Source: Byssochlamys sp. IMV 00236
Taxonomy: Eukaryota; Ascomycota; Eurotiomycetes; Eurotiales; Thermoascaceae
Direction of reading: 5' to 3'
Assembly (NCBI GenBank): GCA_001931875.2
Contig: MSJH02000642.1
Span: forward strand, 62,001 to 126,000
DNA: 64,000 nucleotides
Part shown: positions 1 to 64,000 of the stretch, one piece after another
Numbering within the stretch: the first letter of the stretch is position 1
Layout of the letters: every line of letters starts with the position of its first letter
The notes under the pieces: model-generated
What the model saw: the letters and a program-made list of their open reading frames with translations, nothing else
Told to the model about the DNA's origin: nothing
Databases searched by the model: none
Translations under genes and position numbers: made by a program

Positions 1-2935
1 CCTAGTCCTTAAAACTAATAAAATAGAGATATTTTTTACTCTCAGAAATAAGATATAATGCAATTATTTAAGTATTAAACTTTTATGTAGAGCATAGTTT
101 CCAGGTCTATCTTGGGTATTCTAATATAATAGGTGGCTTAGATAGATCTATACCAGCTGCTAGGGCTAACTTAGCGCTATATAAATAAAATCAAGCTATA
201 CTCTAAATTATCTGGGTTACCTTCAGTTACTACAAAAAATATTATAGCTGCTAGTAAGATAGCTTTTTATCTATATTATCTAGCTAAGTAGGATTAAGTT
301 TAATATTATAGGCAGTTATCGCGAGGCTTAAACTAGATCCTGGCATAGTAAAGTAAAGATAATAATACAAGAAACCTATAAGAAGAAATAAATTTAGAGT
401 TATAGACGAGCATTTTAATAGGGATTATCATAGCTTTAAGTGCTATATTCTAATGCAGCGTTATAGAAAATAGCAAAGTAATTATAAAATATTTAGGAGG
501 GAGAATACAGCAAAAAAAAGGATATTATAAAAGACATAGAGGGGGTTTATAGATTAGATAATCCAGGCTCTTAGCCTGGAAAGAGAGACTTAATAAAATC
601 TATAGTGGCGATATTTTACTAATAGGTAGGGCTTTGGCCTTAAAAATAGCTATACTCTTCTATCCTATTAGGCAGGCAGTAACTTAATAGTGCAGTGTCC
701 TCCCTATATTATAATACAGCCCAGTCGCCTGACTTAAAATAGGGGTCTTAAAGGGCTCCTCTCTGCTTATACTAAAAAAAAACTTAACTTTTTTTCTATC
801 CTTATTAAGCCGCTGATTTGTGAAAATAATTAAATAAGTTAGCCTCTCTCTTTAACTGGCAGAAGCATTTTTATATTATCTAAACAATATTAAAGCCAAA
901 TTAAGAGAATATAGCAAGAATCTAAAACTAGATCCTTTTTTTTAGCTTACAGTTCTTCTCGGCAAAATAGAATAATTGCTTAATATTAAATACGCCCCAT
1001 ATGTTTGTCCATCTATAAATATAAACCCTACTTGCGTTATCTGCAGTTAATTATATATAAGAACTAGTAGCCTGAATTACTATATTTCATATTATTATTC
1101 TTATCTACAGCTAATTATTAAAATAAAGTCTTGCTATTCCTATAATACAGACCTAGACTTATATAAGCAACTTATATCCTATAAGAGAGCGGTTTATAAG
1201 GCGGCATATCAATCTAGAGCAGATTTTATATGGCCAGGCTTTGTTTAACTAGACTTAAGAGAAAGTAAGCTTAGAATTTACAATAATAGACTTATTAAAA
1301 TGCTGATTCAACGTCTAGCACAAAAATCCTTTTTATATATCTTCTATGGCGATAAGCAAGAGCTAAATTTTTACAACTTTATTGGAGAAGCAGCTGCTAT
1401 AATATATATATACCTAGAGATATTTAGCGCGGTAGAAGGGAGATAATTCAATAAGCAATACTCGGTCGACAGTTAAGTATCTTTATAATATAATCTAGGC
1501 TATTATGTAGATCTAAACTTATTGCTACTACTATCTTTTAAAAGCTCTCTCTAAATCCTATTTGATTATTATTTTTAAGCCCCTATAGCTTAAGCAGGGT
1601 TATAATCTATAATCTATTCAATACTTTCAAATTCTTATATCAGGTTATATCGCGAATAAGAACGCAAGTCACCCTTCAATGCCAATATAGCCGGCGCTTT
1701 TCTATATTATTATCTTTCCCTTGAATTCTAAGAAGCGCCCTAAAGAGTATGTTACTCAAATTTTAACAGGCTTATATCAGTTAATAAAAGAATAACATAT
1801 TAATACTTATATTAAGATAGTAGCTCTCTCACACTATTCTGCGCTATTGTAATATCCCTAATTAAATAAACAATACTGTTGCATATATATTATCTCACCC
1901 AAAAGTCCAGCTTGCCCGTGCATATATAGAATCCTCTAATTTTTTATCTATCCTGTAACAAAAATGCTATTTCGCCGTTATTAGAGGCTTCTTGAGAATA
2001 GATTATTAAGATAACATATATATCAGTCCCGTGTAATAAAATGCTTTTTTATAAAGAGTTATTTAAAGTATAATATTTAAAAACCTATAAAGATTCTGCT
2101 CCGCCGCCGAGATAAAAAATGTTAATAATTTAAAGATCAAACATACCGCTTAATAGCACAAAGAGGCTGTTAGTTATATTTATTTTACGTTTTCGAAACT
2201 ACCGCGGTATATATATGCCTTTGTTAACCTAAAGAAACTGCTTAACAGCCTAAAGAGTTAGCCTAAGTTCTTTATTAATTTGTAATCTTGCGTATAAACA
2301 TTATTATACTTAATCTCCCTTTACTCTACTATACTATCAAAAAATGTCTAATTCTATATCACTATTTACCTATCCTCCAGTAATTTTTTTCGCATATTAA
2401 TAACCTATCCCTTATTATAAACTTCAACGGAACTAGCTGTACTATTGCGATAATAAAAGCTTATAATTAATAAACTCATATTATTGCCCAATTGCTAACT
2501 TATTAATCCTACCTTTTATACGCGGAGTTAATTTATTAAAACAATAGATAACACATAAGGCGCGGCTAAAAGAAATATTATTATAACTTTGCTGGTAGTT
2601 AGATAAATAAAGTCTACACCTTAATAGAGCACTTACCAGACCTAGCATAGCAGCTAATCTATTTTTCTTTATCGCTCACCATACTCTATTAGAAATTTTC
2701 TTTCTTTAATAGTATATTATCGCTCAGCCATCTAAAGGCCCGAGAAAGCATAGATAAAAGATAAGGAAAGTTCTGGGTCATTTTTAGAGATAGAAACTAA
2801 AGATTCTATAAATTCACTATAAAGTCTGACTTAAAAGCCTAATTATAAGAGAAAGAGATAGTAAAGGAAAGATAGCAACAGGCCTAATAAACATTACAGA
2901 AAGAACAAGAAAGATTATAGGATTATTCTATAAGA
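1..2935. other. AT-rich RIP-like degraded DNA
   Basis: No intact gene is visible. All six frames are broken repeatedly, mostly by TAA and TAG. A frame around 330-600 on the plus strand is readable for short stretches if TAA/TAG are taken as former Gln/Trp codons, but I could not name a family. The composition is continuous with the rest of the 37-kb AT-rich block, so this is probably repeat or accessory DNA decayed by repeat-induced point mutation. Confidence 0.6.
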
Positions 2936-4060
2936 TAACAGATAATATTATAAGAAAAACTATACTTAGAGGCAATATATTACAGAAATATAAGATATAT
3001 TTGCAGTAAATAGAGTGGTTAAGGCAAAAGTAGGTAAATTATAGAGGGAATAGGAGGAACTGGAGTATTGCTCAAGGGGGTTATAGATAAGATTATAAGA
3101 AAAAATATACTAAGAGGCAATATATTGCAGAAATACAAGATATATTTGCAGTATATATAGAGCTAAAAGGCAGGAAGAGGCTATATCGCTCTATAAAGGT
3201 TCTCTATTTGCATTAACGCTAGAAGTTATTATAATAAATTTATTAAACAGGCAAATATATCTATTCAGTTCTTTTTTACTATACCGGCCCTTTAGTTATA
3301 ACCTATATCTATTTATAACACCAGAGATACCTAGCCTTGCCCTTGGCAATGCCTATAGGAATTTATAACCCCAGCCTTAGATATTAGCTCTATTTCTCCG
3401 GTTATTTCCCTTTTAGACTTGTTTTATTCAGCCGCAAATCCTATAATAACTATAGATTTATTGCCCGCCTTAAAGGGGCTATTGTGCTAGTTGCTATTAC
3501 TATTAAGCCCGCCGATCGATATTAATATAGACTTTAAGGTAGCACTAATAGATAGCCCGTACTCTTAACTTCTCTATAATACTCTTCTATCTGCACCCGG
3601 GCACAAATTACCTGTTTAAGGCATCTACTAGTAGTTTGAGATATACTAAACCGGAAGGATTGGCAGAATAATATTTAATCTAATTTATTACTGAATTATA
3701 TAAGAATAACTCTAACCTTTTTAAAGCTGACTTTTAGCCCTAGAAATATAAAAGGCATTTAAGACTGTATAAGAGTCAAACCCTGGGGAAGAGCTAAATA
3801 CTTATTGGCGCTTAACTAATAAGACTGTGAAGAGTAGTATCCGATCTACAACCCAGTATCAAGAGAAGTATAGGTAATAGCCATAAGGAAAATAAGGTCG
3901 GGTATTGAAGAATAAGCCTCCCCAGAAGCCTTATCAATAGATAGTATCTCCCTCAACCGTCGCCCGTAATAATGGCTGCAGTTATAATTATAGTTCTGTC
4001 AGCTATTAATAGGAAAAGAATATATTAAATATCAGCGATAATGATAAGACTTCTAAGGAC
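2830..4060 (+). pseudogene. Unidentified fossil frame with coiled-coil-like section
   Basis: Between about 2830 and 3060 a plus-strand frame reads as a Gln/Glu/Lys-rich stretch if TAG/TAA are counted as former Gln. This resembles a coiled coil. From about 3230 a frame continues through a Pro/Ile/Leu-rich section to about 4060, with few stops other than TAA/TAG. A 145-bp direct repeat lies inside it. I do not recognise the protein. It is reported because open stretches of this length with almost only Gln-type stops are unlikely in random AT-rich sequence. The limits are approximate. Confidence 0.3.
2940..3154. repeat. Direct repeat, two copies 145 bp apart
   Basis: A unit of about 69 bp occurs at 2940-3008 and again at 3085-3154. 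It includes the shared words 'aggcaatatatt' and 'aagatatatttgcagta', with a handful of mostly transition differences. The offset is 145 bp. It lies in the fossil coiled-coil-like frame and may be a decayed tandem protein repeat. Confidence 0.75.
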
Positions 4061-4247
4061 AGCTCTAATACTATAGGTAATATTAGCACGCTTTCTATTA
4101 AGTTTGCAGAGCATATTGCATGTTCTAGATAAGAGACTCTCTTATGTGGAGATTTAGAACTATTTTTTGTATTATAGGAAGGACCAGAAATTATCTTTAT
4201 TATTATTCTATTTAGAATTTTTATTATAATTGCTATTATAGGAGCAT

Positions 4248-4372
4248 GTGAATAAATTCAGAGTAAAAAAGGATTGAGACTATTAATGGCATACAGCAAC
4301 CCGCTATCTACCTTATTATTCTATATCTGCTCGGGAGGTAGAAATAGGTATATTTATTTTGAATTTATTCAC
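4248..4372. repeat. Short 13-bp perfect inverted repeat
   Basis: 'gtgaataaattca' at 4248-4260 is repeated as its reverse complement at 4360-4372. Together they enclose a 125-bp unit. Similarity extends only weakly inward. It could be a tiny non-autonomous element or a chance palindrome in AT-rich DNA. Confidence 0.4.
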
Positions 4373-6405
4373 TATAATTTATATATATATAACTGGCACA
4401 TTGAGTTAAAATCTCCTTATAGGCCACAGATAAAATATAGTACAAGGGCAGATTAGTAGTTACTCTCGTACCTGCAAAGCGTACCGAGATCCTAACTGAA
4501 CTATCCAACCTATTTCTTAATATGGCAGCGTCTAGTAATCGGTCGACTATCATATATTAAAAATAAAGTCATAGAGTACAGCTGGAAGTAGTTTAGGGGA
4601 AAATCAGTAGATCTTAGACAGAGCGTCGCCCTTAAGAAGCCGCATATCATAAAATCTAAAGGAGAAGAGTGTTTATCTGTTAGTTTTCAGGAATTCTCAC
4701 AATGTTTCAAATTAAATAGTTAGGTATCTTAAAATTAGCTGTTAAAGCTTTATAGTGGTATAAAATAGTAACTCTAGAGGAGTATTACCCCTAATTATTC
4801 GCAAAGCTGTATATAGCTTAAGTAAGCATTTCAGCACACTAGATAGACCGGGAAACCTTAGCGTTTCCTAAAAAGAGAAGTATAGAAGTTTTATAGAGGA
4901 CAATTCTATAGTTACTAAGGAATCCCTAAGCTCTAATCTCTTTTGCAGTGCCTTTGTAAGAGTCTGTAGATAATATGTATTCAACATTTCTTTCGCGGTT
5001 ATGCTAAGTGAAAGATATAAGTTAATCTATTGGGGTTTATCGATTGATTGACAGAAATTTAGCTTTATTTTAGTAAGTTGCGGCAGAGCAGCAAGAATAG
5101 ATAATAAGACATTAATATCCTAATGCTCCTCTATAATTCCTTGTTAATTCTTGCAAATGGTTTATAGCATTTTATAAATAACTATATATAGAGGGCACTC
5201 GTCTACGGGGTGGCTATAATTATATAGCTTCTTCGCTTCCTCTATATAACTTTTAGGAGTAAGTATCTCTGACTTGAAGATTTTAAAGCTTAGAACGTCT
5301 AGTTGATGTTAAGTTTATCTTATTATAAATACTCTTAAATTACTTATTAGGTTTGATTAACTCTGCAACCATATATATTAATGACTTAATATACTAGTGT
5401 ACTGGCGAGTTTGCCAGCTATTAGAGCTTATTAAGCCCAACTTCTAAGAAATTAAAGCCTACCTAATGAAATAGGAATGGTAGGCAAATCTCCTATAGCC
5501 TCCTATTCACTAGCAACAGATCCTTAGTTTCCTAGGAAGGAAGACTTGCTAAGATTAGATATAAAATTTCTGTAAGAAGGCCCTGAAGGCCTAAGATCTA
5601 TCTGTTTATTTTACCGCCAGCACTTATGTTGGAAGCAAACCAGGATCTAGATTATAAGTTATATATAGTTAATTGGGGGATATCATTGTAGTTACTAAGC
5701 ACGCTAATGGCTGGTGCATTAATATAATTTCTCCCCCCTCCACCACGCCGCACTCTTTTCTCTGGGGTGCGCCAGTAACTAAAGTATTAAGAAATCCTAT
5801 TAAGTAAGAGGATCGATTATTTCCAGTTTTAAGTATAAAAAATATCCTACTTATACAAGCTCTAATTTATAATATAGAAACGGTCTGTAGAATAAAGACT
5901 AAGCCATTTTATAGGCTCTAATATTAAGGATAAAGGTAAAACACAGCTATGCTAGTTAAAGGTAACTATGCAGTACTCTCCAGAATTATCCGCTGTCGCA
6001 TAGACAAATAAATGGATTTAAAGCACTAAGAGGGAAGAAGGATTTTAGGCTATCTCTAGTATAAGGACGGAGACTAAAGACTTGCTGAGTTATTAATCCG
6101 GATCAGATAATCAAGAGTTATTTAAGAGCTAATAGAGATAATAGTCCGATTAATATAAGCTAAAGTAGACTATAAGACATAATAGTTAGCAAATATATAT
6201 CTACAGTTATATCTTATCGGGCCCCAGCCTATAGCCTAAAGTCTAATGTCCCAAAGCCAAGGTCTAAGTCCTAAAAACTGCGGCCCATAGCCCGCCCCGG
6301 ACTATAAGCTATGGACTATAAGCCACTACGGTTCGCTAGCGGTCAATTAGTATCTCAAACGGCTCGCTGTCAATTCAGGCAAATTAGCTAGGACTTATAA
6401 GCTAC
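4373..6405. other. AT-rich degraded DNA, no gene seen
   Basis: This is stop-riddled AT-rich sequence. Around 6220-6400 there is a more GC-containing patch with repeated words such as 'ggactataag' and 'aagctatgg'. This is probably the insertion context of the neighbouring transposon. No family was recognised. Confidence 0.5.
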
Positions 6406-6456
6406 TAATATAAATCACAGGTTAGCCGGTTACTACAGGTCGACCGCCTATCCTAC
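6406..6456 (+). repeat. Left terminal inverted repeat of the Fot1-like element
   Basis: This arm pairs with 8143-8193. The differences seen are C/T or G/A transitions, as expected if both arms were mutated independently by RIP. Confidence 0.85.
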
Positions 6457-6502
6457 CTAAAGTTAACGCGTTATTTAACACACAATTATTTAAACAACCA
6501 CT

Positions 6503-8030
6503 ATGCTACTAAAATAAAAGAAATCTCATTAAAAATTAGTTGAGCAGGAAGAAAGAATTATACTTGCTTTATCTGCTTTAGAAAAAAAAGAAATTACTTT
6601 AATTCGTCGAGCTGCAGCTGTTTTTGATATATCTTATGAAACTCTCTAAGACCAATTCAAAAGACACCAATTTTAATTAGAATAATGCAACTATAACCTC
6701 CGGCTCTCTGAAACTTAAGAAGATATTCTAATATATTAGATAGTATCAAAAGATACGCGTGGAGTTGCTCCTAGGCATATATATATATAAGAAATAGCTA
6801 ATCTTATTCTTTGATCTGGTATAACTACTATTCTAAAGCCTATTGGTATTAATTAGGTTACTAGCTTTATTAAACAGCGAGACAAGGTCAAAAGCGCTTT
6901 TACACGCAAATACAACTATTCTTAAGCTTAATGTGAGAATTCTAAGGTTATTAAAGCTTAGTTTAAGCAACTATAACAATTTTAAGACGAGTATAGTATC
7001 TAATAAGAAGATATCTTTAACTTTAATAAAACTGGCTTTGCTATGGGTCTAATAGCAACTTCTAAAGTTATTTCTAGAGCTAAGATGCCTAGTAAACTAA
7101 ATCTTATTCAACCAGGCGATTAGGAATGGGTTACAGCAATTGAATATATTAATGCGAGTGGTTGGGCTATTCCAACTACTATTATCTTTAAAGGAAAAGT
7201 TCCTATACAGGGATAGTATAAGGATAGCACCTTACCAGGTAATTAGAGGATTAAACTAAGCCAAAATGGCTAGACAAGTAATAAGATTGGCCTCTGGTGG
7301 CTTTAAAATACCTTTATTCCTGTAATAATAAGCTGTACAGNNNNNNNNNNNNNNNNNNNNNNNNNNNNNNNNNTTTTAGTCCTTTAAAGCGTGTATACAG
7401 GGATTTTACCAGTTTAAAAACCCGCCTCAGAATCCACTATATTGACAAATTTAACTTCTTAGAGGGGTATCCAAAGGCTTATATAAAGGTCTTTACACCT
7501 CAGAATATTTAAAGCAGCTTCGCTGCTACTGGAATAGTCCCATTTAATCCTAATAGGGTGTTTTAAAAGCTAAATATTATATTGGAAATACCTACACCTC
7601 CCTTAAGCTATAATAATCTATCTACCAGCTCCTCAATACTAGCAATATCTCATATAATTCGACAATTATAGCAGCAGGCATCTTCAGTTAAGAAACTTCT
7701 AAAAAGAGGCTCTAAAAGTCTATTATTACCCTTAAAAAAAGCGCTGCAGCAAATAATAAAGGGCTATAAAACTATAATTTATAACGCGGCCTAACTAACA
7801 AAAGATAACTATAATCTCTGCGCTGCAAATTATAAATTAATAAAAAAAAAGAGTTGATCTAGATGCTAAATAACTCCTAATAAAGGTCTATTAATACAAG
7901 AATCTAGAGACCTAATTAGGTAGAGAAATAAGCAATTAAATACTAATACAGGCCCTGCTACAGATTCTGCATCTTTATCTTTAAATACACTAAGATGAGC
8001 ACCACTAAAGTATACAAATTATAGAATTTA
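6503..8030 (+). pseudogene. Fot1/pogo-family DDE transposase relic
   Basis: From ATG 6503 the frame gives an N-terminal helix-turn-helix resembling the pogo/Psq DNA-binding region: Glu-rich, 'LALSAL', then 'IRRAAAVFDISY'. It is broken by TAA codons. At 7019-7048 the catalytic-core motif reads NFNKTGFAMG where the family has NFDETGFAMG. The first catalytic Asp and the following Glu have become Asn and Lys, both G-to-A changes. Downstream come 'ASGWAIPTTIIFKG' and, after the N gap, 'FSPLKRVYRDF' and 'IDKFNFLEGYP', all typical of Fot1/Pot2. The region with the second catalytic Asp falls in the assembly gap. This is a non-functional pseudogene. Confidence 0.85.
7341..7373. other. Assembly gap (33 N)
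   Basis: A run of 33 N interrupts the transposase relic. The sequence before the gap is upstream of the DGHGSH-like catalytic region, and the sequence after it is already the 'FSPLKR' region. In related transposases about 45-60 codons lie between these points. The true gap is therefore probably longer than 33 bases. Confidence 0.95.
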
Positions 8031-8142
8031 AGATTATAAAAGAACTATATGTTCTACATGCTTAGATAATTAATTTTAAATGAAATACACATTATTTAGT
8101 TGTTAAAAATAGCTTTAAGTTTCTTAGGCGTAGCTGAATTTA

Positions 8143-8193
8143 GTAGAATAGGCGGTTGACCTGTGGTAACTAGCTAACCCGTGATTTATATTA
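8143..8193 (-). repeat. Right terminal inverted repeat of the Fot1-like element
   Basis: This is the reverse complement of 6406-6456, with transition-type differences. It defines the right end of the transposon. Confidence 0.85.
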
Positions 8194-8639
8194 TAGATCC
8201 TGAGCTAATGATAAAGATCTCTTATATAATTTATAGTTCTAAATCGCGTGTAATAAAGCAGAGCGTCTCTTTATCTATACTAAGTTCCCCCCCGACTTGC
8301 ATAAAAATTGTATTAGTTCTATCTTTAATGGCGGCCTTAAAACACTGCGCTAGTATTAACTTACGCAGGTCTTTGTTATAAAACATAGCTTTCCAATTTC
8401 TCACATCCTTACGCGCAATCCTTTCTACTTTAGATAGGTCTGACCAAGCAATTTAAAGCTTATAGGCAGTCTGCTACCTACTGTCCTCTCTATAAACTCA
8501 GAAAATAATAGTGACTTAGTTAATAGATAACTTACCCGCGGGTAGAACTGTATAAATAATCTGCAATAATTTCTCTATAAGACGCAATTTAAGAATCTTT
8601 CTAATAGTTTTTATTATCGGGCTTTAGCTAATCTATACT
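8194..8639. other. AT-rich degraded DNA, no gene seen
   Basis: This interval lies between the right end of the Fot1-like element and the readable end of the DUF3723 relic. I see no recognisable frame or repeat. Confidence 0.5.
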
Positions 8640-11600
8640 ATTATCTATTAGTCTTTATGCACAGGTTTAGGGCCGGTTTCTCCCTATCCTATATACTTAG
8701 CCCAGTTTATAAAATTAACCTAAGTTACTACTTTCTCAGCTCGGGAACTCTAGCCGCTATATAGTTATAAATAGCCGGATAGCGGCGCTTCCTGCAACAC
8801 ACTAGTTTCTATTTTTAAATGCTTTTTAAACCAGATCTAAAGAGAAAAAAATTCCTCAGTTTAAGTAGAGATGAGTAGGTTAATTATCGACAATAGATAA
8901 AGTAGGGAGATTTCTTTAAGGCTTTCTTCTAGCTATACTCTCTTTTCTACTTTATAAGCTAACTTGTCTTGGGTGCTAGCTAATAACTCACGATCTTGAA
9001 TATAGAGAGTAAAAGAAGGGGCAAATAATAGTATTAATAACCCCAATTCGGCCTCTAGTAATAGTTAAACCAACTCTTTATTATCTTAGGGCTTATAGAA
9101 CCCCAACCCAGCAAAATCAAGCTATATAACTGGCTAAATATGCTGTTCTATTATATATATTATAGCAACTAATCTTTAATTACCTTTTTTACTGGGATTA
9201 TATAAAACTCTCTGGTAATCTTTATTTTTCCCTAACGCTATAATCTTGCTAGTCGGCATTTTAAATAACTAGCCTTCCTCCTTATCTATATCTAGATAGC
9301 TTACTGCCGGGGTACTTTACTTAAATAAATCTCCTGCTTGTTCCCCCATAAATTATTTAGTTAAGTGTCCCGAATCTGATTCTATATAAAGGAGTATAGG
9401 TAAATTTATAACAGTTTCTTGCCGCGTTTAGATATCTATAGGTTCCTTACCCCATATTTTAAGCCCCTTAACTGGTGCAGCTATTTAAGTTAGTAGAGTA
9501 ATATTACTATCTATATAAGTTATAGACTCTTCTTGCGGCTAGTTTAAACCTTAAACTTTATAGACCTTAGCTACTTCTCTTAGTCAGTCTAAACCAGGCC
9601 TATTATTAGGGTCGAATTCCACATCTATAAAGCTAATCTGTATAACCTATTAATTATTAGCTTGCCTTTAGTCTGCTTTATAATTTCCCTTCTATACTAT
9701 ATTATATAATAGTCATTTATAGCGCTTTATTTTGCTTATAGGTATCTTTGTGCTTAAGGTAAGTAGAGATCTAATTAACTTATTACCCAAATTAATATCT
9801 GCAATATGCAAAGTTATAATATCTTTGCTCTGCTTATTTTTTAACAGCTATAATTAAACCTCTCCTTACTAGATTATTCTTATTATGGCCATATCTTTAT
9901 CAGACTTATCCTTGACATCTGTCTAGCTCTGCATATACGATAAAAAACCCTCTCTATTAGAGGTTTTTATCTTTTAACTTCTTTGTTTTATATTCTCTGC
10001 TTATCCTTCTGCTTTACTTTATAAGCAGTTAAGCTTATACTATACCTCTCTTCTTAACATAACTTGAGTATTAGCTGTTTATTATTCTTAAACTTCTCTG
10101 GCACAGTATATTATTATAATATCCCCTAAGTCCACTAAGCTTAGGGCCGCTTCTGATCCTATATTAAATTAAATAAAAATAGCCGCTGAAACACTTTTAA
10201 TATTATTTAAAAAGTACTTAGATTCTTCTAGCTCCCTAAGATTATACTAATTTCTATTGCTGACAATAACCTTTAATCCTCTAGAATAGGCAGCGGTAGA
10301 TTCTCCAACATTCTCTGGCCTTAAACTAGAACTTAATCCATTTTTAAATATCTCTAATATGTTATAATAATTAATAATATCTTGCTCAGCTAGAGAATAA
10401 GAACAAAAAGATATTAGATAATATACTCGCCGCAGCTCTTGTTGTCTTTATTATTCTTATTATTATTGCTCTCTTCTATCCTATTTTTAATAATTTCGGC
10501 GGTAGTCGGCGGGCTTACATTAACTCTAATTATTTAGCTAACGCTTATAGTGCTCCCGCGCTAATAGAATATCTAATATTATATTCTGGGATAAGCTATT
10601 ACCCGGAATAAAAAGAAGTAAGGCGGGTATAAAGTTATCAGCTATAGAAGGACCTATTCTTATTGGACTTAAAGATAAAGAATCTAATAGGCTGCCAAAA
10701 AAGATTAGATATATATATTGCCTTATAAAAAAAGTAGTAACTTTGCTACTATTCGGTTAACTATCTATATATAATTTATTAAGGAAGAGAAATAGGAAGT
10801 CTTATTTCTAAGCATTATAATAAGGTAATCTATATTGTGCCTTTTTTATAGCCTCTTAACCTATGACAAGTTCCGGTAAGAGCTAATAATCAAGTAGAAC
10901 CGCCTCTAAGAAATAATTACAGATGTAAGTTATAAAAGACTTAAATATATTATTATAGTATTAGTAATACTCTAGCTTGCAAGCTTTTAAAAATACATTA
11001 TAAGCTATTTGGTAATTAGGAGATTACTAAGCCAGATCCTAAATTTATGGAGAGTTAAATCTAAATCATCGGGCAAGAATGGCTATATTATATAGAATTA
11101 TTTTATCAGCTTTTTTATAGCCTAGCTTAGCTATAAGATTATTATTTTTAGACTCTTTCAGGATTTTTAGGTAGTAACATATAGCATACAGCTATAATTG
11201 CCGGTACCTAAGCTCTGTGCAATAAGCTTAAGAGCCTGGATATTGTCAAAACCTAGTCTCAGATATTTAAATTAGGCATTCACTATTATTAGTGTCTAGT
11301 TTAAAAATTCCTAAGAAAATACTCTTAATAAAAGGATAGTGCTCGTATAGAATAGCTAGCCGCTTTATATAATTTATGTAAGCCTCAATATATTATATAT
11401 TTAGGAAAAATGTTTGCAGCGATAAAATAATAGTCTAATAATATTTTAATTGCCTTCAGATAGCCTTCTATTCAGATAAAGTAAATTTTAAAAAGACTTC
11501 CCCGCTAAGAATAAGGCCTTTAACTATCCTTATATCTTTAGCTGAAATATCGGGCACTATTCCCTATAGCCTCTTAACAGTATATAGATTAATTTTTAAT

Positions 11601-12470
11601 ATTATTGCTTAGTCTCCTCTTATATAATAAGACTACAGCTCTAATATTGAGCCTAATCTATAAACTATTTCCTGTTAGAATAAGTTTTGGAGGGCTCTTC
11701 TAGGAGTAGGGGAGGAGATATATCTTATAGTAATTTATAGCGAGTGCTCTTAAAAAAGAGCTAAACTTTATTCCCTAAAATAGTAGTGCGGGTATTATCT
11801 GAAACTAATTAAAGGCAGTATAAATATTATTTTGCGAAGTAAGCTGCCAGAACTGCTTAGCCTTATTGGCTGTTAAGTAAGCTATCTATTGTTCTTTAAA
11901 CCGCGCATTTCCTTTATATTAATATTGCCGGACCTTAAGATATATCTTACTGTTGCTTAGAACCTTTTTATTGAAATATTTATCTATAAGCGCTGCTTAT
12001 AGGTTTGAACTAATATCTGCTTTAAACTGTTAGTTAACTCAAACTCTTAACTAATATAGCCTATTAAGGGTGAATAGCAGGGTAAAAGTAATATTGCAGA
12101 GCCTCCTATACCTTCTAGGTAAAAATTAATAGTTTACTATTGTTTATTTAGAGGTAAGAGTTCTTCTACCGCCTTTAACCGGTATTATCTATAAAGGTAT
12201 CGCACCTGCCCAGTTAAGAACTTAAGAAAAAGGAATTAATCAGGCAGATTAGTTATTAGAGAAGTTAAACTCATACCTATAGACCTAAACACGAGGTCAA
12301 GATATCGCCGGAAGATAATGCCAGTAATATAGTTTCTAATATCTAGCTGTTAACAATAATCGCGACTAAAAATATTACACAATTATATAACATTTTTCGG
12401 ATCTAGTTCTTGAGATATAGATAGGTATAGAATAATTTAGTTTATATATATCTTTGCAGTATCTTAGTAT
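8640..12470 (-). pseudogene. DUF3723-family protein relic (Starship-associated family)
   Basis: Reading the minus strand from about 12,450 downward and treating TAA/TAG as former Gln/Trp, the order is: an N-terminal 'LDPKNV...LCNIFSRD' segment; a 'RYLYRQYRLKAVEELLPL' segment corresponding to the DUF3723 LHGRHR-like motif, followed by two stops where the family has Trp-Trp; a 'KIYLKVRQYQYKGNARF' segment; then 'FLFLNKLYID...TTFFIRQYIYLIFFG' near 10,750. A Gln-rich linker lies near 10,450. The frame then continues readable to about 8640, through a section ('VEFDPNNRPGLDQLREVAKVY') that may be the protein's C-terminus or a second gene. At least one small frame change occurs near 11,200. DUF3723 proteins are recurrent cargo of fungal Starship transposons. 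The family call rests on motif memory, not a search. Confidence 0.7.
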
Positions 12471-15400
12471 TTAAGGCTACGCTCGCGGGTTAATTGAACC
12501 TCAGCATTTATTAAAATATTTAGTTTCATAATATAAGGTAGATGGGGGAAAAGTAAGAATAATTTAATTCAATATTTAAGGCTTATAGTCTTTATACCCC
12601 GGTTTAATTAATTATATATATATTATATTTTATATAGCTAATTAAGCAAAATAATAGTTCTCGCTATATGTTTTAGAAGTATATAGAAAGGCCATTTTAT
12701 ATTTAAATCTATATTTAGGCTGTCCTCTAAATATTTATATTAAGCTTTAAGACTAAGAAGTTTCCCGGCGTAGGAGTTGCTTCTCTTAACTTCTTTATAT
12801 ATAATCTGGGTTTATACCTAAAGGATATAATAGATTTAAATTAATATACTAGTTCTAGTGACTTTCTTCGGCCAATAAAAATACTATAACTATATTTTGA
12901 CGGCCCAGTAAAAGCAGAATAGAAAGAGAAAGGTACTATTTATTTTAAAAAAGTTATCTAGGGGTAACCTAAATCTCTTAATCTTCCCCAGGTTGTGAGC
13001 TCTTTAAAAAAAGTATATTTACTGCTGATCTTTTGAGACAAAGAATATCTCTAGGATATATATAAGCTAGTATTTAACTGTAAACTTGCCGGAATAATAA
13101 TACTTACAGTAAATAAAACCTATCCTTCTAAGCTAAAAGCATTCTATATATATTCTTCACCCCACACTAATAGAGTATTATGGCTTTTCTAAAAGATACA
13201 GCATAAAAATATTATCTCTGCTAGAGAGTACTACAGGAAGGGGGAATAGCTCTTTATTTTAGTTAATAATCTTCCTCTTACTCTTAAGCATATTATAAGT
13301 CTCTATCTAGATCAGCACCAACTGGCTTTAATCATATTTCAGATAAGATACAATAAAGGAGCCGCCAGAAGGAAATTCTGTTAATATATAGAAGATTCTT
13401 AACAGCCTATATTACTTGACTATAGCTGGCTTTAAGCATATGAGTTTAAATCCCTTAAATATCCTTTTAGGCTTAGATAGAACCATAAAGATTAATAGGT
13501 GCATATATCTTGATCCTAATTAAATATTGCTAAAGTATTATTAATATAGCAGTATTAGAGTACTATATTAAGCGCCTACTAGACTAGTCCCAATCTCTAT
13601 TAATAAATTCCTTAGCTATTCTTATAATACAACTTATGCAGAATTATAAAATAGAAGACAGAATAATTAGTGTTAATAACATAAAGCATTAGCTACTTAA
13701 TTTAGATATGTTTAGCTTTCTGGAGGCGACTTCGTCAGCGCGCTCTGTAGAAACCTTAAAAAAGGTGAGTTTATATCATCTTATTAAAATAAGCACCTAT
13801 AATAATATTTAACCAGTATTTATTTATTGCTAGAAAACACCTCCTAGGCGAGCTAGCTAGTCTAACTCATCTGGCTCCGATTGCGACAAAGACCTTTTAT
13901 TTATTCTAAGTGTAGCCAGTCTTTAATAGCGCCATCATATAGTATTATTACAGCGAATTTTTTCCTTTTTTAGCCTTTTATTTTTCTTTCTTTCTTTTTT
14001 TTTTTTTTAAATAGCTAGTAACTAAACTTAAATCTAGGTCAAATTAACTTATTGTTCTGGGATCTTGGAGATTACAATAGATAAATAGACCTAGGACTTC
14101 CTAACTATAAAAACCCTTTTATAAGCGCTTACGCCCGATATATTATTACCTATTATACTGTCGCCTCGCAGGAATAAGAAGATGGCCTAGAATAGTTTCC
14201 TTGGAGGATAATTGGCCTCAGGATAGAAGAATGGGGTAGATAGTTTTAGAGATATTATACTTGTTCTGCGCTGTGTCGGCGGAGCGAGATTCTATATTAT
14301 TATAAGTGTATTCTAAATATTTATCGCTGATTAGGCCTTAAAAGAGTGCTGGCCTTAAAATAGTGCTAATCCTTAAATAATGCTGGCGCCTAGAAGGTGC
14401 CTGCCTTAAAATAGTGCTTATAGACTATATCCCTATATCTATTATTCGAAAAGTGCACGCCTCTAAATATAGGTACTTGAACATTAGCGTCTTTCTTTTG
14501 TATGGCGCAAGTGTTTTTCTCCAATATTACTAATAAGTGAGATAGAATAGTAGGATAATAAAGTTAGTCTATTATACTCACTAAGAAGTACTTCCAGCCT
14601 TATATATTATTTATCTGAGCGGTATAGTACTCTATAAGAGATATAAGCTATAAGCGGTGTGTGACTGGACTCTCTTTACCAGACTATCTATATATATGAG
14701 AGTGCGTATACTCCTTGGTATGCTCCCGGATAAACTAGAAGAGGCTAATATATAGCTAGAGATATATTACTTTATATTTTAGGTTAGCAGAATTAAGGTA
14801 ATATATAATAGTGGTTAAACTTTTATATATTTGCTATATATATGTAATACTAGATCTATTAACTTGAGCATTTATATTTAATCGCCTGCCTGACTTTCTA
14901 GATGGGGGTATTATTAGCTAGATTTTGGTCTACAACTTCATCTGTAAAATCCTTTGGGGTCTTTTTAACTAGCAATAGATAGTGTCGGTCCTAATAATAT
15001 AAGTTTATTTGATATTTATTTATTATAGTAGCTCGCATTAGGTCTTGCAGTATAGGCAGAAATTTTTTAAATAAATTAGTATTAAAGACAAATGTCTTGC
15101 TGTCTTCCTGTATTTAAAGGATTATGCAGATATTAGCATTATATTCAGCACTATATTTATTAGCGCTTTTAAATAAAGTCTTTTAGAGCCTATATTTCTG
15201 CTAGCTTCTCGCCCGCAGATTATCCGACCTGCGTAGTTTTACTATAGTTTGATGTTTCATTTCTTTCCTTTAAGGATGTTTGGTTAAGAATTGCTCAGGC
15301 AGAAGATAACCAGATGCTTCTGCTTCCCCGGGAATTAGGGCATATATATACCTTTCTAGGGGCTCGTTGCACGCAAAGAAATAGTATAAATATACTATTC

Positions 15401-17000
15401 CTTATTATTATAATAAAATGACTTCAACGCTTCTATCTTTGCAATAACTAAGACTTATAATATTAGGCCATTGTAAATAGTGCCAATCTTCCTATTATTT
15501 AAAGATAGAATCCTCTAGTAAATTGCCTTAATTACTCCCTAACTGTGCCCTCTTTGCTCTATTTAGAGTAATTATAGAATTTATCACCTTATATATTATT
15601 GCTGCAGGCGGCATTTTCTTGCTTTTGGCTCTAATATAAATTGCCCTGTTGGTTAAAGCTTTAGCTGAGATATTCTCGCAATAGATTTTAAAGCACTTTA
15701 TATATCCCTATCTCCTTGGTCGGTATAGTATTATAGGGCCCTAGACTTAAGTAGCAGTTTTATTTGCATTTGTGTATAGAATGCTTAATATTTTTTTTAT
15801 AGCTTTTTGTGCTTTATTAATTAGCGAGATTAGCCGGCGAGTTGGAAGTATATTACTTCTTAATATAACTCTTTTTTTCTTATTCTTGCAGCTATGCCTT
15901 CTTGCCTATATTATTGGGGTATTATTTTATACCTGCCGGCAAGTCCATAGAGCTGTAGTATAGATAATAACTACTCTTCTTGCCCTATATATTATTATAG
16001 CAGTATTCAAACAGCAGAAGTTCTTGCTTTATAACTAAGATAATCTTTTTGCTATTATTATATGGCTGAAGGATTATTGCGATACAATTTTTAGCTGATC
16101 TATTTATAGGGCGCTATATTAATAATAGCTTTAATACTATCCTCACTTCTAATAATCTATTATCTTGCGTTTAAAATATTTCTCTGCATGCACTAGGGCC
16201 TCGCTGTCTTGTGTATATATATAATCTAACACTACCTCCCCTCCAAGTCGATATTCCCTTAAGGCTACTTATATATTGTACTTGGCATCTTACTGCTAAC
16301 AACAGTCTTATAAGCCTTATTTTTCCTTTATTAAAACAGTATCTTACTATCTAGAGGTTATTCTTACGCATCTATTATATATAAGAAGAAAACAAAATTT
16401 AAGGATGTAAAGAATAACCGGCTAGAGGGTATATTATTAAAAATCAGTATAGCACTTCTAAGGCCTATGCGTGTGAAGGCCGGTTAATATATATATCTCT
16501 GGATGCCTTCTATTAGCTTGTTATTGTGGCTCTAAGCCCATCTATTTATAGTTACTTCTTAGTCCCCAGAAAGCTAAGATGCTTTAGAATTGTTTGTGTA
16601 GATATAATATGGACTTACAGAATAGCTAAGAGCATATATAGTAGTTAGAGAAACCATATTATTCATAGCTTTTATAAGTGGTCCATATAGCAGAAGTGAG
16701 TTGGTAGGTGAGTATGAGACTATACTAGCAGTCGCTAGTAATTTTAGTATTGCCGGTATTTTCCTATATATTAAACGACTTCTCTATAGTTACAACATTT
16801 CCTCAGCACGGGTTTGTTGTGTGTACCTTATATAGCAAGTGCAATTGATGGGTTTATAAAGTTGTGCCCTCTAATATTATCTAAAGCTTATAGAGGTAGA
16901 TATTGCGATTACCACTGAACTATTGCTAAATAGCTTATTGGATAATAATATGCTTGATAACAGCTATATAATGCGAATTTTAGCTTATATAGCGGGATTG
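12471..17000. other. AT-rich degraded DNA, only unidentified fossil frames
   Basis: No intact gene. A plus-strand frame around 13,160-13,930 reads for more than 200 codons with mainly TAA/TAG stops but matches nothing I recognise. A poly-T tract lies near 13,985-14,010. A short hydrophobic open frame at 15,772-15,963 is probably a composition effect. Confidence 0.5.
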
Positions 17001-17740
17001 CGGCTAACCTAAGTATAGATTCTTAAGATATTATTCTATCTAGTATTCCAGAAGAAAGCGGTAAATAAAAAGTTATTTAGATAATACTACTGGGCTGTGA
17101 TTTATAATGGCGCCCTAGAATATGAGGCTATTATGCTGGCAGAAGTATCTAGGGACTATATTCTTTAAGTCTCCAACATTTAAGAGGAGCGGGGTAAAGT
17201 ACTAGTAATGGGTAAGTTTCCTTATTTACACATTGCCACTTTGTTGCATGCTTGATATAGGGTTTAATTTGGGATTTAGTGTCGGCTATAGATGCTGTGA
17301 GGGATGAGCTAAGAGAGATTACCCGCAAATACCTGCATCAGAAAGTTAGATTATATGAAGTAGAATACCAGCTAGTTTGATTTCTAGGATTTCTATCTAA
17401 AGCTATATTTTAATGCTTTGTATCGACTTTATCACCGGCAGGATTTTTCTTAGTTATTGTTTAAGCCCGGAAGCTGCGGGTAGCTTAGTATAATAGAGTA
17501 TAATATAAAGTTATCTGCAATATGTGTCGATACCTTAGTTGTATAGTAATGTGGCCTATTTAAAGTGGGGTGTTTATTTATATATATCCTCAGAAAATGT
17601 GGCGCCATATAATGATTACTTGAGGATCAGCTCTCTACTATTATATATGAGCCATAGATTATTAAGCGCATTTTAAAAAGCTTAAATAGCTGCATGCGTA
17701 TCTCAGTTTATATGTCCTTAGCCTTGCGCAAAATAATATG
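16880..17740 (+). pseudogene. Unidentified fossil coding stretch
   Basis: The plus-strand frame from about 16,900 ('NSLLDNNMLDNSYIMRILAY...') to about 17,260 ('GKFPYLHIATLLHA') stays open except for TAA/TAG. A second frame from about 17,280 ('DAVRDELREITRKYLHQK') continues to about 17,740. The pattern is that of a RIP-damaged gene, possibly with an intron or indel between the two frames. I do not recognise the family. Confidence 0.3.
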
Positions 17741-20700
17741 CTTGGTTAATAACTAGTTTTTAATTAGCTTAAAAATTTATTTGCGTCCTGCAAAAGTTTT
17801 TCAGATAGCTCTACTATATGACTTAGTCTAAAGTTAAAGAACCTGCTCAAATCTTCTGTGATGAACTGCCCGCGTAATTATTCTTTAGGGTCTTAGCTGG
17901 TAATTCTTCTCTTATAAAGCTTAACCAGCTAAGAGTAGATACTGTGCGCTTAAATCCTTAATACTATGATAAAAGAGGTTTGGCAAAAAAGATAACTGTT
18001 TAGTATGTGTATAAGCGGCTCTAATAATTGTCTTAATAGGAACTTAACAAACTTGAGGAAATATTTTATTATAAGATCTGTAAACTATTAATCTCTTACT
18101 CCGATAAAGTCTTTATTATTTATAACTGGCTGATACAGTTCTTGGGATCGGTTGGAACTAAGCTTAAGAAAACTATTAACTAAGACAGACCATGTAGCGA
18201 TAGCTTCTTGGACGATATAGTGTTGAATAAGAAAAATATACTACTTTATTTTATAGAGAAGAGCGATGCCCTAAATAGAGAGATATCTTATGTTCTATCT
18301 TTCCTGAATATATCAACACCCAACCTTATTATAGATATAGAGAGACAAGCCCTAGTTCTATTATAAAGGTCGAGCGCCGATAATAGTATTATGAAGAGAA
18401 ACCAGAATATAGATGGTGAAGATAAAGAAAAAAAGCATTAAAACTATAGCCAGATATTAAGTTCCGGTTTACTCTAGAATCCTAGCTTAAGCGACTGCTC
18501 GATTAGCACTATAAAAAAATTCTTGTCAGGTACTTATTTATAACCTTGCAGTAGAATATTTCCTAAGCCCGCAAAGCTCTAACGGCCTAGTAGACAGTAA
18601 AGATAATAGTGCAGGCTTAATCATATCAAAGCTAATTAAGAGAAAACCCCTATTGAATAGGGGACGCGGGGTAAAAGTAAATAAAGAGTTAAAGAAAAGG
18701 AAATTGGTGTTAATTAAGTAGCCAGCGATAAAGAATAATACCGTTCTAGTGTAAGATATATGTAAGTATTTTATAGAGTATTGTTAGAACCCTAATAACG
18801 CTGATTTTTTTATTTAGCTCTATTCTGCTATTAGTAGCCAGGATGCTTTTGTGCAATTAAAGAATGCAGCTTATTACCTCTAGAGTAATATGGTGAAGAT
18901 TCCGAAGATTTTCTTTGCTCGGATAAATAGTGTTATGGAGAATATGAGGTCTTTGGATTAATTAGTCTTTTTGTTTGCTGCAAGTATAATAATAGAATAT
19001 TATCTCCTTATATAGTTAGTAGATCAGCGGGATGCGCTGGTGGAGAAGTATAAGCCTTAGTAAGGTAGACGACTGAGAATGGTTACAGAGAACCGATTAT
19101 GCCTCCTATGTGTAGAAGGGCTGGCCCTTGTGTTAATAATAGATGAGTTATATCTATTGCTTGATAAGTGCACAGAAGATTATGAAATAAAACTAACTAT
19201 ACTTAAAAATCGACTAAGTAAAGGCCAAAACTTATGTAACCTTAAAGAGGAGTTTGGAAGAGAAATTCTTGCGCTTATTCTTATAGATAGCACCTGGCAG
19301 ATAAATAACTGGGAGTAAGAGTTTCCTAACTGGAGAGTAAATAATCTGTAAGCTGATAAACTGTAGTATTCAGCGACTTGCAGATACTGACTTTTATATA
19401 TTTTTAGATATATTGAGCAGAAATTATGGTGAATTTCTGTATATATATAGTGCCCGCTTAAGCAAGTTCCTTGAGATCTGTAATAGTTTAGATGAGTATA
19501 GGGGATATTTGCTGGAGGAGCTGGACAAAATAAGGATAAAGGATATGCCATATGATTCTGCTGTATTGATAAGTATGCTTAATAGATATCTGGAGAAATC
19601 AGCTATAAAACTTGTATTATAAATTATTATACCGGACCTATATTTACCAGTCTGAGGGATATATTTCTATTGTTTACTCTTGTGTGTAAATCTTCAGCCA
19701 GTACCTTTAGCGAGATAGAGTTTTAGTTTTATCTTTAAATAAAGAAACGATTTAATTGTGTTATAGTAAGTATGTGTTTTATTTATATATAGGCAACCTC
19801 ACTATTCTGGATATATGATTGTAATTTCAATATCTTAATGAATAAAGTATCTAAGTTAGTAAATACCTATCTGCCTGAGGAAGACTCCTGTTGCCCGCCT
19901 ATGCCTCCCTTACCTGAACAGCCTTGCACCGGCTTATATTCCTCAACTCTAGTAGCAGATCTAGACCTTGTAATTCTCTGCTTTGGGAGAAGAACTAAAC
20001 TGTTAAGACCGCTTTAGTTGTGTGCCCTAAGAATCTTTATTATCTCACTACCCTCACAGAGAGAGAAGTCTCCCCTAAGCATTATCTTATAGGTAATTAG
20101 GGCTAGGGATTGAAACAAATCTATTAGCTTAGGGTAGGTGTTTTATATATAGAGGGCAAGCGTGTCGATTATTTTAATTTTAAACTGAGTCCTTGTTCCT
20201 CTATTCTAGCAATGAGTAAGGCTTACTAAATAAGGTCAGAAAAGGAGAAAGGGAATAATATATATACTTAGCCAGGAACTTGCTAGCGAGTAGGAGGATG
20301 CTTAACCTATTATGGCTTGCTAATCTTTACCAGCAATTACCCCAATAATACTCTTCTAAAATGTGTTTTTATATTTCTTTTAGATTTTAGTCCCTATAAG
20401 TAGCCTTTAGGATCTAATTATAAATAATTATCTGATTATTTCTCTTCTTTTAATTAGATATTACCAATATCCCACTTGATTCTTTCTTCTCTATTTCCCT
20501 AATAAGTTCTTTATATAATAAGTGTAGTAACACCTGGATAATCTGTTAATAAATCTCCTCGGCAGGGGTATTTGGCTTCTATTTGTGATCTCGGCTCGAT
20601 TATAAGACTTTAAAATACTCCTTGCAAGCTACCTGGGAGGATGCGAAGGGATAGATAGGAATATTAAATAAGTAAAGTATCCGTTTATCTATTTGCAATA

Positions 20701-23350
20701 ACCTGCTAATTATCTTAGAGAATGTCTGAAAATTTATAAGCAGAGCACTATCGCCTACCTCCTTAATAAATAAAGCTTTGGAGATGCTTAAGTCCTTAGC
20801 AGTAGCCGCTTTATATATTAACTAAATTATTATAACCTTCTGGTCCTTAACTATAGGTATAGATAGTAGCATAGTATTAATAGTTACAATCAGTAACATG
20901 TTTGAGGATATAATTGTCAGAGGTTCTGGATAAACTTTATCTATACTCTATTTTAAGTTTGCAAAATCTTAAGCTCTTTTAGATTTTTTCTGCCTCGCTC
21001 TAAATTTCTTTACTATTTTAGATAGACGAGCAGCTTCTCTTAGTGTAGTCCCTATTTTATTAGCTCCGGGAATTGAAGATAATAAAGATAATAATGGGGA
21101 TGAGCTTCTCAGGGCAAATTTGTTTATTTATTTTTAGGTAAATAGCTCTTGTGGGCTGGATATAGAAGACTTGCTTTTATTCGACTCTGTTTTTATGTAT
21201 TGATTTGTTAAGTTATTAGAGCTTAACTCATATGGGGTGAGTAAGACAGGCGATATAATTATCTCCTTGTTTAAGCCGTGAGTATTAACGGTAGCCGGTA
21301 TACTTTTAGGGATTTTATATATAGTTAGAGATTATAGCAAGATTGGAGGGCCTTTATTGTTGTTGGAAATATTTAGGAAAGAAAATATATCTATATTTAG
21401 ATATATAATATGGTTAGCAGCGGATTATAATGGAGGGTTTAGATGTAAAATACAGACCATAGTCTCTACTAGGAAAAGAGAATGCCTTGTAGTCCTAGGT
21501 TGTAGTTTGTTGTTGCTCTTTGATATCTGTCGATACTGGAAAATAAGAGAGAAACTCTGTTATAAGAAGCTCTGTTGCTTTAGCTGTAGGGAGGCTGGAG
21601 AGTATAGCAATAGCAATCTGAAGATACTTTTTTGTCTAAAAAGCTATAGGAGGGTAGTATTGTATTAATAGATCGATCAAAGTTATCCTGGGACTTTGGC
21701 CTAATAAGATAGAGAGTTTGAGAAGTAAGCGGAAGTATAAGTTAGTGGGTAGAAAAGATAGGAGAGACTAATTATTTAGAATTAAAGATGTTCAGCGATA
21801 TTTTGGGAGCACTTCTTAAGCTAGAGAAAAGCTTAGGGTAAGCAGGGTGAGCAGAATTAATCGCTTGGAAAGAGCTATAGTTTTTGAGATTAAGGCTATA
21901 CTTAATAGGTAGCCTAGCGACTTTTGAACTTAAAGTGAGTTTTATCTTATATTCGCTAGACCCAGATAGGAGATTATCTATATTTTATGGTTAATTAAGT
22001 AGCAGAAAGACCTGAAGAAATTTAGAAGCGCTATTTTTAAATATCTTTAATTACCCTTAACTTTAGTTATTAAAAGATAAAATATAATAGAAGCTGTATT
22101 CTGTTCTAGCGCCCTATTGTTAGTTAAGGATTGGCTATAGGGCGAAATGTATAAACTGTCTAATGGGATAATGAAAATGTGTGCTATTGTTGTGCAGGGA
22201 TATTGATTAGATAAGGGCTTCCCACCTATATTATAAAAGGAAAGGATAAGCTAAAAATAGATATATAATTAAAATAAAGAGAAACTCTCTGAATTAAAAT
22301 GGTTATGCTTGCTTATTTTGCTTATCCCGGGAGTAAGTATTGAGAATAAGATAAGCTTTGGGGAGAAAATCTCCCTGGTTAGTAAGCAAGTTGTTGGAAA
22401 TTAATATAATAGTCGCTATCTAATTAAGGGCCACTCGCTGGGGAGATCTATCTATCTAAATTGTTACCCCTGGGCCAGTATTCTAAAGTAAGAAGATAAA
22501 AAAAGAAGGAAGCAAAGTATAGTTATATTACTTAAAGGTCGTCTCTCTTTGCTAATAATAAATAATATTAAGAGCGGTTAGTATTGCTGGAGAACAGCAG
22601 GCGGTGTTTTAGGATAAGCGAATTAAACTGCAAACTATTTAGGCGAATAAGAGGGGCTGGCTACTCAGCCTGCCGATATAGGGAAGGAGCTAAATCTTAT
22701 TGCCCCTCTAGTCTTATCTGATATCTTCGCTCGCTTTAGGCCTTTGCGCATTATAGAATTATTGATGGAGAGTTGGGCTGCGCTATATCTAGATATTTGG
22801 CTAGGTTAAGAGCTATTGAGTTAGATATAGCCTTAGAAGCTATTTCTTTTGTTATTTAATAAATTACTGTATTAGGAAGTTCTAATATTAGAGTTCCCCT
22901 CTTTTATTTATCGCGCTATTAAGCCTTGCAAAAAGCGGCTTATTAGTAGTATAGTCTGTTTATTTTTACTAATTCTTGAGTTATGCGCATTAATTAATAA
23001 TCTGTTAATTGGCTGTCTTGTCTAAGCTTGGGAGACTCTGGTCTTTGTAATTATTATTATGGAAAAGTAAGCTGTCTTGTCGGCGGCGCGCTCTACTAGA
23101 ATTTCCCTGCCAGTTAATATCTTTTATTAATATCTTATTGTAAGTTAGAGCTGACGAAGTTGGGATGCTAAACTTGAAGGAGAAGGGGAGAATCCTAATA
23201 AAGTTAATAGAAGTTAAGTTAGTTTTTATGATATTTTTTCTCCTATCTAATTTACGCGTCTCCCTAAGACTAAGAGTATGTAAGCTATCTAATCTGCTAT
23301 AACTGCCAATGAAATTTAATCCCCTAAACTGCAGACTGATGTGTATTAGT
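17741..23350. other. AT-rich degraded DNA, no named gene
   Basis: Several readable fragments exist, such as plus-strand frames at 19,079-19,318 and 19,413-19,622, and Leu/Lys-rich frames near 21,740-22,000. None could be assigned. The 19.1-19.6 kb fragments are the least broken and may be the tail of a fossil gene. Otherwise only degraded sequence is seen. Confidence 0.45.
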
Positions 23351-24705
23351 ATGTATAATCTTGTTATAGTTGGTTATAGTATTGCTGGCCTAACTGCCGC
23401 TATATCTGCAGTAGAACTTATGCCTTTGGCGCAGATTGCTGTGCTGGAGCGTGTACCTAAGTATGCTAGCAGTAGAAATTTAAGATAGAGCCCTGCTAAT
23501 ATGTGAATGCGATTAGTTAATGAGGTATTATTAGGCTTTGTAGATGATATGATAGCTGTAAGTGGCGGCGGTACCAACTGTATCTATTTTGAAAAGCTGG
23601 CTAGCTAGGTACCCGAAGCCCTCTAATGGCTTAAAAGGCAAGGAGTGCAGTTCTATGCTATGGACTATTTTTTGAAGTCCTGGCTAAATAGGATTTAGCC
23701 CATTGGCAAAGGTGCTGTTATTGTTGAAGCACTTAAGTAATCTGCCAAATTGAAGGGTATCTGACTTGTCTATGAATGCTGCGCCCAGTGACTTTATCTT
23801 GGCGAAGAAGAGGCTGTAGTTGAGGTAACTGACTAGCGCCGATTTATCGCCCGATTTATTATGCTTGTTAGCGGTAGATTCTAAGGTAATCTGGATATAC
23901 TGTGTATCTATCTTGGACCCAGTGTTAAGATGTTGCGGCCGATATTACTGGGGACGGCTTAGAATGCTGGCGATAGCATCTAAATGGCGCTGGATAATGG
24001 GGTTAGGGTCTCTGGCAATTAGAATAGAATATATAGCGAAATAATCGACCTGCGCAGCAATAAACTAGTGTTATTAGTCTTTATTTATTTGTATAGCGTA
24101 GTAGTAAATCAGGATAGAAATTGGTTTGTTGATGAAGGCGTAGGGCTTGTATATAACATATGGGAGCATCTCTCTAGAACCATCTATTTTGATGCATTAG
24201 GCTGGTTAGCCTGGGCGGTGTGTAATTTTAGAGTTTTTTAAGTAGAAGGCTATAAAGCAGCTATCCGCTCAGACTGTCTGCCGGTAATAGTAAATATAAT
24301 TTTTAGCCTGGTAGTATAAATAGGGGTGCCAGAATAGGTACTCCTAGATATAATCTTAAGCTATAATATAACTTATAGCGCAAATATATCTCGCTTTTTA
24401 GCTAGCAGCCTTAATAACCTTGCTACTACCCTAGGCTTAGAACCCCCGAAATCAAACTAGGCTCGGCTGCTTAATATATTATTATATATAGTATTCCTGC
24501 TAGCTGCTGCTATTGTCTATATTTTTAGCGGCCTTGTAACTGATATGGAAGTATGTATTTTTGGCTTGTAAGGCGCTATTTTTAATTTATATGCCGTAGG
24601 TGAGATTATGGGCTATTTCTGTAATATAGCGCTAAATGTAGTAGCCGTTTTACGGGCACTTGTTTTTAGATATATTGCTGGCCTTAATGCTATAAGCCCT
24701 AGTTA
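23351..24705 (+). pseudogene. FAD flavoprotein relic, TcuA/fumarate-reductase-like
   Basis: From ATG 23351 the frame starts with a dinucleotide-binding fold ('LVIVGYSIAGLTAAIS') followed by 'VLERVPKY', an FAD-binding Rossmann start. Further on are 'GGGTNCIYFEKLAS', 'VVEVTD..RRFIARFIMLVSGRF', 'SVVVNQDRNWFVDEG' and the C-terminal 'GAIFNLYAVGEIMGY...VLRALVFRYIAGLNAI'. This order matches FAD_binding_2 proteins of the fumarate reductase/tricarballylate dehydrogenase (TcuA) type, which run about 430-480 residues. The relic spans about 450 codons. It carries many stops, mostly TAA/TAG with a few TGA, so it cannot be functional. TcuA oxidises tricarballylate in bacteria; the fungal substrate is unknown. 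The neighbours do not clarify the role. Confidence 0.7.
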
Positions 24706-25779
24706 GACAGTGAGTAGGAACTGGCGACTGAGATATAGTATCTTGCCGGTAGATATATTAGAGCTTTTATATTAAATTAAGCAGAACCTAGAGTTATCTA
24801 TTACCTAGAGAATAAATTTTAAAGCTGTAATTTAATATTAATAAAAGAATAATCTACTAAACTAATAGTTTAAATTTAGGTTATAATGCGCTACTTTAAT
24901 ATATCGGTAGCTTGGCATATTTAAGATGTTAGACCCTAATATTTATCTCTTATGTAGTAAGGTAGGTGTAAATTAAGTTACGGCACAATTAAGTAGTAGT
25001 ATGTAGTTTTTATTATTAGTGTCTGATATGTATATAGCGAGCGACTGCTATAATATACTCTCCCAACTGTTAAAAGTTATAATGCTATCTTACTTAACCG
25101 CAGTAATAATATTGCTTCCTTAAGGCAAATATTATCTGATATAACTGCGTTTGTAAAGGGATTATGTCTGTTAATAGCAAGCCACCTATAATATAGTATT
25201 TATCTATTTATGATCTACTGATAAACCCGAATAAACTCTTCCCTCCTGTAATTGTATTTGAAGAGCTTGCTAAGTATTTTACTCTTTGACCTATTAGTAG
25301 TAAATAGGGCATCGAGATTTATGAGCCGATTGCTGTTAAAGAGTATATGCGCGATATTATTTGGGGTTATAATATCTCGGCTGCTAGGAGGAGTTTATAT
25401 TTAGTAATAGTATTTGGTTCGATAATTATACTAATGTATTAATTGAAACTAGGCTAAATTAGATGTAAATATTTCTTTTATGCTGTCTGTGACCCAATTA
25501 ATGTACTGATATTAACTAAGAAGATTTGTAGAATCTATGGCAACCGAAGACTTCTATTGCTAGGTGTTGCGCTATTGTATATAAAGTTTTCGTCTTATTT
25601 GGGAAACCAGCTCTACTTACTCTTTGATTTTTGAGGAAGAGCTATGAATTATATGAAACCTTAATTTAACTATGAAGCTTTAGGACCGATAAAAGAGATT
25701 ATTGTGTATTGAATAAAAATGTAGCGATAAGTGCCCAACTACTGCACAACCCAAAGGAATGAGAATATTTATATGGCTA
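24706..25779. other. AT-rich degraded DNA with an unassigned readable segment
   Basis: A plus-strand stretch at about 25,220-25,480 reads 'PPVIVFEELAKYF' and 'IYEPIAVKEYMRDIIWGYN' with few stops. It looks like former coding sequence downstream of the flavoprotein relic. I could not identify it. Confidence 0.35.
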
Positions 25780-28340
25780 TCCTAGGTTTGCTGCTAGACA
25801 TATATTTTATTAGCAGGCCTTTCTCTCTTAAACTCTTTTGAAGATTTCTTGTTTAATTTGGCGGCTAACTTTAAGTATTTGTAGTTTACTAGGTTAGTAT
25901 TGGCCTTAGCTAGCGCGTGTGCTATTGTTGTAATGTTTTTAATTTAGTTCTTAATTAGTTGTTAAGTGAAAGGTAGTGTAATTACTCGGATACCTACCTT
26001 TTGTTTATTTAGAGCTAAAGACTCTAGTTGTTAGAGCTCTTGCTCCTTAATAACGGCAGGTCCTTTTATTATACTTGCCTTGGATAGAAAAGTTAACTAG
26101 AGATCTCTGCGAAAGTCTCTTGTTAAATTCTTATATTCAATGGTTAAATAGGTCCGGCTAAGAATTGCGTTATTAATCTGGATACCCTGATTTAAAGTTA
26201 AGAATAGAATTCCTGGATAATATTCTAGCTTTTAGAGGAAAATTGTTATGAGGTAATTGTAGGTATTGTGGTAAGATATACGCTGCTCTATAAATGCGTC
26301 TGCTTTATCTAAAAGAAGCATAGTATTAAAGTGTTTGGCGATCTTGAATATTATTTTAAGTTGTTATTCTAGCGCATTAGAATCTCTATGGTTAATAATA
26401 AGTCCGCCTGCGGATATCTGGGAAAAATTAGTAATGCTAAAATTAGCTAAGCTGGATGGTATATACTGAATAGAGGGGAAGCTTAAAATACTTTGAGGTA
26501 GTTTTAATAGTGAAAGTCTTTCCAACTCCTGGTAGGCTACTAGCATGAATTAGCTTAGAAGTCTTAATAGTATAGACGTTTTATTGATATATTCTAAAAG
26601 AATATTAAATCCTTGGCCCTTTTTATTAATTATATCATTAAATAGTACTGTTAGTATTATCTTTAGGCGGGTTTTTGCTAATAATAAGAGGATAGTCTTA
26701 GTCTCTAAAGGGATTCTTAGGTAGTTAAATAATTTAAGTGACTAATCTATGTCCACAATAGCACTAACTGTATACTCTATTAGAAGAATTATATTAGTCA
26801 GGACTTTAAATATTTTTAGTTATCTTATGTATAGAAAATTGCCTTTTTAAAGCTAAAATAGCATATAGTTGGGCAGGCGATTAAGAAATTGGCCTTGTAT
26901 AACTTTTGTGCTTCTATGCCGTCTCCTTATATTCTCTCTTTTTATTGCTTGCGATTCTCTATAATTATTGTATTTATGTTAAAAACTGCAATTTTATTCT
27001 TATTTTTGACCCCTAGGTTGTAGAGCAATAGTCGCGAGTAGTTTGGTTGTATTTGATGGAAAAATGCAGCGTCTATTGCCACTTAACTATTAATATTAAT
27101 TTTAATTGCCTTTTTTTTGTTTATGAAAAATGTGCTGCCTTTACAGTGGCGAATGTGCAAGCTAGCTAAATCCTGAAACTTTTAGCCTCTTTTGATTAAG
27201 CTATTTTGGACTTTTTAGTGCCTTAGATAGTAGCAGAGAGGGAAGGCTTTAAGAGTTTTGATTAGCTTTGAACTCTGGAACTTTAGTATATGCAGAAAGA
27301 TTCCGGTCTTGCTGAACTTAACTCTGTTATAATTAAGGAATTGGCATTCTAGATTAAACTATATCTCATTATTTTGTATTATCTCTTTCCCTGCGTTGAA
27401 TATAATATATCGCGGCTTTTTTATGCCAAAGTATGTTATAAAAATATGGGAACCCGGTTTAAAAAGCGCCTAGAGAAGGTTATAAGTAATGTGGTTGTGC
27501 TGCAGCATTGACTCAAGACACTGTGAGATGGAGGAATATGTTTGTTTGAGGTAGTTGATAAGCAAGCAGAGGTACTGCTGTGGGAATGTAGAGTTTGGGC
27601 TGTTTATATTCTCTGCGTATTTGTTGAGCTCTGGGAGAAAATGAAAAAGGATGTTTTGTTTAATCTAGACCCGGTTAGCAGTCTTTTTAGAGATGATACT
27701 CTTTTCTTAGGTATATTACCGATGGTTTTCCCTCTATTAGGCTAATAGCTTTGATGTTATGCAGAACTACCCGCAGGATATCGCGCAGGCCTTTAGATTT
27801 GATGTTTATGTAAGTTATAACTTGGTCGGAATTTCGTTCTAATTATATAATTAGTATTGCTTCGGCTTGCCAGGTAAAAATATTATGTACTAAAATGTTT
27901 GCGGACAATAAATGTATATTTAGTATAGTTATCCAGACTACTGTTGGTCTTTACTGGCTCTCTAATTTTGTATTTGTTTGTGTTTTTATCCCAGCTATAT
28001 TAGTGTCAGCTAGTTGCTAGAAAGTGATAGGAAGGGAAGCTGGGGCCTTATATTTCTACGACCATCTTGAATTGGGGCGTTAAGGCCTATTTTTTAAACA
28101 ATTTAAAATCTTTAGGGGTAGTATAGATTAGATTCTTGAGATTAATTTTATTTGCCGCTAGAAAGTTCTCTTCCTGTTTATTATTAGTATAGTAAGGCTG
28201 GGCAGGCTTAGTTGCTATAGCTAGTCCAACTGAAGAATATTTATTATTAATAAGTTTCTTTAGTATATCTTGTAATAGCTTATCAACCGGACTACTCTCC
28301 GCATTATTGGAAATTAATAGGGGTTTGTTTTGCAGCATAG
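25780..28340 (-). pseudogene. DUF7025-AAA+ ATPase relic
   Basis: Minus-strand order is as follows. A low-complexity N-terminal part lies at about 28,340-28,087. A DUF7025-like section at about 27,480-27,000 reads 'LECQFLNYNRVKF', 'LKAFPLCYYLRH', 'FQDLASLHIRHCKGSTFF' and 'VAIDAAFFHQIQPNYS'. The AAA+ core at about 26,550-26,040 has Walker A 'PGVGKTFT', 'PLYSVYTIQLS', a Walker B reading 'MLLLDKADAF' where the family has LLLDEADAF, and sensor-1-like 'PGILFLTLNQ'. The last part is a lid region 'NITTIAHALAKANTNLVNYKYLKLAA' near 25,900 (read in parts). The Glu-to-Lys change at Walker B fits G-to-A mutation. Stops are mostly TAA/TAG. The family is widespread and multicopy in Eurotiales and Sordariomycetes; its role is poorly defined. 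Confidence 0.75.
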
Positions 28341-30479
28341 CTTATAACAAGTCTTTTAACTAATATATTGTAATAGGCTCTGAAGAAGGAGTATAGGATA
28401 TATTGAAAAATATCTTAGACTGAGGAAAATGATTATGCTGCTTTGCAGTTGTAATATTTTTAAGCTTAATTTCTTAAGCATTAGAAATGCCTAGGGAGTC
28501 CTTAAAGTTAGTATAGTCAGACCGGCCTTTAGTATTGGCAGTATCTATTAACTGCTTCTTTAGTTCGTCTATATTAAGTAGCGGTGTAGAAGGTCCGAAG
28601 GAATAGATAGAAGTAGCTGGCAGCCTACTAGGCTATGTGGCTGGGTTAGATAAGGCTTTCTTTATTAAGTCAGCTATAATTGGCTCCAGCTCTCCAGCAA
28701 TAAGAGTAGGTAAAGGTTTTTTTTTTAGTCCTTAGTTAACGGCTTAGGGGACCGAAGGGGATGTGTTAATATTATAGTAAGTAGCGACTATCTTGGACAA
28801 TTTATTGATTATTGGTAATGAGGCACTTGGAACAGAGTAGTACTATGTTAAGTGAGAGCTCTAATGTCAATGATAATAAGAAAAGCCAAATTTCTGAGGA
28901 AATATAAGTCCTTTTATGCCCGCAGAAGAGTGAGATAAGGATATAGATTAACCCTCTCCTTGTTCCCCTATCCTTTGTACCATTATTTTTTAACTAGCAT
29001 GGGTATATACTAGCATATTACTAGATAAACCTTTGTGGTCTAGATCTGCGGGATATAATTTTAGCAATATTATGCCGCGAGATACGCAATAGAAGGCTTA
29101 AGTATGTTATATTGTGCGGGCTCTTCCGATTAGCTATCCTGGAATAGTATAAGGTTTAGATAAGATGCTTTCTTAATAGCCTGCCAGCAGGGTATTTAAT
29201 TAATATATATAGTTCTTAAAATTTAGTTCGCTTATATATTAATGTCTACTCCTTTTAGCTAGGCTTTTTCTCTAACTTCTAGAAACTAAGGAAATAGAGC
29301 TTATCCAATATTTGGGTTTTAATATTATGTTGAGAATTAATGCTAATTATGAGATAATGTTTGATTTTTAGTAACCGGAATATATTTAATGCCCAATTTT
29401 ATCAGGCATCCTACTATAATTTACCCCTCCTTATTGCGGTAACTTGCACGAAATTATTGCCTAATATTACCCTAAGAAATAATATGGTTATCCAGCATTT
29501 TGCTGATCTGTTATATAAGAATATTATGAAATAAAGGATAATCGGGCTATAGACTGATGATTTAATAATTCTCGGGTATTTTATACCTTCTAGTGTATCC
29601 AGCCCTTTGTTTTTCCCTAAGCCTCTATTTGCTTCTCTAGGTAGGGCCTGTTACCTTGGAGCTTAGGATAATTCCTTAGAATCTTGCTGATAAATATTTT
29701 AGATAGAATAAACCACTTTTAATGTCTGAAAAGGTATACTTAATTAAATCTGTTAAATTTATTTTAGCTGACGGTGGAGGATTTTTAGGCTATGAAAAGC
29801 ACTGTATAAGACGAGCCAGCTGAATATATTTGGGGCCGTATATTTAATGCTATAGACTATGAACGAACAATTATATATAGGGGAATATTGATTATAGTCT
29901 ATAAACCTAATCCGGCTAAAGATGACCCTGAAAATTAGGAATATGAAGACCCTAAACAAGTCGTGACACGCCTTATTCCCTCTGGCTTTGAGATAAAGGT
30001 GGTGGATAGTTAGGTATCTCTAATTAAATAGGCTGTAACTGAAATGTTTCAAGAAGCTAGAGTCTCTTTTTTTAGCCTATCTATAAGGTAATGGAAATAT
30101 CTTTGTGTTTTCTCTTTAGTATTAATATGCTGAAACATTCTGTTGTATTATTATTTAATGTTTTCTCTATTTTTTACTAATTGCTTGTGCAAATTATATA
30201 AGCAAGTAAAGTCCTAAGTAAGCCGATGTTATCGGCTGGTGATCTAGAAAATATATATTAGATTTCTGTGGATTTTCTTCGTTTAGTAATAGATCTTTTG
30301 TATTTAATTTGGATTGCATACATCTGCCTATATTTATTATTAATACCCCAGTCTTTGGGCTAAGGGATACTGTATTTGTATTATTTAAGTTTAGTATTAG
30401 AATGCATAAACTCAGCAGTTAATTTGTAAAGGTCAGCTTTTTAGCTTTATTAACAGGATATAGCTAATAGTATATACCT
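28341..30479. other. AT-rich degraded DNA, no named gene
   Basis: A plus-strand segment at 29,810-30,090 reads 'AEYIWGRIFNAIDYERTIIY' and 'VTRLIPSGFEIKVVDS', followed by 'AVTEMFQEARVSFFSL'. It looks like a fossil exon, but I do not know the family. The rest shows no recognisable structure. Confidence 0.4.
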
Positions 30480-31303
30480 GTTGTAAAATTTTGTGGCTCT
30501 GGCGGATCTTCAGCATTTTGCTTATTAATTATTAATCTTAGAGATTGCATGTTTATAATAAGTTAGTAGGAATTATTTATTCTTGAACGGCAGCGACTCT
30601 AACGCTTAGAGATTATTACTGCTCATTAATTAGCAATATCTAGAATAATATTTTCTAAACCGATAAGGTAAACCCCACTATGTAGCATCTCAAACTCAGC
30701 GCTTATTAGCCTTTCTTTTTGGAGCTTATTTATTATATTGAGGATTTTATCCGGCCACTCCTGCATTTTTTCTTATTTTAGGGTTCTAATTATGGCATTA
30801 AACAGTTCCGGTTTTAATTCTGTCTAAACTTTTATAGGGTAACTAATTGATAACGCAATAATATTATCCGGATACTTGTCGCATAAGCACTAGATAATAT
30901 TAATTCTATTAGCAATTGTACTTATTAAATGTTTTGTATTTTTGCTACTATATTTTGTTTCCTTTATCGGCCCAAAGATTAGTCTGAAGTTTGCTTTTAT
31001 AGTCTGTGAAGAATCCAGCTATTTAGTGTCTAGTATCTTTCTTTTTTATGAGTCTGCTTATACCTCCAGTTTGTAGATTTTGTTTTGTAGGCGTTTGTAA
31101 CACTTAGCAGCGGCTAATTAAGTGTTATGTTGGATCTTGTTTATAGCTTTAACTATTTTCAACCCTTATATAGAAATTTTATCAGCCTGAGCTAATGTAA
31201 GGTTTGGTGATTTTGTAAGGTGCACAGATATTATTTTAAATCTGCTTGCTTAATCTTTTAAGGCTGATATAGTGTAGGTATTGAGAATATTTCTTGCTGC
31301 CAT
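30480..31303 (-). pseudogene. Unidentified fossil gene with long readable frame
   Basis: From an ATG at 31,303 on the minus strand, about 270 codons read in a single frame down to about 30,480. The stops are TAA/TAG at plausible former Gln positions. Readable pieces include 'MAARNILNTYTISAL', 'HLTKSPNLTLAQADKISI', 'ANFRLIFGPIKETKYSSK' and 'DPPEPQNFTTGIYY'. The predicted product is hydrophilic and Lys/Asn/Ile-rich, with no membrane segment. I do not recognise it. It lies about 1.3 kb from the kinase relic on the same strand. Confidence 0.5.
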
Positions 31304-32589
31304 TGTGGGGAATATTAGCTTTGTAGAAAATGAGATATTGAACTTAGGAAATTTAAGGGTTTAAAATTAGTGTCTAAGGATTAATGCGGTATAAATAGGA
31401 CTTGTTAGTAATTTCTAGAGCCTAAATTCTCTATAGATGCTTAATTTTTGTTTTTAGGAAGCCAATAGTAGACCTAGATAGGATTGGGTAGAGCTAACTA
31501 TTTAGTTAACCTAGTTAGTAAACCCCTTTCGCAGCTCTCTGTATCTAGACTGTGCTATTGTATTATATTCTCAGGCGGTATATGCGCGATATAAGGGGTA
31601 TCTTGTTTAAGCTCAGGCTGCTAGCAAAAGCGGCTCTAGGAGAAGATAGGATTATTATAGGTGGTTAGTTATATGGGCTTTTTTATTAGCCTTTTATTGA
31701 AAAAAGGTGCTATAAATCTATTAAACAGCCTTGCGCTAATATATGTAGCTTACACTAGCTTTGGATAAATATAAGGCGCTAAATATTTTGTACTTTTTTT
31801 ATTGGTGAAAAGATATACTTATAATAGGAGTCTTATACTATATTCCTCTTAATCTAGTGTGTTGGACGCGCTTAGGCCTTATTAACAGCTCTGAGTGACA
31901 TAGTTCCCCTTATTAGACTTATATGCATGCCGCTAAAGCCAGCATAAGGGAACTTATATAATCTAGTTATAATACTTATCTCTCAGGCTATAAATATGTT
32001 TTAAACTTCTAATCTCTACAGTTTATATCTATAGAGCATTATTGTGTATTACCCCTCTACCTTTCAAGAACCCCTAAACCCATTATTTAAAATTGCTAAG
32101 GTAAATTATCTAACTGCTAAACTATCAGTAATCACTTATATTTTTAATCTAGAATGTGTTAAGTTAATATTGCGACTAAGATTTATATATGTGGTTGCAG
32201 AGTTAAAGAAGATATAAACTTTATGCCTTATAAAGATATTGGCACCCCTAAGTGCCCTAATTATATTCTCAACCCACTAGCCTTATATAGAGAGAGGGGG
32301 AAATGTAAGAGATATAACTGCCCGAATCTATAATCGACCAGCTCTAAGACTAGCCTTAAAATTCCAGCTTATAATGCTAGAGAGGTTTATGAGAAGGGGG
32401 TGGTGGATAGTAAGTATATGTAGAGGGTTGATATCTCTTCTCGAAGGGGTATTAAAGGGGCATTATAATACTCTAGTTTAGATAGCATTTTCTTTAGTTT
32501 AGTATAACTAAGTACTTCGCGAATTTATTAAAATTTATATTATTCTTTTTGCCGCACTAGAGTCTTAAATTACAAAAACTGGTCTGCAA
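31304..32589. other. AT-rich degraded DNA, no gene seen
   Basis: Broken AT-rich sequence between two minus-strand relics. Nothing recognisable was found in either strand. Confidence 0.5.
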
Positions 32590-33351
32590 TAAGTATACTC
32601 AAATTAGAGTATTCTCCTTTCCAGCATTATTATATCACAATACCGGCTTCCAGTCTATTAATTGGTGGGTATCTTTTGGAGGTAAACAGATTGTTAACTA
32701 GTTCTTAGTATTTCTCCATTTCCTCCAGAGACTTGAATAGACCTGGAGACTAGTAGGGCCAATGGCCAGTTATTATTGTATAGTAAATAGACCCGAGGCT
32801 GAAAATATCTGTGCTTTTTATTGATTCTAGTGGATTGTAAGGATTAAAAAATCCAGTATTGGGCAAATGTCGACTATCTATTTCTCTATTTGTTGACCCC
32901 CCGAAGTTATAAAGTAGAAGATCGAGCTTATTTCTGGCGACTGTGTGCAATAAAAAGTTCTTAGGTCGAAGATCAGAGTATATCACACCTTTTTAATAAA
33001 TGAATTGGACCGCCTCTGCGGCTTATGTGTGCTATTTGAATTGTAGCGATATATTAATGCTAGTATAGTGCTAGTTAATGTAGTTCTGTAGATTTCTATC
33101 GCTTGCTTTGGTAAATAATAATCTAAATAGGTTGTCTGAGACGCCCTTAAACCTAAAAAAAGTTAATCACTGTTCACAAGAAATTAGGGGCTTATGGACT
33201 CTATTATTCTTGGATGTAATCCTAGGATTTGTAGAAGTTATTCTTCTACCTCAAAACTCTGCTTTATGTCTCGAATAAACTACTTATCCGTTGCTGTCTT
33301 TGAATGCCACTAAGAGAATTGTAGATATTTAATGATGATGCCTGGCGCCAT
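32590..33351 (-). pseudogene. Fungal protein kinase relic
   Basis: Starting at an ATG at 33,351 (minus), the frame reads 'MAPGIIIKYLQFS', 'DIKQSFEVEE' and 'LLQILGLHPRIIE', as in N-lobes of a Eurotiales kinase family. After a frame change near 33,150 it gives 'RNLQNYIN', 'AAEAVQFIY' and the catalytic loop 'GVIYSDLRPKNFLLH' where HSDLRPENFLL is expected, so the His has become Tyr. Then come 'LDLLLYNFGGST' (DFG-like with Asp changed to Asn), 'STDIFSLGSIYYTIITGHWPY' (read in two parts) and 'FTSKRYPPINRLEAGIVI'. The changes at HRD-like and DFG positions are G-to-A or C-to-T, so the kinase would be dead even where frames are open. It is about 240-250 codons long, a compact domain-only kinase. Confidence 0.8.
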
Positions 33352-34883
33352 GTGTGCAATACAGGAAGTTGAGCCTTTACCTAAAATATCGCCAAGAAGA
33401 GGCTTATATGGGACCGAGTCTTTGTTTTTAATGCCTATAGCACCTGGGCATTCTATGATTAATGTTGTGTGTGTATTAACCGCCGTATCTAGATGTTACT
33501 TCCTATTGAGAGGGCCTTTATAGTACTTAATATTACCTGGCTTCTTATAGTTTGGGAGATAAACTTTAAAGAGCGAAGGTACTTTGAAGAGAATAAGATA
33601 ATACAGATAATATTGCAGAGCTGAGAAAAAGCTAAAACTGTGATTCTAAATGCTTATTAATATTTTAGAGATGTGCTAGAAGGGAGTCTTGTTAAAGAAA
33701 GGAGACTAGTTTAAAGCCAACTGGCCTGGCGCAAGGTGTCTTGTAAATTGCTCAAATAATGGAATAATAATAATCTATTATATGCAGAGACTAACTGTTG
33801 ATTGTAAGAGGTATTAGACCTTTTCTTTGTCTAAAAATCACATTAAATTATAAAGGCTTTAGGCCTAATTGGCCAGCAAAGGGTAGCTTAGTAGTAATAT
33901 TAATAGCCTACTAGCTTTAGGTGCAGGGGTAGAGGCCCTATTATTTTTGACCACTCTTTATAGTATTACCCACTATCCTAAGGCACCCGCAGGTCTACTT
34001 GTATTCCCAATCTAGTGAGTCTGTCTATTGTTTGCACAGCTTATGTGCAGTATTAATAAAATGGCTAGTAAAAAAATTATGCTTCTGAGCATCGCTAAGA
34101 TCAAAGTATTAACTAATATTCTCAGCGACTCTAGCTGATCGGTTAAGGTTATCTAAGTAAGAGAGCGCTTCGCGGTTAAAGTAGATACATCTATTGCGCC
34201 GTTAGAAATAGAGAATATAAAGTTTATAGCTGCTAACAGCAACGTCCCTATTATTATTATTGTATAAAGGATAATTATTGCTTATAAATAATATTTTTAT
34301 TATAAATAGTTTAGAATATTAATAATATCCTCTTTCCTGTAAAGCATTAATCTATTTGCTTGCTATGCGTTGTACTCCGATATACCTAGATTGCCCTTTA
34401 GCTCCTTCTTAGGAGATTGCTCCAAAAATAACTTTATTAACTCCGCCTAAGACCACTCCTTATATTTTGCTATTGCGTGCACTTCCCCGAGCATCCTTAG
34501 ACCTTTATTCTACCTTATAGTATATACAATTGCCTTAGGGATAGATAAGCGGGGTTGCTTGTTTAGATCCTACTGTATAGGTAAATAGTTTAATATATAA
34601 TATGGTAAAGCACCTTAAAATAGTTAAGAGAGGGTTCTAGTTAGTAAGGTGTCTTTGCAGTAATTAATTGTTAAAATGCTAAAGCGCTGAAGCGTCAGGA
34701 AGTGGCGCTTTAATATATCCCACACTTCAGCATACCCCGTGAATGCCAGTTATTTCTACTAAGGACACCCTAATCCAAAAATTAAGACTGCTAATAAGAC
34801 TTATCTTCCTCTAGATGGCGCCTCTCTTTTTAAACTATTTATCTATCTTAAAATCTAATATGCCTTTTTATATTTATGCTTAG
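33352..34883. other. AT-rich degraded DNA, no gene seen
   Basis: No recognisable gene. The short open frame at 33,332-33,523 (plus) overlaps the start of the kinase relic on the other strand and is treated as chance. Confidence 0.5.
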
Positions 34884-35830
34884 TTGTATTTGATCTCAGC
34901 CAGTAAATCCGCCGCACAATCACTAAATATACTCTTTAGCTTAACGGCTAGACGCCCTAGATTTATCTACCCAACGCCACTGATTGCTCTGCCTCCTGAA
35001 CTACTTATAAAGATTTTTAGCTATTTAGGAAATCTGGACTATCTTTTTTTTATAATACTTACCTGCCGATGTTTCTTCAATATCTTTTAAGGAGTATAAC
35101 AGCTGTTAATTTAGTCGACTTTTGCTAAATATATCCATTTGAAGTCCCGCTATAATATCTACAAGGGGCTAATATAGCTCAGATAGGTTATCCAGCGACC
35201 AATTATATACCAAGATATTGCATAACATATCTTCGAAATTATATAGAGAGTTTTTAGATGCAATTATCTAAAGGAGCTGCTTATTCCTTTTGGAAAAGCC
35301 TTAGCATGGTCTTTTGTCTTGCACAATTATGAGCTTAATATAGTCAGCTTTCTACGACTGATTCTAAGAGGATTGCAACCCTTTAAGTAGTTAATAGAAA
35401 GATTATTATAGCGCCCGATTTAACCTATCCAGGAGCTATTAGAATAGCTTCTTTCAGAATATAATAAAGATAATAATTAGCATAGATATGCGGGCTTTAA
35501 CTTTCTTCTACTCGAAATTTGTAGATCTAAATAGAACCCCTTATGTATTATACTTCTATATGATGTCGAGCGGGACACTGTTTTTAAGGACGGAATATTA
35601 TTTAGGGATTAGTTAATTATAGTAAGGTATAGCGTACCTTATCCGCGAATGAGATATAGATTCCTATTATGCAATTTGAGCTTTTATATAAAATTAGCCC
35701 CTGATTAGTATAGAAGTTTCTGTTTATCGACCCTAAGGTGTCCATACACTGCTCTAGTAGAGTGATCTTTGTATTGAACAGGAGCCGGTTGAAAATAAGT
35801 AGGATTGAGAAATTTATTAACTCTCTTACT
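34884..35830 (+). pseudogene. F-box protein relic
   Basis: At about 34,970-35,080 the plus frame reads 'LIALPPELLIKIFSYLGNLD', then 'LFFIILTCRCFFNIF'. This is a clear F-box start (LP.ELL.KI..YL) as in fungal F-box proteins that recruit substrates to SCF ubiquitin ligases. Downstream frames continue to about 35,830 ('LLIPFGKALAWSFVLHNYEL', 'DVERDTVFKDGILFRD', 'YSVPYPRMRYRFLLCNLSFY') with TAG/TAA stops. The target-binding part is not assignable. The relic is about 310 codons long and non-functional. Confidence 0.65.
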
Positions 35831-37549
35831 ATTAGTAGCTTGTATTAAAATTACTAGACAATTTAATAAATACATTTTCATATTTTATATAGAAGGGTAA
35901 ATCATAACTGCTGATTTTGAGAATGGCTTAACTTTTAATGACCCTTCAGTACCCTAAGCCCCTTCTGGGGAAATCTGGACCTATCTGCTAAATCTTAAAT
36001 TTTTAGGCTAATAATATCCTTTTTAATGCTAAGGCCAAATCTTTTTAATCTATATTGCGGTATCTAGATTTATTGTTTCTAGTACAATATATACAATATT
36101 AAACTAAAAGAGTAGTTAAGTAAAACTAGCAGCACTGTCTTATAGACTCTTAGGTCTAATCGCGAAGTTAAAAATAGGCAATTAGATCTTGCAGTCTCAG
36201 GCAATAAATTTATATAAGATATTTATCGCTTTTATTTGTTTTCAAAAAACCAATTAAAATTAATCTTTAATATTTTATAATAAGATTATTGATAAGCAGG
36301 AGCCTCTAGCAGTAAAACCTAGTAAACTAGATAAACTTTTACTAGATAGACAGATAATACTACTCTTATAAGGGCCGCTAAGTATATAAAAGATACAATT
36401 ATATAATAATGCGCAGATAGCTGTTCTTAAATATTTATTATAGGAATAGGTTTATTATAGTTAATATACTGCGCTGCTATATTATACAGTAGGATTATAA
36501 GGTTGCGGGCAGGGGTATAGATATAAAAGTATATAGAAATAGGAGGTTTTAGGGGTAATAGATAGTCTATTATATATTATTGCTTAATTTGCTAGGTATT
36601 ATAGATTATACTTTATATTACTCTGGCAGGTCATTATCTAAGATATTTTTAAGATTATGACTTGCCTCCTAAGCTTTTAGCCACTTAATCAACCTTTTTA
36701 GGGGGCCGGGTTAGTCCAGAAAAACTCTGTGGAAATTCTAGATCTTATATAGAGTATGCTTAAACCTATGTGCTAGATACTAGGTCAGATTAGTATTATA
36801 TCCTTTCTACTAAGCCTAATATTGCAGCTTTCCTTTATAGATTTATAACACTAAGATTTGCTCTATTTCCTATTCTCCTTTATTAATAGGGTTAAGTGTA
36901 ACTATTATATGAATATTATTTTTTAAATAAAATCTTCTCTTCTTAGATCTTTAAACATATTTCAACCTATATATAGGTAAAGGGACTGTTAGGCGGCGCG
37001 GCTCACTATTAAGTGGGAACTAAAATTATAGTGCGTTGAGCCTATAATATGAATTTAGCTTAAAAGAGAAAAAGTATATAGTCCCTAATATATAAGGCTT
37101 AATAATAAGGACAGCATTCCCAAAAATATTTTGACTATAGTAAGGCTTTGCTAATTGCGCAGATACTAAGCTATATAATAACTTTCCTAAAGGTCTATAA
37201 GATGTATAGTTGGCTATTTTACCTATAGATTATAGGGCATATTTATATCTCTTTATAAGATATAGGCCCTCTTTATAGCTAGACTAGTCGGTCTAGTAAT
37301 TATATTAAGCAATATTTTAATAATTACAGTATTATAGGTTTCTATATTTAAAAATCTATATTTAAGCAATTTTAAAGGACTTTTACTAAGGCGGCTTTAT
37401 AATTTTGGGATATTCCCTATTATAGGTAACTGCTGCTATATAATAAGGAGGTATTAGACTAATCTAATAAACTAATGCTTATGTGTGCTCTGCTGAATAG
37501 GAAATATCTGTTTATAGGTAGAGTTAGCTGTCAGGAATAGAGTTAACTA
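35831..37549. other. AT-rich degraded DNA up to the composition boundary
   Basis: No recognisable gene. AT-rich, TA-dense sequence continues to about 37,540 and then changes abruptly to ordinary composition inside the transposase remnant. Confidence 0.5.
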
Positions 37550-38409
37550 CCGCAACTGAGGGCGGTTGTTCACCGTTTAGAAGTGGCACCCAAGAATGTG
37601 ACGTCGAATACGAAGCGGCATTTTACGACGAATAGCGAGTATCAACAATTTTTACAATCATGGAACCGGCTCATCTATTCCAGTACAGAAGAGGATTACA
37701 ATACAGGGTTATCAGAATTTGAGAAGCGATACCAAGCCTCCCCTTCCCTTCGGTATGTTAAGGAAACATGGCTAATCCGTAAAGAAAAATTCATAGTTGC
37801 ATGGACACAACAATATCTACACCTGGGTAATTCTGCGACTTCCCGCGTTGAAGGCTCACATGCCTTTTTAAAAAAGCATATCGGTGCTTCAACAGGGGAT
37901 ATGTTGATTGTATTTGAAAGGATTTCACAAGCTTTGCAAGCCCAACATACTACACTTCAACATGATTTCGCAAGAGATCAAATTGAGAGACCAGTAGTAT
38001 CGCTGCATCCGTTTTATACTAATATCGCGACGAGGACCTCTCGATATTCGATACGACTGATCAGTGAGCAGGTTACGAAGGCTAAAAGGGCCACGAAAAT
38101 AGCTCCTTTACCTCCTTGTACCAATACATTCACAAGGACCATGGGTCTTCCTTTGCTACTTTATTGGGGGCCAATAAGGCTGTCCCACTGACTGATATCC
38201 ACCCATTCTGGCGAACTGGCCTTTCTGAAATGGAACCGGAATATCTTCCACTCTTAGAGCCTTTGATTCCTTTGCCAAAGCCTAAGAAACGGAAGTGGGA
38301 TCAATTGGAGCAGAACGACGACGGTGAAGCCCTCAAAAGGCAGAGAAAGGCACCTTTCAAATGCACTGCATGCGGTGAAGTTGGGCATACACGACGGTCT
38401 TGTAAATAA
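37550..38409 (+). pseudogene. Mutator-like (MULE) transposase C-terminal remnant
   Basis: A frame open from 37,547 gives 'KNVTSNTKRHFTT', 'WNRLIYSSTEEDYN', 'KFIVAWTQQYLHLGN' and 'SATSRVEGSHAFLKKHIG', as in the second half of fungal MULE transposases. 'CTNTFTRTMGLP' at about 38,120-38,150 should lead into the C-x-H half of a SWIM zinc finger. Instead the frame shifts, and the other frame (38,116-38,409) resumes with 'FATLLGANKAVPLTDIHPFW'. It ends with a zinc knuckle 'CTACGEVGHTRRSC' and stop 38,407-38,409. A small deletion near 38,152 therefore removed the finger's C-x-H and broke the frame. The N-terminal half is missing. Unlike the DNA to its left, this piece has no RIP-type stops. Confidence 0.75.
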
Positions 38410-38737
38410 TGGGAAGAATAACAGTATTTCAAATACAATCACATGATCAATTTCCTTACCTAATCACGAATATTACAAAACTAGGGGTGGCCCGAGTAAA
38501 GTCGGGGGTGTCCCTATCAATTTCCCAAATGGAGGGGTGCTGACGTAATTTGGGCACCCGGGTGCCTATGTACCAGTCGCCAGCCTTGCGGGCATCTTCA
38601 TGTGTCATCATCGCCATAGCCATGAGCTTTGCATCATTGTGTGGCATGACGAGATGAAGATGCTCGGGTTTGGAGTGAATGAAGGGAAACCAGAGTTTGT
38701 GATGCAAGATAGCAGCTCTTAGTCCAATGGAAAACTC
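38410..38737. other. Spacer between MULE remnant and UvrA-like gene
   Basis: About 330 bp without a convincing gene. It should hold the 3' end of the UvrA-like transcript, which runs leftwards. A minus-strand open frame of 83 codons (38,456-38,707) has no recognisable domain. Confidence 0.5.
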
Positions 38738-41332
38738 CTACCCTATATATGTCTTTTCTGTCCTTTTTCTCTTTTTCCTGTTACCGCCCGCTTTTGAAGG
38801 TGCCTTGAGAAGCCGAGCGATGTAGGGTGCGGTACGGCTTTCCTTGCTCGCGGCTACTTGTTCCGGAGTGCCTGTAACGGCGACCCGGCCGCCATTTTGG
38901 CCTGCGCCAGGCCCCATATCGATGACCCAGTCAGCGCAGGCAATGACACACATGTCATGTTCAACCACCACAACGCTGGAACCTGAATTCACCAGCCGGT
39001 TGAGTTGCAGCAACAGCATCTCTACATCAGCAGGATGCAACCCCGTTGTGGGTTCATCCAGGACATAGAGGGTGTTGGCACGGCCGATGCGGCCAAGCTC
39101 CGTCGCCAACTTGATACGTTGAGCCTCACCACCAGACAGCTCGGTGGCAGATTGGCCAAGGCGTAGGTAACCCAAGCCCACCTCGCGCAGTGCTGATAGA
39201 GGCCTGACAATACTCGGCTCGTCGATGAAAAACTCGTGGGCTGCATCAACCGTGAGGTTCAGAATGTCGGCAATATGGTGCTGGCGATATTTGACTTGGA
39301 GGGTTTTTGGGCTGTAGCGCAAGCCCTTGCAAGCTGAGCACGGCGCATAAACACTGGGCAAAAACAACAGTTCCACCATCACCGAGCCCTCCCCTTGGCA
39401 CACTTCACAGCGCCCTTTGGCGACGTTGAACGAAAACTGGCCGGCATCCATGCGGCTTGCGCGCGCCTTGGGCGTCTTTGCAAACAATTTACGCACTGGA
39501 TCGAAGAGCCCCGTGTAGGTTGCGAGGTTCGAGCGTGGGGTGCGGCCAATGGGCTTTTGATCAACACAAACAACCCGCTTCACATGTTCCATTCCAGAGG
39601 CTATATGACCGCCGAGAGTTGCTGTAGGCACATGCTCTAGATCCCCCTGGTCGTCCTCTTCGACACTGGGAGCTTGACCAAGAGCCTGCAATACTAGTTC
39701 CACAAGGGTCTGACTGATGAGTGTCGATTTGCCGGAACCCGACACACCCGTAACACATAGAAGAACACCCATGGGAATGTCAACGTCTAAACTCTGCAGA
39801 TTGTTGCGTGTGATAGCACGTAACTTGAGCCACGCTGCAGGTTGCCGCCGGGACCTGCTCACGGAGACTTTATGGCCAAACACATAACGCCGCGTCTGGG
39901 ATGCCTCGACATTATCGAGACCTGATGGTGGCCCTGAATACAGTACCTGTCCGCCAAGAGTCCCAGCCTTGGGACCCACATCAACAATCCAATCTGCATG
40001 ATCGATTACGTCAACCTCGTGCTCGACAACGAACAAAGAGTTCCCGGCTTCCTTCAGGCCATCCAGCGCACGGAGTAGAGCTTCTGTGTCTGAGGGATGC
40101 AAGCCTGCTGATGGTTCGTCAAGGACGTAGACAACACCGAATAAGTTCGACCGTAGCTGCGTAGCCAGGCGCAAACGCTGTAGCTCGCCGGGCGAGAGAG
40201 TAGGAGTGCTGCGCTCGAGTGACAAATAGCCCAGACCCAAGTCGAGCAAGACATCGAGGCGGCCCACAAGGTCCTCGGCAATGCGTAGGATGACGAGTGC
40301 ATGTTCGGCGGGAATGTCGAGCTGCTCATTGATTTTGGGATTGGGCTTGGCAAATGGCACAAATGTGTTGCGTAGATCTGCTAATGACAGCGTCTGCATC
40401 TCGGCAATGTCACGCCCGTCAAACGTGACCGACAACGACTCTGGACGCAACCGCTTACCGCTACAAGCAGTGCACTCTCCGTTCACCATATAACGGGAGA
40501 CACGCTTTTTCATGAGCGCACTCTGCGTCTGTGCGAAGGTCGTCAGTACATATTTGCGGGCGCTGGAGAAATTGCCAAGATAACTTGGATCTTCTTTCTT
40601 CTTAATTGCGCGTCGAACTTCAACGGCGTCAAGTCCAGCGTATACAGGGACGACCGGAGTCTCATCTGTAAAGAGAATCCACTGCCGTGTTTCCTCGGGC
40701 AACTTGTGCCACGGAACATCGACGTCGTGGCCCAGCGTGACCAGCATATCGCGCAGGTTCTGTCCATGCCAAGCAGGCGGCCAGGCCGCAACAGCTCGCT
40801 CCCGGATGGTTAGGGACGGATCTGGCACCATCGATTGCTCAGTTACAGTATACGCTCGGCCCAGTCCGTGGCAGCCAGGACATGCGCCCTCGGGCGTATT
40901 CGGCGAGAAGGCCTCCGCAGGAAGAAGTTCTTGTCCTTTGGGGTAGGTGCCGGCCCGCGAGTAAAGCATGCGTAACAAATTGGCGATCGTGGTTACACTA
41001 CCAATGGAGGAGCGTGTGGTCGGCGCACCGCGCTGCTGCTGCAATGCCACGGCCGGAGGTAGTCCCTCGACCAAATCGACCTCAGGCACCGCCATTTGGT
41101 TGAAAAGCCGCCGGGCATAAGGGGAGACAGACTCTAGGTAACGCCGCTGCGCCTCCGCATACAGCGTCCCGAAGGCCAGAGAGGACTTGCCAGAGCCAGA
41201 GACGCCGGTGAACACCACGAGCTTGTTCCGAGGGATGTCGACATCCACATTCTTCAAATTATTCTCTCGGGCGCCTCGAACGCGCACCACATCGGGTATA
41301 TGACCATGCGGCACCGGAGACTTGGGATGCAT
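38738..41332 (-). CDS. UvrA-like double ABC ATPase of bacterial type
   Basis: A single intronless frame of 864 residues. The N-terminal ABC half has Walker [10 protein letters not shown] (43-51), a zinc-finger pair CPGC (151-154)...CTAC (287-290), signature [12 protein letters not shown] (379-390) and Walker [13 protein letters not shown] (402-413). The C-terminal half has Walker [10 protein letters not shown] (529-537), a zinc finger CEVC (642-645)...CSAC (665-668), signature [12 protein letters not shown] (732-743) and Walker [13 protein letters not shown] (756-767). This is UvrA, the DNA-damage sensor of bacterial excision repair. Its length, below the usual 940 or so, fits class II UvrA-like proteins, which lack the UvrB-binding region and include drug-resistance proteins such as DrrC. 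Fungi have no UvrB/UvrC pathway, so the gene is probably of bacterial origin. The C-terminus ends in a basic [10 protein letters not shown] stretch (851-860) that could be a nuclear signal. ATG 41,332 is the only good start. Confidence 0.93.
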
Positions 41333-41615
41333 CGCGCGTTAGGCCAGGCCAGGCTGTTGTTGTTGTTGCTGTTGTGTATGTGGCTCTGAATTGTTGTTGA
41401 CAGGGCATCTCTTTAACAAGTGGGTGTGGAAGTCTGAGTCTATGATTCATTGGTGAGTACGCGACATTACATAAGCCAACCATCTACCAAAGGGTGGTTC
41501 AAGCTCTGATCGAAGTCCAATTTATGTTCAATCATTTCCTCTTCCACATTGAACTTGTTTCAAATCTTGCAAGTAGTATTTCACCAGGGCCGCATCTAAG
41601 AGCTACTTTCACTAG
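41333..41615. promoter_or_regulatory. Divergent spacer between UvrA-like and G-alpha genes
   Basis: About 280 bp separate the starts of two divergently oriented genes. It contains a short TGT/TGC microsatellite at about 41,353-41,377 just upstream of the UvrA-like ATG. No TATA box is convincing. Confidence 0.35.
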
Positions 41616-42860
41616 ATGCATTTACATATATCAATGATGAAGCTACAGAACAACTTTCTTGGCTCATTATGCTTCAAGACAGACCGATCGAGTCATTACT
41701 TCTCACAGGAAAATACCCGGATTGAAAAGATCATAAAATTGGAAAAAGTCAAGATGAGAAAACGAATCAAAACACTCTTGCTGGGTATGAATGGACATCA
41801 ACAATTACAACAAGTTATCGCTGACCGAGGGAACAAGGCGCTGGTGAATCGGGAAAGTCAACCATTGTCAAGCAAATGCGCATCATCTACCTGAAAGGAT
41901 TTTCAGAAGATGAGCGCCACCATACTCGGACGATTATATTAGCAAATTTGCTCGATGGGTTTAAAATATTGCTGGATATCATGGTCAAAGAACGACTAGA
42001 CTTCGGCAGTGAAACTGCTAAGGTAGCGTTCTCAAATATTCGATTCGGCACTGTTGTCACTGCTGACATATTTCATCCTGTTCTAGGAATCTGCCGACTC
42101 GCTCTTAATAAAAGAATCTGGGTTTTATGATCAATCCATCTTCACTGAAATGCAATCTTTGTGGCAGGATCCTGGGGTGAGAGTAGCGGTTTCGATGAGC
42201 AGCAACCTTCCTTTTCATGACAATATGCTTTAGTGAGTACGAGAATGTCATTGGCTGTATGAGAAATGGTTTGACAAGTGAAAGCTTTAACAATTCCATT
42301 GATCGCATTTCTGCGCCCGAATGGATTCCCAGCGACCAGGATATCTCAGGGTGCGACTCAGGACTACTGGTATTTCCGAGGTATTATTTGACATGGGCCG
42401 TATAACTTGGTCTATGATTGACGTGGGTGGACAACGTTCAGAGCGCAAGAAATGGATTCATTGCTTCGAAGATGTCGATTGTCTGATATTCGTAGCCGCT
42501 CTCTCCGGTTACGATCAATGTCTGGTCGAAGACCACAATGCGGTATGTCTGGGTCATTAAAGTTTTCTACACGGATACATTAACACCGACTAGAACCAAA
42601 TGCAAGAAGCAATGGCGCTTTTCGACTCTATTATAAATGGCCGATGGTTCAGAAAACAACCTGTCATCCTCTTTCTCAACAAATTTGATTTGTTCCGAGA
42701 CAAGATTGCTGCGTCATCAATATCTGCCCATTTCCCCGGCATCAACTGCTCAGAAACAGATGCCTTTTCAGCTGCGTCAAGACGTTACAATGAAAATTGG
42801 GCGGCTCAATTCAAACTGAAAAGATCAAAAGCAAAAGTCCGAGCTGAGTGTAGAGTTTGA
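41616..42860 (+). pseudogene. Heterotrimeric G-protein alpha subunit, decayed
   Basis: Exons carry clear G-alpha motifs: P-loop GAGESGKST; switch I 'RVRLRTTG'; switch II '[17 protein letters not shown]'; '[10 protein letters not shown]'; and NKxD as 'LFLNKFDLF'. Likely introns are 41,785-41,837, 42,023-42,086, about 42,177-42,237 (donor uncertain) and 42,543-42,593. All are GT...AG and about 50-64 nt. At about 42,343 ('gatatctcagg') one base is missing, so 'WIPSDQDI' and '[12 protein letters not shown]' lie in different frames. The reading frame ends at 42,860 before the TCAT guanine-binding loop and the C-terminal receptor-contact helix. The N-terminus also lacks the usual MGC lipidation start. 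It is therefore probably a pseudogene. A sequencing error could explain the single frameshift but not the missing C-terminus. In family members, G-alpha subunits couple receptors to cAMP or MAPK signalling. Confidence 0.75.
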
Positions 42861-43920
42861 GATAATATGCTGGGCAGTAGCATGCGACTTTGATTACTGA
42901 GTAACCTCTTCTCCTTGCTTTCTATTCTCAAAGTCAGCAGATACGTTTGCGTTGTTGAAATCCCATCCCTGTCATTGTTAGCCTACGCTGACTGCCAGTT
43001 CACTGCTAACCCACGCTCACTGCTAGCCTACGCGACCGGGTTGGAAGCCAGCAAAAGTGGCATTAATGACTGCCTCTAAGAATATGACCTCACGGATTTT
43101 TAAGGCCAACAAAATCAGGCCAAAATTTATGACAAGACCAATACAGCGTTCGTATTTAAGGCCGCATTTTCTGGGCTTGGACTTGTATGGGAACCTTGTG
43201 TTCAACAGGGTGGTCAAACAGTGGGTCACCATTTTTACCGCTACTATTACAAGGGTTAACCAGCGGGTCAGTATTGCAGTCTCTTTGTTATTGGAGGGCC
43301 TCCTGTTCAAATCCCGTGGTTTTGCACAGGAAATTTAGTTCTCAAATAGTTCAGCAAAGTTGAGCATCCGTCGCCGAGGGGTACGCCATTTTCTTGGGTG
43401 GTGTAGGGATATCATCTCATTTTCTCTGCTTACTATACGATTACTGCTGCATCAAGAAGCTCGGAGGCTGCCGGCGGCCCAACCCAAGATGTCTGCTATC
43501 ACTTCGTTAAAGCATGTCACATAAGCAAGTCTAAAAATATAAATCAATAAAGGATATTAAGAAGATTCTTTTCTTCTACCACGTAAGCACTCAGTCTGCC
43601 AGGAGAAACTAGCTCACTCATTCCATTCATTTTCGAGTAGCCATTTCATTACCAGGATGACAGCGAGCGATAAGTTGAACTTCTATTTTGCATTCCTCCC
43701 CCTCTCCCAAATACAGGTACCGTAGTCTTATGTTCAACAAGCCCCCATAAGAAAGCATTGATGATGTTAAGCTCTCCTCAGAATAATACGTTCACGTAAG
43801 AGAATAAGTCTCATGTTTGAACAATGATGTGGTTCAAGGCGAGGACCAGGTAAGGTGATGTCGTAAAACAGGCAAGCATCTCAAAGATAAAACGGCCTCA
43901 AAGCTCTTTAGTGGACGACA
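42861..43920. other. Intergenic DNA with short repeats, no gene
   Basis: About 1 kb without a convincing gene. Three imperfect copies of a 17-bp word (consensus tgctagcctacgctgac) lie at 42,976-42,992, 43,004-43,020 and 43,021-43,037. A sequence matching an RNA polymerase III B-box (gttcaaatcc) lies near 43,308, with an A-box-like word about 95 bp upstream. The two open frames near 43,023-43,338, one on each strand, have no recognisable domain. Confidence 0.45.
42976..43037. repeat. Imperfect 17-bp repeats
   Basis: Words at 42,976, 43,004 and 43,021 share 't-g-[ct]-ta-[ga]-cc-[tc]-acgc'. The second and third are adjacent; the first is 11 bp upstream. They may be the edge of a small repetitive element. 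Confidence 0.5.
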
Positions 43921-44211
43921 ATGACCCTCATTCAAGATCAAAATCTAGAAGCCCGACCAATTATAGCACTTTTCACCATGTCTCGGAAATCCTCATGGGT
44001 GAAGAAACGTCGCTCTGAAACTAGAGTGGCAATATCACAGCAGCAGATTAGACGGAAGAAGACCATGTTCAAGGGGGCGGCGGAATATAGCCTTGAATGC
44101 AAGGCTGATACCTTGGTGGCCATCCGGATCAGAGAAACAGGCGAGACCTTTATATTTGACTCTTCCACCGGGGGAAGATGGCTTGGTACCTTGTCAAGAT
44201 TAGTGGGTTAG
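43921..44211 (+). CDS. Small MADS-box-like (SRF-type) protein
   Basis: A 96-codon frame. The better start may be the second Met at 43,978 (MSRKSSWVKKRRSETRVA), giving 77 residues. The core has a basic first part followed by 'IRRKKTMFKGAAEYSLECKA', 'DTLVAIRIRETGETFIFDSS'. This follows the MADS layout of a basic helix (..RR..T.FK.A.E.S..C.A) and then two beta strands (D..V.I.I...G..F.F). Fungal genomes carry short MADS-like proteins of this kind. The domain normally binds CArG-like DNA as a dimer. No further domain is present and no intron is needed. A degraded copy of the 3' half lies 575 bp downstream. It may be a fragment rather than an active regulator. Confidence 0.55.
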   Translation: MTLIQDQNLEARPIIALFTMSRKSSWVKKRRSETRVAISQQQIRRKKTMFKGAAEYSLECKADTLVAIRIRETGETFIFDSSTGGRWLGTLSRLVG

Positions 44212-45305
44212 ACTAGAGATCTGTCAGGTCATCTTGCTGACTGTGACAGGATGAATGTTACCCTCGTCCAATCCGACTGACTATGGAAGATATTTTCCCG
44301 GGTGTCCAAATAAATCAAGGATAGACCTGATGGCGCCAAGGCACGATATTTTTGTCAGCCAAAGGTTTCTTCGAGAGTTTGGACGAAGTAGATGGAAATT
44401 CGAAGCCTCGACGTATTAAGAAGGTTCGGCGCAACTAGAACTATTCTTTTTGGTTATATACCATATGTTTCTGATTTCGTTGTTATGGCTTGAGTATAAT
44501 CAGATAAATTATTAGTGAGACTAGAATATCAGCGATCGCCGAGAAAGACTTGTTTACTGTGCATCTGAAAAGTATATAAAGCTAGCTATCCTGATAGATA
44601 TCAACAAAAGGATCTATTAGGCAAGATCTGCGAGAATTCTTCGCTGAAGTTTACCGGTTCTACAATACTAGTGCTTTTAGCGAACCGCTCATAGGGTCTG
44701 GCAGTCTCGCCGCGGGTTACATCTTTGATTCTTCTACTTCAAGAAAATGGCTTAGGACCTTATTAAGATTAGCAGGTTGCATGAAGACCTGCTAGTTAGT
44801 TAAGTTAGTTTACTGGATCACCTGGCTGACGTGACAGGACGCGTGCTACCCTCGTCTAATCTTAGAAGCTTGGAAACGCCATTGGCAGTAAGGGCGCTTC
44901 AGCGCTTCAGCGTGACGTTAGCTGTGAGCCAACCAGACATGCGGAAGCTGAAACTGGTGCAACCAATGGACGTCCGTTTTTTAGAGAACTTTATTCTCGG
45001 ACCGTACAAGAGACGCCACACTGTCCACGTTCGCGCATGTCCACGTTCGCGCTAATGTCCTCCAAGATTGACTTGATTTTTCCTTTACAGAGCTGGGATC
45101 CCTCATCTAGACTATTTCTTGCTTTTAAGAGGACGGACAGCACGGAGCACTCAGCCAGCAAGGTCCAGGTCCTTGAGTTCGTCCTCGATCGCATTCTCTG
45201 CTTGGTAATCAACCGTTGAGTTTGCGGGCCTGTTACTAGCCCGCTCGACGTCGCTGGCGGAATCGACAACACCTCTCTTGTTCAGCAAAACATCATGTTT
45301 GAATA
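44212..45305. other. Intergenic DNA containing a decayed duplication
   Basis: No intact gene. It includes a diverged duplicate of the 3' end of the MADS-like gene, listed separately. The remainder up to 45,305 shows no recognisable structure; it is likely the promoter region of the following gene. Confidence 0.45.
44712..44870 (+). pseudogene. Decayed duplicate of the MADS-like gene 3' end
   Basis: This segment matches about 44,140-44,285 at an offset near 575 bp. Both contain 'tttgactcttcc'-like sequence, 'aagatggcttgg/aaaatggcttag', 'tcaagattag', 'gctgac...tgacagga' and 'taccctcgtc[ct]aat'. The copy reads 'FDSSTSRKWLRTLLRLAG' against 'FDSSTGGRWLGTLSRLVG' in the upstream gene. Similarity is lost upstream of this point, so only the 3' end is recognisable. 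Confidence 0.65.
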
Positions 45306-46159
45306 ATGGAGATTTCACAACTTTTGAATAACACGGACGCCGGGCCTACGGCGTCAATCAGCCCTCTCGAGCCAGAGCCTCATACCGCAAACTCACATGG
45401 CAACAACAACCAGCGACATCTTGCGACGAGTTCCTTATCCCGCATCCCTCAATCATCGCCATTAGGAGCAGGCGCTCATTCTAGGATACTCCAAGAACCA
45501 GCCAAAGGGTGGTCGGGCCCATGCTTGCTTCATCCGCCCTATGGAACTTCACGCGTCAAGGACAAGAACCCTTTTAGTCCCGCAGAGGATGCTGCTATGA
45601 TATACTTGCTTGAAAACCTTGGTGTCTCCCGGCGATACCTTCTTAGCGCTATATTTGGTCGTACTCATGGAAACATAAATATTCGACGTGATGAATTATA
45701 CGACTACAGGTACTGCAGGGGTTGTCCATCGTGCCACATGGTTATGCAGCGGCTTTTCAACATAAAACAGCAGTAAGTCAGAAGCTATCTCCTTCAATGA
45801 GCGCTGGTCTGACTCGAGATATAAGGTATCAAGGAGCGCGCTGGACAATCAGCCAAGAGCTTTCTAATGGAAAAGTCGACGTCCTAGTCCCGCCACCACG
45901 GCGGATCCGTAGCTTTGAGAATTTTCCACTACCTGTTATTGCGAGGGTCCGTGGTAGATCTAGAAAGATTTCCCTGTCCGTCTCTTCTGGTGGTTTGTCT
46001 GTTCAATGGGATCAGAGGACATTATTAAGAAGTAGCTCCGACCATTACCATATTTTCCATTCTCGGCCTTTACGCCGTACTGGAAGCTGGATGCTACGCC
46101 TCGACACGCAAGACGAATGTGATTTTTCTGCTGGCTTTGAAATCTCATGCGTGGATTAA
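45306..46159 (+). CDS. Two-exon protein of unknown function
   Basis: Exon 1 is 45,306-45,772 and exon 2 is 45,826-46,159. The intron, 45,773-45,825 (GTAAGT...TAAG, 53 nt, branch-like CTGAC), joins them in phase 2, giving 266 residues and removing the stop that ends the first frame. The first 90 residues are Ser/Pro/Asn-rich and look disordered. Residues about 95-150 (NPFSPAEDAAMIYLLENLGV, then 'FGRTHGNINIRRDELYDYRYC') have a spacing like a Myb/SANT-type helical domain. A Cys pair follows (CRGCPSC). The exon 2 part is basic. I do not recognise the protein. The clean splice join argues that it is real. Confidence 0.55.
45773..45825 (+). other. Intron in the 45.3-kb gene
   Basis: Donor GTAAGT and acceptor AAG, 53 nt. 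Removing it keeps the reading frame open across both exons. Confidence 0.6.
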
Positions 46160-46442
46160 ATTAAACTCGTACGTTGCAGTTCAGAGAGTGCAGAGTTGGT
46201 CCCGTGAGAAAGAGAACACTAAGTACAGAGTCACTTCAACTTCAGTTTTATCGGGTTCGGCCAAGCACAATGAACAAATCGGAGCCCCTGTGTGAGCCCA
46301 GCAATCCTGTGCTCGGATCAGCGGACAACTTCGCCACATGTCACTCAACCATGGATCCTGCCTGGAGCTCTGTTGCTTTAAAAGAGCACTGCTCGTCATC
46401 CACTTCATTCAATCTACGTGATTCATTAAAGTGCTGCCGATC

Positions 46443-48098
46443 ATGGAGCGACCTGCAGCCTCCAGCGCCAAGGACTTCGTCCTCTGCTTCGACGGCACAG
46501 GATACAAATTCCGCGGAAACGACACAGATAGCAACGTGTTGAAGATATACAGAGTAAGCAGTCCTTCACTACCATTTTACCGTTAAACTGTACAGATACC
46601 CTACGGCTAACACGGCTAGATGCTCGACCGTAACAAACCTTCCCAACACCACTACTACCAACCGGGCTTCGGAACCTACACGACCGTCTGGCAAATCTAC
46701 GAAGCGCACAAGAACTGGCTTAAACGCTGGTTTCTAAACACCCGAGACGCAGCCATGGGCACGACCTTCGACGAACACGTCATGGACGGCTATCGATACC
46801 TCATGCGCTTCTACTGCCCCGGAGATAATATCTATATTTTTGGTTTCAGCCGCGGGGCATATGTCGCGCGGATCCTGGCCGAAATGATCGATCACATCGG
46901 CCTCCTCGAGGCCGGGAATGAGGGGAAAGTGCGCTACGTGTGGAATATATTCAGCCAGTGGGCGAACCAGAGTAACAGCGTCGACGTAGAGCAGGCCGAG
47001 AAGGACAGGCTGTATCAGTTTATGACAGCGCTGCGGGAGACATTCTGCCGCCCTGTCTCGCAGATACGGTTCCTGGGCTTGTTTGATACCGTGAATAGTA
47101 TTCCGCGGTTCGAGGTGAACCGAAATAAATTTCTGTTTCCTTATACGGCCAGGACGTCGGCGAGGGTTATTAGGCATGCTGTTGCGATTGATGAGCATCG
47201 TACGAAGTTCCGGGAGGATCTGCTGTCGGATTCGAATCCGAATACCAGTGAGAAGGGGAGGAAGAAGAGGATTGCTCCTGTGCAGGGAGGTGACCGACAG
47301 CTTCTGCAGGGCCATAACTCTGGGGAGGCGTTCTATCGGCCTTCTCGTCGGCAGACTTCGGACTCTGGTGACATGACGCTTACAGGGTCGAGGTCTTCAT
47401 ATGACGACGGTGAAGATGCAACCTTCGATCAGGATATTGAGGAGGTGTGGTTCGCTGGCTGCCACACTGATATTGGCGGCGGACGCAAAGTAGACGACGA
47501 TGAAGAGTACGCACTGAGCCAAGTGCCGTTGGTATGGATGGTGAATGAAGCGCAGGATGCAGGACTGCGGTTCGACCCTGAGAAGAAGAAGCTATTCCGC
47601 TGTTTCGTCGATCCAGGCGACAGTTGTCTTGCACACAGTAGTGAGAAAGTAACGGACAATCAACAAGAGACGGATGAAATATCACAGTTCAAGTCGGCTC
47701 TCTGGCGAGCAGCTACCACCAGCCGTATACATGACTTTCTCCGGTACCGCCAGGGCGTGCCGTGGTCTACTGTTCTATCCTGGAAGATAGTCGAGTATCT
47801 CCCCCTTCGCAGGATGGGATTGCAGGAGGATGGATCGTGGAGAGTTATTCGATGGCCTTTGCCTCTTGGGGAGAGACGCGGTGTCCCTAAGGACGCCAAA
47901 ATTCATTATTCAGCTATTCGCCGCATGCAAGGCAATACGGATTACAGACCGGATAATCTAATCCGCGGGAAAAGAGGGAAGAAGAAGTGCCCTAAGGAAT
48001 ATGGGATAGGGGAATGGGAGGTGTATTCTCATCACGGCTGTCCGATTCGAGAGACATATCGGAAGATGCCTGACACGATAGTACCTACTGGGGTTTGA
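46443..48098 (+). CDS. DUF2235 (Tle1-like) alpha/beta-hydrolase
   Basis: Exon 1 is 46,443-46,553 (37 codons) and exon 2 is 46,620-48,098. The 66-nt intron 46,554-46,619 (GTAAGC...CTAG, branch GGCTAAC) joins them in phase 0 to give 529 residues. The N-terminus 'DFVLCFDGTG' (about 11-20) is the typical first strand of DUF2235. The nucleophile elbow GFSRGA is at about 112-117, 'LFDTVNS' at 191-197, and the late motif 'CHTDIGGG' at 318-325. The family includes bacterial type VI secretion phospholipases (Tle1) and many fungal proteins of unknown substrate. No signal peptide is visible, so the protein is probably cytosolic. Residues about 210-265 form a basic, Ser-rich insert that may be disordered. 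All expected motifs are intact. Confidence 0.88.
46554..46619 (+). other. Intron in the DUF2235 gene
   Basis: GTAAGC donor, TAG acceptor, 66 nt, phase 0. It links the FDGT-containing first exon to the main frame. Confidence 0.8.
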
Positions 48099-48422
48099 CC
48101 AGGCAAGCGAGTGGCATACAGCTAGGAAAAGTACTGTCTCGGTATTCACACCTGCAAACCATTCTTGGACTGTCCATTCTCTATACTTCCATTGTACAGA
48201 TATAATTCCACTCTTTCCCTTTCTTCGCAAGAACCTACTTCAGCCACAGAGCTAGAATCCTAAAAAGGAGCAAAGGAAGGATTACGTCCAACCAGTTGCA
48301 ATAACCTATAGTATAACTAGTATCCATGGTTCCCGGTATCGCTCTCCGGACTGCCATAAAATTTCATCATACTCTAATATTCATCTAAAAACCCGGCGAG
48401 ATCGCTCTCTTCAAATCGGACG

Positions 48423-48821
48423 TCAGTGACAGCCATGATGACCCTGACTCCACTGACTATACTGCGTCCAGACCAGTAGACCCGCACAAATGATTGCGCG
48501 CCGAATATTCCCATGGCTGAAGCCTTCAAGCGCGATGCTAGCGGACAGGGTCAAGACAGAAACGGCCAAAAAGAAGAAGCGTAGCTTTTGCACGCCAACT
48601 GCGGAGACGGAACCAGCAAAAATGAAGTTAAGTATCGTCTGCCAATGGCCAGAATACAGGAGAAGTGTGTACAAGTGTGAATGGAGCATACGGGTAGCCA
48701 GCAACACGAACTGGACAATAAAGCGAATCCTTCGGGGAGCATTGTTGAAATCAACCGATGGGCGCGCCCAGAGAGACCGTGACCGGGCGATTTCTCCGTA
48801 GGAACTGAACAATCGTGACAC
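48423..48821 (-). CDS. Possible small membrane protein
   Basis: A 132-codon minus-strand frame. It has three hydrophobic stretches (around residues 33-58, 63-77 and 83-98, with another near 108-118) after a basic N-terminus with several Arg. I recognise no family. An overlapping frame on the same strand has a similar length, so this one is not privileged by openness alone. The hydrophobic pattern is the only support. Confidence 0.25.
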   Translation of the reverse strand: MSRLFSSYGEIARSRSLWARPSVDFNNAPRRIRFIVQFVLLATRMLHSHLYTLLLYSGHWQTILNFIFAGSVSAVGVQKLRFFFLAVSVLTLSASIALEGFSHGNIRRAIICAGLLVWTQYSQWSQGHHGCH

Positions 48822-49011
48822 GGCATTCTGGATGATTCCTCGAGAGGAGATGATGATGATAACTCAGCCATACTGGCAAGTGTCCAATTCTGTTCTTATA
48901 TGGCTATTTGGGCTCGCAAAAAATGCGCCATTTTCGCCTTTAAAATAAGTTACCCGGAGTAATCCTATATCTAGCTTTTATTCTTTTTTGTGATATCATG
49001 GTTGAGTCCGT

Positions 49012-49059
49012 CAACGATATCGGAATCTTCGATGGACTTCGGAGGTTACGATATCGTTG
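49012..49059. repeat. Inverted repeat around CAACGATATCG
   Basis: 'caacgatatcg' at about 49,012 pairs with 'cgatatcgttg' ending near 49,058. This perfect 11-bp stem encloses about 26 bp, within the LTR-like segment. Confidence 0.7.
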
Positions 49060-49146
49060 GGATCCACCATCGGGTAGTTCGATTACCGATAGCTAGGTTC
49101 AATTATATATAGGAAGCTTAGATAGCCATAGTTAGGACAAGAAGAA

Positions 49147-49184
49147 CGCCGGGAGTGAGCCTTCGGGCTGCACTCCGGCATTTC
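49147..49184. repeat. GC-rich hairpin with TTCG loop
   Basis: 'gccgggagtgagcc' and 'ggctgcactccggc' pair with one bulge on each side around a TTCG tetraloop. The hairpin is GC-rich in an otherwise AT-rich setting, so it may matter as RNA structure in an LTR transcript. A rho-independent-type terminator is not expected in a fungal nuclear gene. Confidence 0.7.
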
Positions 49185-50110
49185 GACGACCTCGATATTT
49201 ACCGAACCTCGGGATGTTATCACATTTTAATATCTAGATTCTGTCTATCTAACCTATCTTGTTTTAATAGTAAGTTTTATATATTCTATATATGGCTTTT
49301 ATCTATTAAAATAAAGCTCTAATTAGATTAGCTCTTGAAAGCTAATATTTTTAATTATAAGATTAATTCAAATATCTCTAGTAAATTTTAGTTCTATATT
49401 TCTGTAAGACCCTCCGCAAGACAGCCTGGGTATCCGCGAAAGGTAGAGCTGAGTAAGCTGGAAGCTGACTCAGCTTGCGAGGAAACCTCTTTACTTCGCG
49501 CAGGGCATAGCATTAGAACTCCAGCGTTAATCTATTAACTATCCTGAATCCTTGAAATCTAAGTCTCATGACTCTTTATTCTCTTTATTAGGTGTATTAC
49601 ACTCTTTTACACTATTCGCAACAACCCCAAAGGCCAAGGACCTTATAATTTCTATTAATCTATAAAAGATAGTTAGATATAAGATCCTAAAATTATCCTT
49701 TTCTTATTTTAATATTTATATTATAATCTATAAGAGTTATAAAAGGCTATATAATATTTTTTTTTATTATATAAAAAAATAATAAGCTACTTATTATTTC
49801 CGAAGGTACATGGAGGAGAATTCCGGAGCTCTTGACAGCGTGGATCAGCTGGAGGAAAGAAAGACAAGCAGTAGGGACGCGGAGATCAGCATTGTATGAT
49901 GTGCAGAGGGCTGGGTGTAGGAAGGTGACGCCAAAATGGGCAACTACCTGATTGGGAAGAGACGACATTACGTCATTTGCCCCTCGTAACTAACCCGATT
50001 TAATGCGAAAACGCCTCTCCAACCGCCCATCGATCTTCTTGATATCCGTGCCGTTGTCAGTAAATTGGGGGGCTCATCGTTCTTCATGCTGCGACACGAA
50101 CGGGTTCACA

Positions 50111-53100
50111 ATGTCATCCTGGACACGCCACGGTCGTTTCACAACTCGCGCAGCTCCCCGCAGCAGTCGCCGATTAAGACAACAAGCCAAAGACGAGATA
50201 CCGGAGGTCTACAAAGAGATGCTAGCTGAGGCCGAGGCACGGGAAACTGGCTCATCGGGTGATAAGCGACCAACGAAGCGGCTCAAGCCGGCGGGATACG
50301 AAGCAACATTTGCCCAGGAACAACTCCCGGATCGAGAAACACAAGATGCCATAGATATCGAAGAAGATGCGGTCAAGAAGTCGCAGACTATCTATAATTT
50401 ATCGTCAGAGTCAGAAGAATCTGACATGGAATGGGAAGATATCAACATTCAACAGTTTTCTCTAACGGGCCCCTCAAGTTCTGTATCGGATGACGCGCCA
50501 CTTCAGATCACCCTGGGTCAGCAGGAGGGGCGGAAGCGACGGCTTGTCCGGTACAAAGCTGTAACGGCAGCCGAGAAGAAGCTCAGACTTGATATCCATA
50601 AGACGCATCTGCTCTGTTTGCTGAGCCATGCCCAGCGACGTAATCTGTGGTGCTGCGATGAGGCAGTACAGGTGCGTTGCATCCATCCTCTTTTGAATCT
50701 TCCAGGTGTATAATTTTTGTAGACATTGCTTAGGGAGATGCTTCCAAAACATATAAGGTCGCAGCTGAACCCACCAGAGAATAAAGCGCAACATACTAGA
50801 TCAGCTACGTTCCTTGATGGCCTCAACCAGGCCGGGGATATATTCACTAGGAGGTTCAGGGTCACGAAACCTGGACTGCGGCGGGCATATTGGGCCTACG
50901 ACTCTGATTCTCTGAGGCGCAAAACAGTATTACTACCAGATCCTTTAAACTGAATGTCACTGATCTGCTATATAGGAGAGTATTATGTCAGACACCGAAG
51001 TGTTTCTCTCAAAAGAAAATTTTCAGAAACAGGCCAAGTCATTGCAAGGTTCACGTGATTTCGGCGCTCAGCTGTTCTGTGCACTTCTGCGTTCTGTTTC
51101 CGTGGAGGCTAGGCTGGTGTGTTCTCTCCAGCCGCTGCCATTCGCCGGGACAATGGAAGCCCCGTCGAAGCCGGAGCCTCAACCCATCGTCATTTCGTCA
51201 GACAATTCTGAATCGTCAACCTATATGCAAACAAACTCGGATACTGCGAAAAAACCGTCTACTAGGCGGCTTGGTTGGCCAACTTTCAAGCCAACCCAAC
51301 CGTACAACACTTTCCCTGCTAGTATGTACAGCGGCAGCGACGCTGTACAAAGCAATACTGACGCCTCCAGGATCGATACCAAGTGAATCGTCGTGTCCAG
51401 TGTTTTGGGTAGAAGCATTCAACGAGGCCTTTCAGAAATGGATCGTAATCGACCCCATGGCGACGAGGACCCTGGGAAAACCATACAGACTCGAACCGCC
51501 TACAACTGATCCGTATAATCTTCTAAGCTATGTTATCGCATTTGAAGGAAACGCTTCGGTGAGAGATGTCACAAGACGTTACACGAAGACATTCAACGCA
51601 AAGATTCGCAAACTCCGAGTTGAATCGACCAAGAATGGTGAACCTTGGTGGAAAAGAGTACTTGAGTACTTTGAAAAGCCATTCCTAGAGGACCGCGATG
51701 TGCTCGAAATTGGCGAGTTAACAGCAAAAACAGCTTCAGAGCCTATGCCACGGAATGTGCAAGACTTCAAAAACCACCCTGTCTACGCGCTAGAGCGACA
51801 TCTTCGTCGCAACGAAGTTATATTTCCGAAGCGTGCTACCGGACAAGTTAGTCTTGGGAAGGCAGGGACCAAGGGCCATACAGAGCCAGTATATCACCGG
51901 TCTGATGTCCACGCCCTCAGAAATTCGAATAAGTGGTATCAACTTGGGCGGGATATTAAAATGGGTGAGCAGGCTCTAAAGCACATACCAGCAAGACACA
52001 AGGCAATAGGTGTGGATGATGAGGAGGAACCTGGCGAAATAGCTTTATACGCATATTTCCAAACCGAATTGTACCAACCGCCACCTGTTATCGAGGGAAA
52101 GGTTCCCAAGAACGCCTATGGAAATCTGGATATTTATGTCCCAAGCATGGTGCCCCCAGGTGGCATTCATATCAGGCACCTGGATGCTGCATATGCTGCA
52201 CGAGTGTTAGGGATTGACTATGCGGATGCTGTTACAGGGTTTAACTTTAAAGGACGACATGGCACCGCCATTATACAAGGAGTAGTAGTTGCTGCTGAAT
52301 ACCTTGAAGCTGTCCAAGAGGTATTAAACTGCATCGAGGAAGAGAAGTTGAGGAATAAGCGTGAGGAGAGGACTGCCCAGGTCCTCCGCACATGGAAGCA
52401 TTTCTTGTTGAAATTTCGGATTGCCGAGCGAGTTAAAAGCTACGCGGTTGAAGGCGAAGCTGACGGAGCGAGTAGGCTCGAGGAAAGTGAAGAGTCGGAA
52501 GAGTTGGGCAGCGGGTTCTTTTCTGAGTCTGGTGCCGAAATGGCGAGCCCGTTTCATTTCACGTCTGGTTCATCCAAAGAGTATGTTGCTCAGGATGAAG
52601 AGATCGGTGGTGGATTTCTCCCCGAGTCTGATTGGGAGATGGCTTCACGTTTACGCCCACGTCAACCTGAGTTGGGCAATGGAGACCAGCCTCTCTCTTA
52701 CGTAGATGTGGATGATCTCGCTGGCGGGCTTGTTCCTGACGGTGCAAGAGTAACTGAAAGAGTACCCGAAAGTGCCACAGGACGGCATAAGAGCGCAACT
52801 ACAGAGTCGAGATATACTCTAGTCGTCGTGTCCAACAATATACCAATTACGTCTGTGGTGGAACAGCGTACTGCCACTGAGAATGCAGACGAAGACCGCG
52901 CATCCGTTAACAAGAGCCCGTTAGGCACTTCGGTGAAGGAGCCGATCACGGCAGAGTCGACAGTTAATGTCTCTACTTTTGCCGGTGTTGAAGTACTATC
53001 TCGAGTTTCCTCGCAGGCAGAATCACGCACCCAGTCAGTGGAGGGGGTATCCCAACTTTCTGAAGATGATAAGGGCTCGTTATTATCAGAAGACCCCGAT

Positions 53101-53139
53101 GATGAGGATGCGGTTCCTGAGTGGCTGATGTCGGATTGA
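50111..53139 (+). CDS. rad4: Rad4/XPC nucleotide-excision-repair protein
   Basis: Four exons: 50,111-50,671, 50,723-50,926, 50,976-51,321 and 51,371-53,139. The introns are 49-51 nt with GT...AG ends and compatible phases, giving about 959 residues. Exon 3 carries the transglutaminase-like fold ('GSRDFGAQLFCALLRSVSVE', 'ARLVCSLQPLPF'), continued in exon 4 ('CPVFWVEAFNEAFQKWIVID', 'VIAFEGNASVRDVTRRY'). Next come the three beta-hairpin domains: BHD1 'NHPVYALERHLRRNEVIFPK', BHD2 with 'GEIALYAYFQTELYQPP', and BHD3 'IRHLDAAYAARVLGIDYADA', 'VTGFNFKGRHGTAI'. Rad4/XPC with Rad23 finds helix-distorting lesions and starts excision repair in the nucleus. The first 180 residues are basic and acidic, probably disordered; the last 220 or so are acidic and Ser-rich. 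An upstream in-frame ATG (about 50,023) is possible, but 50,111 has the better context (cacaATG). Confidence 0.9.
50672..50722 (+). other. Rad4 intron 1
   Basis: GTGCGT...TGTAG, 51 nt, phase 0. It joins 'CCDEAVQ' to 'TLLREMLP'. Confidence 0.8.
50927..50975 (+). other. Rad4 intron 2
   Basis: GTATTA...ATAG, 49 nt, phase 0. It joins 'LRRKT' to 'ESIMSDTEVF'. Confidence 0.7.
51322..51370 (+). other. Rad4 intron 3
   Basis: GTATGT...CCAG, 49 nt, phase 1. It joins 'YNTFPA' to 'SIPSESSCPVFW', inside the transglutaminase-like region. Confidence 0.8.
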
Positions 53140-53870
53140 GATTCTGCTGCAGTCGCCTGTCCGATATACGTTCTGGCATACCAGATCATTGTATACCCAC
53201 CGCACAGCAACTGCACATTATCAAGAACGGCATGGCACGGTAAGCCTAGTTTTGCGAGTTGCGACGGAGAGCTGAGTATGGAGGGCCCTGTATGGGAACA
53301 CAGATGTATGTGGTATTGGAATACTTGGGAAGGTTCTAAGATGGGCGCAAGTCAATTGTCAAGCTTATTCAAATCACAAATCAGGCTATCAATTGTGGCT
53401 TTATACTAACTAATTCACAATACATCGAAAAGCCACTCCCATATCCTTCTGCTTCTGCAAATCAGAACCAACTTACCATATCCCTACCTATCTCTGCCTT
53501 ATTTACAGCATGCTTCAACCTTGCGGTGCAGAAGACCTGGCCTCCTGCACCATTTGCGCCTTTTTTCACTGCGCTCCACCAAAGGCAACGAAGCGTTGTT
53601 AGGGGAAGAGAGGTGAAGTGAAGATGCATTATTCGCCCTCTTCAACCTCCTTCCTCTCGCAAGCATTGTTGCCAAGGCAGCACTAGCCGCGAATGCCAGA
53701 TGAATACCATCATAGTAACCCTCTTGCGAGCTGGATCTCCAGGTCAAGATGGTAAATTGCGTTAACAGAGCGGTGGATTGGGTAAATTACCCATCTTTTT
53801 CAAGAGAAGAAATGGGTTTCTATATTAAGATATATGGGTGGAATACGTATCAGTGTGATCGTGGAGTAGT
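53140..53870. other. Intergenic DNA, no gene seen
   Basis: About 700 bp. It should contain the Rad4 3' end and perhaps a promoter or first exon of the Arg/Asp-rich frame that follows. The two open frames here (53,499-53,747 minus and the start of 53,749-54,075 plus) have no recognisable domain. Confidence 0.4.
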
Positions 53871-53871
53871 G

Positions 53872-54411
53872 AGCGCCGCCGCTATCATACCGGTCCCAAC
53901 CGTGATCGAGACCACTCCCGCGTCCAGTCCCGCAGAAGATACCACGAAGACGACTATGACGACGACGACGAGGATTTCGAGGACAGCCCGCGCGATCGAC
54001 GATACCGCCGCGATGGCTACCGCCACGCACGTGCCGATTCACGACACGATGATTCTTACGACGATTACGAACTAGACCGACGAGAAGACTCGAAAGCTCA
54101 CGACCGCGCGGCGGAGGGTTCGCGGAGATACCGTTCAGATACGGAGCGACGGCGCGAACGACCGAGAGCCTCACCTACGACCTCCCCTCGCAAACGCGAA
54201 CGCACACGGGACCGGGACGGTGGTCACCGCCGACGGAGAACTGATGGTGATGATGGCGCTAGTCCGGTACCGCGCGCCCATCGGGATCGAAGGTCAAGAA
54301 CAAGAGACGGAGGGCAGAACCGGGATCTGGGCGACGAGTGCGGTCTGGTCAAGGGATGTTGTACGATGCTGAAAAGCCGTGGGGCGAGGGCGAAGGCGGC
54401 GGAGGTTAATT
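53872..54411 (+). pseudogene. Arg/Asp-rich low-complexity protein, frame-broken
   Basis: A plus-strand frame without its own ATG runs from about 53,872, after a TGA at about 53,860. It is dominated by Arg, Asp, Ser, Tyr and Glu ('RRRYHEDDYDDDDEDFEDSP', 'RRYRRDGYRHARADSRHDD', 'SPRKRERTRDRDGGHRRRR'). This resembles the hydrophilic Arg-rich proteins common in Eurotiales. A neighbouring frame then gives a convincing end, 'GQGMLYDAEKPWGEGEGGGG' and stop at about 54,409. The two parts are in different frames, so a one-base indel or an unrecognised intron lies between about 54,200 and 54,300. The N-terminal exon is not identified. It may be a gene with introns I cannot place or a decayed gene. Confidence 0.4.
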
Positions 54412-54612
54412 AGATATTGGTGCCAGCCTAATCTCCGACTGCCTTCGCTTCCTCCCAAGTCTTGACTCTTGAGACTCTTCACTACTGTCTTACTTTCACA
54501 TTTGAGCAAACCTTAAATAGCACTGAATAACGATTTTTTTTGAACACAGCACCTAGCTACCGCAAACCCATTCCATCACCATCTGCCAAGTCGCCACCAT
54601 GCAACGCCACCA

Positions 54613-55680
54613 TCAGACACGCCGTAATTCGAACACATGGAAATGACCTCCCGTCATCACACCAGCAGTATTCACTATATCAGGCCGGTGGAATGCTACA
54701 AGCTTCAGGCGCATCTCTGGTGTACCAATCTGCAACCTTTCAAGAATTTCCGCAACAGTAGAATAAAGTATCCTAATATTCCCGTTCTCTATCTTGACCG
54801 CGATCCCAATCACCCTAACTGCGCCTAGCTTCCTTATCTGCTCCGACGCCCGTATCGCAATGCCATAACAACTATCAGCACCGACCTTCCTAATAAGTGC
54901 ACCCTGGAATTCCCGCATGAGTTTAGTGCAGAATCGACCATAGCCGCCAACAAGCTCTAGATACTATAACATCACATGGAAGATCCGGCTCAACGCCTGT
55001 GTTCTGGTTAACAAGCCGCTGCTTTTATCTACTGTATCTGCTGCAGCCGTAATCACCGCGTATATCTTGCCCATATACTGCAATAGCAATGCCGGGGCCG
55101 GGAGATTACACCCGTCGATTCCCCATTTCACTATATCCCCTTCCAACCCACTCAGTTCCTCGACAACCCGCTTAACCCGCAATTGCATAGGATGGTCGGA
55201 GAGTTCATAGCCCACAAACCCAGCACCAACTGCTTAACTCCCAGCCAATATCCTAGCATGCTTGCCAGAGCAATTATTGCAAACCGCAGTAGGGGCATAA
55301 TCCTGCTTGATCCATTCCTGATTAACGGCATCCAAAAGCACAGCATGCCCACCATATTGAAGATCATCTTCTCCCGCCCCGATCAGCTCCAGCATTGCCC
55401 GCGCGCGCACAATATATCTCTCTTCACTGTTATGCGATGCACACATCAGCACTAAATCAGCATTATCAAGCCCCAGGAATTTCTCAAAGCACCCAGTCTC
55501 AAGGATGGCAAGTGCCTGCGCAGGTTTCACTGCTGACCGCGCCAGCGTTATCCGTGAAGGATCCCCGACAGCGAACAGGAGCTTCCCCGTGGCATCGATA
55601 ACAGCAGCGTGCACCCGGTGCCGGCTCTCAATGATTCCACATCTGTCCGTGACGACGTAGTCCGTAGTGGTAACCGTCAT
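54613..55680 (-). pseudogene. Asparaginase II family enzyme, inactivated by nonsense mutations
   Basis: From ATG 55,680 on the minus strand one frame runs through the whole asparaginase II fold (family of Rhizobium etli ReAV; L-asparagine to aspartate + ammonia), about 355 codons. Motifs are 'RITLARSAVKPAQALAI' with the S-x-x-K pair, 'MCASHNSEERYI', 'AVCNNCSGKHA' with the conserved Cys/Lys, 'WGIDGCNLPAPA', 'ELVGGYGRFCTKLM', 'KVGADSCYGI' and 'HRPDIVNTAGVMTG'. Two in-frame stops break it: TAA at 55,234-55,236 and TAG at 54,964-54,966, each at a likely former Gln codon. 'KHARI' stands where KHAGM is usual (two G-to-A changes). No splice pair removes the stops. The gene is therefore probably a recent pseudogene with RIP-like changes. 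Confidence 0.8.
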
Positions 55681-56915
55681 GTTTCTCTGAAGTATAGCTA
55701 AAGTAGAGTAGTAGAGTAGAGAGTACAGTGACTTGCAAAATTAGCTTCAAACTCCAGGCACTGATTCTTTGATTTTGGAGGACCCGCCAAGATATACTAG
55801 ATTATAAAAGGGTTGAGCGCGGATCCAAGGTGTTATCAGGACAACTTAATTCGCGGAATTCATCAAAATCCAACCAACAATGGGTTGACATTCTTGGCAT
55901 TTCACTGAAACGCTTGAGCTGGAGAGCTACCAGGTTTGAAGCTGATTTTGCAAAGCACTGTACTACTTCTAGTCACAGGAATCAAACTAAAAGAACGAGG
56001 AAAGAATATAACATCCAAAGACTTTACATCCGCCGCTATCTTAGCGGTGGCGGCTGGGACTCGTTCTTTGCCACTCAGCTATCTCCTGGCTGCAAGATGG
56101 TGGAGTGGTTGGCGACGTAGCGTCCGAGTGCCACTGGCTTCGACTAGCTAGTGTCCCAAGAGGCGAATCTAGTTGAAAGGGAGTCAGCCCATTGAGGTTT
56201 CTCTCTCGAACAAAAGCCAGATAAGACATACCATCTTGTCAATCAGCACGTAGAATATGCTTAGTTAATGAGAAGTGCCCTTGGTTCGATAGTTGACTAC
56301 AACAGGGCCCGGACTCCATGGATCTTGTTAAGGCGAAGTAAGAAACTCTCAGTAGAATTCGAATGGAGTGGCCGCATTCCATTCGTTACTGTCCCGGGCC
56401 CACCAGAACAGAGTTCCGTGCAGCCGGCGACAGCACGGGATCTCGAAACTAGTTAGTCCAAGTCCCGCGCACCTCCGACCCTATCGGACATCCAAGTTCG
56501 TCGGGACCAATATTCTAATCAGTATTTACGGGCTTCTGGGTTTCAAATCCAGGCTTTGTGATATAGTAACGAGGGGATGGTGAGGGGATGGTGAGGGGCT
56601 GGTGAGGGGGCAATGGGCAGCAAAAAAAGAAAGAAAAAGAAGTCCTACCGAGTGTGACTCAGACAGGTCTATGACAGAATCATGTCTCCTTCTGGTAGTC
56701 TGTAACCCCTCATGCGGAGAATGGACGCGCCACATTCTGTCATACTTGAGAGTATATAAGACCAGGAGATATCCAGCCTGACAGCATACCCTAACAGGCA
56801 AAGCCAGGAGAATATACTCTCTGATAGTCTCCAACACTCTCCGTCACTCTCCGTTACCTCCGTTTTTACCATTCCCATTATTACAGTTACCACCACCACA
56901 GTTACGACCATTACC
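55681..56915. promoter_or_regulatory. Intergenic region upstream of the GFA gene
   Basis: About 1.2 kb without a convincing gene between the asparaginase relic (leftward) and the GFA gene (rightward). A TATA-like word (agtatataag) lies at 56,751-56,760, about 155 bp before the GFA ATG. A CT-rich leader follows it. A G-rich tandem repeat lies at 56,571-56,608. Confidence 0.45.
56571..56608. repeat. G-rich 11-bp tandem repeat
   Basis: Three full copies of gaggggatggt (the third with one change) plus a partial fourth give four runs of four or more G on the plus strand. This can form a G-quadruplex. It lies about 310-345 bp upstream of the GFA start. Confidence 0.8.
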
Positions 56916-57482
56916 ATGACTATCTCTCTCCATCCACTCATAGACAGTGGAATCGTCAAAGGAAGTCCGAATTTTAGCGGTGGGACACTTTACTGCCACT
57001 GCTCCTCAAACAAAGTGGCGATCTTCCTGAAGAGCAATGTCGCTCACAATCACGCCTGCGGCTGTTCTAAGTGCTGGAAACCACCAGGTGCACTTTTTTC
57101 TGTTGTTGGCGTCGTGCCCCGCGAAGATCTCTCGGTCACCACAAACGAATCCAAGATAATTATCGTGGACGAATCAGCTGCCATACAGCGCCATGCCTGT
57201 AAGGATTGCGGCGTGCACCTTTATGGCCGGATAGAAAAAGATCACCCGTTTAAGGGGCTGGACTTTGTGCATGTGGAGTTGTCGAATGAGGAAGGATGGC
57301 AAGAGCCACAGTTTGCCGGTTTTGTGTCATCCATTATTGAGCAGGGCTTCAATCCCAAGGGTATGGAAGATGTAAGGGCAAGGTTTAAAGCATTTGGATT
57401 GGAAACGTACGATGTCTTGTCTCCGCCACTTATGGACCTTATCGCAACCTTTAATGCAAAGAAGGCCGGGTTCAGTTTCTAG
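56916..57482 (+). CDS. Glutathione-dependent formaldehyde-activating enzyme (GFA)
   Basis: A single 188-residue exon, the usual length for S-(hydroxymethyl)glutathione synthase. Zinc-binding Cys are all present: C-x-C (27, 29) in 'TLYCHCSSN', C48-x-C50-x2-C53 in '[14 protein letters not shown]', and C95-x2-C98 in '[13 protein letters not shown]'. Other family signatures are '[12 protein letters not shown]', '[13 protein letters not shown]', '[10 protein letters not shown]' and '[18 protein letters not shown]'. The enzyme speeds the joining of formaldehyde and glutathione, the first step of formaldehyde detoxification, in the cytosol. It sits in convergent orientation to S-formylglutathione hydrolase and 4.4 kb from a zinc dehydrogenase. 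Start at 56,916: a short CT/AC-rich leader precedes it and the protein begins as family members do. Confidence 0.93.
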
Positions 57483-57984
57483 GTATCTTGAAAAATGTAT
57501 CTAGCAGTTGACAGAGGATGCCACAGAAAAGTTATATGTTGTTGAAAAATCCATTATAGCCTTCGGCGGCCTGGCTGGCTGGCAGCACAGGGACGGACTT
57601 GGTTGCCACGCGGTAGACTATTTCCAGCATCTGAATTAGGCCATGTATGACACTATTGTAGTACTCGTCATAGCCTAACAATATGAATCCAAAATGGCAT
57701 CACTCAGCCGTGCCCCAAAGTATTCAACCGCTTCTCTCAGTAAGCCCCTCAATGGCCGCCCGGGTCGGTTGAGAAACTCATTACTTCGACATTTCCAAAG
57801 TCGAAGACATACCACGAGAGGCCCGTGTTTTGTAAAAAGACATCCGATGTTACAGGGGTTGCACGGTTGGTGTGTAATTTTGAAACTAGAAAAAAGAACA
57901 AAAGTGAAAGGAAGAAAAGACAGGAAAGGATAACGGAGGTTACCGGGTAACGCAAGCAGAAACAAACGGCAATTTCCAGTTGCA
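57483..57984. terminator. Convergent 3' region between GFA and FGH genes
   Basis: About 500 bp that must contain the transcript ends of both convergent genes. No specific polyadenylation signal is decisive. Open frames here are shadows or read-through of the hydrolase intron and last exon. Confidence 0.35.
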
Positions 57985-59134
57985 CTATAAAAGATAGCGT
58001 GCCGCATGTGCAACGTGGTCATCCGAGAAGGACGCCATTGTGTAGTAGCTATGATCATAGCCTGGTTGATAGCGCATGCAAAGACCCTCAACTCCAGCTT
58101 CCGTAACTGCTTGCTCAAAGTTTTTGGGAAGAAGTTGGCCTTGCTTGTAAAAGTTGTCTCCAGTACCCTTGACAGACATAAGCCTATGAATCTAAAGAAG
58201 CAGGGACAAGGGCGGCCGAGGAGACAAACCACATCGATAAGCATATTCAACGGACCTTTCCATCCTTTCACCAATTCGGTTGAATCATATTCTCTCCATA
58301 AATCCTGATACTTCTCTCCGAGATACCCCGAAAATGCTTTTTGACCCCAAGGACAGTTGATTGGGTTACAAATCGGCGCAAAGGCAGAGACAGATCTGTA
58401 TTTGCCGGGATTGCGAAGAAACTTTCACCATTGATCAACTTTCCGTCCCTATGTGAACAGCGAAGCACAATTACACCCGCTGGTTCAACACCTAGGAGGC
58501 AAAATATTTGAAAACATACCAACATCAAAGCACCGTGGCCGCCCATGCTGTGACCTGTAATGCTGACCCGCTTCGGATCAAGCTCGGGAAATTCTTGGAA
58601 AACCACATTGGGCAGCTCCTCTTTCACGTAAGTATACATATTGTATACTTCATTGAAAGGCTGCTGGGTGGCGTCTACGTAGAATCCCGCACCGGTGCCG
58701 AAGTCCCAGCTATCATTCTCTCCCGGGATGTTCAGACCCCCTATGAAAGTGTCAGCTACTTCATGACCATAACCTTGAGGTAGAGATTGAGGTTCAATTC
58801 CCAACAGCGACTCAAGCATTGTACAGTGCGCCGAGAAAAAGTAGCCTGTGAGGAATAATATAATCGTACTAGGACTTGTATCCGGATATAGCACAGCTAT
58901 TCCGTTCTTGCTGGCCCCGTGTTGGAAAAACCCTTTCTCAGAGCAGTTGTCGGCGGTACACGTCAGGCCGGATAGATAAATCAAGACGGGAATTTTCTTC
59001 TGCGGTTCCTCGAAAGCCTGAGGTGGAAGATAGAGGTTAAAAGCCATCTCACATCTGGTTGAAGTGGCCATGTGGCTAAGCTTCAGGAGCTTGCCGCCAA
59101 ACGACGCGATTACCGCCTTTATGGTAACGACCAT
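57985..59134 (-). CDS. S-formylglutathione hydrolase (esterase D)
   Basis: Four minus-strand exons: 59,134-58,870, 58,740-58,520, 58,421-58,230 and 58,167-57,985. The introns (129, 98 and 62 nt, all GT...AG) join in phases 1, 0 and 0 and give exactly 286 residues, the usual length. Motifs are '[20 protein letters not shown]', the oxyanion and nucleophile segment '[13 protein letters not shown]' with Ser153, '[16 protein letters not shown]', Asp230 in 'GTGDNFY' and His265 in '[10 protein letters not shown]'. These form the Ser-Asp-His triad. The enzyme splits S-formylglutathione into formate and glutathione, the last step of glutathione-dependent formaldehyde oxidation. All catalytic residues are present and no frame is broken. 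The GFA gene is its convergent neighbour. Confidence 0.93.
58168..58229 (-). other. FGH intron 3
   Basis: GTTTGT...CAAG, 62 nt, phase 0. Removal joins 'PLNMLIDV' to '[10 protein letters not shown]'. Confidence 0.85.
58422..58519 (-). other. FGH intron 2
   Basis: GTATGT...AAAG, 98 nt, phase 0. Removal joins 'HGALML' to '[14 protein letters not shown]'. An internal CTAG could be an alternative acceptor but would not restore the conserved sequence. Confidence 0.8.
58741..58869 (-). other. FGH intron 1
   Basis: GTACGA...ATAG, 129 nt, phase 1. It contains TAGCTGAC near its 3' end. Removal joins 'YPDTSP' to '[15 protein letters not shown]'. Confidence 0.85.
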
Positions 59135-60697
59135 ATTTGTACGGCTTAAAAGGTCGTCCTTGTCTCAGATACCTGGCAGTGATGTAGGGCGTAGTTGATG
59201 GAGTTGACCAGAGCAAGGTGATACGCCAAGGCGGCCACGCCAGGAAGAGAAAATGTATTGTATTTTGGTGGCAAAGAGGACGATTTTCGCTGGACAATTG
59301 TCCTATAATACAGCTCCTACTTCCGAAGCAAATGCGATCGTTTAAACTTTTACCACAGGGGACTATTTCTTGGACTAAAAGTACTAAAATAGCCTCTGAA
59401 ACCAGGGCAGTGCATATCCAACGTGCTTGATAAACTACCACGTTGTTCTTTAGAATAAATCTTCCATACGGGAAGTCAATGACGCGCGGATTATTATCTG
59501 CAATCCTTGATTGGGGTTTAGTTTTTGATGAGTAGTCATTGTTGATGATCACTGGCCAGAAACAGTTGCTAAAGTTGGTGTGAGATATTTCTATGGTGGC
59601 CGAGACCCTTGATCTACGTCACGGGCGATTGATCAGCAGAAGGATCTGCAATGATGATCCGGGTTGCTGTTTTTGGTTGGTCTTATCAGGACAGCGAGAG
59701 CGTTGGATGAGACGGACCCAGGGATCCACCACAATTGGTTGAGCTCTCATCGAGCTCTTATCAGCCCCGAAAACCGACCGATGCAAATCTCCCCACATCT
59801 GGACAGGCATTCTATCCCCACTGCCACCCTCATCATTGGGCAATTAGTGCGTATGGTCTGCTGCTGCGAAGTCTCTTCGGACATCGCCGACCTGTACCAA
59901 CTCAACACTATCTTTCGATGAAATCAGTACACTAAACATAAATACAACATCAACTCCTCCAAAAACTGAAATCCGACCGCATCCGAGACCTATCATGGAG
60001 GTCTACTGTGGACAGAAGAGCCCGCATGGTTCCGCTGGTGACCTGCAGTGTCTGGTTTCCGGATTCCAGAGGGTCTTCATGCCTGAATGCAAAACCCTTG
60101 GTCAAGGCGAATGAATGGGTGATTATCATCATCGCTTAGATTGGCCTTAGATTGGCTCTAATCTTGGGGCTTTGGCGCGGCCAGTAACACCGGCGGGGCC
60201 ATCATTCTGAATGAGATGGGCCAGCTCTGTCAGTTTGTGACAGTCAATCAGCTAATTGCCGTCAGCTGGTCCGCTGCTGCGGGGAATAAGAACAACCAGT
60301 TAGGAGCAGCACCCGGGGGTGTCGCATCGACGACTGCGTTGCCATGAGCAGATGCGTGATTTCTGTGTTAAAGGAAATTTGTGTCCGAGGTCGGGGTTCG
60401 ACTTGCGCCCAGCGAGGCTTGGCGTAATTCTATATCAAAAGTTTTAGGGTGTTCCTTCACTAAACGAGACTTGGCTTAAACTGTGATTGGGCACAGGGTG
60501 TCCCGCATTCGAGCTGGTCCCACAGCAGCTAGCTTTGACAACTGTGTAAATTTCGCCCGCCGAATAACCGCTATCCAATCAAATTTCTTACACTTTTCAC
60601 TTGATAAAAATTCACATATTTCTTTGTGGAATGTACTCATAAAACCATTATTCCATGTTCCTTCCAACTTAACTGATGCTTGGGGCCGGTAGATTGT
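59135..60697. other. Intergenic region, no gene seen
   Basis: About 1.56 kb between the starts of FGH transcription and the end of the cupin gene, both transcribed leftward. It should hold the FGH promoter. Scattered open frames of 60-158 codons on both strands show no domain or codon pattern that I trust. Confidence 0.45.
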
Positions 60698-61294
60698 TCA
60701 TCTGTGCAGAGACAATTCCAGATCCTGATGCAACTCCTTTCCCCCCACCTGCACAGGCTCAATGGGTTGGAAAACGAAGAACACACGTAGAACGCCGTTG
60801 TTGTCCTCCGAATGAGTAATATTGCGCCATGAGTGAGCGGTACCTCGCTGGACGAAAACATCGCCTTTTCCTAGAATCTTCGTCTCACCCGAGTCAAGAA
60901 CCAACTCTGTAGTTCCGTCAATGACAACGCCATAATCAAGGCTTGCGGTCCGGTGCATCGGGACGTCGATATTAGGCGGTACCTCAATGACAGTGCAGGC
61001 TGTTCCCTTTTCTGGATTCAAAGGGGCGGGGTCGTTCAGCTTGGCCACATATTGTTTGATGTCCAGATTTCCTTCCGCTTCCGGTGTGGCCGACGTAGGT
61101 GGGGAAAGACCCTTGACTGGAAATGTTGTGGTCGCATAGGCAAGTGCATAGTCAGATGTAGTCGGCTTTCCTGGGGGCACTGGGAACCCCACAAAGGGAA
61201 CGTGCGCATCGATGTCTTTCTCAAAAACAGCCTTTCCAGTTCGGCGGTCGTGGGTGGTAATTATTCGATTGAAGGGAACAGGTTGGTAGGCCAT
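60698..61294 (-). CDS. Cupin-domain protein
   Basis: A single 198-residue exon. The C-terminal half is one beta-barrel cupin: 'CTVIEVPPNIDVPMHRTASL', 'DYGVVIDGTTELVLDSGE', 'LGKGDVFVQRGTAHSWRN', then a hydrophobic last strand 'GVLRVFFVF'. Possible metal ligands are His114 and His154; Asp120 sits where many cupins have Glu. The N-terminal 90 residues precede the barrel and include 'AYATTTFPVKGLSPPTSAT'. Similar one-domain cupins are common in fungi near oxidoreductase or aromatic-metabolism genes; the substrate is unknown. The gene is divergent from the zinc dehydrogenase, with a shared 583-bp promoter region. This suggests co-regulation with the formaldehyde genes. That is an inference. Confidence 0.85.
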   Translation of the reverse strand: MAYQPVPFNRIITTHDRRTGKAVFEKDIDAHVPFVGFPVPPGKPTTSDYALAYATTTFPVKGLSPPTSATPEAEGNLDIKQYVAKLNDPAPLNPEKGTACTVIEVPPNIDVPMHRTASLDYGVVIDGTTELVLDSGETKILGKGDVFVQRGTAHSWRNITHSEDNNGVLRVFFVFQPIEPVQVGGKELHQDLELSLHR

Positions 61295-61877
61295 GTTGGT
61301 GTTCTCGTTACTAGACTAATTGATTATGACATGAATTGTTTGATAGGCTAGACGTTGTTCGAGAGTTGTGGCTATTCTTATAACATAACCTTCACAAGCT
61401 CGAGACAGATTTGAACACTGGTACGTCATGGATCCGAAAGCAGCGATGACAAGGCATAACATGTGGTGACATAGCTACCCCTCAATACACCGGGAAGGGT
61501 AGTTGCATCACACCCAACCAGGTTGGATTATTCTCAAATACAAACTGTATGAATAACTTCCAATTGGCCAAATAGTCTTGCCAAAAGAAAACAAAAGCAA
61601 TTCTGATTTTTTACGATTTTTACATAGCAGTCATGATGTAGGACAGTCTGTCACATTGCATACATTGGAAGCAACGTGAACATGAAACGAGAAAATGGTT
61701 TCCAGGTTCTTCAGAAATCAAACATCACAATGACGTGACGCCACACGGGCTGCACTGGGGCCAAGGGAGCAACGTTTATCTATATAATCTTCCATCCACC
61801 ACCCATGTTGAGAGACAAGTTCAAACACCAGGAGTATCATTGCCCTCACATATTCGTTACCAATCCTTACCGCAAAA
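61295..61877. promoter_or_regulatory. Bidirectional promoter region (cupin / zinc dehydrogenase)
   Basis: 583 bp separate the two divergent start codons. A TATA-like word (tctatataat) lies at about 61,778-61,787, some 90 bp before the dehydrogenase ATG. The shared spacer is a plausible common control region. Confidence 0.5.
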
Positions 61878-63404
61878 ATGTCCAACACGAAGCCCGCCCT
61901 CACTACAGACGTCAGTAACTATGCTGATACTGGCTACGGAGACCCCAGCCTGACAATGAAAGCCCTGACTTGGCAAGGAAAGAATCAAGTCAAGCTTGGT
62001 AAATATATCATTGGACAACAAAACATATATCTGGAAATGAACGTGTGCTGACAGTTCGGTTGGGCTGAAGTGGAGACGGCTCGACCAACTATCGTTGATG
62101 ATGAGGATGTTATTCTGAAGGTAACGGGAAGTACCATTTGTGGAAGCGACCTCCATCTACTTCATTGTACGTGACTTGCCACCAAATCTAGCGGTATGCT
62201 GATACCGCCCACAGCGGCCATCCCTGAAATGCACAAAGGTGACATTTTGGGCCATGAGTTTTGTGGGATCGTGGAAAAAATAGGACCTAAGGTCAAGAAG
62301 CGCAAAATTGGCGAGCGAGCTGTGGCTTCATTCCAGATCGCGTGTGGGGAGTGCTATTACTGCGAAAAGAAATTGTCGTCGTTGTGCGAAAGAACAAATG
62401 GAAGCGCCAGCGAAAAATCACTCTATGGACGCCGAACCGCAGGTATGTCGCCTGTTTGAATTTCCAAACCATGGAATCATGAATAACCCAATGTAGGTAT
62501 GTTTGGATATTCGCACTTCACCGGGGGGTTTGCAGGGGGGCAGGCTGAATTTGTCCGGGTCCCCTTTGGGGATGTGAATCTGCTGCCGTTACCAGATGAT
62601 GTCCCCGATGAACAGGGCCTCTATTTATCCGACGTGTTGGCCACGTCGTGGAATGCTGTTGTTGATACTGGCGTTAAACCAGGGGACACGGTTGCTGTTT
62701 GGGGAGCAGGCCCAATTGGGCAGATGGCAGCTGAGTTTGCTGTCGTGAATGGGGCGAGCCGAATCATCATGATTGACGGTGGAGAAGGGAGATGGCGGCT
62801 AGATTTCATGAAGACGAAGGTTAAGAACTTGGAAACCATCGACTTTACCAGACTTCCGCGCGGCGAAACAGTTGTGACTATGTTGAAAAAATTGTGCGAT
62901 GGGCGCGGCCCAGACATTGCAATCGAGTGTGCCGCTGGCGAGTATGCAAAAGGGTTGGGCCACGCCATCCAGAGATCGTTGGGCATGGAAAACGACACGT
63001 CGGAACTCCTGAATGAGATGATTGAATCGGTCAGGGGATTCGGGTGTTGTGGAGTTACTGGCATATATACTGGCTATGTATGTGACTATATTTTCAGCGT
63101 TTCTCACTGCTAATTCTTGTTTTAGTGCAACCACTTCAATATTGGGTCCTTGATGGAGACGGGGATTCATCTGAACGGAAATGGCCAGGCACCTGTGCAG
63201 AAGTACTGGGAGGAGTTGCTTGTCCTTATACAGCAAGAGAAAATCTGTCCTTGTGATATGGTCACTCATCGTTTTGATCTCAACGATATGGAGAAGGTCT
63301 ATGACCTATTTAACAGTCGTGCAAATGGCATGCAGAAGATCTTCGTCCAGACAAGGTTTTCAGCGCCCAGATATGCTGCGTCACCCGCCCTGACAGTGTT
63401 TTGA
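61878..63404 (+). CDS. Zinc-dependent alcohol/formaldehyde dehydrogenase
   Basis: Five exons: 61,878-61,998, 62,071-62,166, 62,215-62,442, 62,497-63,077 and 63,126-63,404. The GT...AG introns (48-72 nt) are phase-compatible and give 434 residues. Catalytic zinc ligands lie in 'ICGSDLH' (Cys64, His69) and 'GHEF' (His86, Glu87). The four structural-zinc Cys are in 'CGECYYCEKKLSSLC' (116, 119, 122, 130). The NAD-binding turn is 'VWGAGPIGQMAAEFA'. 'DVLATSWNAVVDTGVKPGDT' and the tail 'FVQTRFSAP' match fungal medium-chain dehydrogenases annotated as formaldehyde dehydrogenase-like. The first acceptor (62,070) is chosen because the alternative at 62,054 gives a stop. With GFA and FGH nearby, S-hydroxymethylglutathione or formaldehyde is the likely substrate, but class III ADH identity is not proven. 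Confidence 0.88.
61999..62070 (+). other. Zinc dehydrogenase intron 1
   Basis: GTAAAT...GAAG, 72 nt, phase 1, with GCTGAC about 20 nt before the acceptor. An acceptor at 62,054 (ACAG) is stronger by sequence but leads to an in-frame TGA. Confidence 0.65.
62167..62214 (+). other. Zinc dehydrogenase intron 2
   Basis: GTACGT...ACAG, 48 nt, phase 1, branch-like GCTGAT. It joins 'DLHLLH' to 'SAIPEMHKGDILGHEF'. Confidence 0.85.
62443..62496 (+). other. Zinc dehydrogenase intron 3
   Basis: GTATGT...GTAG, 54 nt, phase 1. It joins 'YGRRTA' to 'GMFGYSHFTGGFAGGQ'. Confidence 0.85.
63078..63125 (+). other. Zinc dehydrogenase intron 4
   Basis: GTATGT...TTTAG, 48 nt, phase 0. It joins 'TGIYTGY' to 'CNHFNIGSLMETG'. 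Confidence 0.85.
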
Positions 63405-64000
63405 ACGACTACTTACCAAGCTTTAAAACCTTGCCCCCTACTAAGGGCTGTCGCGTGATATTTGTGAATTAACTCTTTTTTAAACAAGGAGTTGGGCAAG
63501 AAAATAAAACGAAATACTGTTTGCTGCCATGTACTTTAGTCAGTCTTTAATGAATGTTCAATTTTCAGTAGGCAAGTATGAACGTCTGTAGCAGACAGAA
63601 TAGGAACACAAAATTTCCTTTTGACTGCAAGCGGTGCATTATACATGCAGAGTATCTGTGGAGTAATATTCCTGTACTGTGATCAAATTTTATCATTAGG
63701 TTTCTTTGACGCCTTCTTTGCTTTACATACGTTCGTCAAAAGGAGATAGTGTGCTAGTTAATCATGACCTGAGGGGTCAAGGTCGAGAGACTAACCTCCA
63801 GATGTGAGTTGGCAGCATGGCCGGGATCACAAAATTGGTACTTGTTATGTGTTTGCAACTAGAATATGAACGAGTAGATAATGAATACATTGATTACGGT
63901 ACGGCATGCATGGATGGAAGGTTCTATACATATATAGACCCAGTAGACATATCTCAAGAGCACCATGATAGATATTTGAATACACATTATAGCACTCAGC
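63405..64000. other. Intergenic DNA to window end, no gene seen
   Basis: About 600 bp downstream of the dehydrogenase. It should include the transcript end. A TATA-like word (catatatag) near 63,930 may belong to a gene starting beyond the window. No open frame is convincing. Confidence 0.4.

Follow-up and report, generated by a model that had tools for sequence, protein, structure and literature searches.

A bacterial-type class II uvrA among the surviving cargo of a RIP-killed Starship in a fungal genome

Bacterial uvrA on fungal Starships is already known. The Starship Prometheus was described in Paecilomyces variotii IMV00236 by Urquhart, Gluck-Thaler and Vogan (2024) as a RIP-mutated element with an un-mutated ssf region (PMC11623301). 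The same work reports that uvrA was acquired from bacteria and is cargo of the Starships Prometheus, Mithridate and Typhon, that fungal uvrA is restricted to ssf-bearing fungi, Phaeoacremonium apart, and that Prometheus is inferred to come from A. sydowii or a close relative (PMC11623301). Deletion of the whole ssf cluster was reported to leave the fungus about as sensitive as deletion of ssfB alone, and the formaldehyde resistance work used Chrysaor, which is not one of the Starships listed with uvrA (PMC11623301), so that ssf seems to give resistance without uvrA.

Among the bacterial relatives, UvrA2 of Deinococcus radiodurans neither replaced UvrA1 nor altered UvrABC incision in vitro, and a minor role for it in damage tolerance is cited in the same report (PMC8837605). 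Ecm16, which belongs with DrrC to the drug-resistance proteins of class II architecture, protects E. coli without UvrA, UvrB, UvrC or UvrD and requires its ATPase to do so (PMC10192343). Formaldehyde sensitivity is reported for uvrA mutants of bacteria and for rad4 mutants of yeast, the latter under an acute dose and not especially under a chronic one (PMC11424613). In a Penicillium strain the families of UvrA, S-(hydroxymethyl)glutathione dehydrogenase, disulfide oxidoreductase, integrase and PKS were found expanded (PMC10759354), a set that looks like the Starship cargo described here.

The window analysed here is a stretch of 64,000 nucleotides that corresponds to positions 62001-126000 of a 271,780 bp contig (C640) in an assembly of 47,425,162 bp and 840 contigs. 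At 47.4 Mb this assembly exceeds the ~30 Mb of P. variotii, AT-rich DNA and contamination being the candidate causes of the excess. The host is most likely Paecilomyces variotii IMV 00236, isolated from a wall of Chernobyl unit 4, whose published assembly has 843 contigs and 47,573,060 bp (PMC5391430), close to the present figures but not identical, and which was first published as Cladosporium cladosporioides and later renamed (PMC10055108). No 5.8S rRNA that could have served for an ITS barcode was found in the assembly. A word search of the main text of the proteome study on this strain gave no occurrence of 'Uvr' (PMC6529585). The window lies wholly inside a mobile element with the following parts:

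C640:~55,995-134,869 (window -6005 to 72869), no strand: derelict Starship of ~78.9 kb with terminal inverted repeats, captain and cargo; window 1..64000 wholly internal
C640:57482-58856, outside the window, ~1.5 kb inside the left end: captain remnant, DUF3435 tyrosine recombinase
1..37500, no strand: RIP-mutated tract, 42.9 kb in all, GC 0.325, composite RIP index +0.37
37500..64000, on to ~69000, no strand: un-RIPed cargo island, ~31 kb, GC 0.481, composite RIP index -0.50

Along the contig, host DNA of 49% GC is followed by an AT-rich tract (18-21% GC) that is broken sharply at ~C640:56.0 kb and resumes at ~135 kb. At these ends lie terminal inverted repeats in which 31 of 38 positions match (C640:55,995-56,032 and 134,832-134,869), and their score of 24 compares with a best of 15 in 500 shuffles, the choice of ends having been made with the GC steps and a common 8-mer already known. 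Near each end there is one copy of TTAAGGA, which might be a 7-base target duplication; as evidence it is weak, since this heptamer is found 13 times in the 27 kb AT-rich tract. That tract (C640:134900-162000) is host DNA of 18% GC with an extreme RIP signature and forms the insertion target of the Starship. Three pieces of the captain survive within RIP-mutated DNA, interrupted by 14, 9 and 5 stops in frame (28 in all), and among the best candidates scored DUF3435 matches were found only at this left end of the Starship; no second copy of the left end, the expected partner for RIP, was found in the assembly. Only three open frames of at least 100 aa start in the 42.9 kb of RIPed DNA, against 56 over the six frames of the cargo island at C640 99.5-131 kb. 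With a DUF3435 captain near one end, defined termini with inverted repeats, and cargo, the element is a Starship that was killed by RIP and whose unique cargo was spared. We take the name Prometheus from the description for IMV 00236, and the AT-rich target agrees with it (PMC11623301); the RIPed element with an un-mutated ssf region and the bacterial uvrA cargo are likewise common to both. At the edge of the RIPed tract (window 37547-38409) there are two short open frames, the first of which has no Pfam match and the second of which ends in a CCHC zinc-knuckle-like motif, possibly a nested transposon remnant.

Inside the cargo island, close to its boundary with the RIPed DNA, lies the gene under study:

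38738..41332, minus strand: uvrA, class II (UvrA2 type), 864 codons and 864 aa, intact intronless single exon
40502..40834, minus strand: UvrA DNA-binding (insertion) domain PF17755, residues 167-277, by Pfam
38762..38779, minus strand: RKKRKR C-terminal basic cluster, candidate nuclear localisation signal, residues 852-857

An earlier note, made from the sequence of the window, had described here an intronless, full-length bacterial-type UvrA of a size that fits class II, with all four Walker motifs, both signature motifs and zinc cysteine pairs intact, and this description was confirmed. The gene (C640:100738-103332) begins with ATG and runs through 864 aa with no internal stop. Its product scores 869.5 bits against the NCBIfam model uvra TIGR00630 (cut-off 729.8) and carries the insertion domain for DNA binding (UvrA_DNA-bind, E 4.8e-11). 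The best solved match, D. radiodurans UvrA2 (2VF7, 1229 bits), aligns end to end, so that no exon is missing; the two are colinear over residues 3-841, lack the same UvrB-binding domain and have the same motifs, whereas the fungal protein differs in its host and in its basic C-terminal tail. The best class I UvrA, 3ZQJ, that of Mycobacterium tuberculosis, scores 706 bits, below the 1229 bits of 2VF7, and the UvrB-binding segment of ~150 residues that it spans at 139-289 is absent from the query, where residues 129 to 137 stand opposite it. Ecm16 (7SH1), a resistance protein, has the class II architecture in common and acts without UvrB and UvrC, but its similarity is far weaker at 466 bits (PMC10192343 identifies 2VF7 as UvrA2 and 7SH1 as Ecm16).

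Motifs read directly from the product place Walker A at residues 43 and 529, the signatures LSPGE at 379 and LSGGE at 732, and Walker B at 403 and 757, which makes two ABC ATPase units each with Walker A, signature and Walker B. CxxC pairs stand at 151, 287, 642 and 665, and these four pairs correspond to two zinc modules, not three: zinc module 1 is absent together with the UvrB-binding domain, and modules 2 and 3 are kept. Judged by these features, the predicted protein is confirmed as a class II UvrA of UvrA2 type. In an alignment with 96 relatives (79 prokaryote-genome loci and 17 database proteins) it keeps 311 of the 314 near-invariant columns defined on those relatives (99.0%; leave-one-out control over the rows, median 99.7%, minimum 97.5%), the three departures being valine to isoleucine at 110 and 690 and glycine to alanine at 752. 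A cluster of at least five K/R in six residues within the last 25 residues was found in 2 of the 97 aligned proteins, this one included, and the RKKRKR tail may be read as a putative nuclear signal.

A FastTree tree of 97 rows, built with 79 of the 80 prokaryote loci (L084, whose frame ends after 394 aa, was dropped) and 17 of the 120 listed proteins, nests the fungal UvrA among bacterial class II sequences. It shares a starred set of six rows with one MAG each of Bacteriovoracaceae, Oligoflexus and Chitinophagaceae and with two database proteins; its sister grouping with the Oligoflexus MAG is uncertain, with support 89 and no star, and its end branch is 0.48 compared with a median of 0.11. 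The donor cannot be named because the end branch is long and the sister grouping weak and unstarred. Among UvrA2-type proteins of bacteria, the 119 others listed are 69-72% identical to the fungal protein, and the 80 loci 63-71% over the best segment. A protein that matches it at all residues but one (299) is known from a 30.5 kb ENA contig and belongs to a cluster of 35 members. Codon use decides nothing, since uvrA and its bacterial relatives both fall within the range of ten host frames. Taken on its sequence and its place in the tree, the gene is class II and appears to be of bacterial origin.

In the whole assembly uvrA is the sole PF17755 match found by profile search, and there are no matches for UvrB (PF12344) or UvrC (PF08459), each of which is matched in 12 of 14 control genomes. 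The expectation that this fungus lacks UvrB and UvrC was therefore sustained, and the pair that would make UvrABC excision repair available in the same genome was not found.

The cargo that follows uvrA is, in order, of G-alpha-like, Tle1-like, Rad4/XPC, asparaginase II, ssfF, ssfD, cupin, ssfC, ssfB and ssfA types, with these genes beyond the G-alpha-like stretch:

46620..48098, plus strand: Tle1-like alpha/beta hydrolase cargo gene in the un-RIPed island (PF09994, DUF2235; E 4.4e-76)
50111..53139, plus strand: extra Rad4/XPC gene, exons 50111-50671, 50723-50926, 50976-51321 and 51371-53139, GT-AG introns
54616..55740, minus strand: L-asparaginase II gene, two exon pieces
56760..57482, plus strand: ssfF-like, S-(hydroxymethyl)glutathione synthase/Gfa (TIGR02820, E 1.5e-87, over the cut-off)
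57675..59164, minus strand: ssfD-like, S-formylglutathione hydrolase, several exons (TIGR02821, E 1.8e-49, exon piece, below the cut-off)
60698..61315, minus strand: cupin-domain gene inside the ssf block, from the domain scan; could be ssfX
62487..63113, plus strand: ssfC-like, glutathione-independent formaldehyde dehydrogenase-type ADH exon (TIGR02819, E 2.4e-22, below the cut-off)
L012:17-1312, outside the window, minus strand: ssfB-like, named by its relatives
L012:2744-3448, outside the window, plus strand: ssfA-like (TIGR02818, E 3.2e-101, exon piece, below the cut-off)

Five ssf types (F, D, C, B and A) thus lie within ~11 kb, where three or more ssf genes inside 25 kb are taken to define an ssf cluster. 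The types were assigned by family models or by the names of relatives and not against the published ssf sequences, and those of ssfD, ssfC and ssfA were scored on single exon pieces with cut-offs meant for whole proteins; ssfE and ssfX, the other two of the seven ssf genes, went unrecognised at the locus. For the ssfB-type protein, a 'disulfide oxidoreductase' of Penicillium rubens shows 92% identity, and the relatives from A. flavus and Paecilomyces variotii No. 5 show 88% and 83%; Trichoderma and Fusarium relatives stand lower in the match list. Published ssfB is a disulfide oxidoreductase, and ssf clusters are named in groups that match these relatives (PMC11623301). An esterase-family gene elsewhere in the assembly (C539:72502-73268) scores like the ssfD-like gene and is probably its host paralogue. 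The other strand carries, immediately upstream of uvrA, a G-alpha subunit-like stretch (window 41706-42773) with 12 in-frame stops, perhaps a pseudogene or several exons; the assembly holds 31 G-alpha matches.

The extra Rad4/XPC gene, which is separated from uvrA by ~9 kb, stays open over 959 aa in its four-exon model and shares 67.7% of 954 positions with the Rad4 of Aspergillus varians. It is one of three BHD_3 (Rad4 family) loci in the genome, of which C654 is the host Rad4 (97.9% identical to that of P. variotii over 616 aa) and C709 a distant paralogue that reaches no more than 33% identity with any Rad4 protein in the comparison. In a tree of 34 rows using 32 of the 120 listed proteins, the cargo copy is one of 17 rows in a starred clade (99), the others being 12 Aspergillus species and four database proteins, while two Paecilomyces species are grouped with the host's own copy (100). 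A eukaryotic lesion sensor has therefore also been transferred on this Starship, and the Aspergillus type of the cargo copy fits the inferred origin of Prometheus from A. sydowii or a close relative. The words Rad4 and XPC are absent from the main text of PMC11623301, the supplement being outside the search. No work pairing 'Starships' with 'Rad4' was found in the open literature searched, subscription papers and supplements being outside that search, and the pairing of a bacterial uvrA with a cargo Rad4 on one Starship seems to be new. The Starship setting, the adjoining ssf-type genes, the extra Rad4 and the published fungal uvrA had all been missed in the earlier note.

That the gene is a bacterial contaminant or a misassembly we hold to be next to negligible in probability, even with the oversized assembly and the strain's first publication under a wrong species name on its side. 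The stretch around uvrA is free of gaps and runs from RIPed DNA across the gene to a fungal gene that has introns; gaps in the contig occur only at C640:34447-34466 and 69341-69373, and no N run touches uvrA. Eukaryotic genes occupy the contig flanks, SPB1 among them, for which the best PDB matches bear that same name. A contaminating bacterium is also at odds with a single UvrA match and the missing UvrB and UvrC, with the near-identical protein from the 30.5 kb ENA contig, and with the publication of uvrA in several fungi (PMC11623301). As to a mixture of two genomes, SPB1 is present as one full-length copy with two weak relatives at 39% and 34%, a result that does not exclude contamination elsewhere in the assembly. 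Self-protection against a DNA-binding drug, as by DrrC or Ecm16 in antibiotic producers, had been called plausible in the earlier note, which pointed to DrrC. In its favour are the common class II architecture and Ecm16 working without UvrB (PMC10192343), and it gains something from the Penicillium strain in which PKS expanded together with UvrA, their linkage being unstated (PMC10759354). We consider it improbable, as the closest solved relative is UvrA2 and not Ecm16 by the bit scores above, and no drug cluster was seen near uvrA: none of the 19 ORF pieces scanned holds a PKS or NRPS domain or another biosynthetic gene, the RIPed 43 kb being unreadable for such genes.

Weightier is the reading of uvrA as an idle passenger, intact through recent arrival and through RIP sparing single-copy cargo, which falls somewhat short of probable and yet is nearly as likely as a lesion-binding role. 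The element is derelict, with a captain broken by 28 stops, and against 43 kb of RIP-mutated DNA the whole island has open frames, whatever their role; moreover, ssf works on a Starship that is not listed with uvrA (Chrysaor, PMC11623301). It follows that the earlier note went too far in taking the intact frame to mean that the gene had been kept under selection, because the gene rides a recently moving element and escaped RIP. Two observations pull away from an idle uvrA, namely its repeated association with ssf in several Starships (PMC11623301) and the near-invariant columns kept on a branch of 0.48, which argue for constraint along that long branch, though not necessarily in the present host. 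The explanation that we set beside the idle passenger, and regard as evenly poised between right and wrong, is that uvrA is Starship cargo which, along with ssf and Rad4, would act as a UvrB/C-independent lesion sensor in the nucleus.

For the lesion sensor, a Starship would have picked up a bacterial class II uvrA as cargo, and Prometheus would have brought it with the ssf genes and the Aspergillus-type Rad4/XPC into the host fungus, where RIP later immobilised the element and spared the unique cargo island. The UvrA product would enter the nucleus by its C-terminal basic tail and bind distorted DNA as an ATP-driven dimer. Working without UvrB and UvrC, it could clear adducts or peptides or else mark lesions for excision by the host Rad4-TFIIH, and the element would so both detoxify formaldehyde and deal with whatever DNA damage still arises. 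Since uvrA and rad4 mutants are formaldehyde sensitive, Ecm16 is free of UvrB and UvrC, and UvrA2 is inert in incision, a UvrB/C-independent lesion binder is the most economical model, under which the benefit of UvrA would come under formaldehyde or other adduct stress. Against it weigh the failure of D. radiodurans UvrA2 to replace UvrA1 (PMC8837605), the Chrysaor work, in which loss of ssfB explains most of the resistance that disappears with ssf (PMC11623301), the ~9 kb between Rad4 and uvrA, and the recognition of only five of the seven ssf types.

Even with an idle uvrA, the locus is a clear example of a RIP-killed Starship with surviving cargo. We also entertain, as a rather unlikely extension, that the Starship may be a complete formaldehyde-survival kit in which detoxifying enzymes are joined by two damage sensors from separate domains of life, a bacterial UvrA2 and an Aspergillus Rad4/XPC, that together feed formaldehyde-induced adducts and crosslinks into fungal excision. 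If this were true, nucleotide excision repair would have an entry of mixed bacterial and eukaryotic make that a transposon spreads, and fungal mobile elements would carry detoxification together with the matching DNA repair between orders. A bacterial lesion sensor would then operate in eukaryotic chromatin without its bacterial partners. That would account for the company uvrA keeps with ssf in fungi, and an easy eukaryote would become available in which to test what class II UvrA does.
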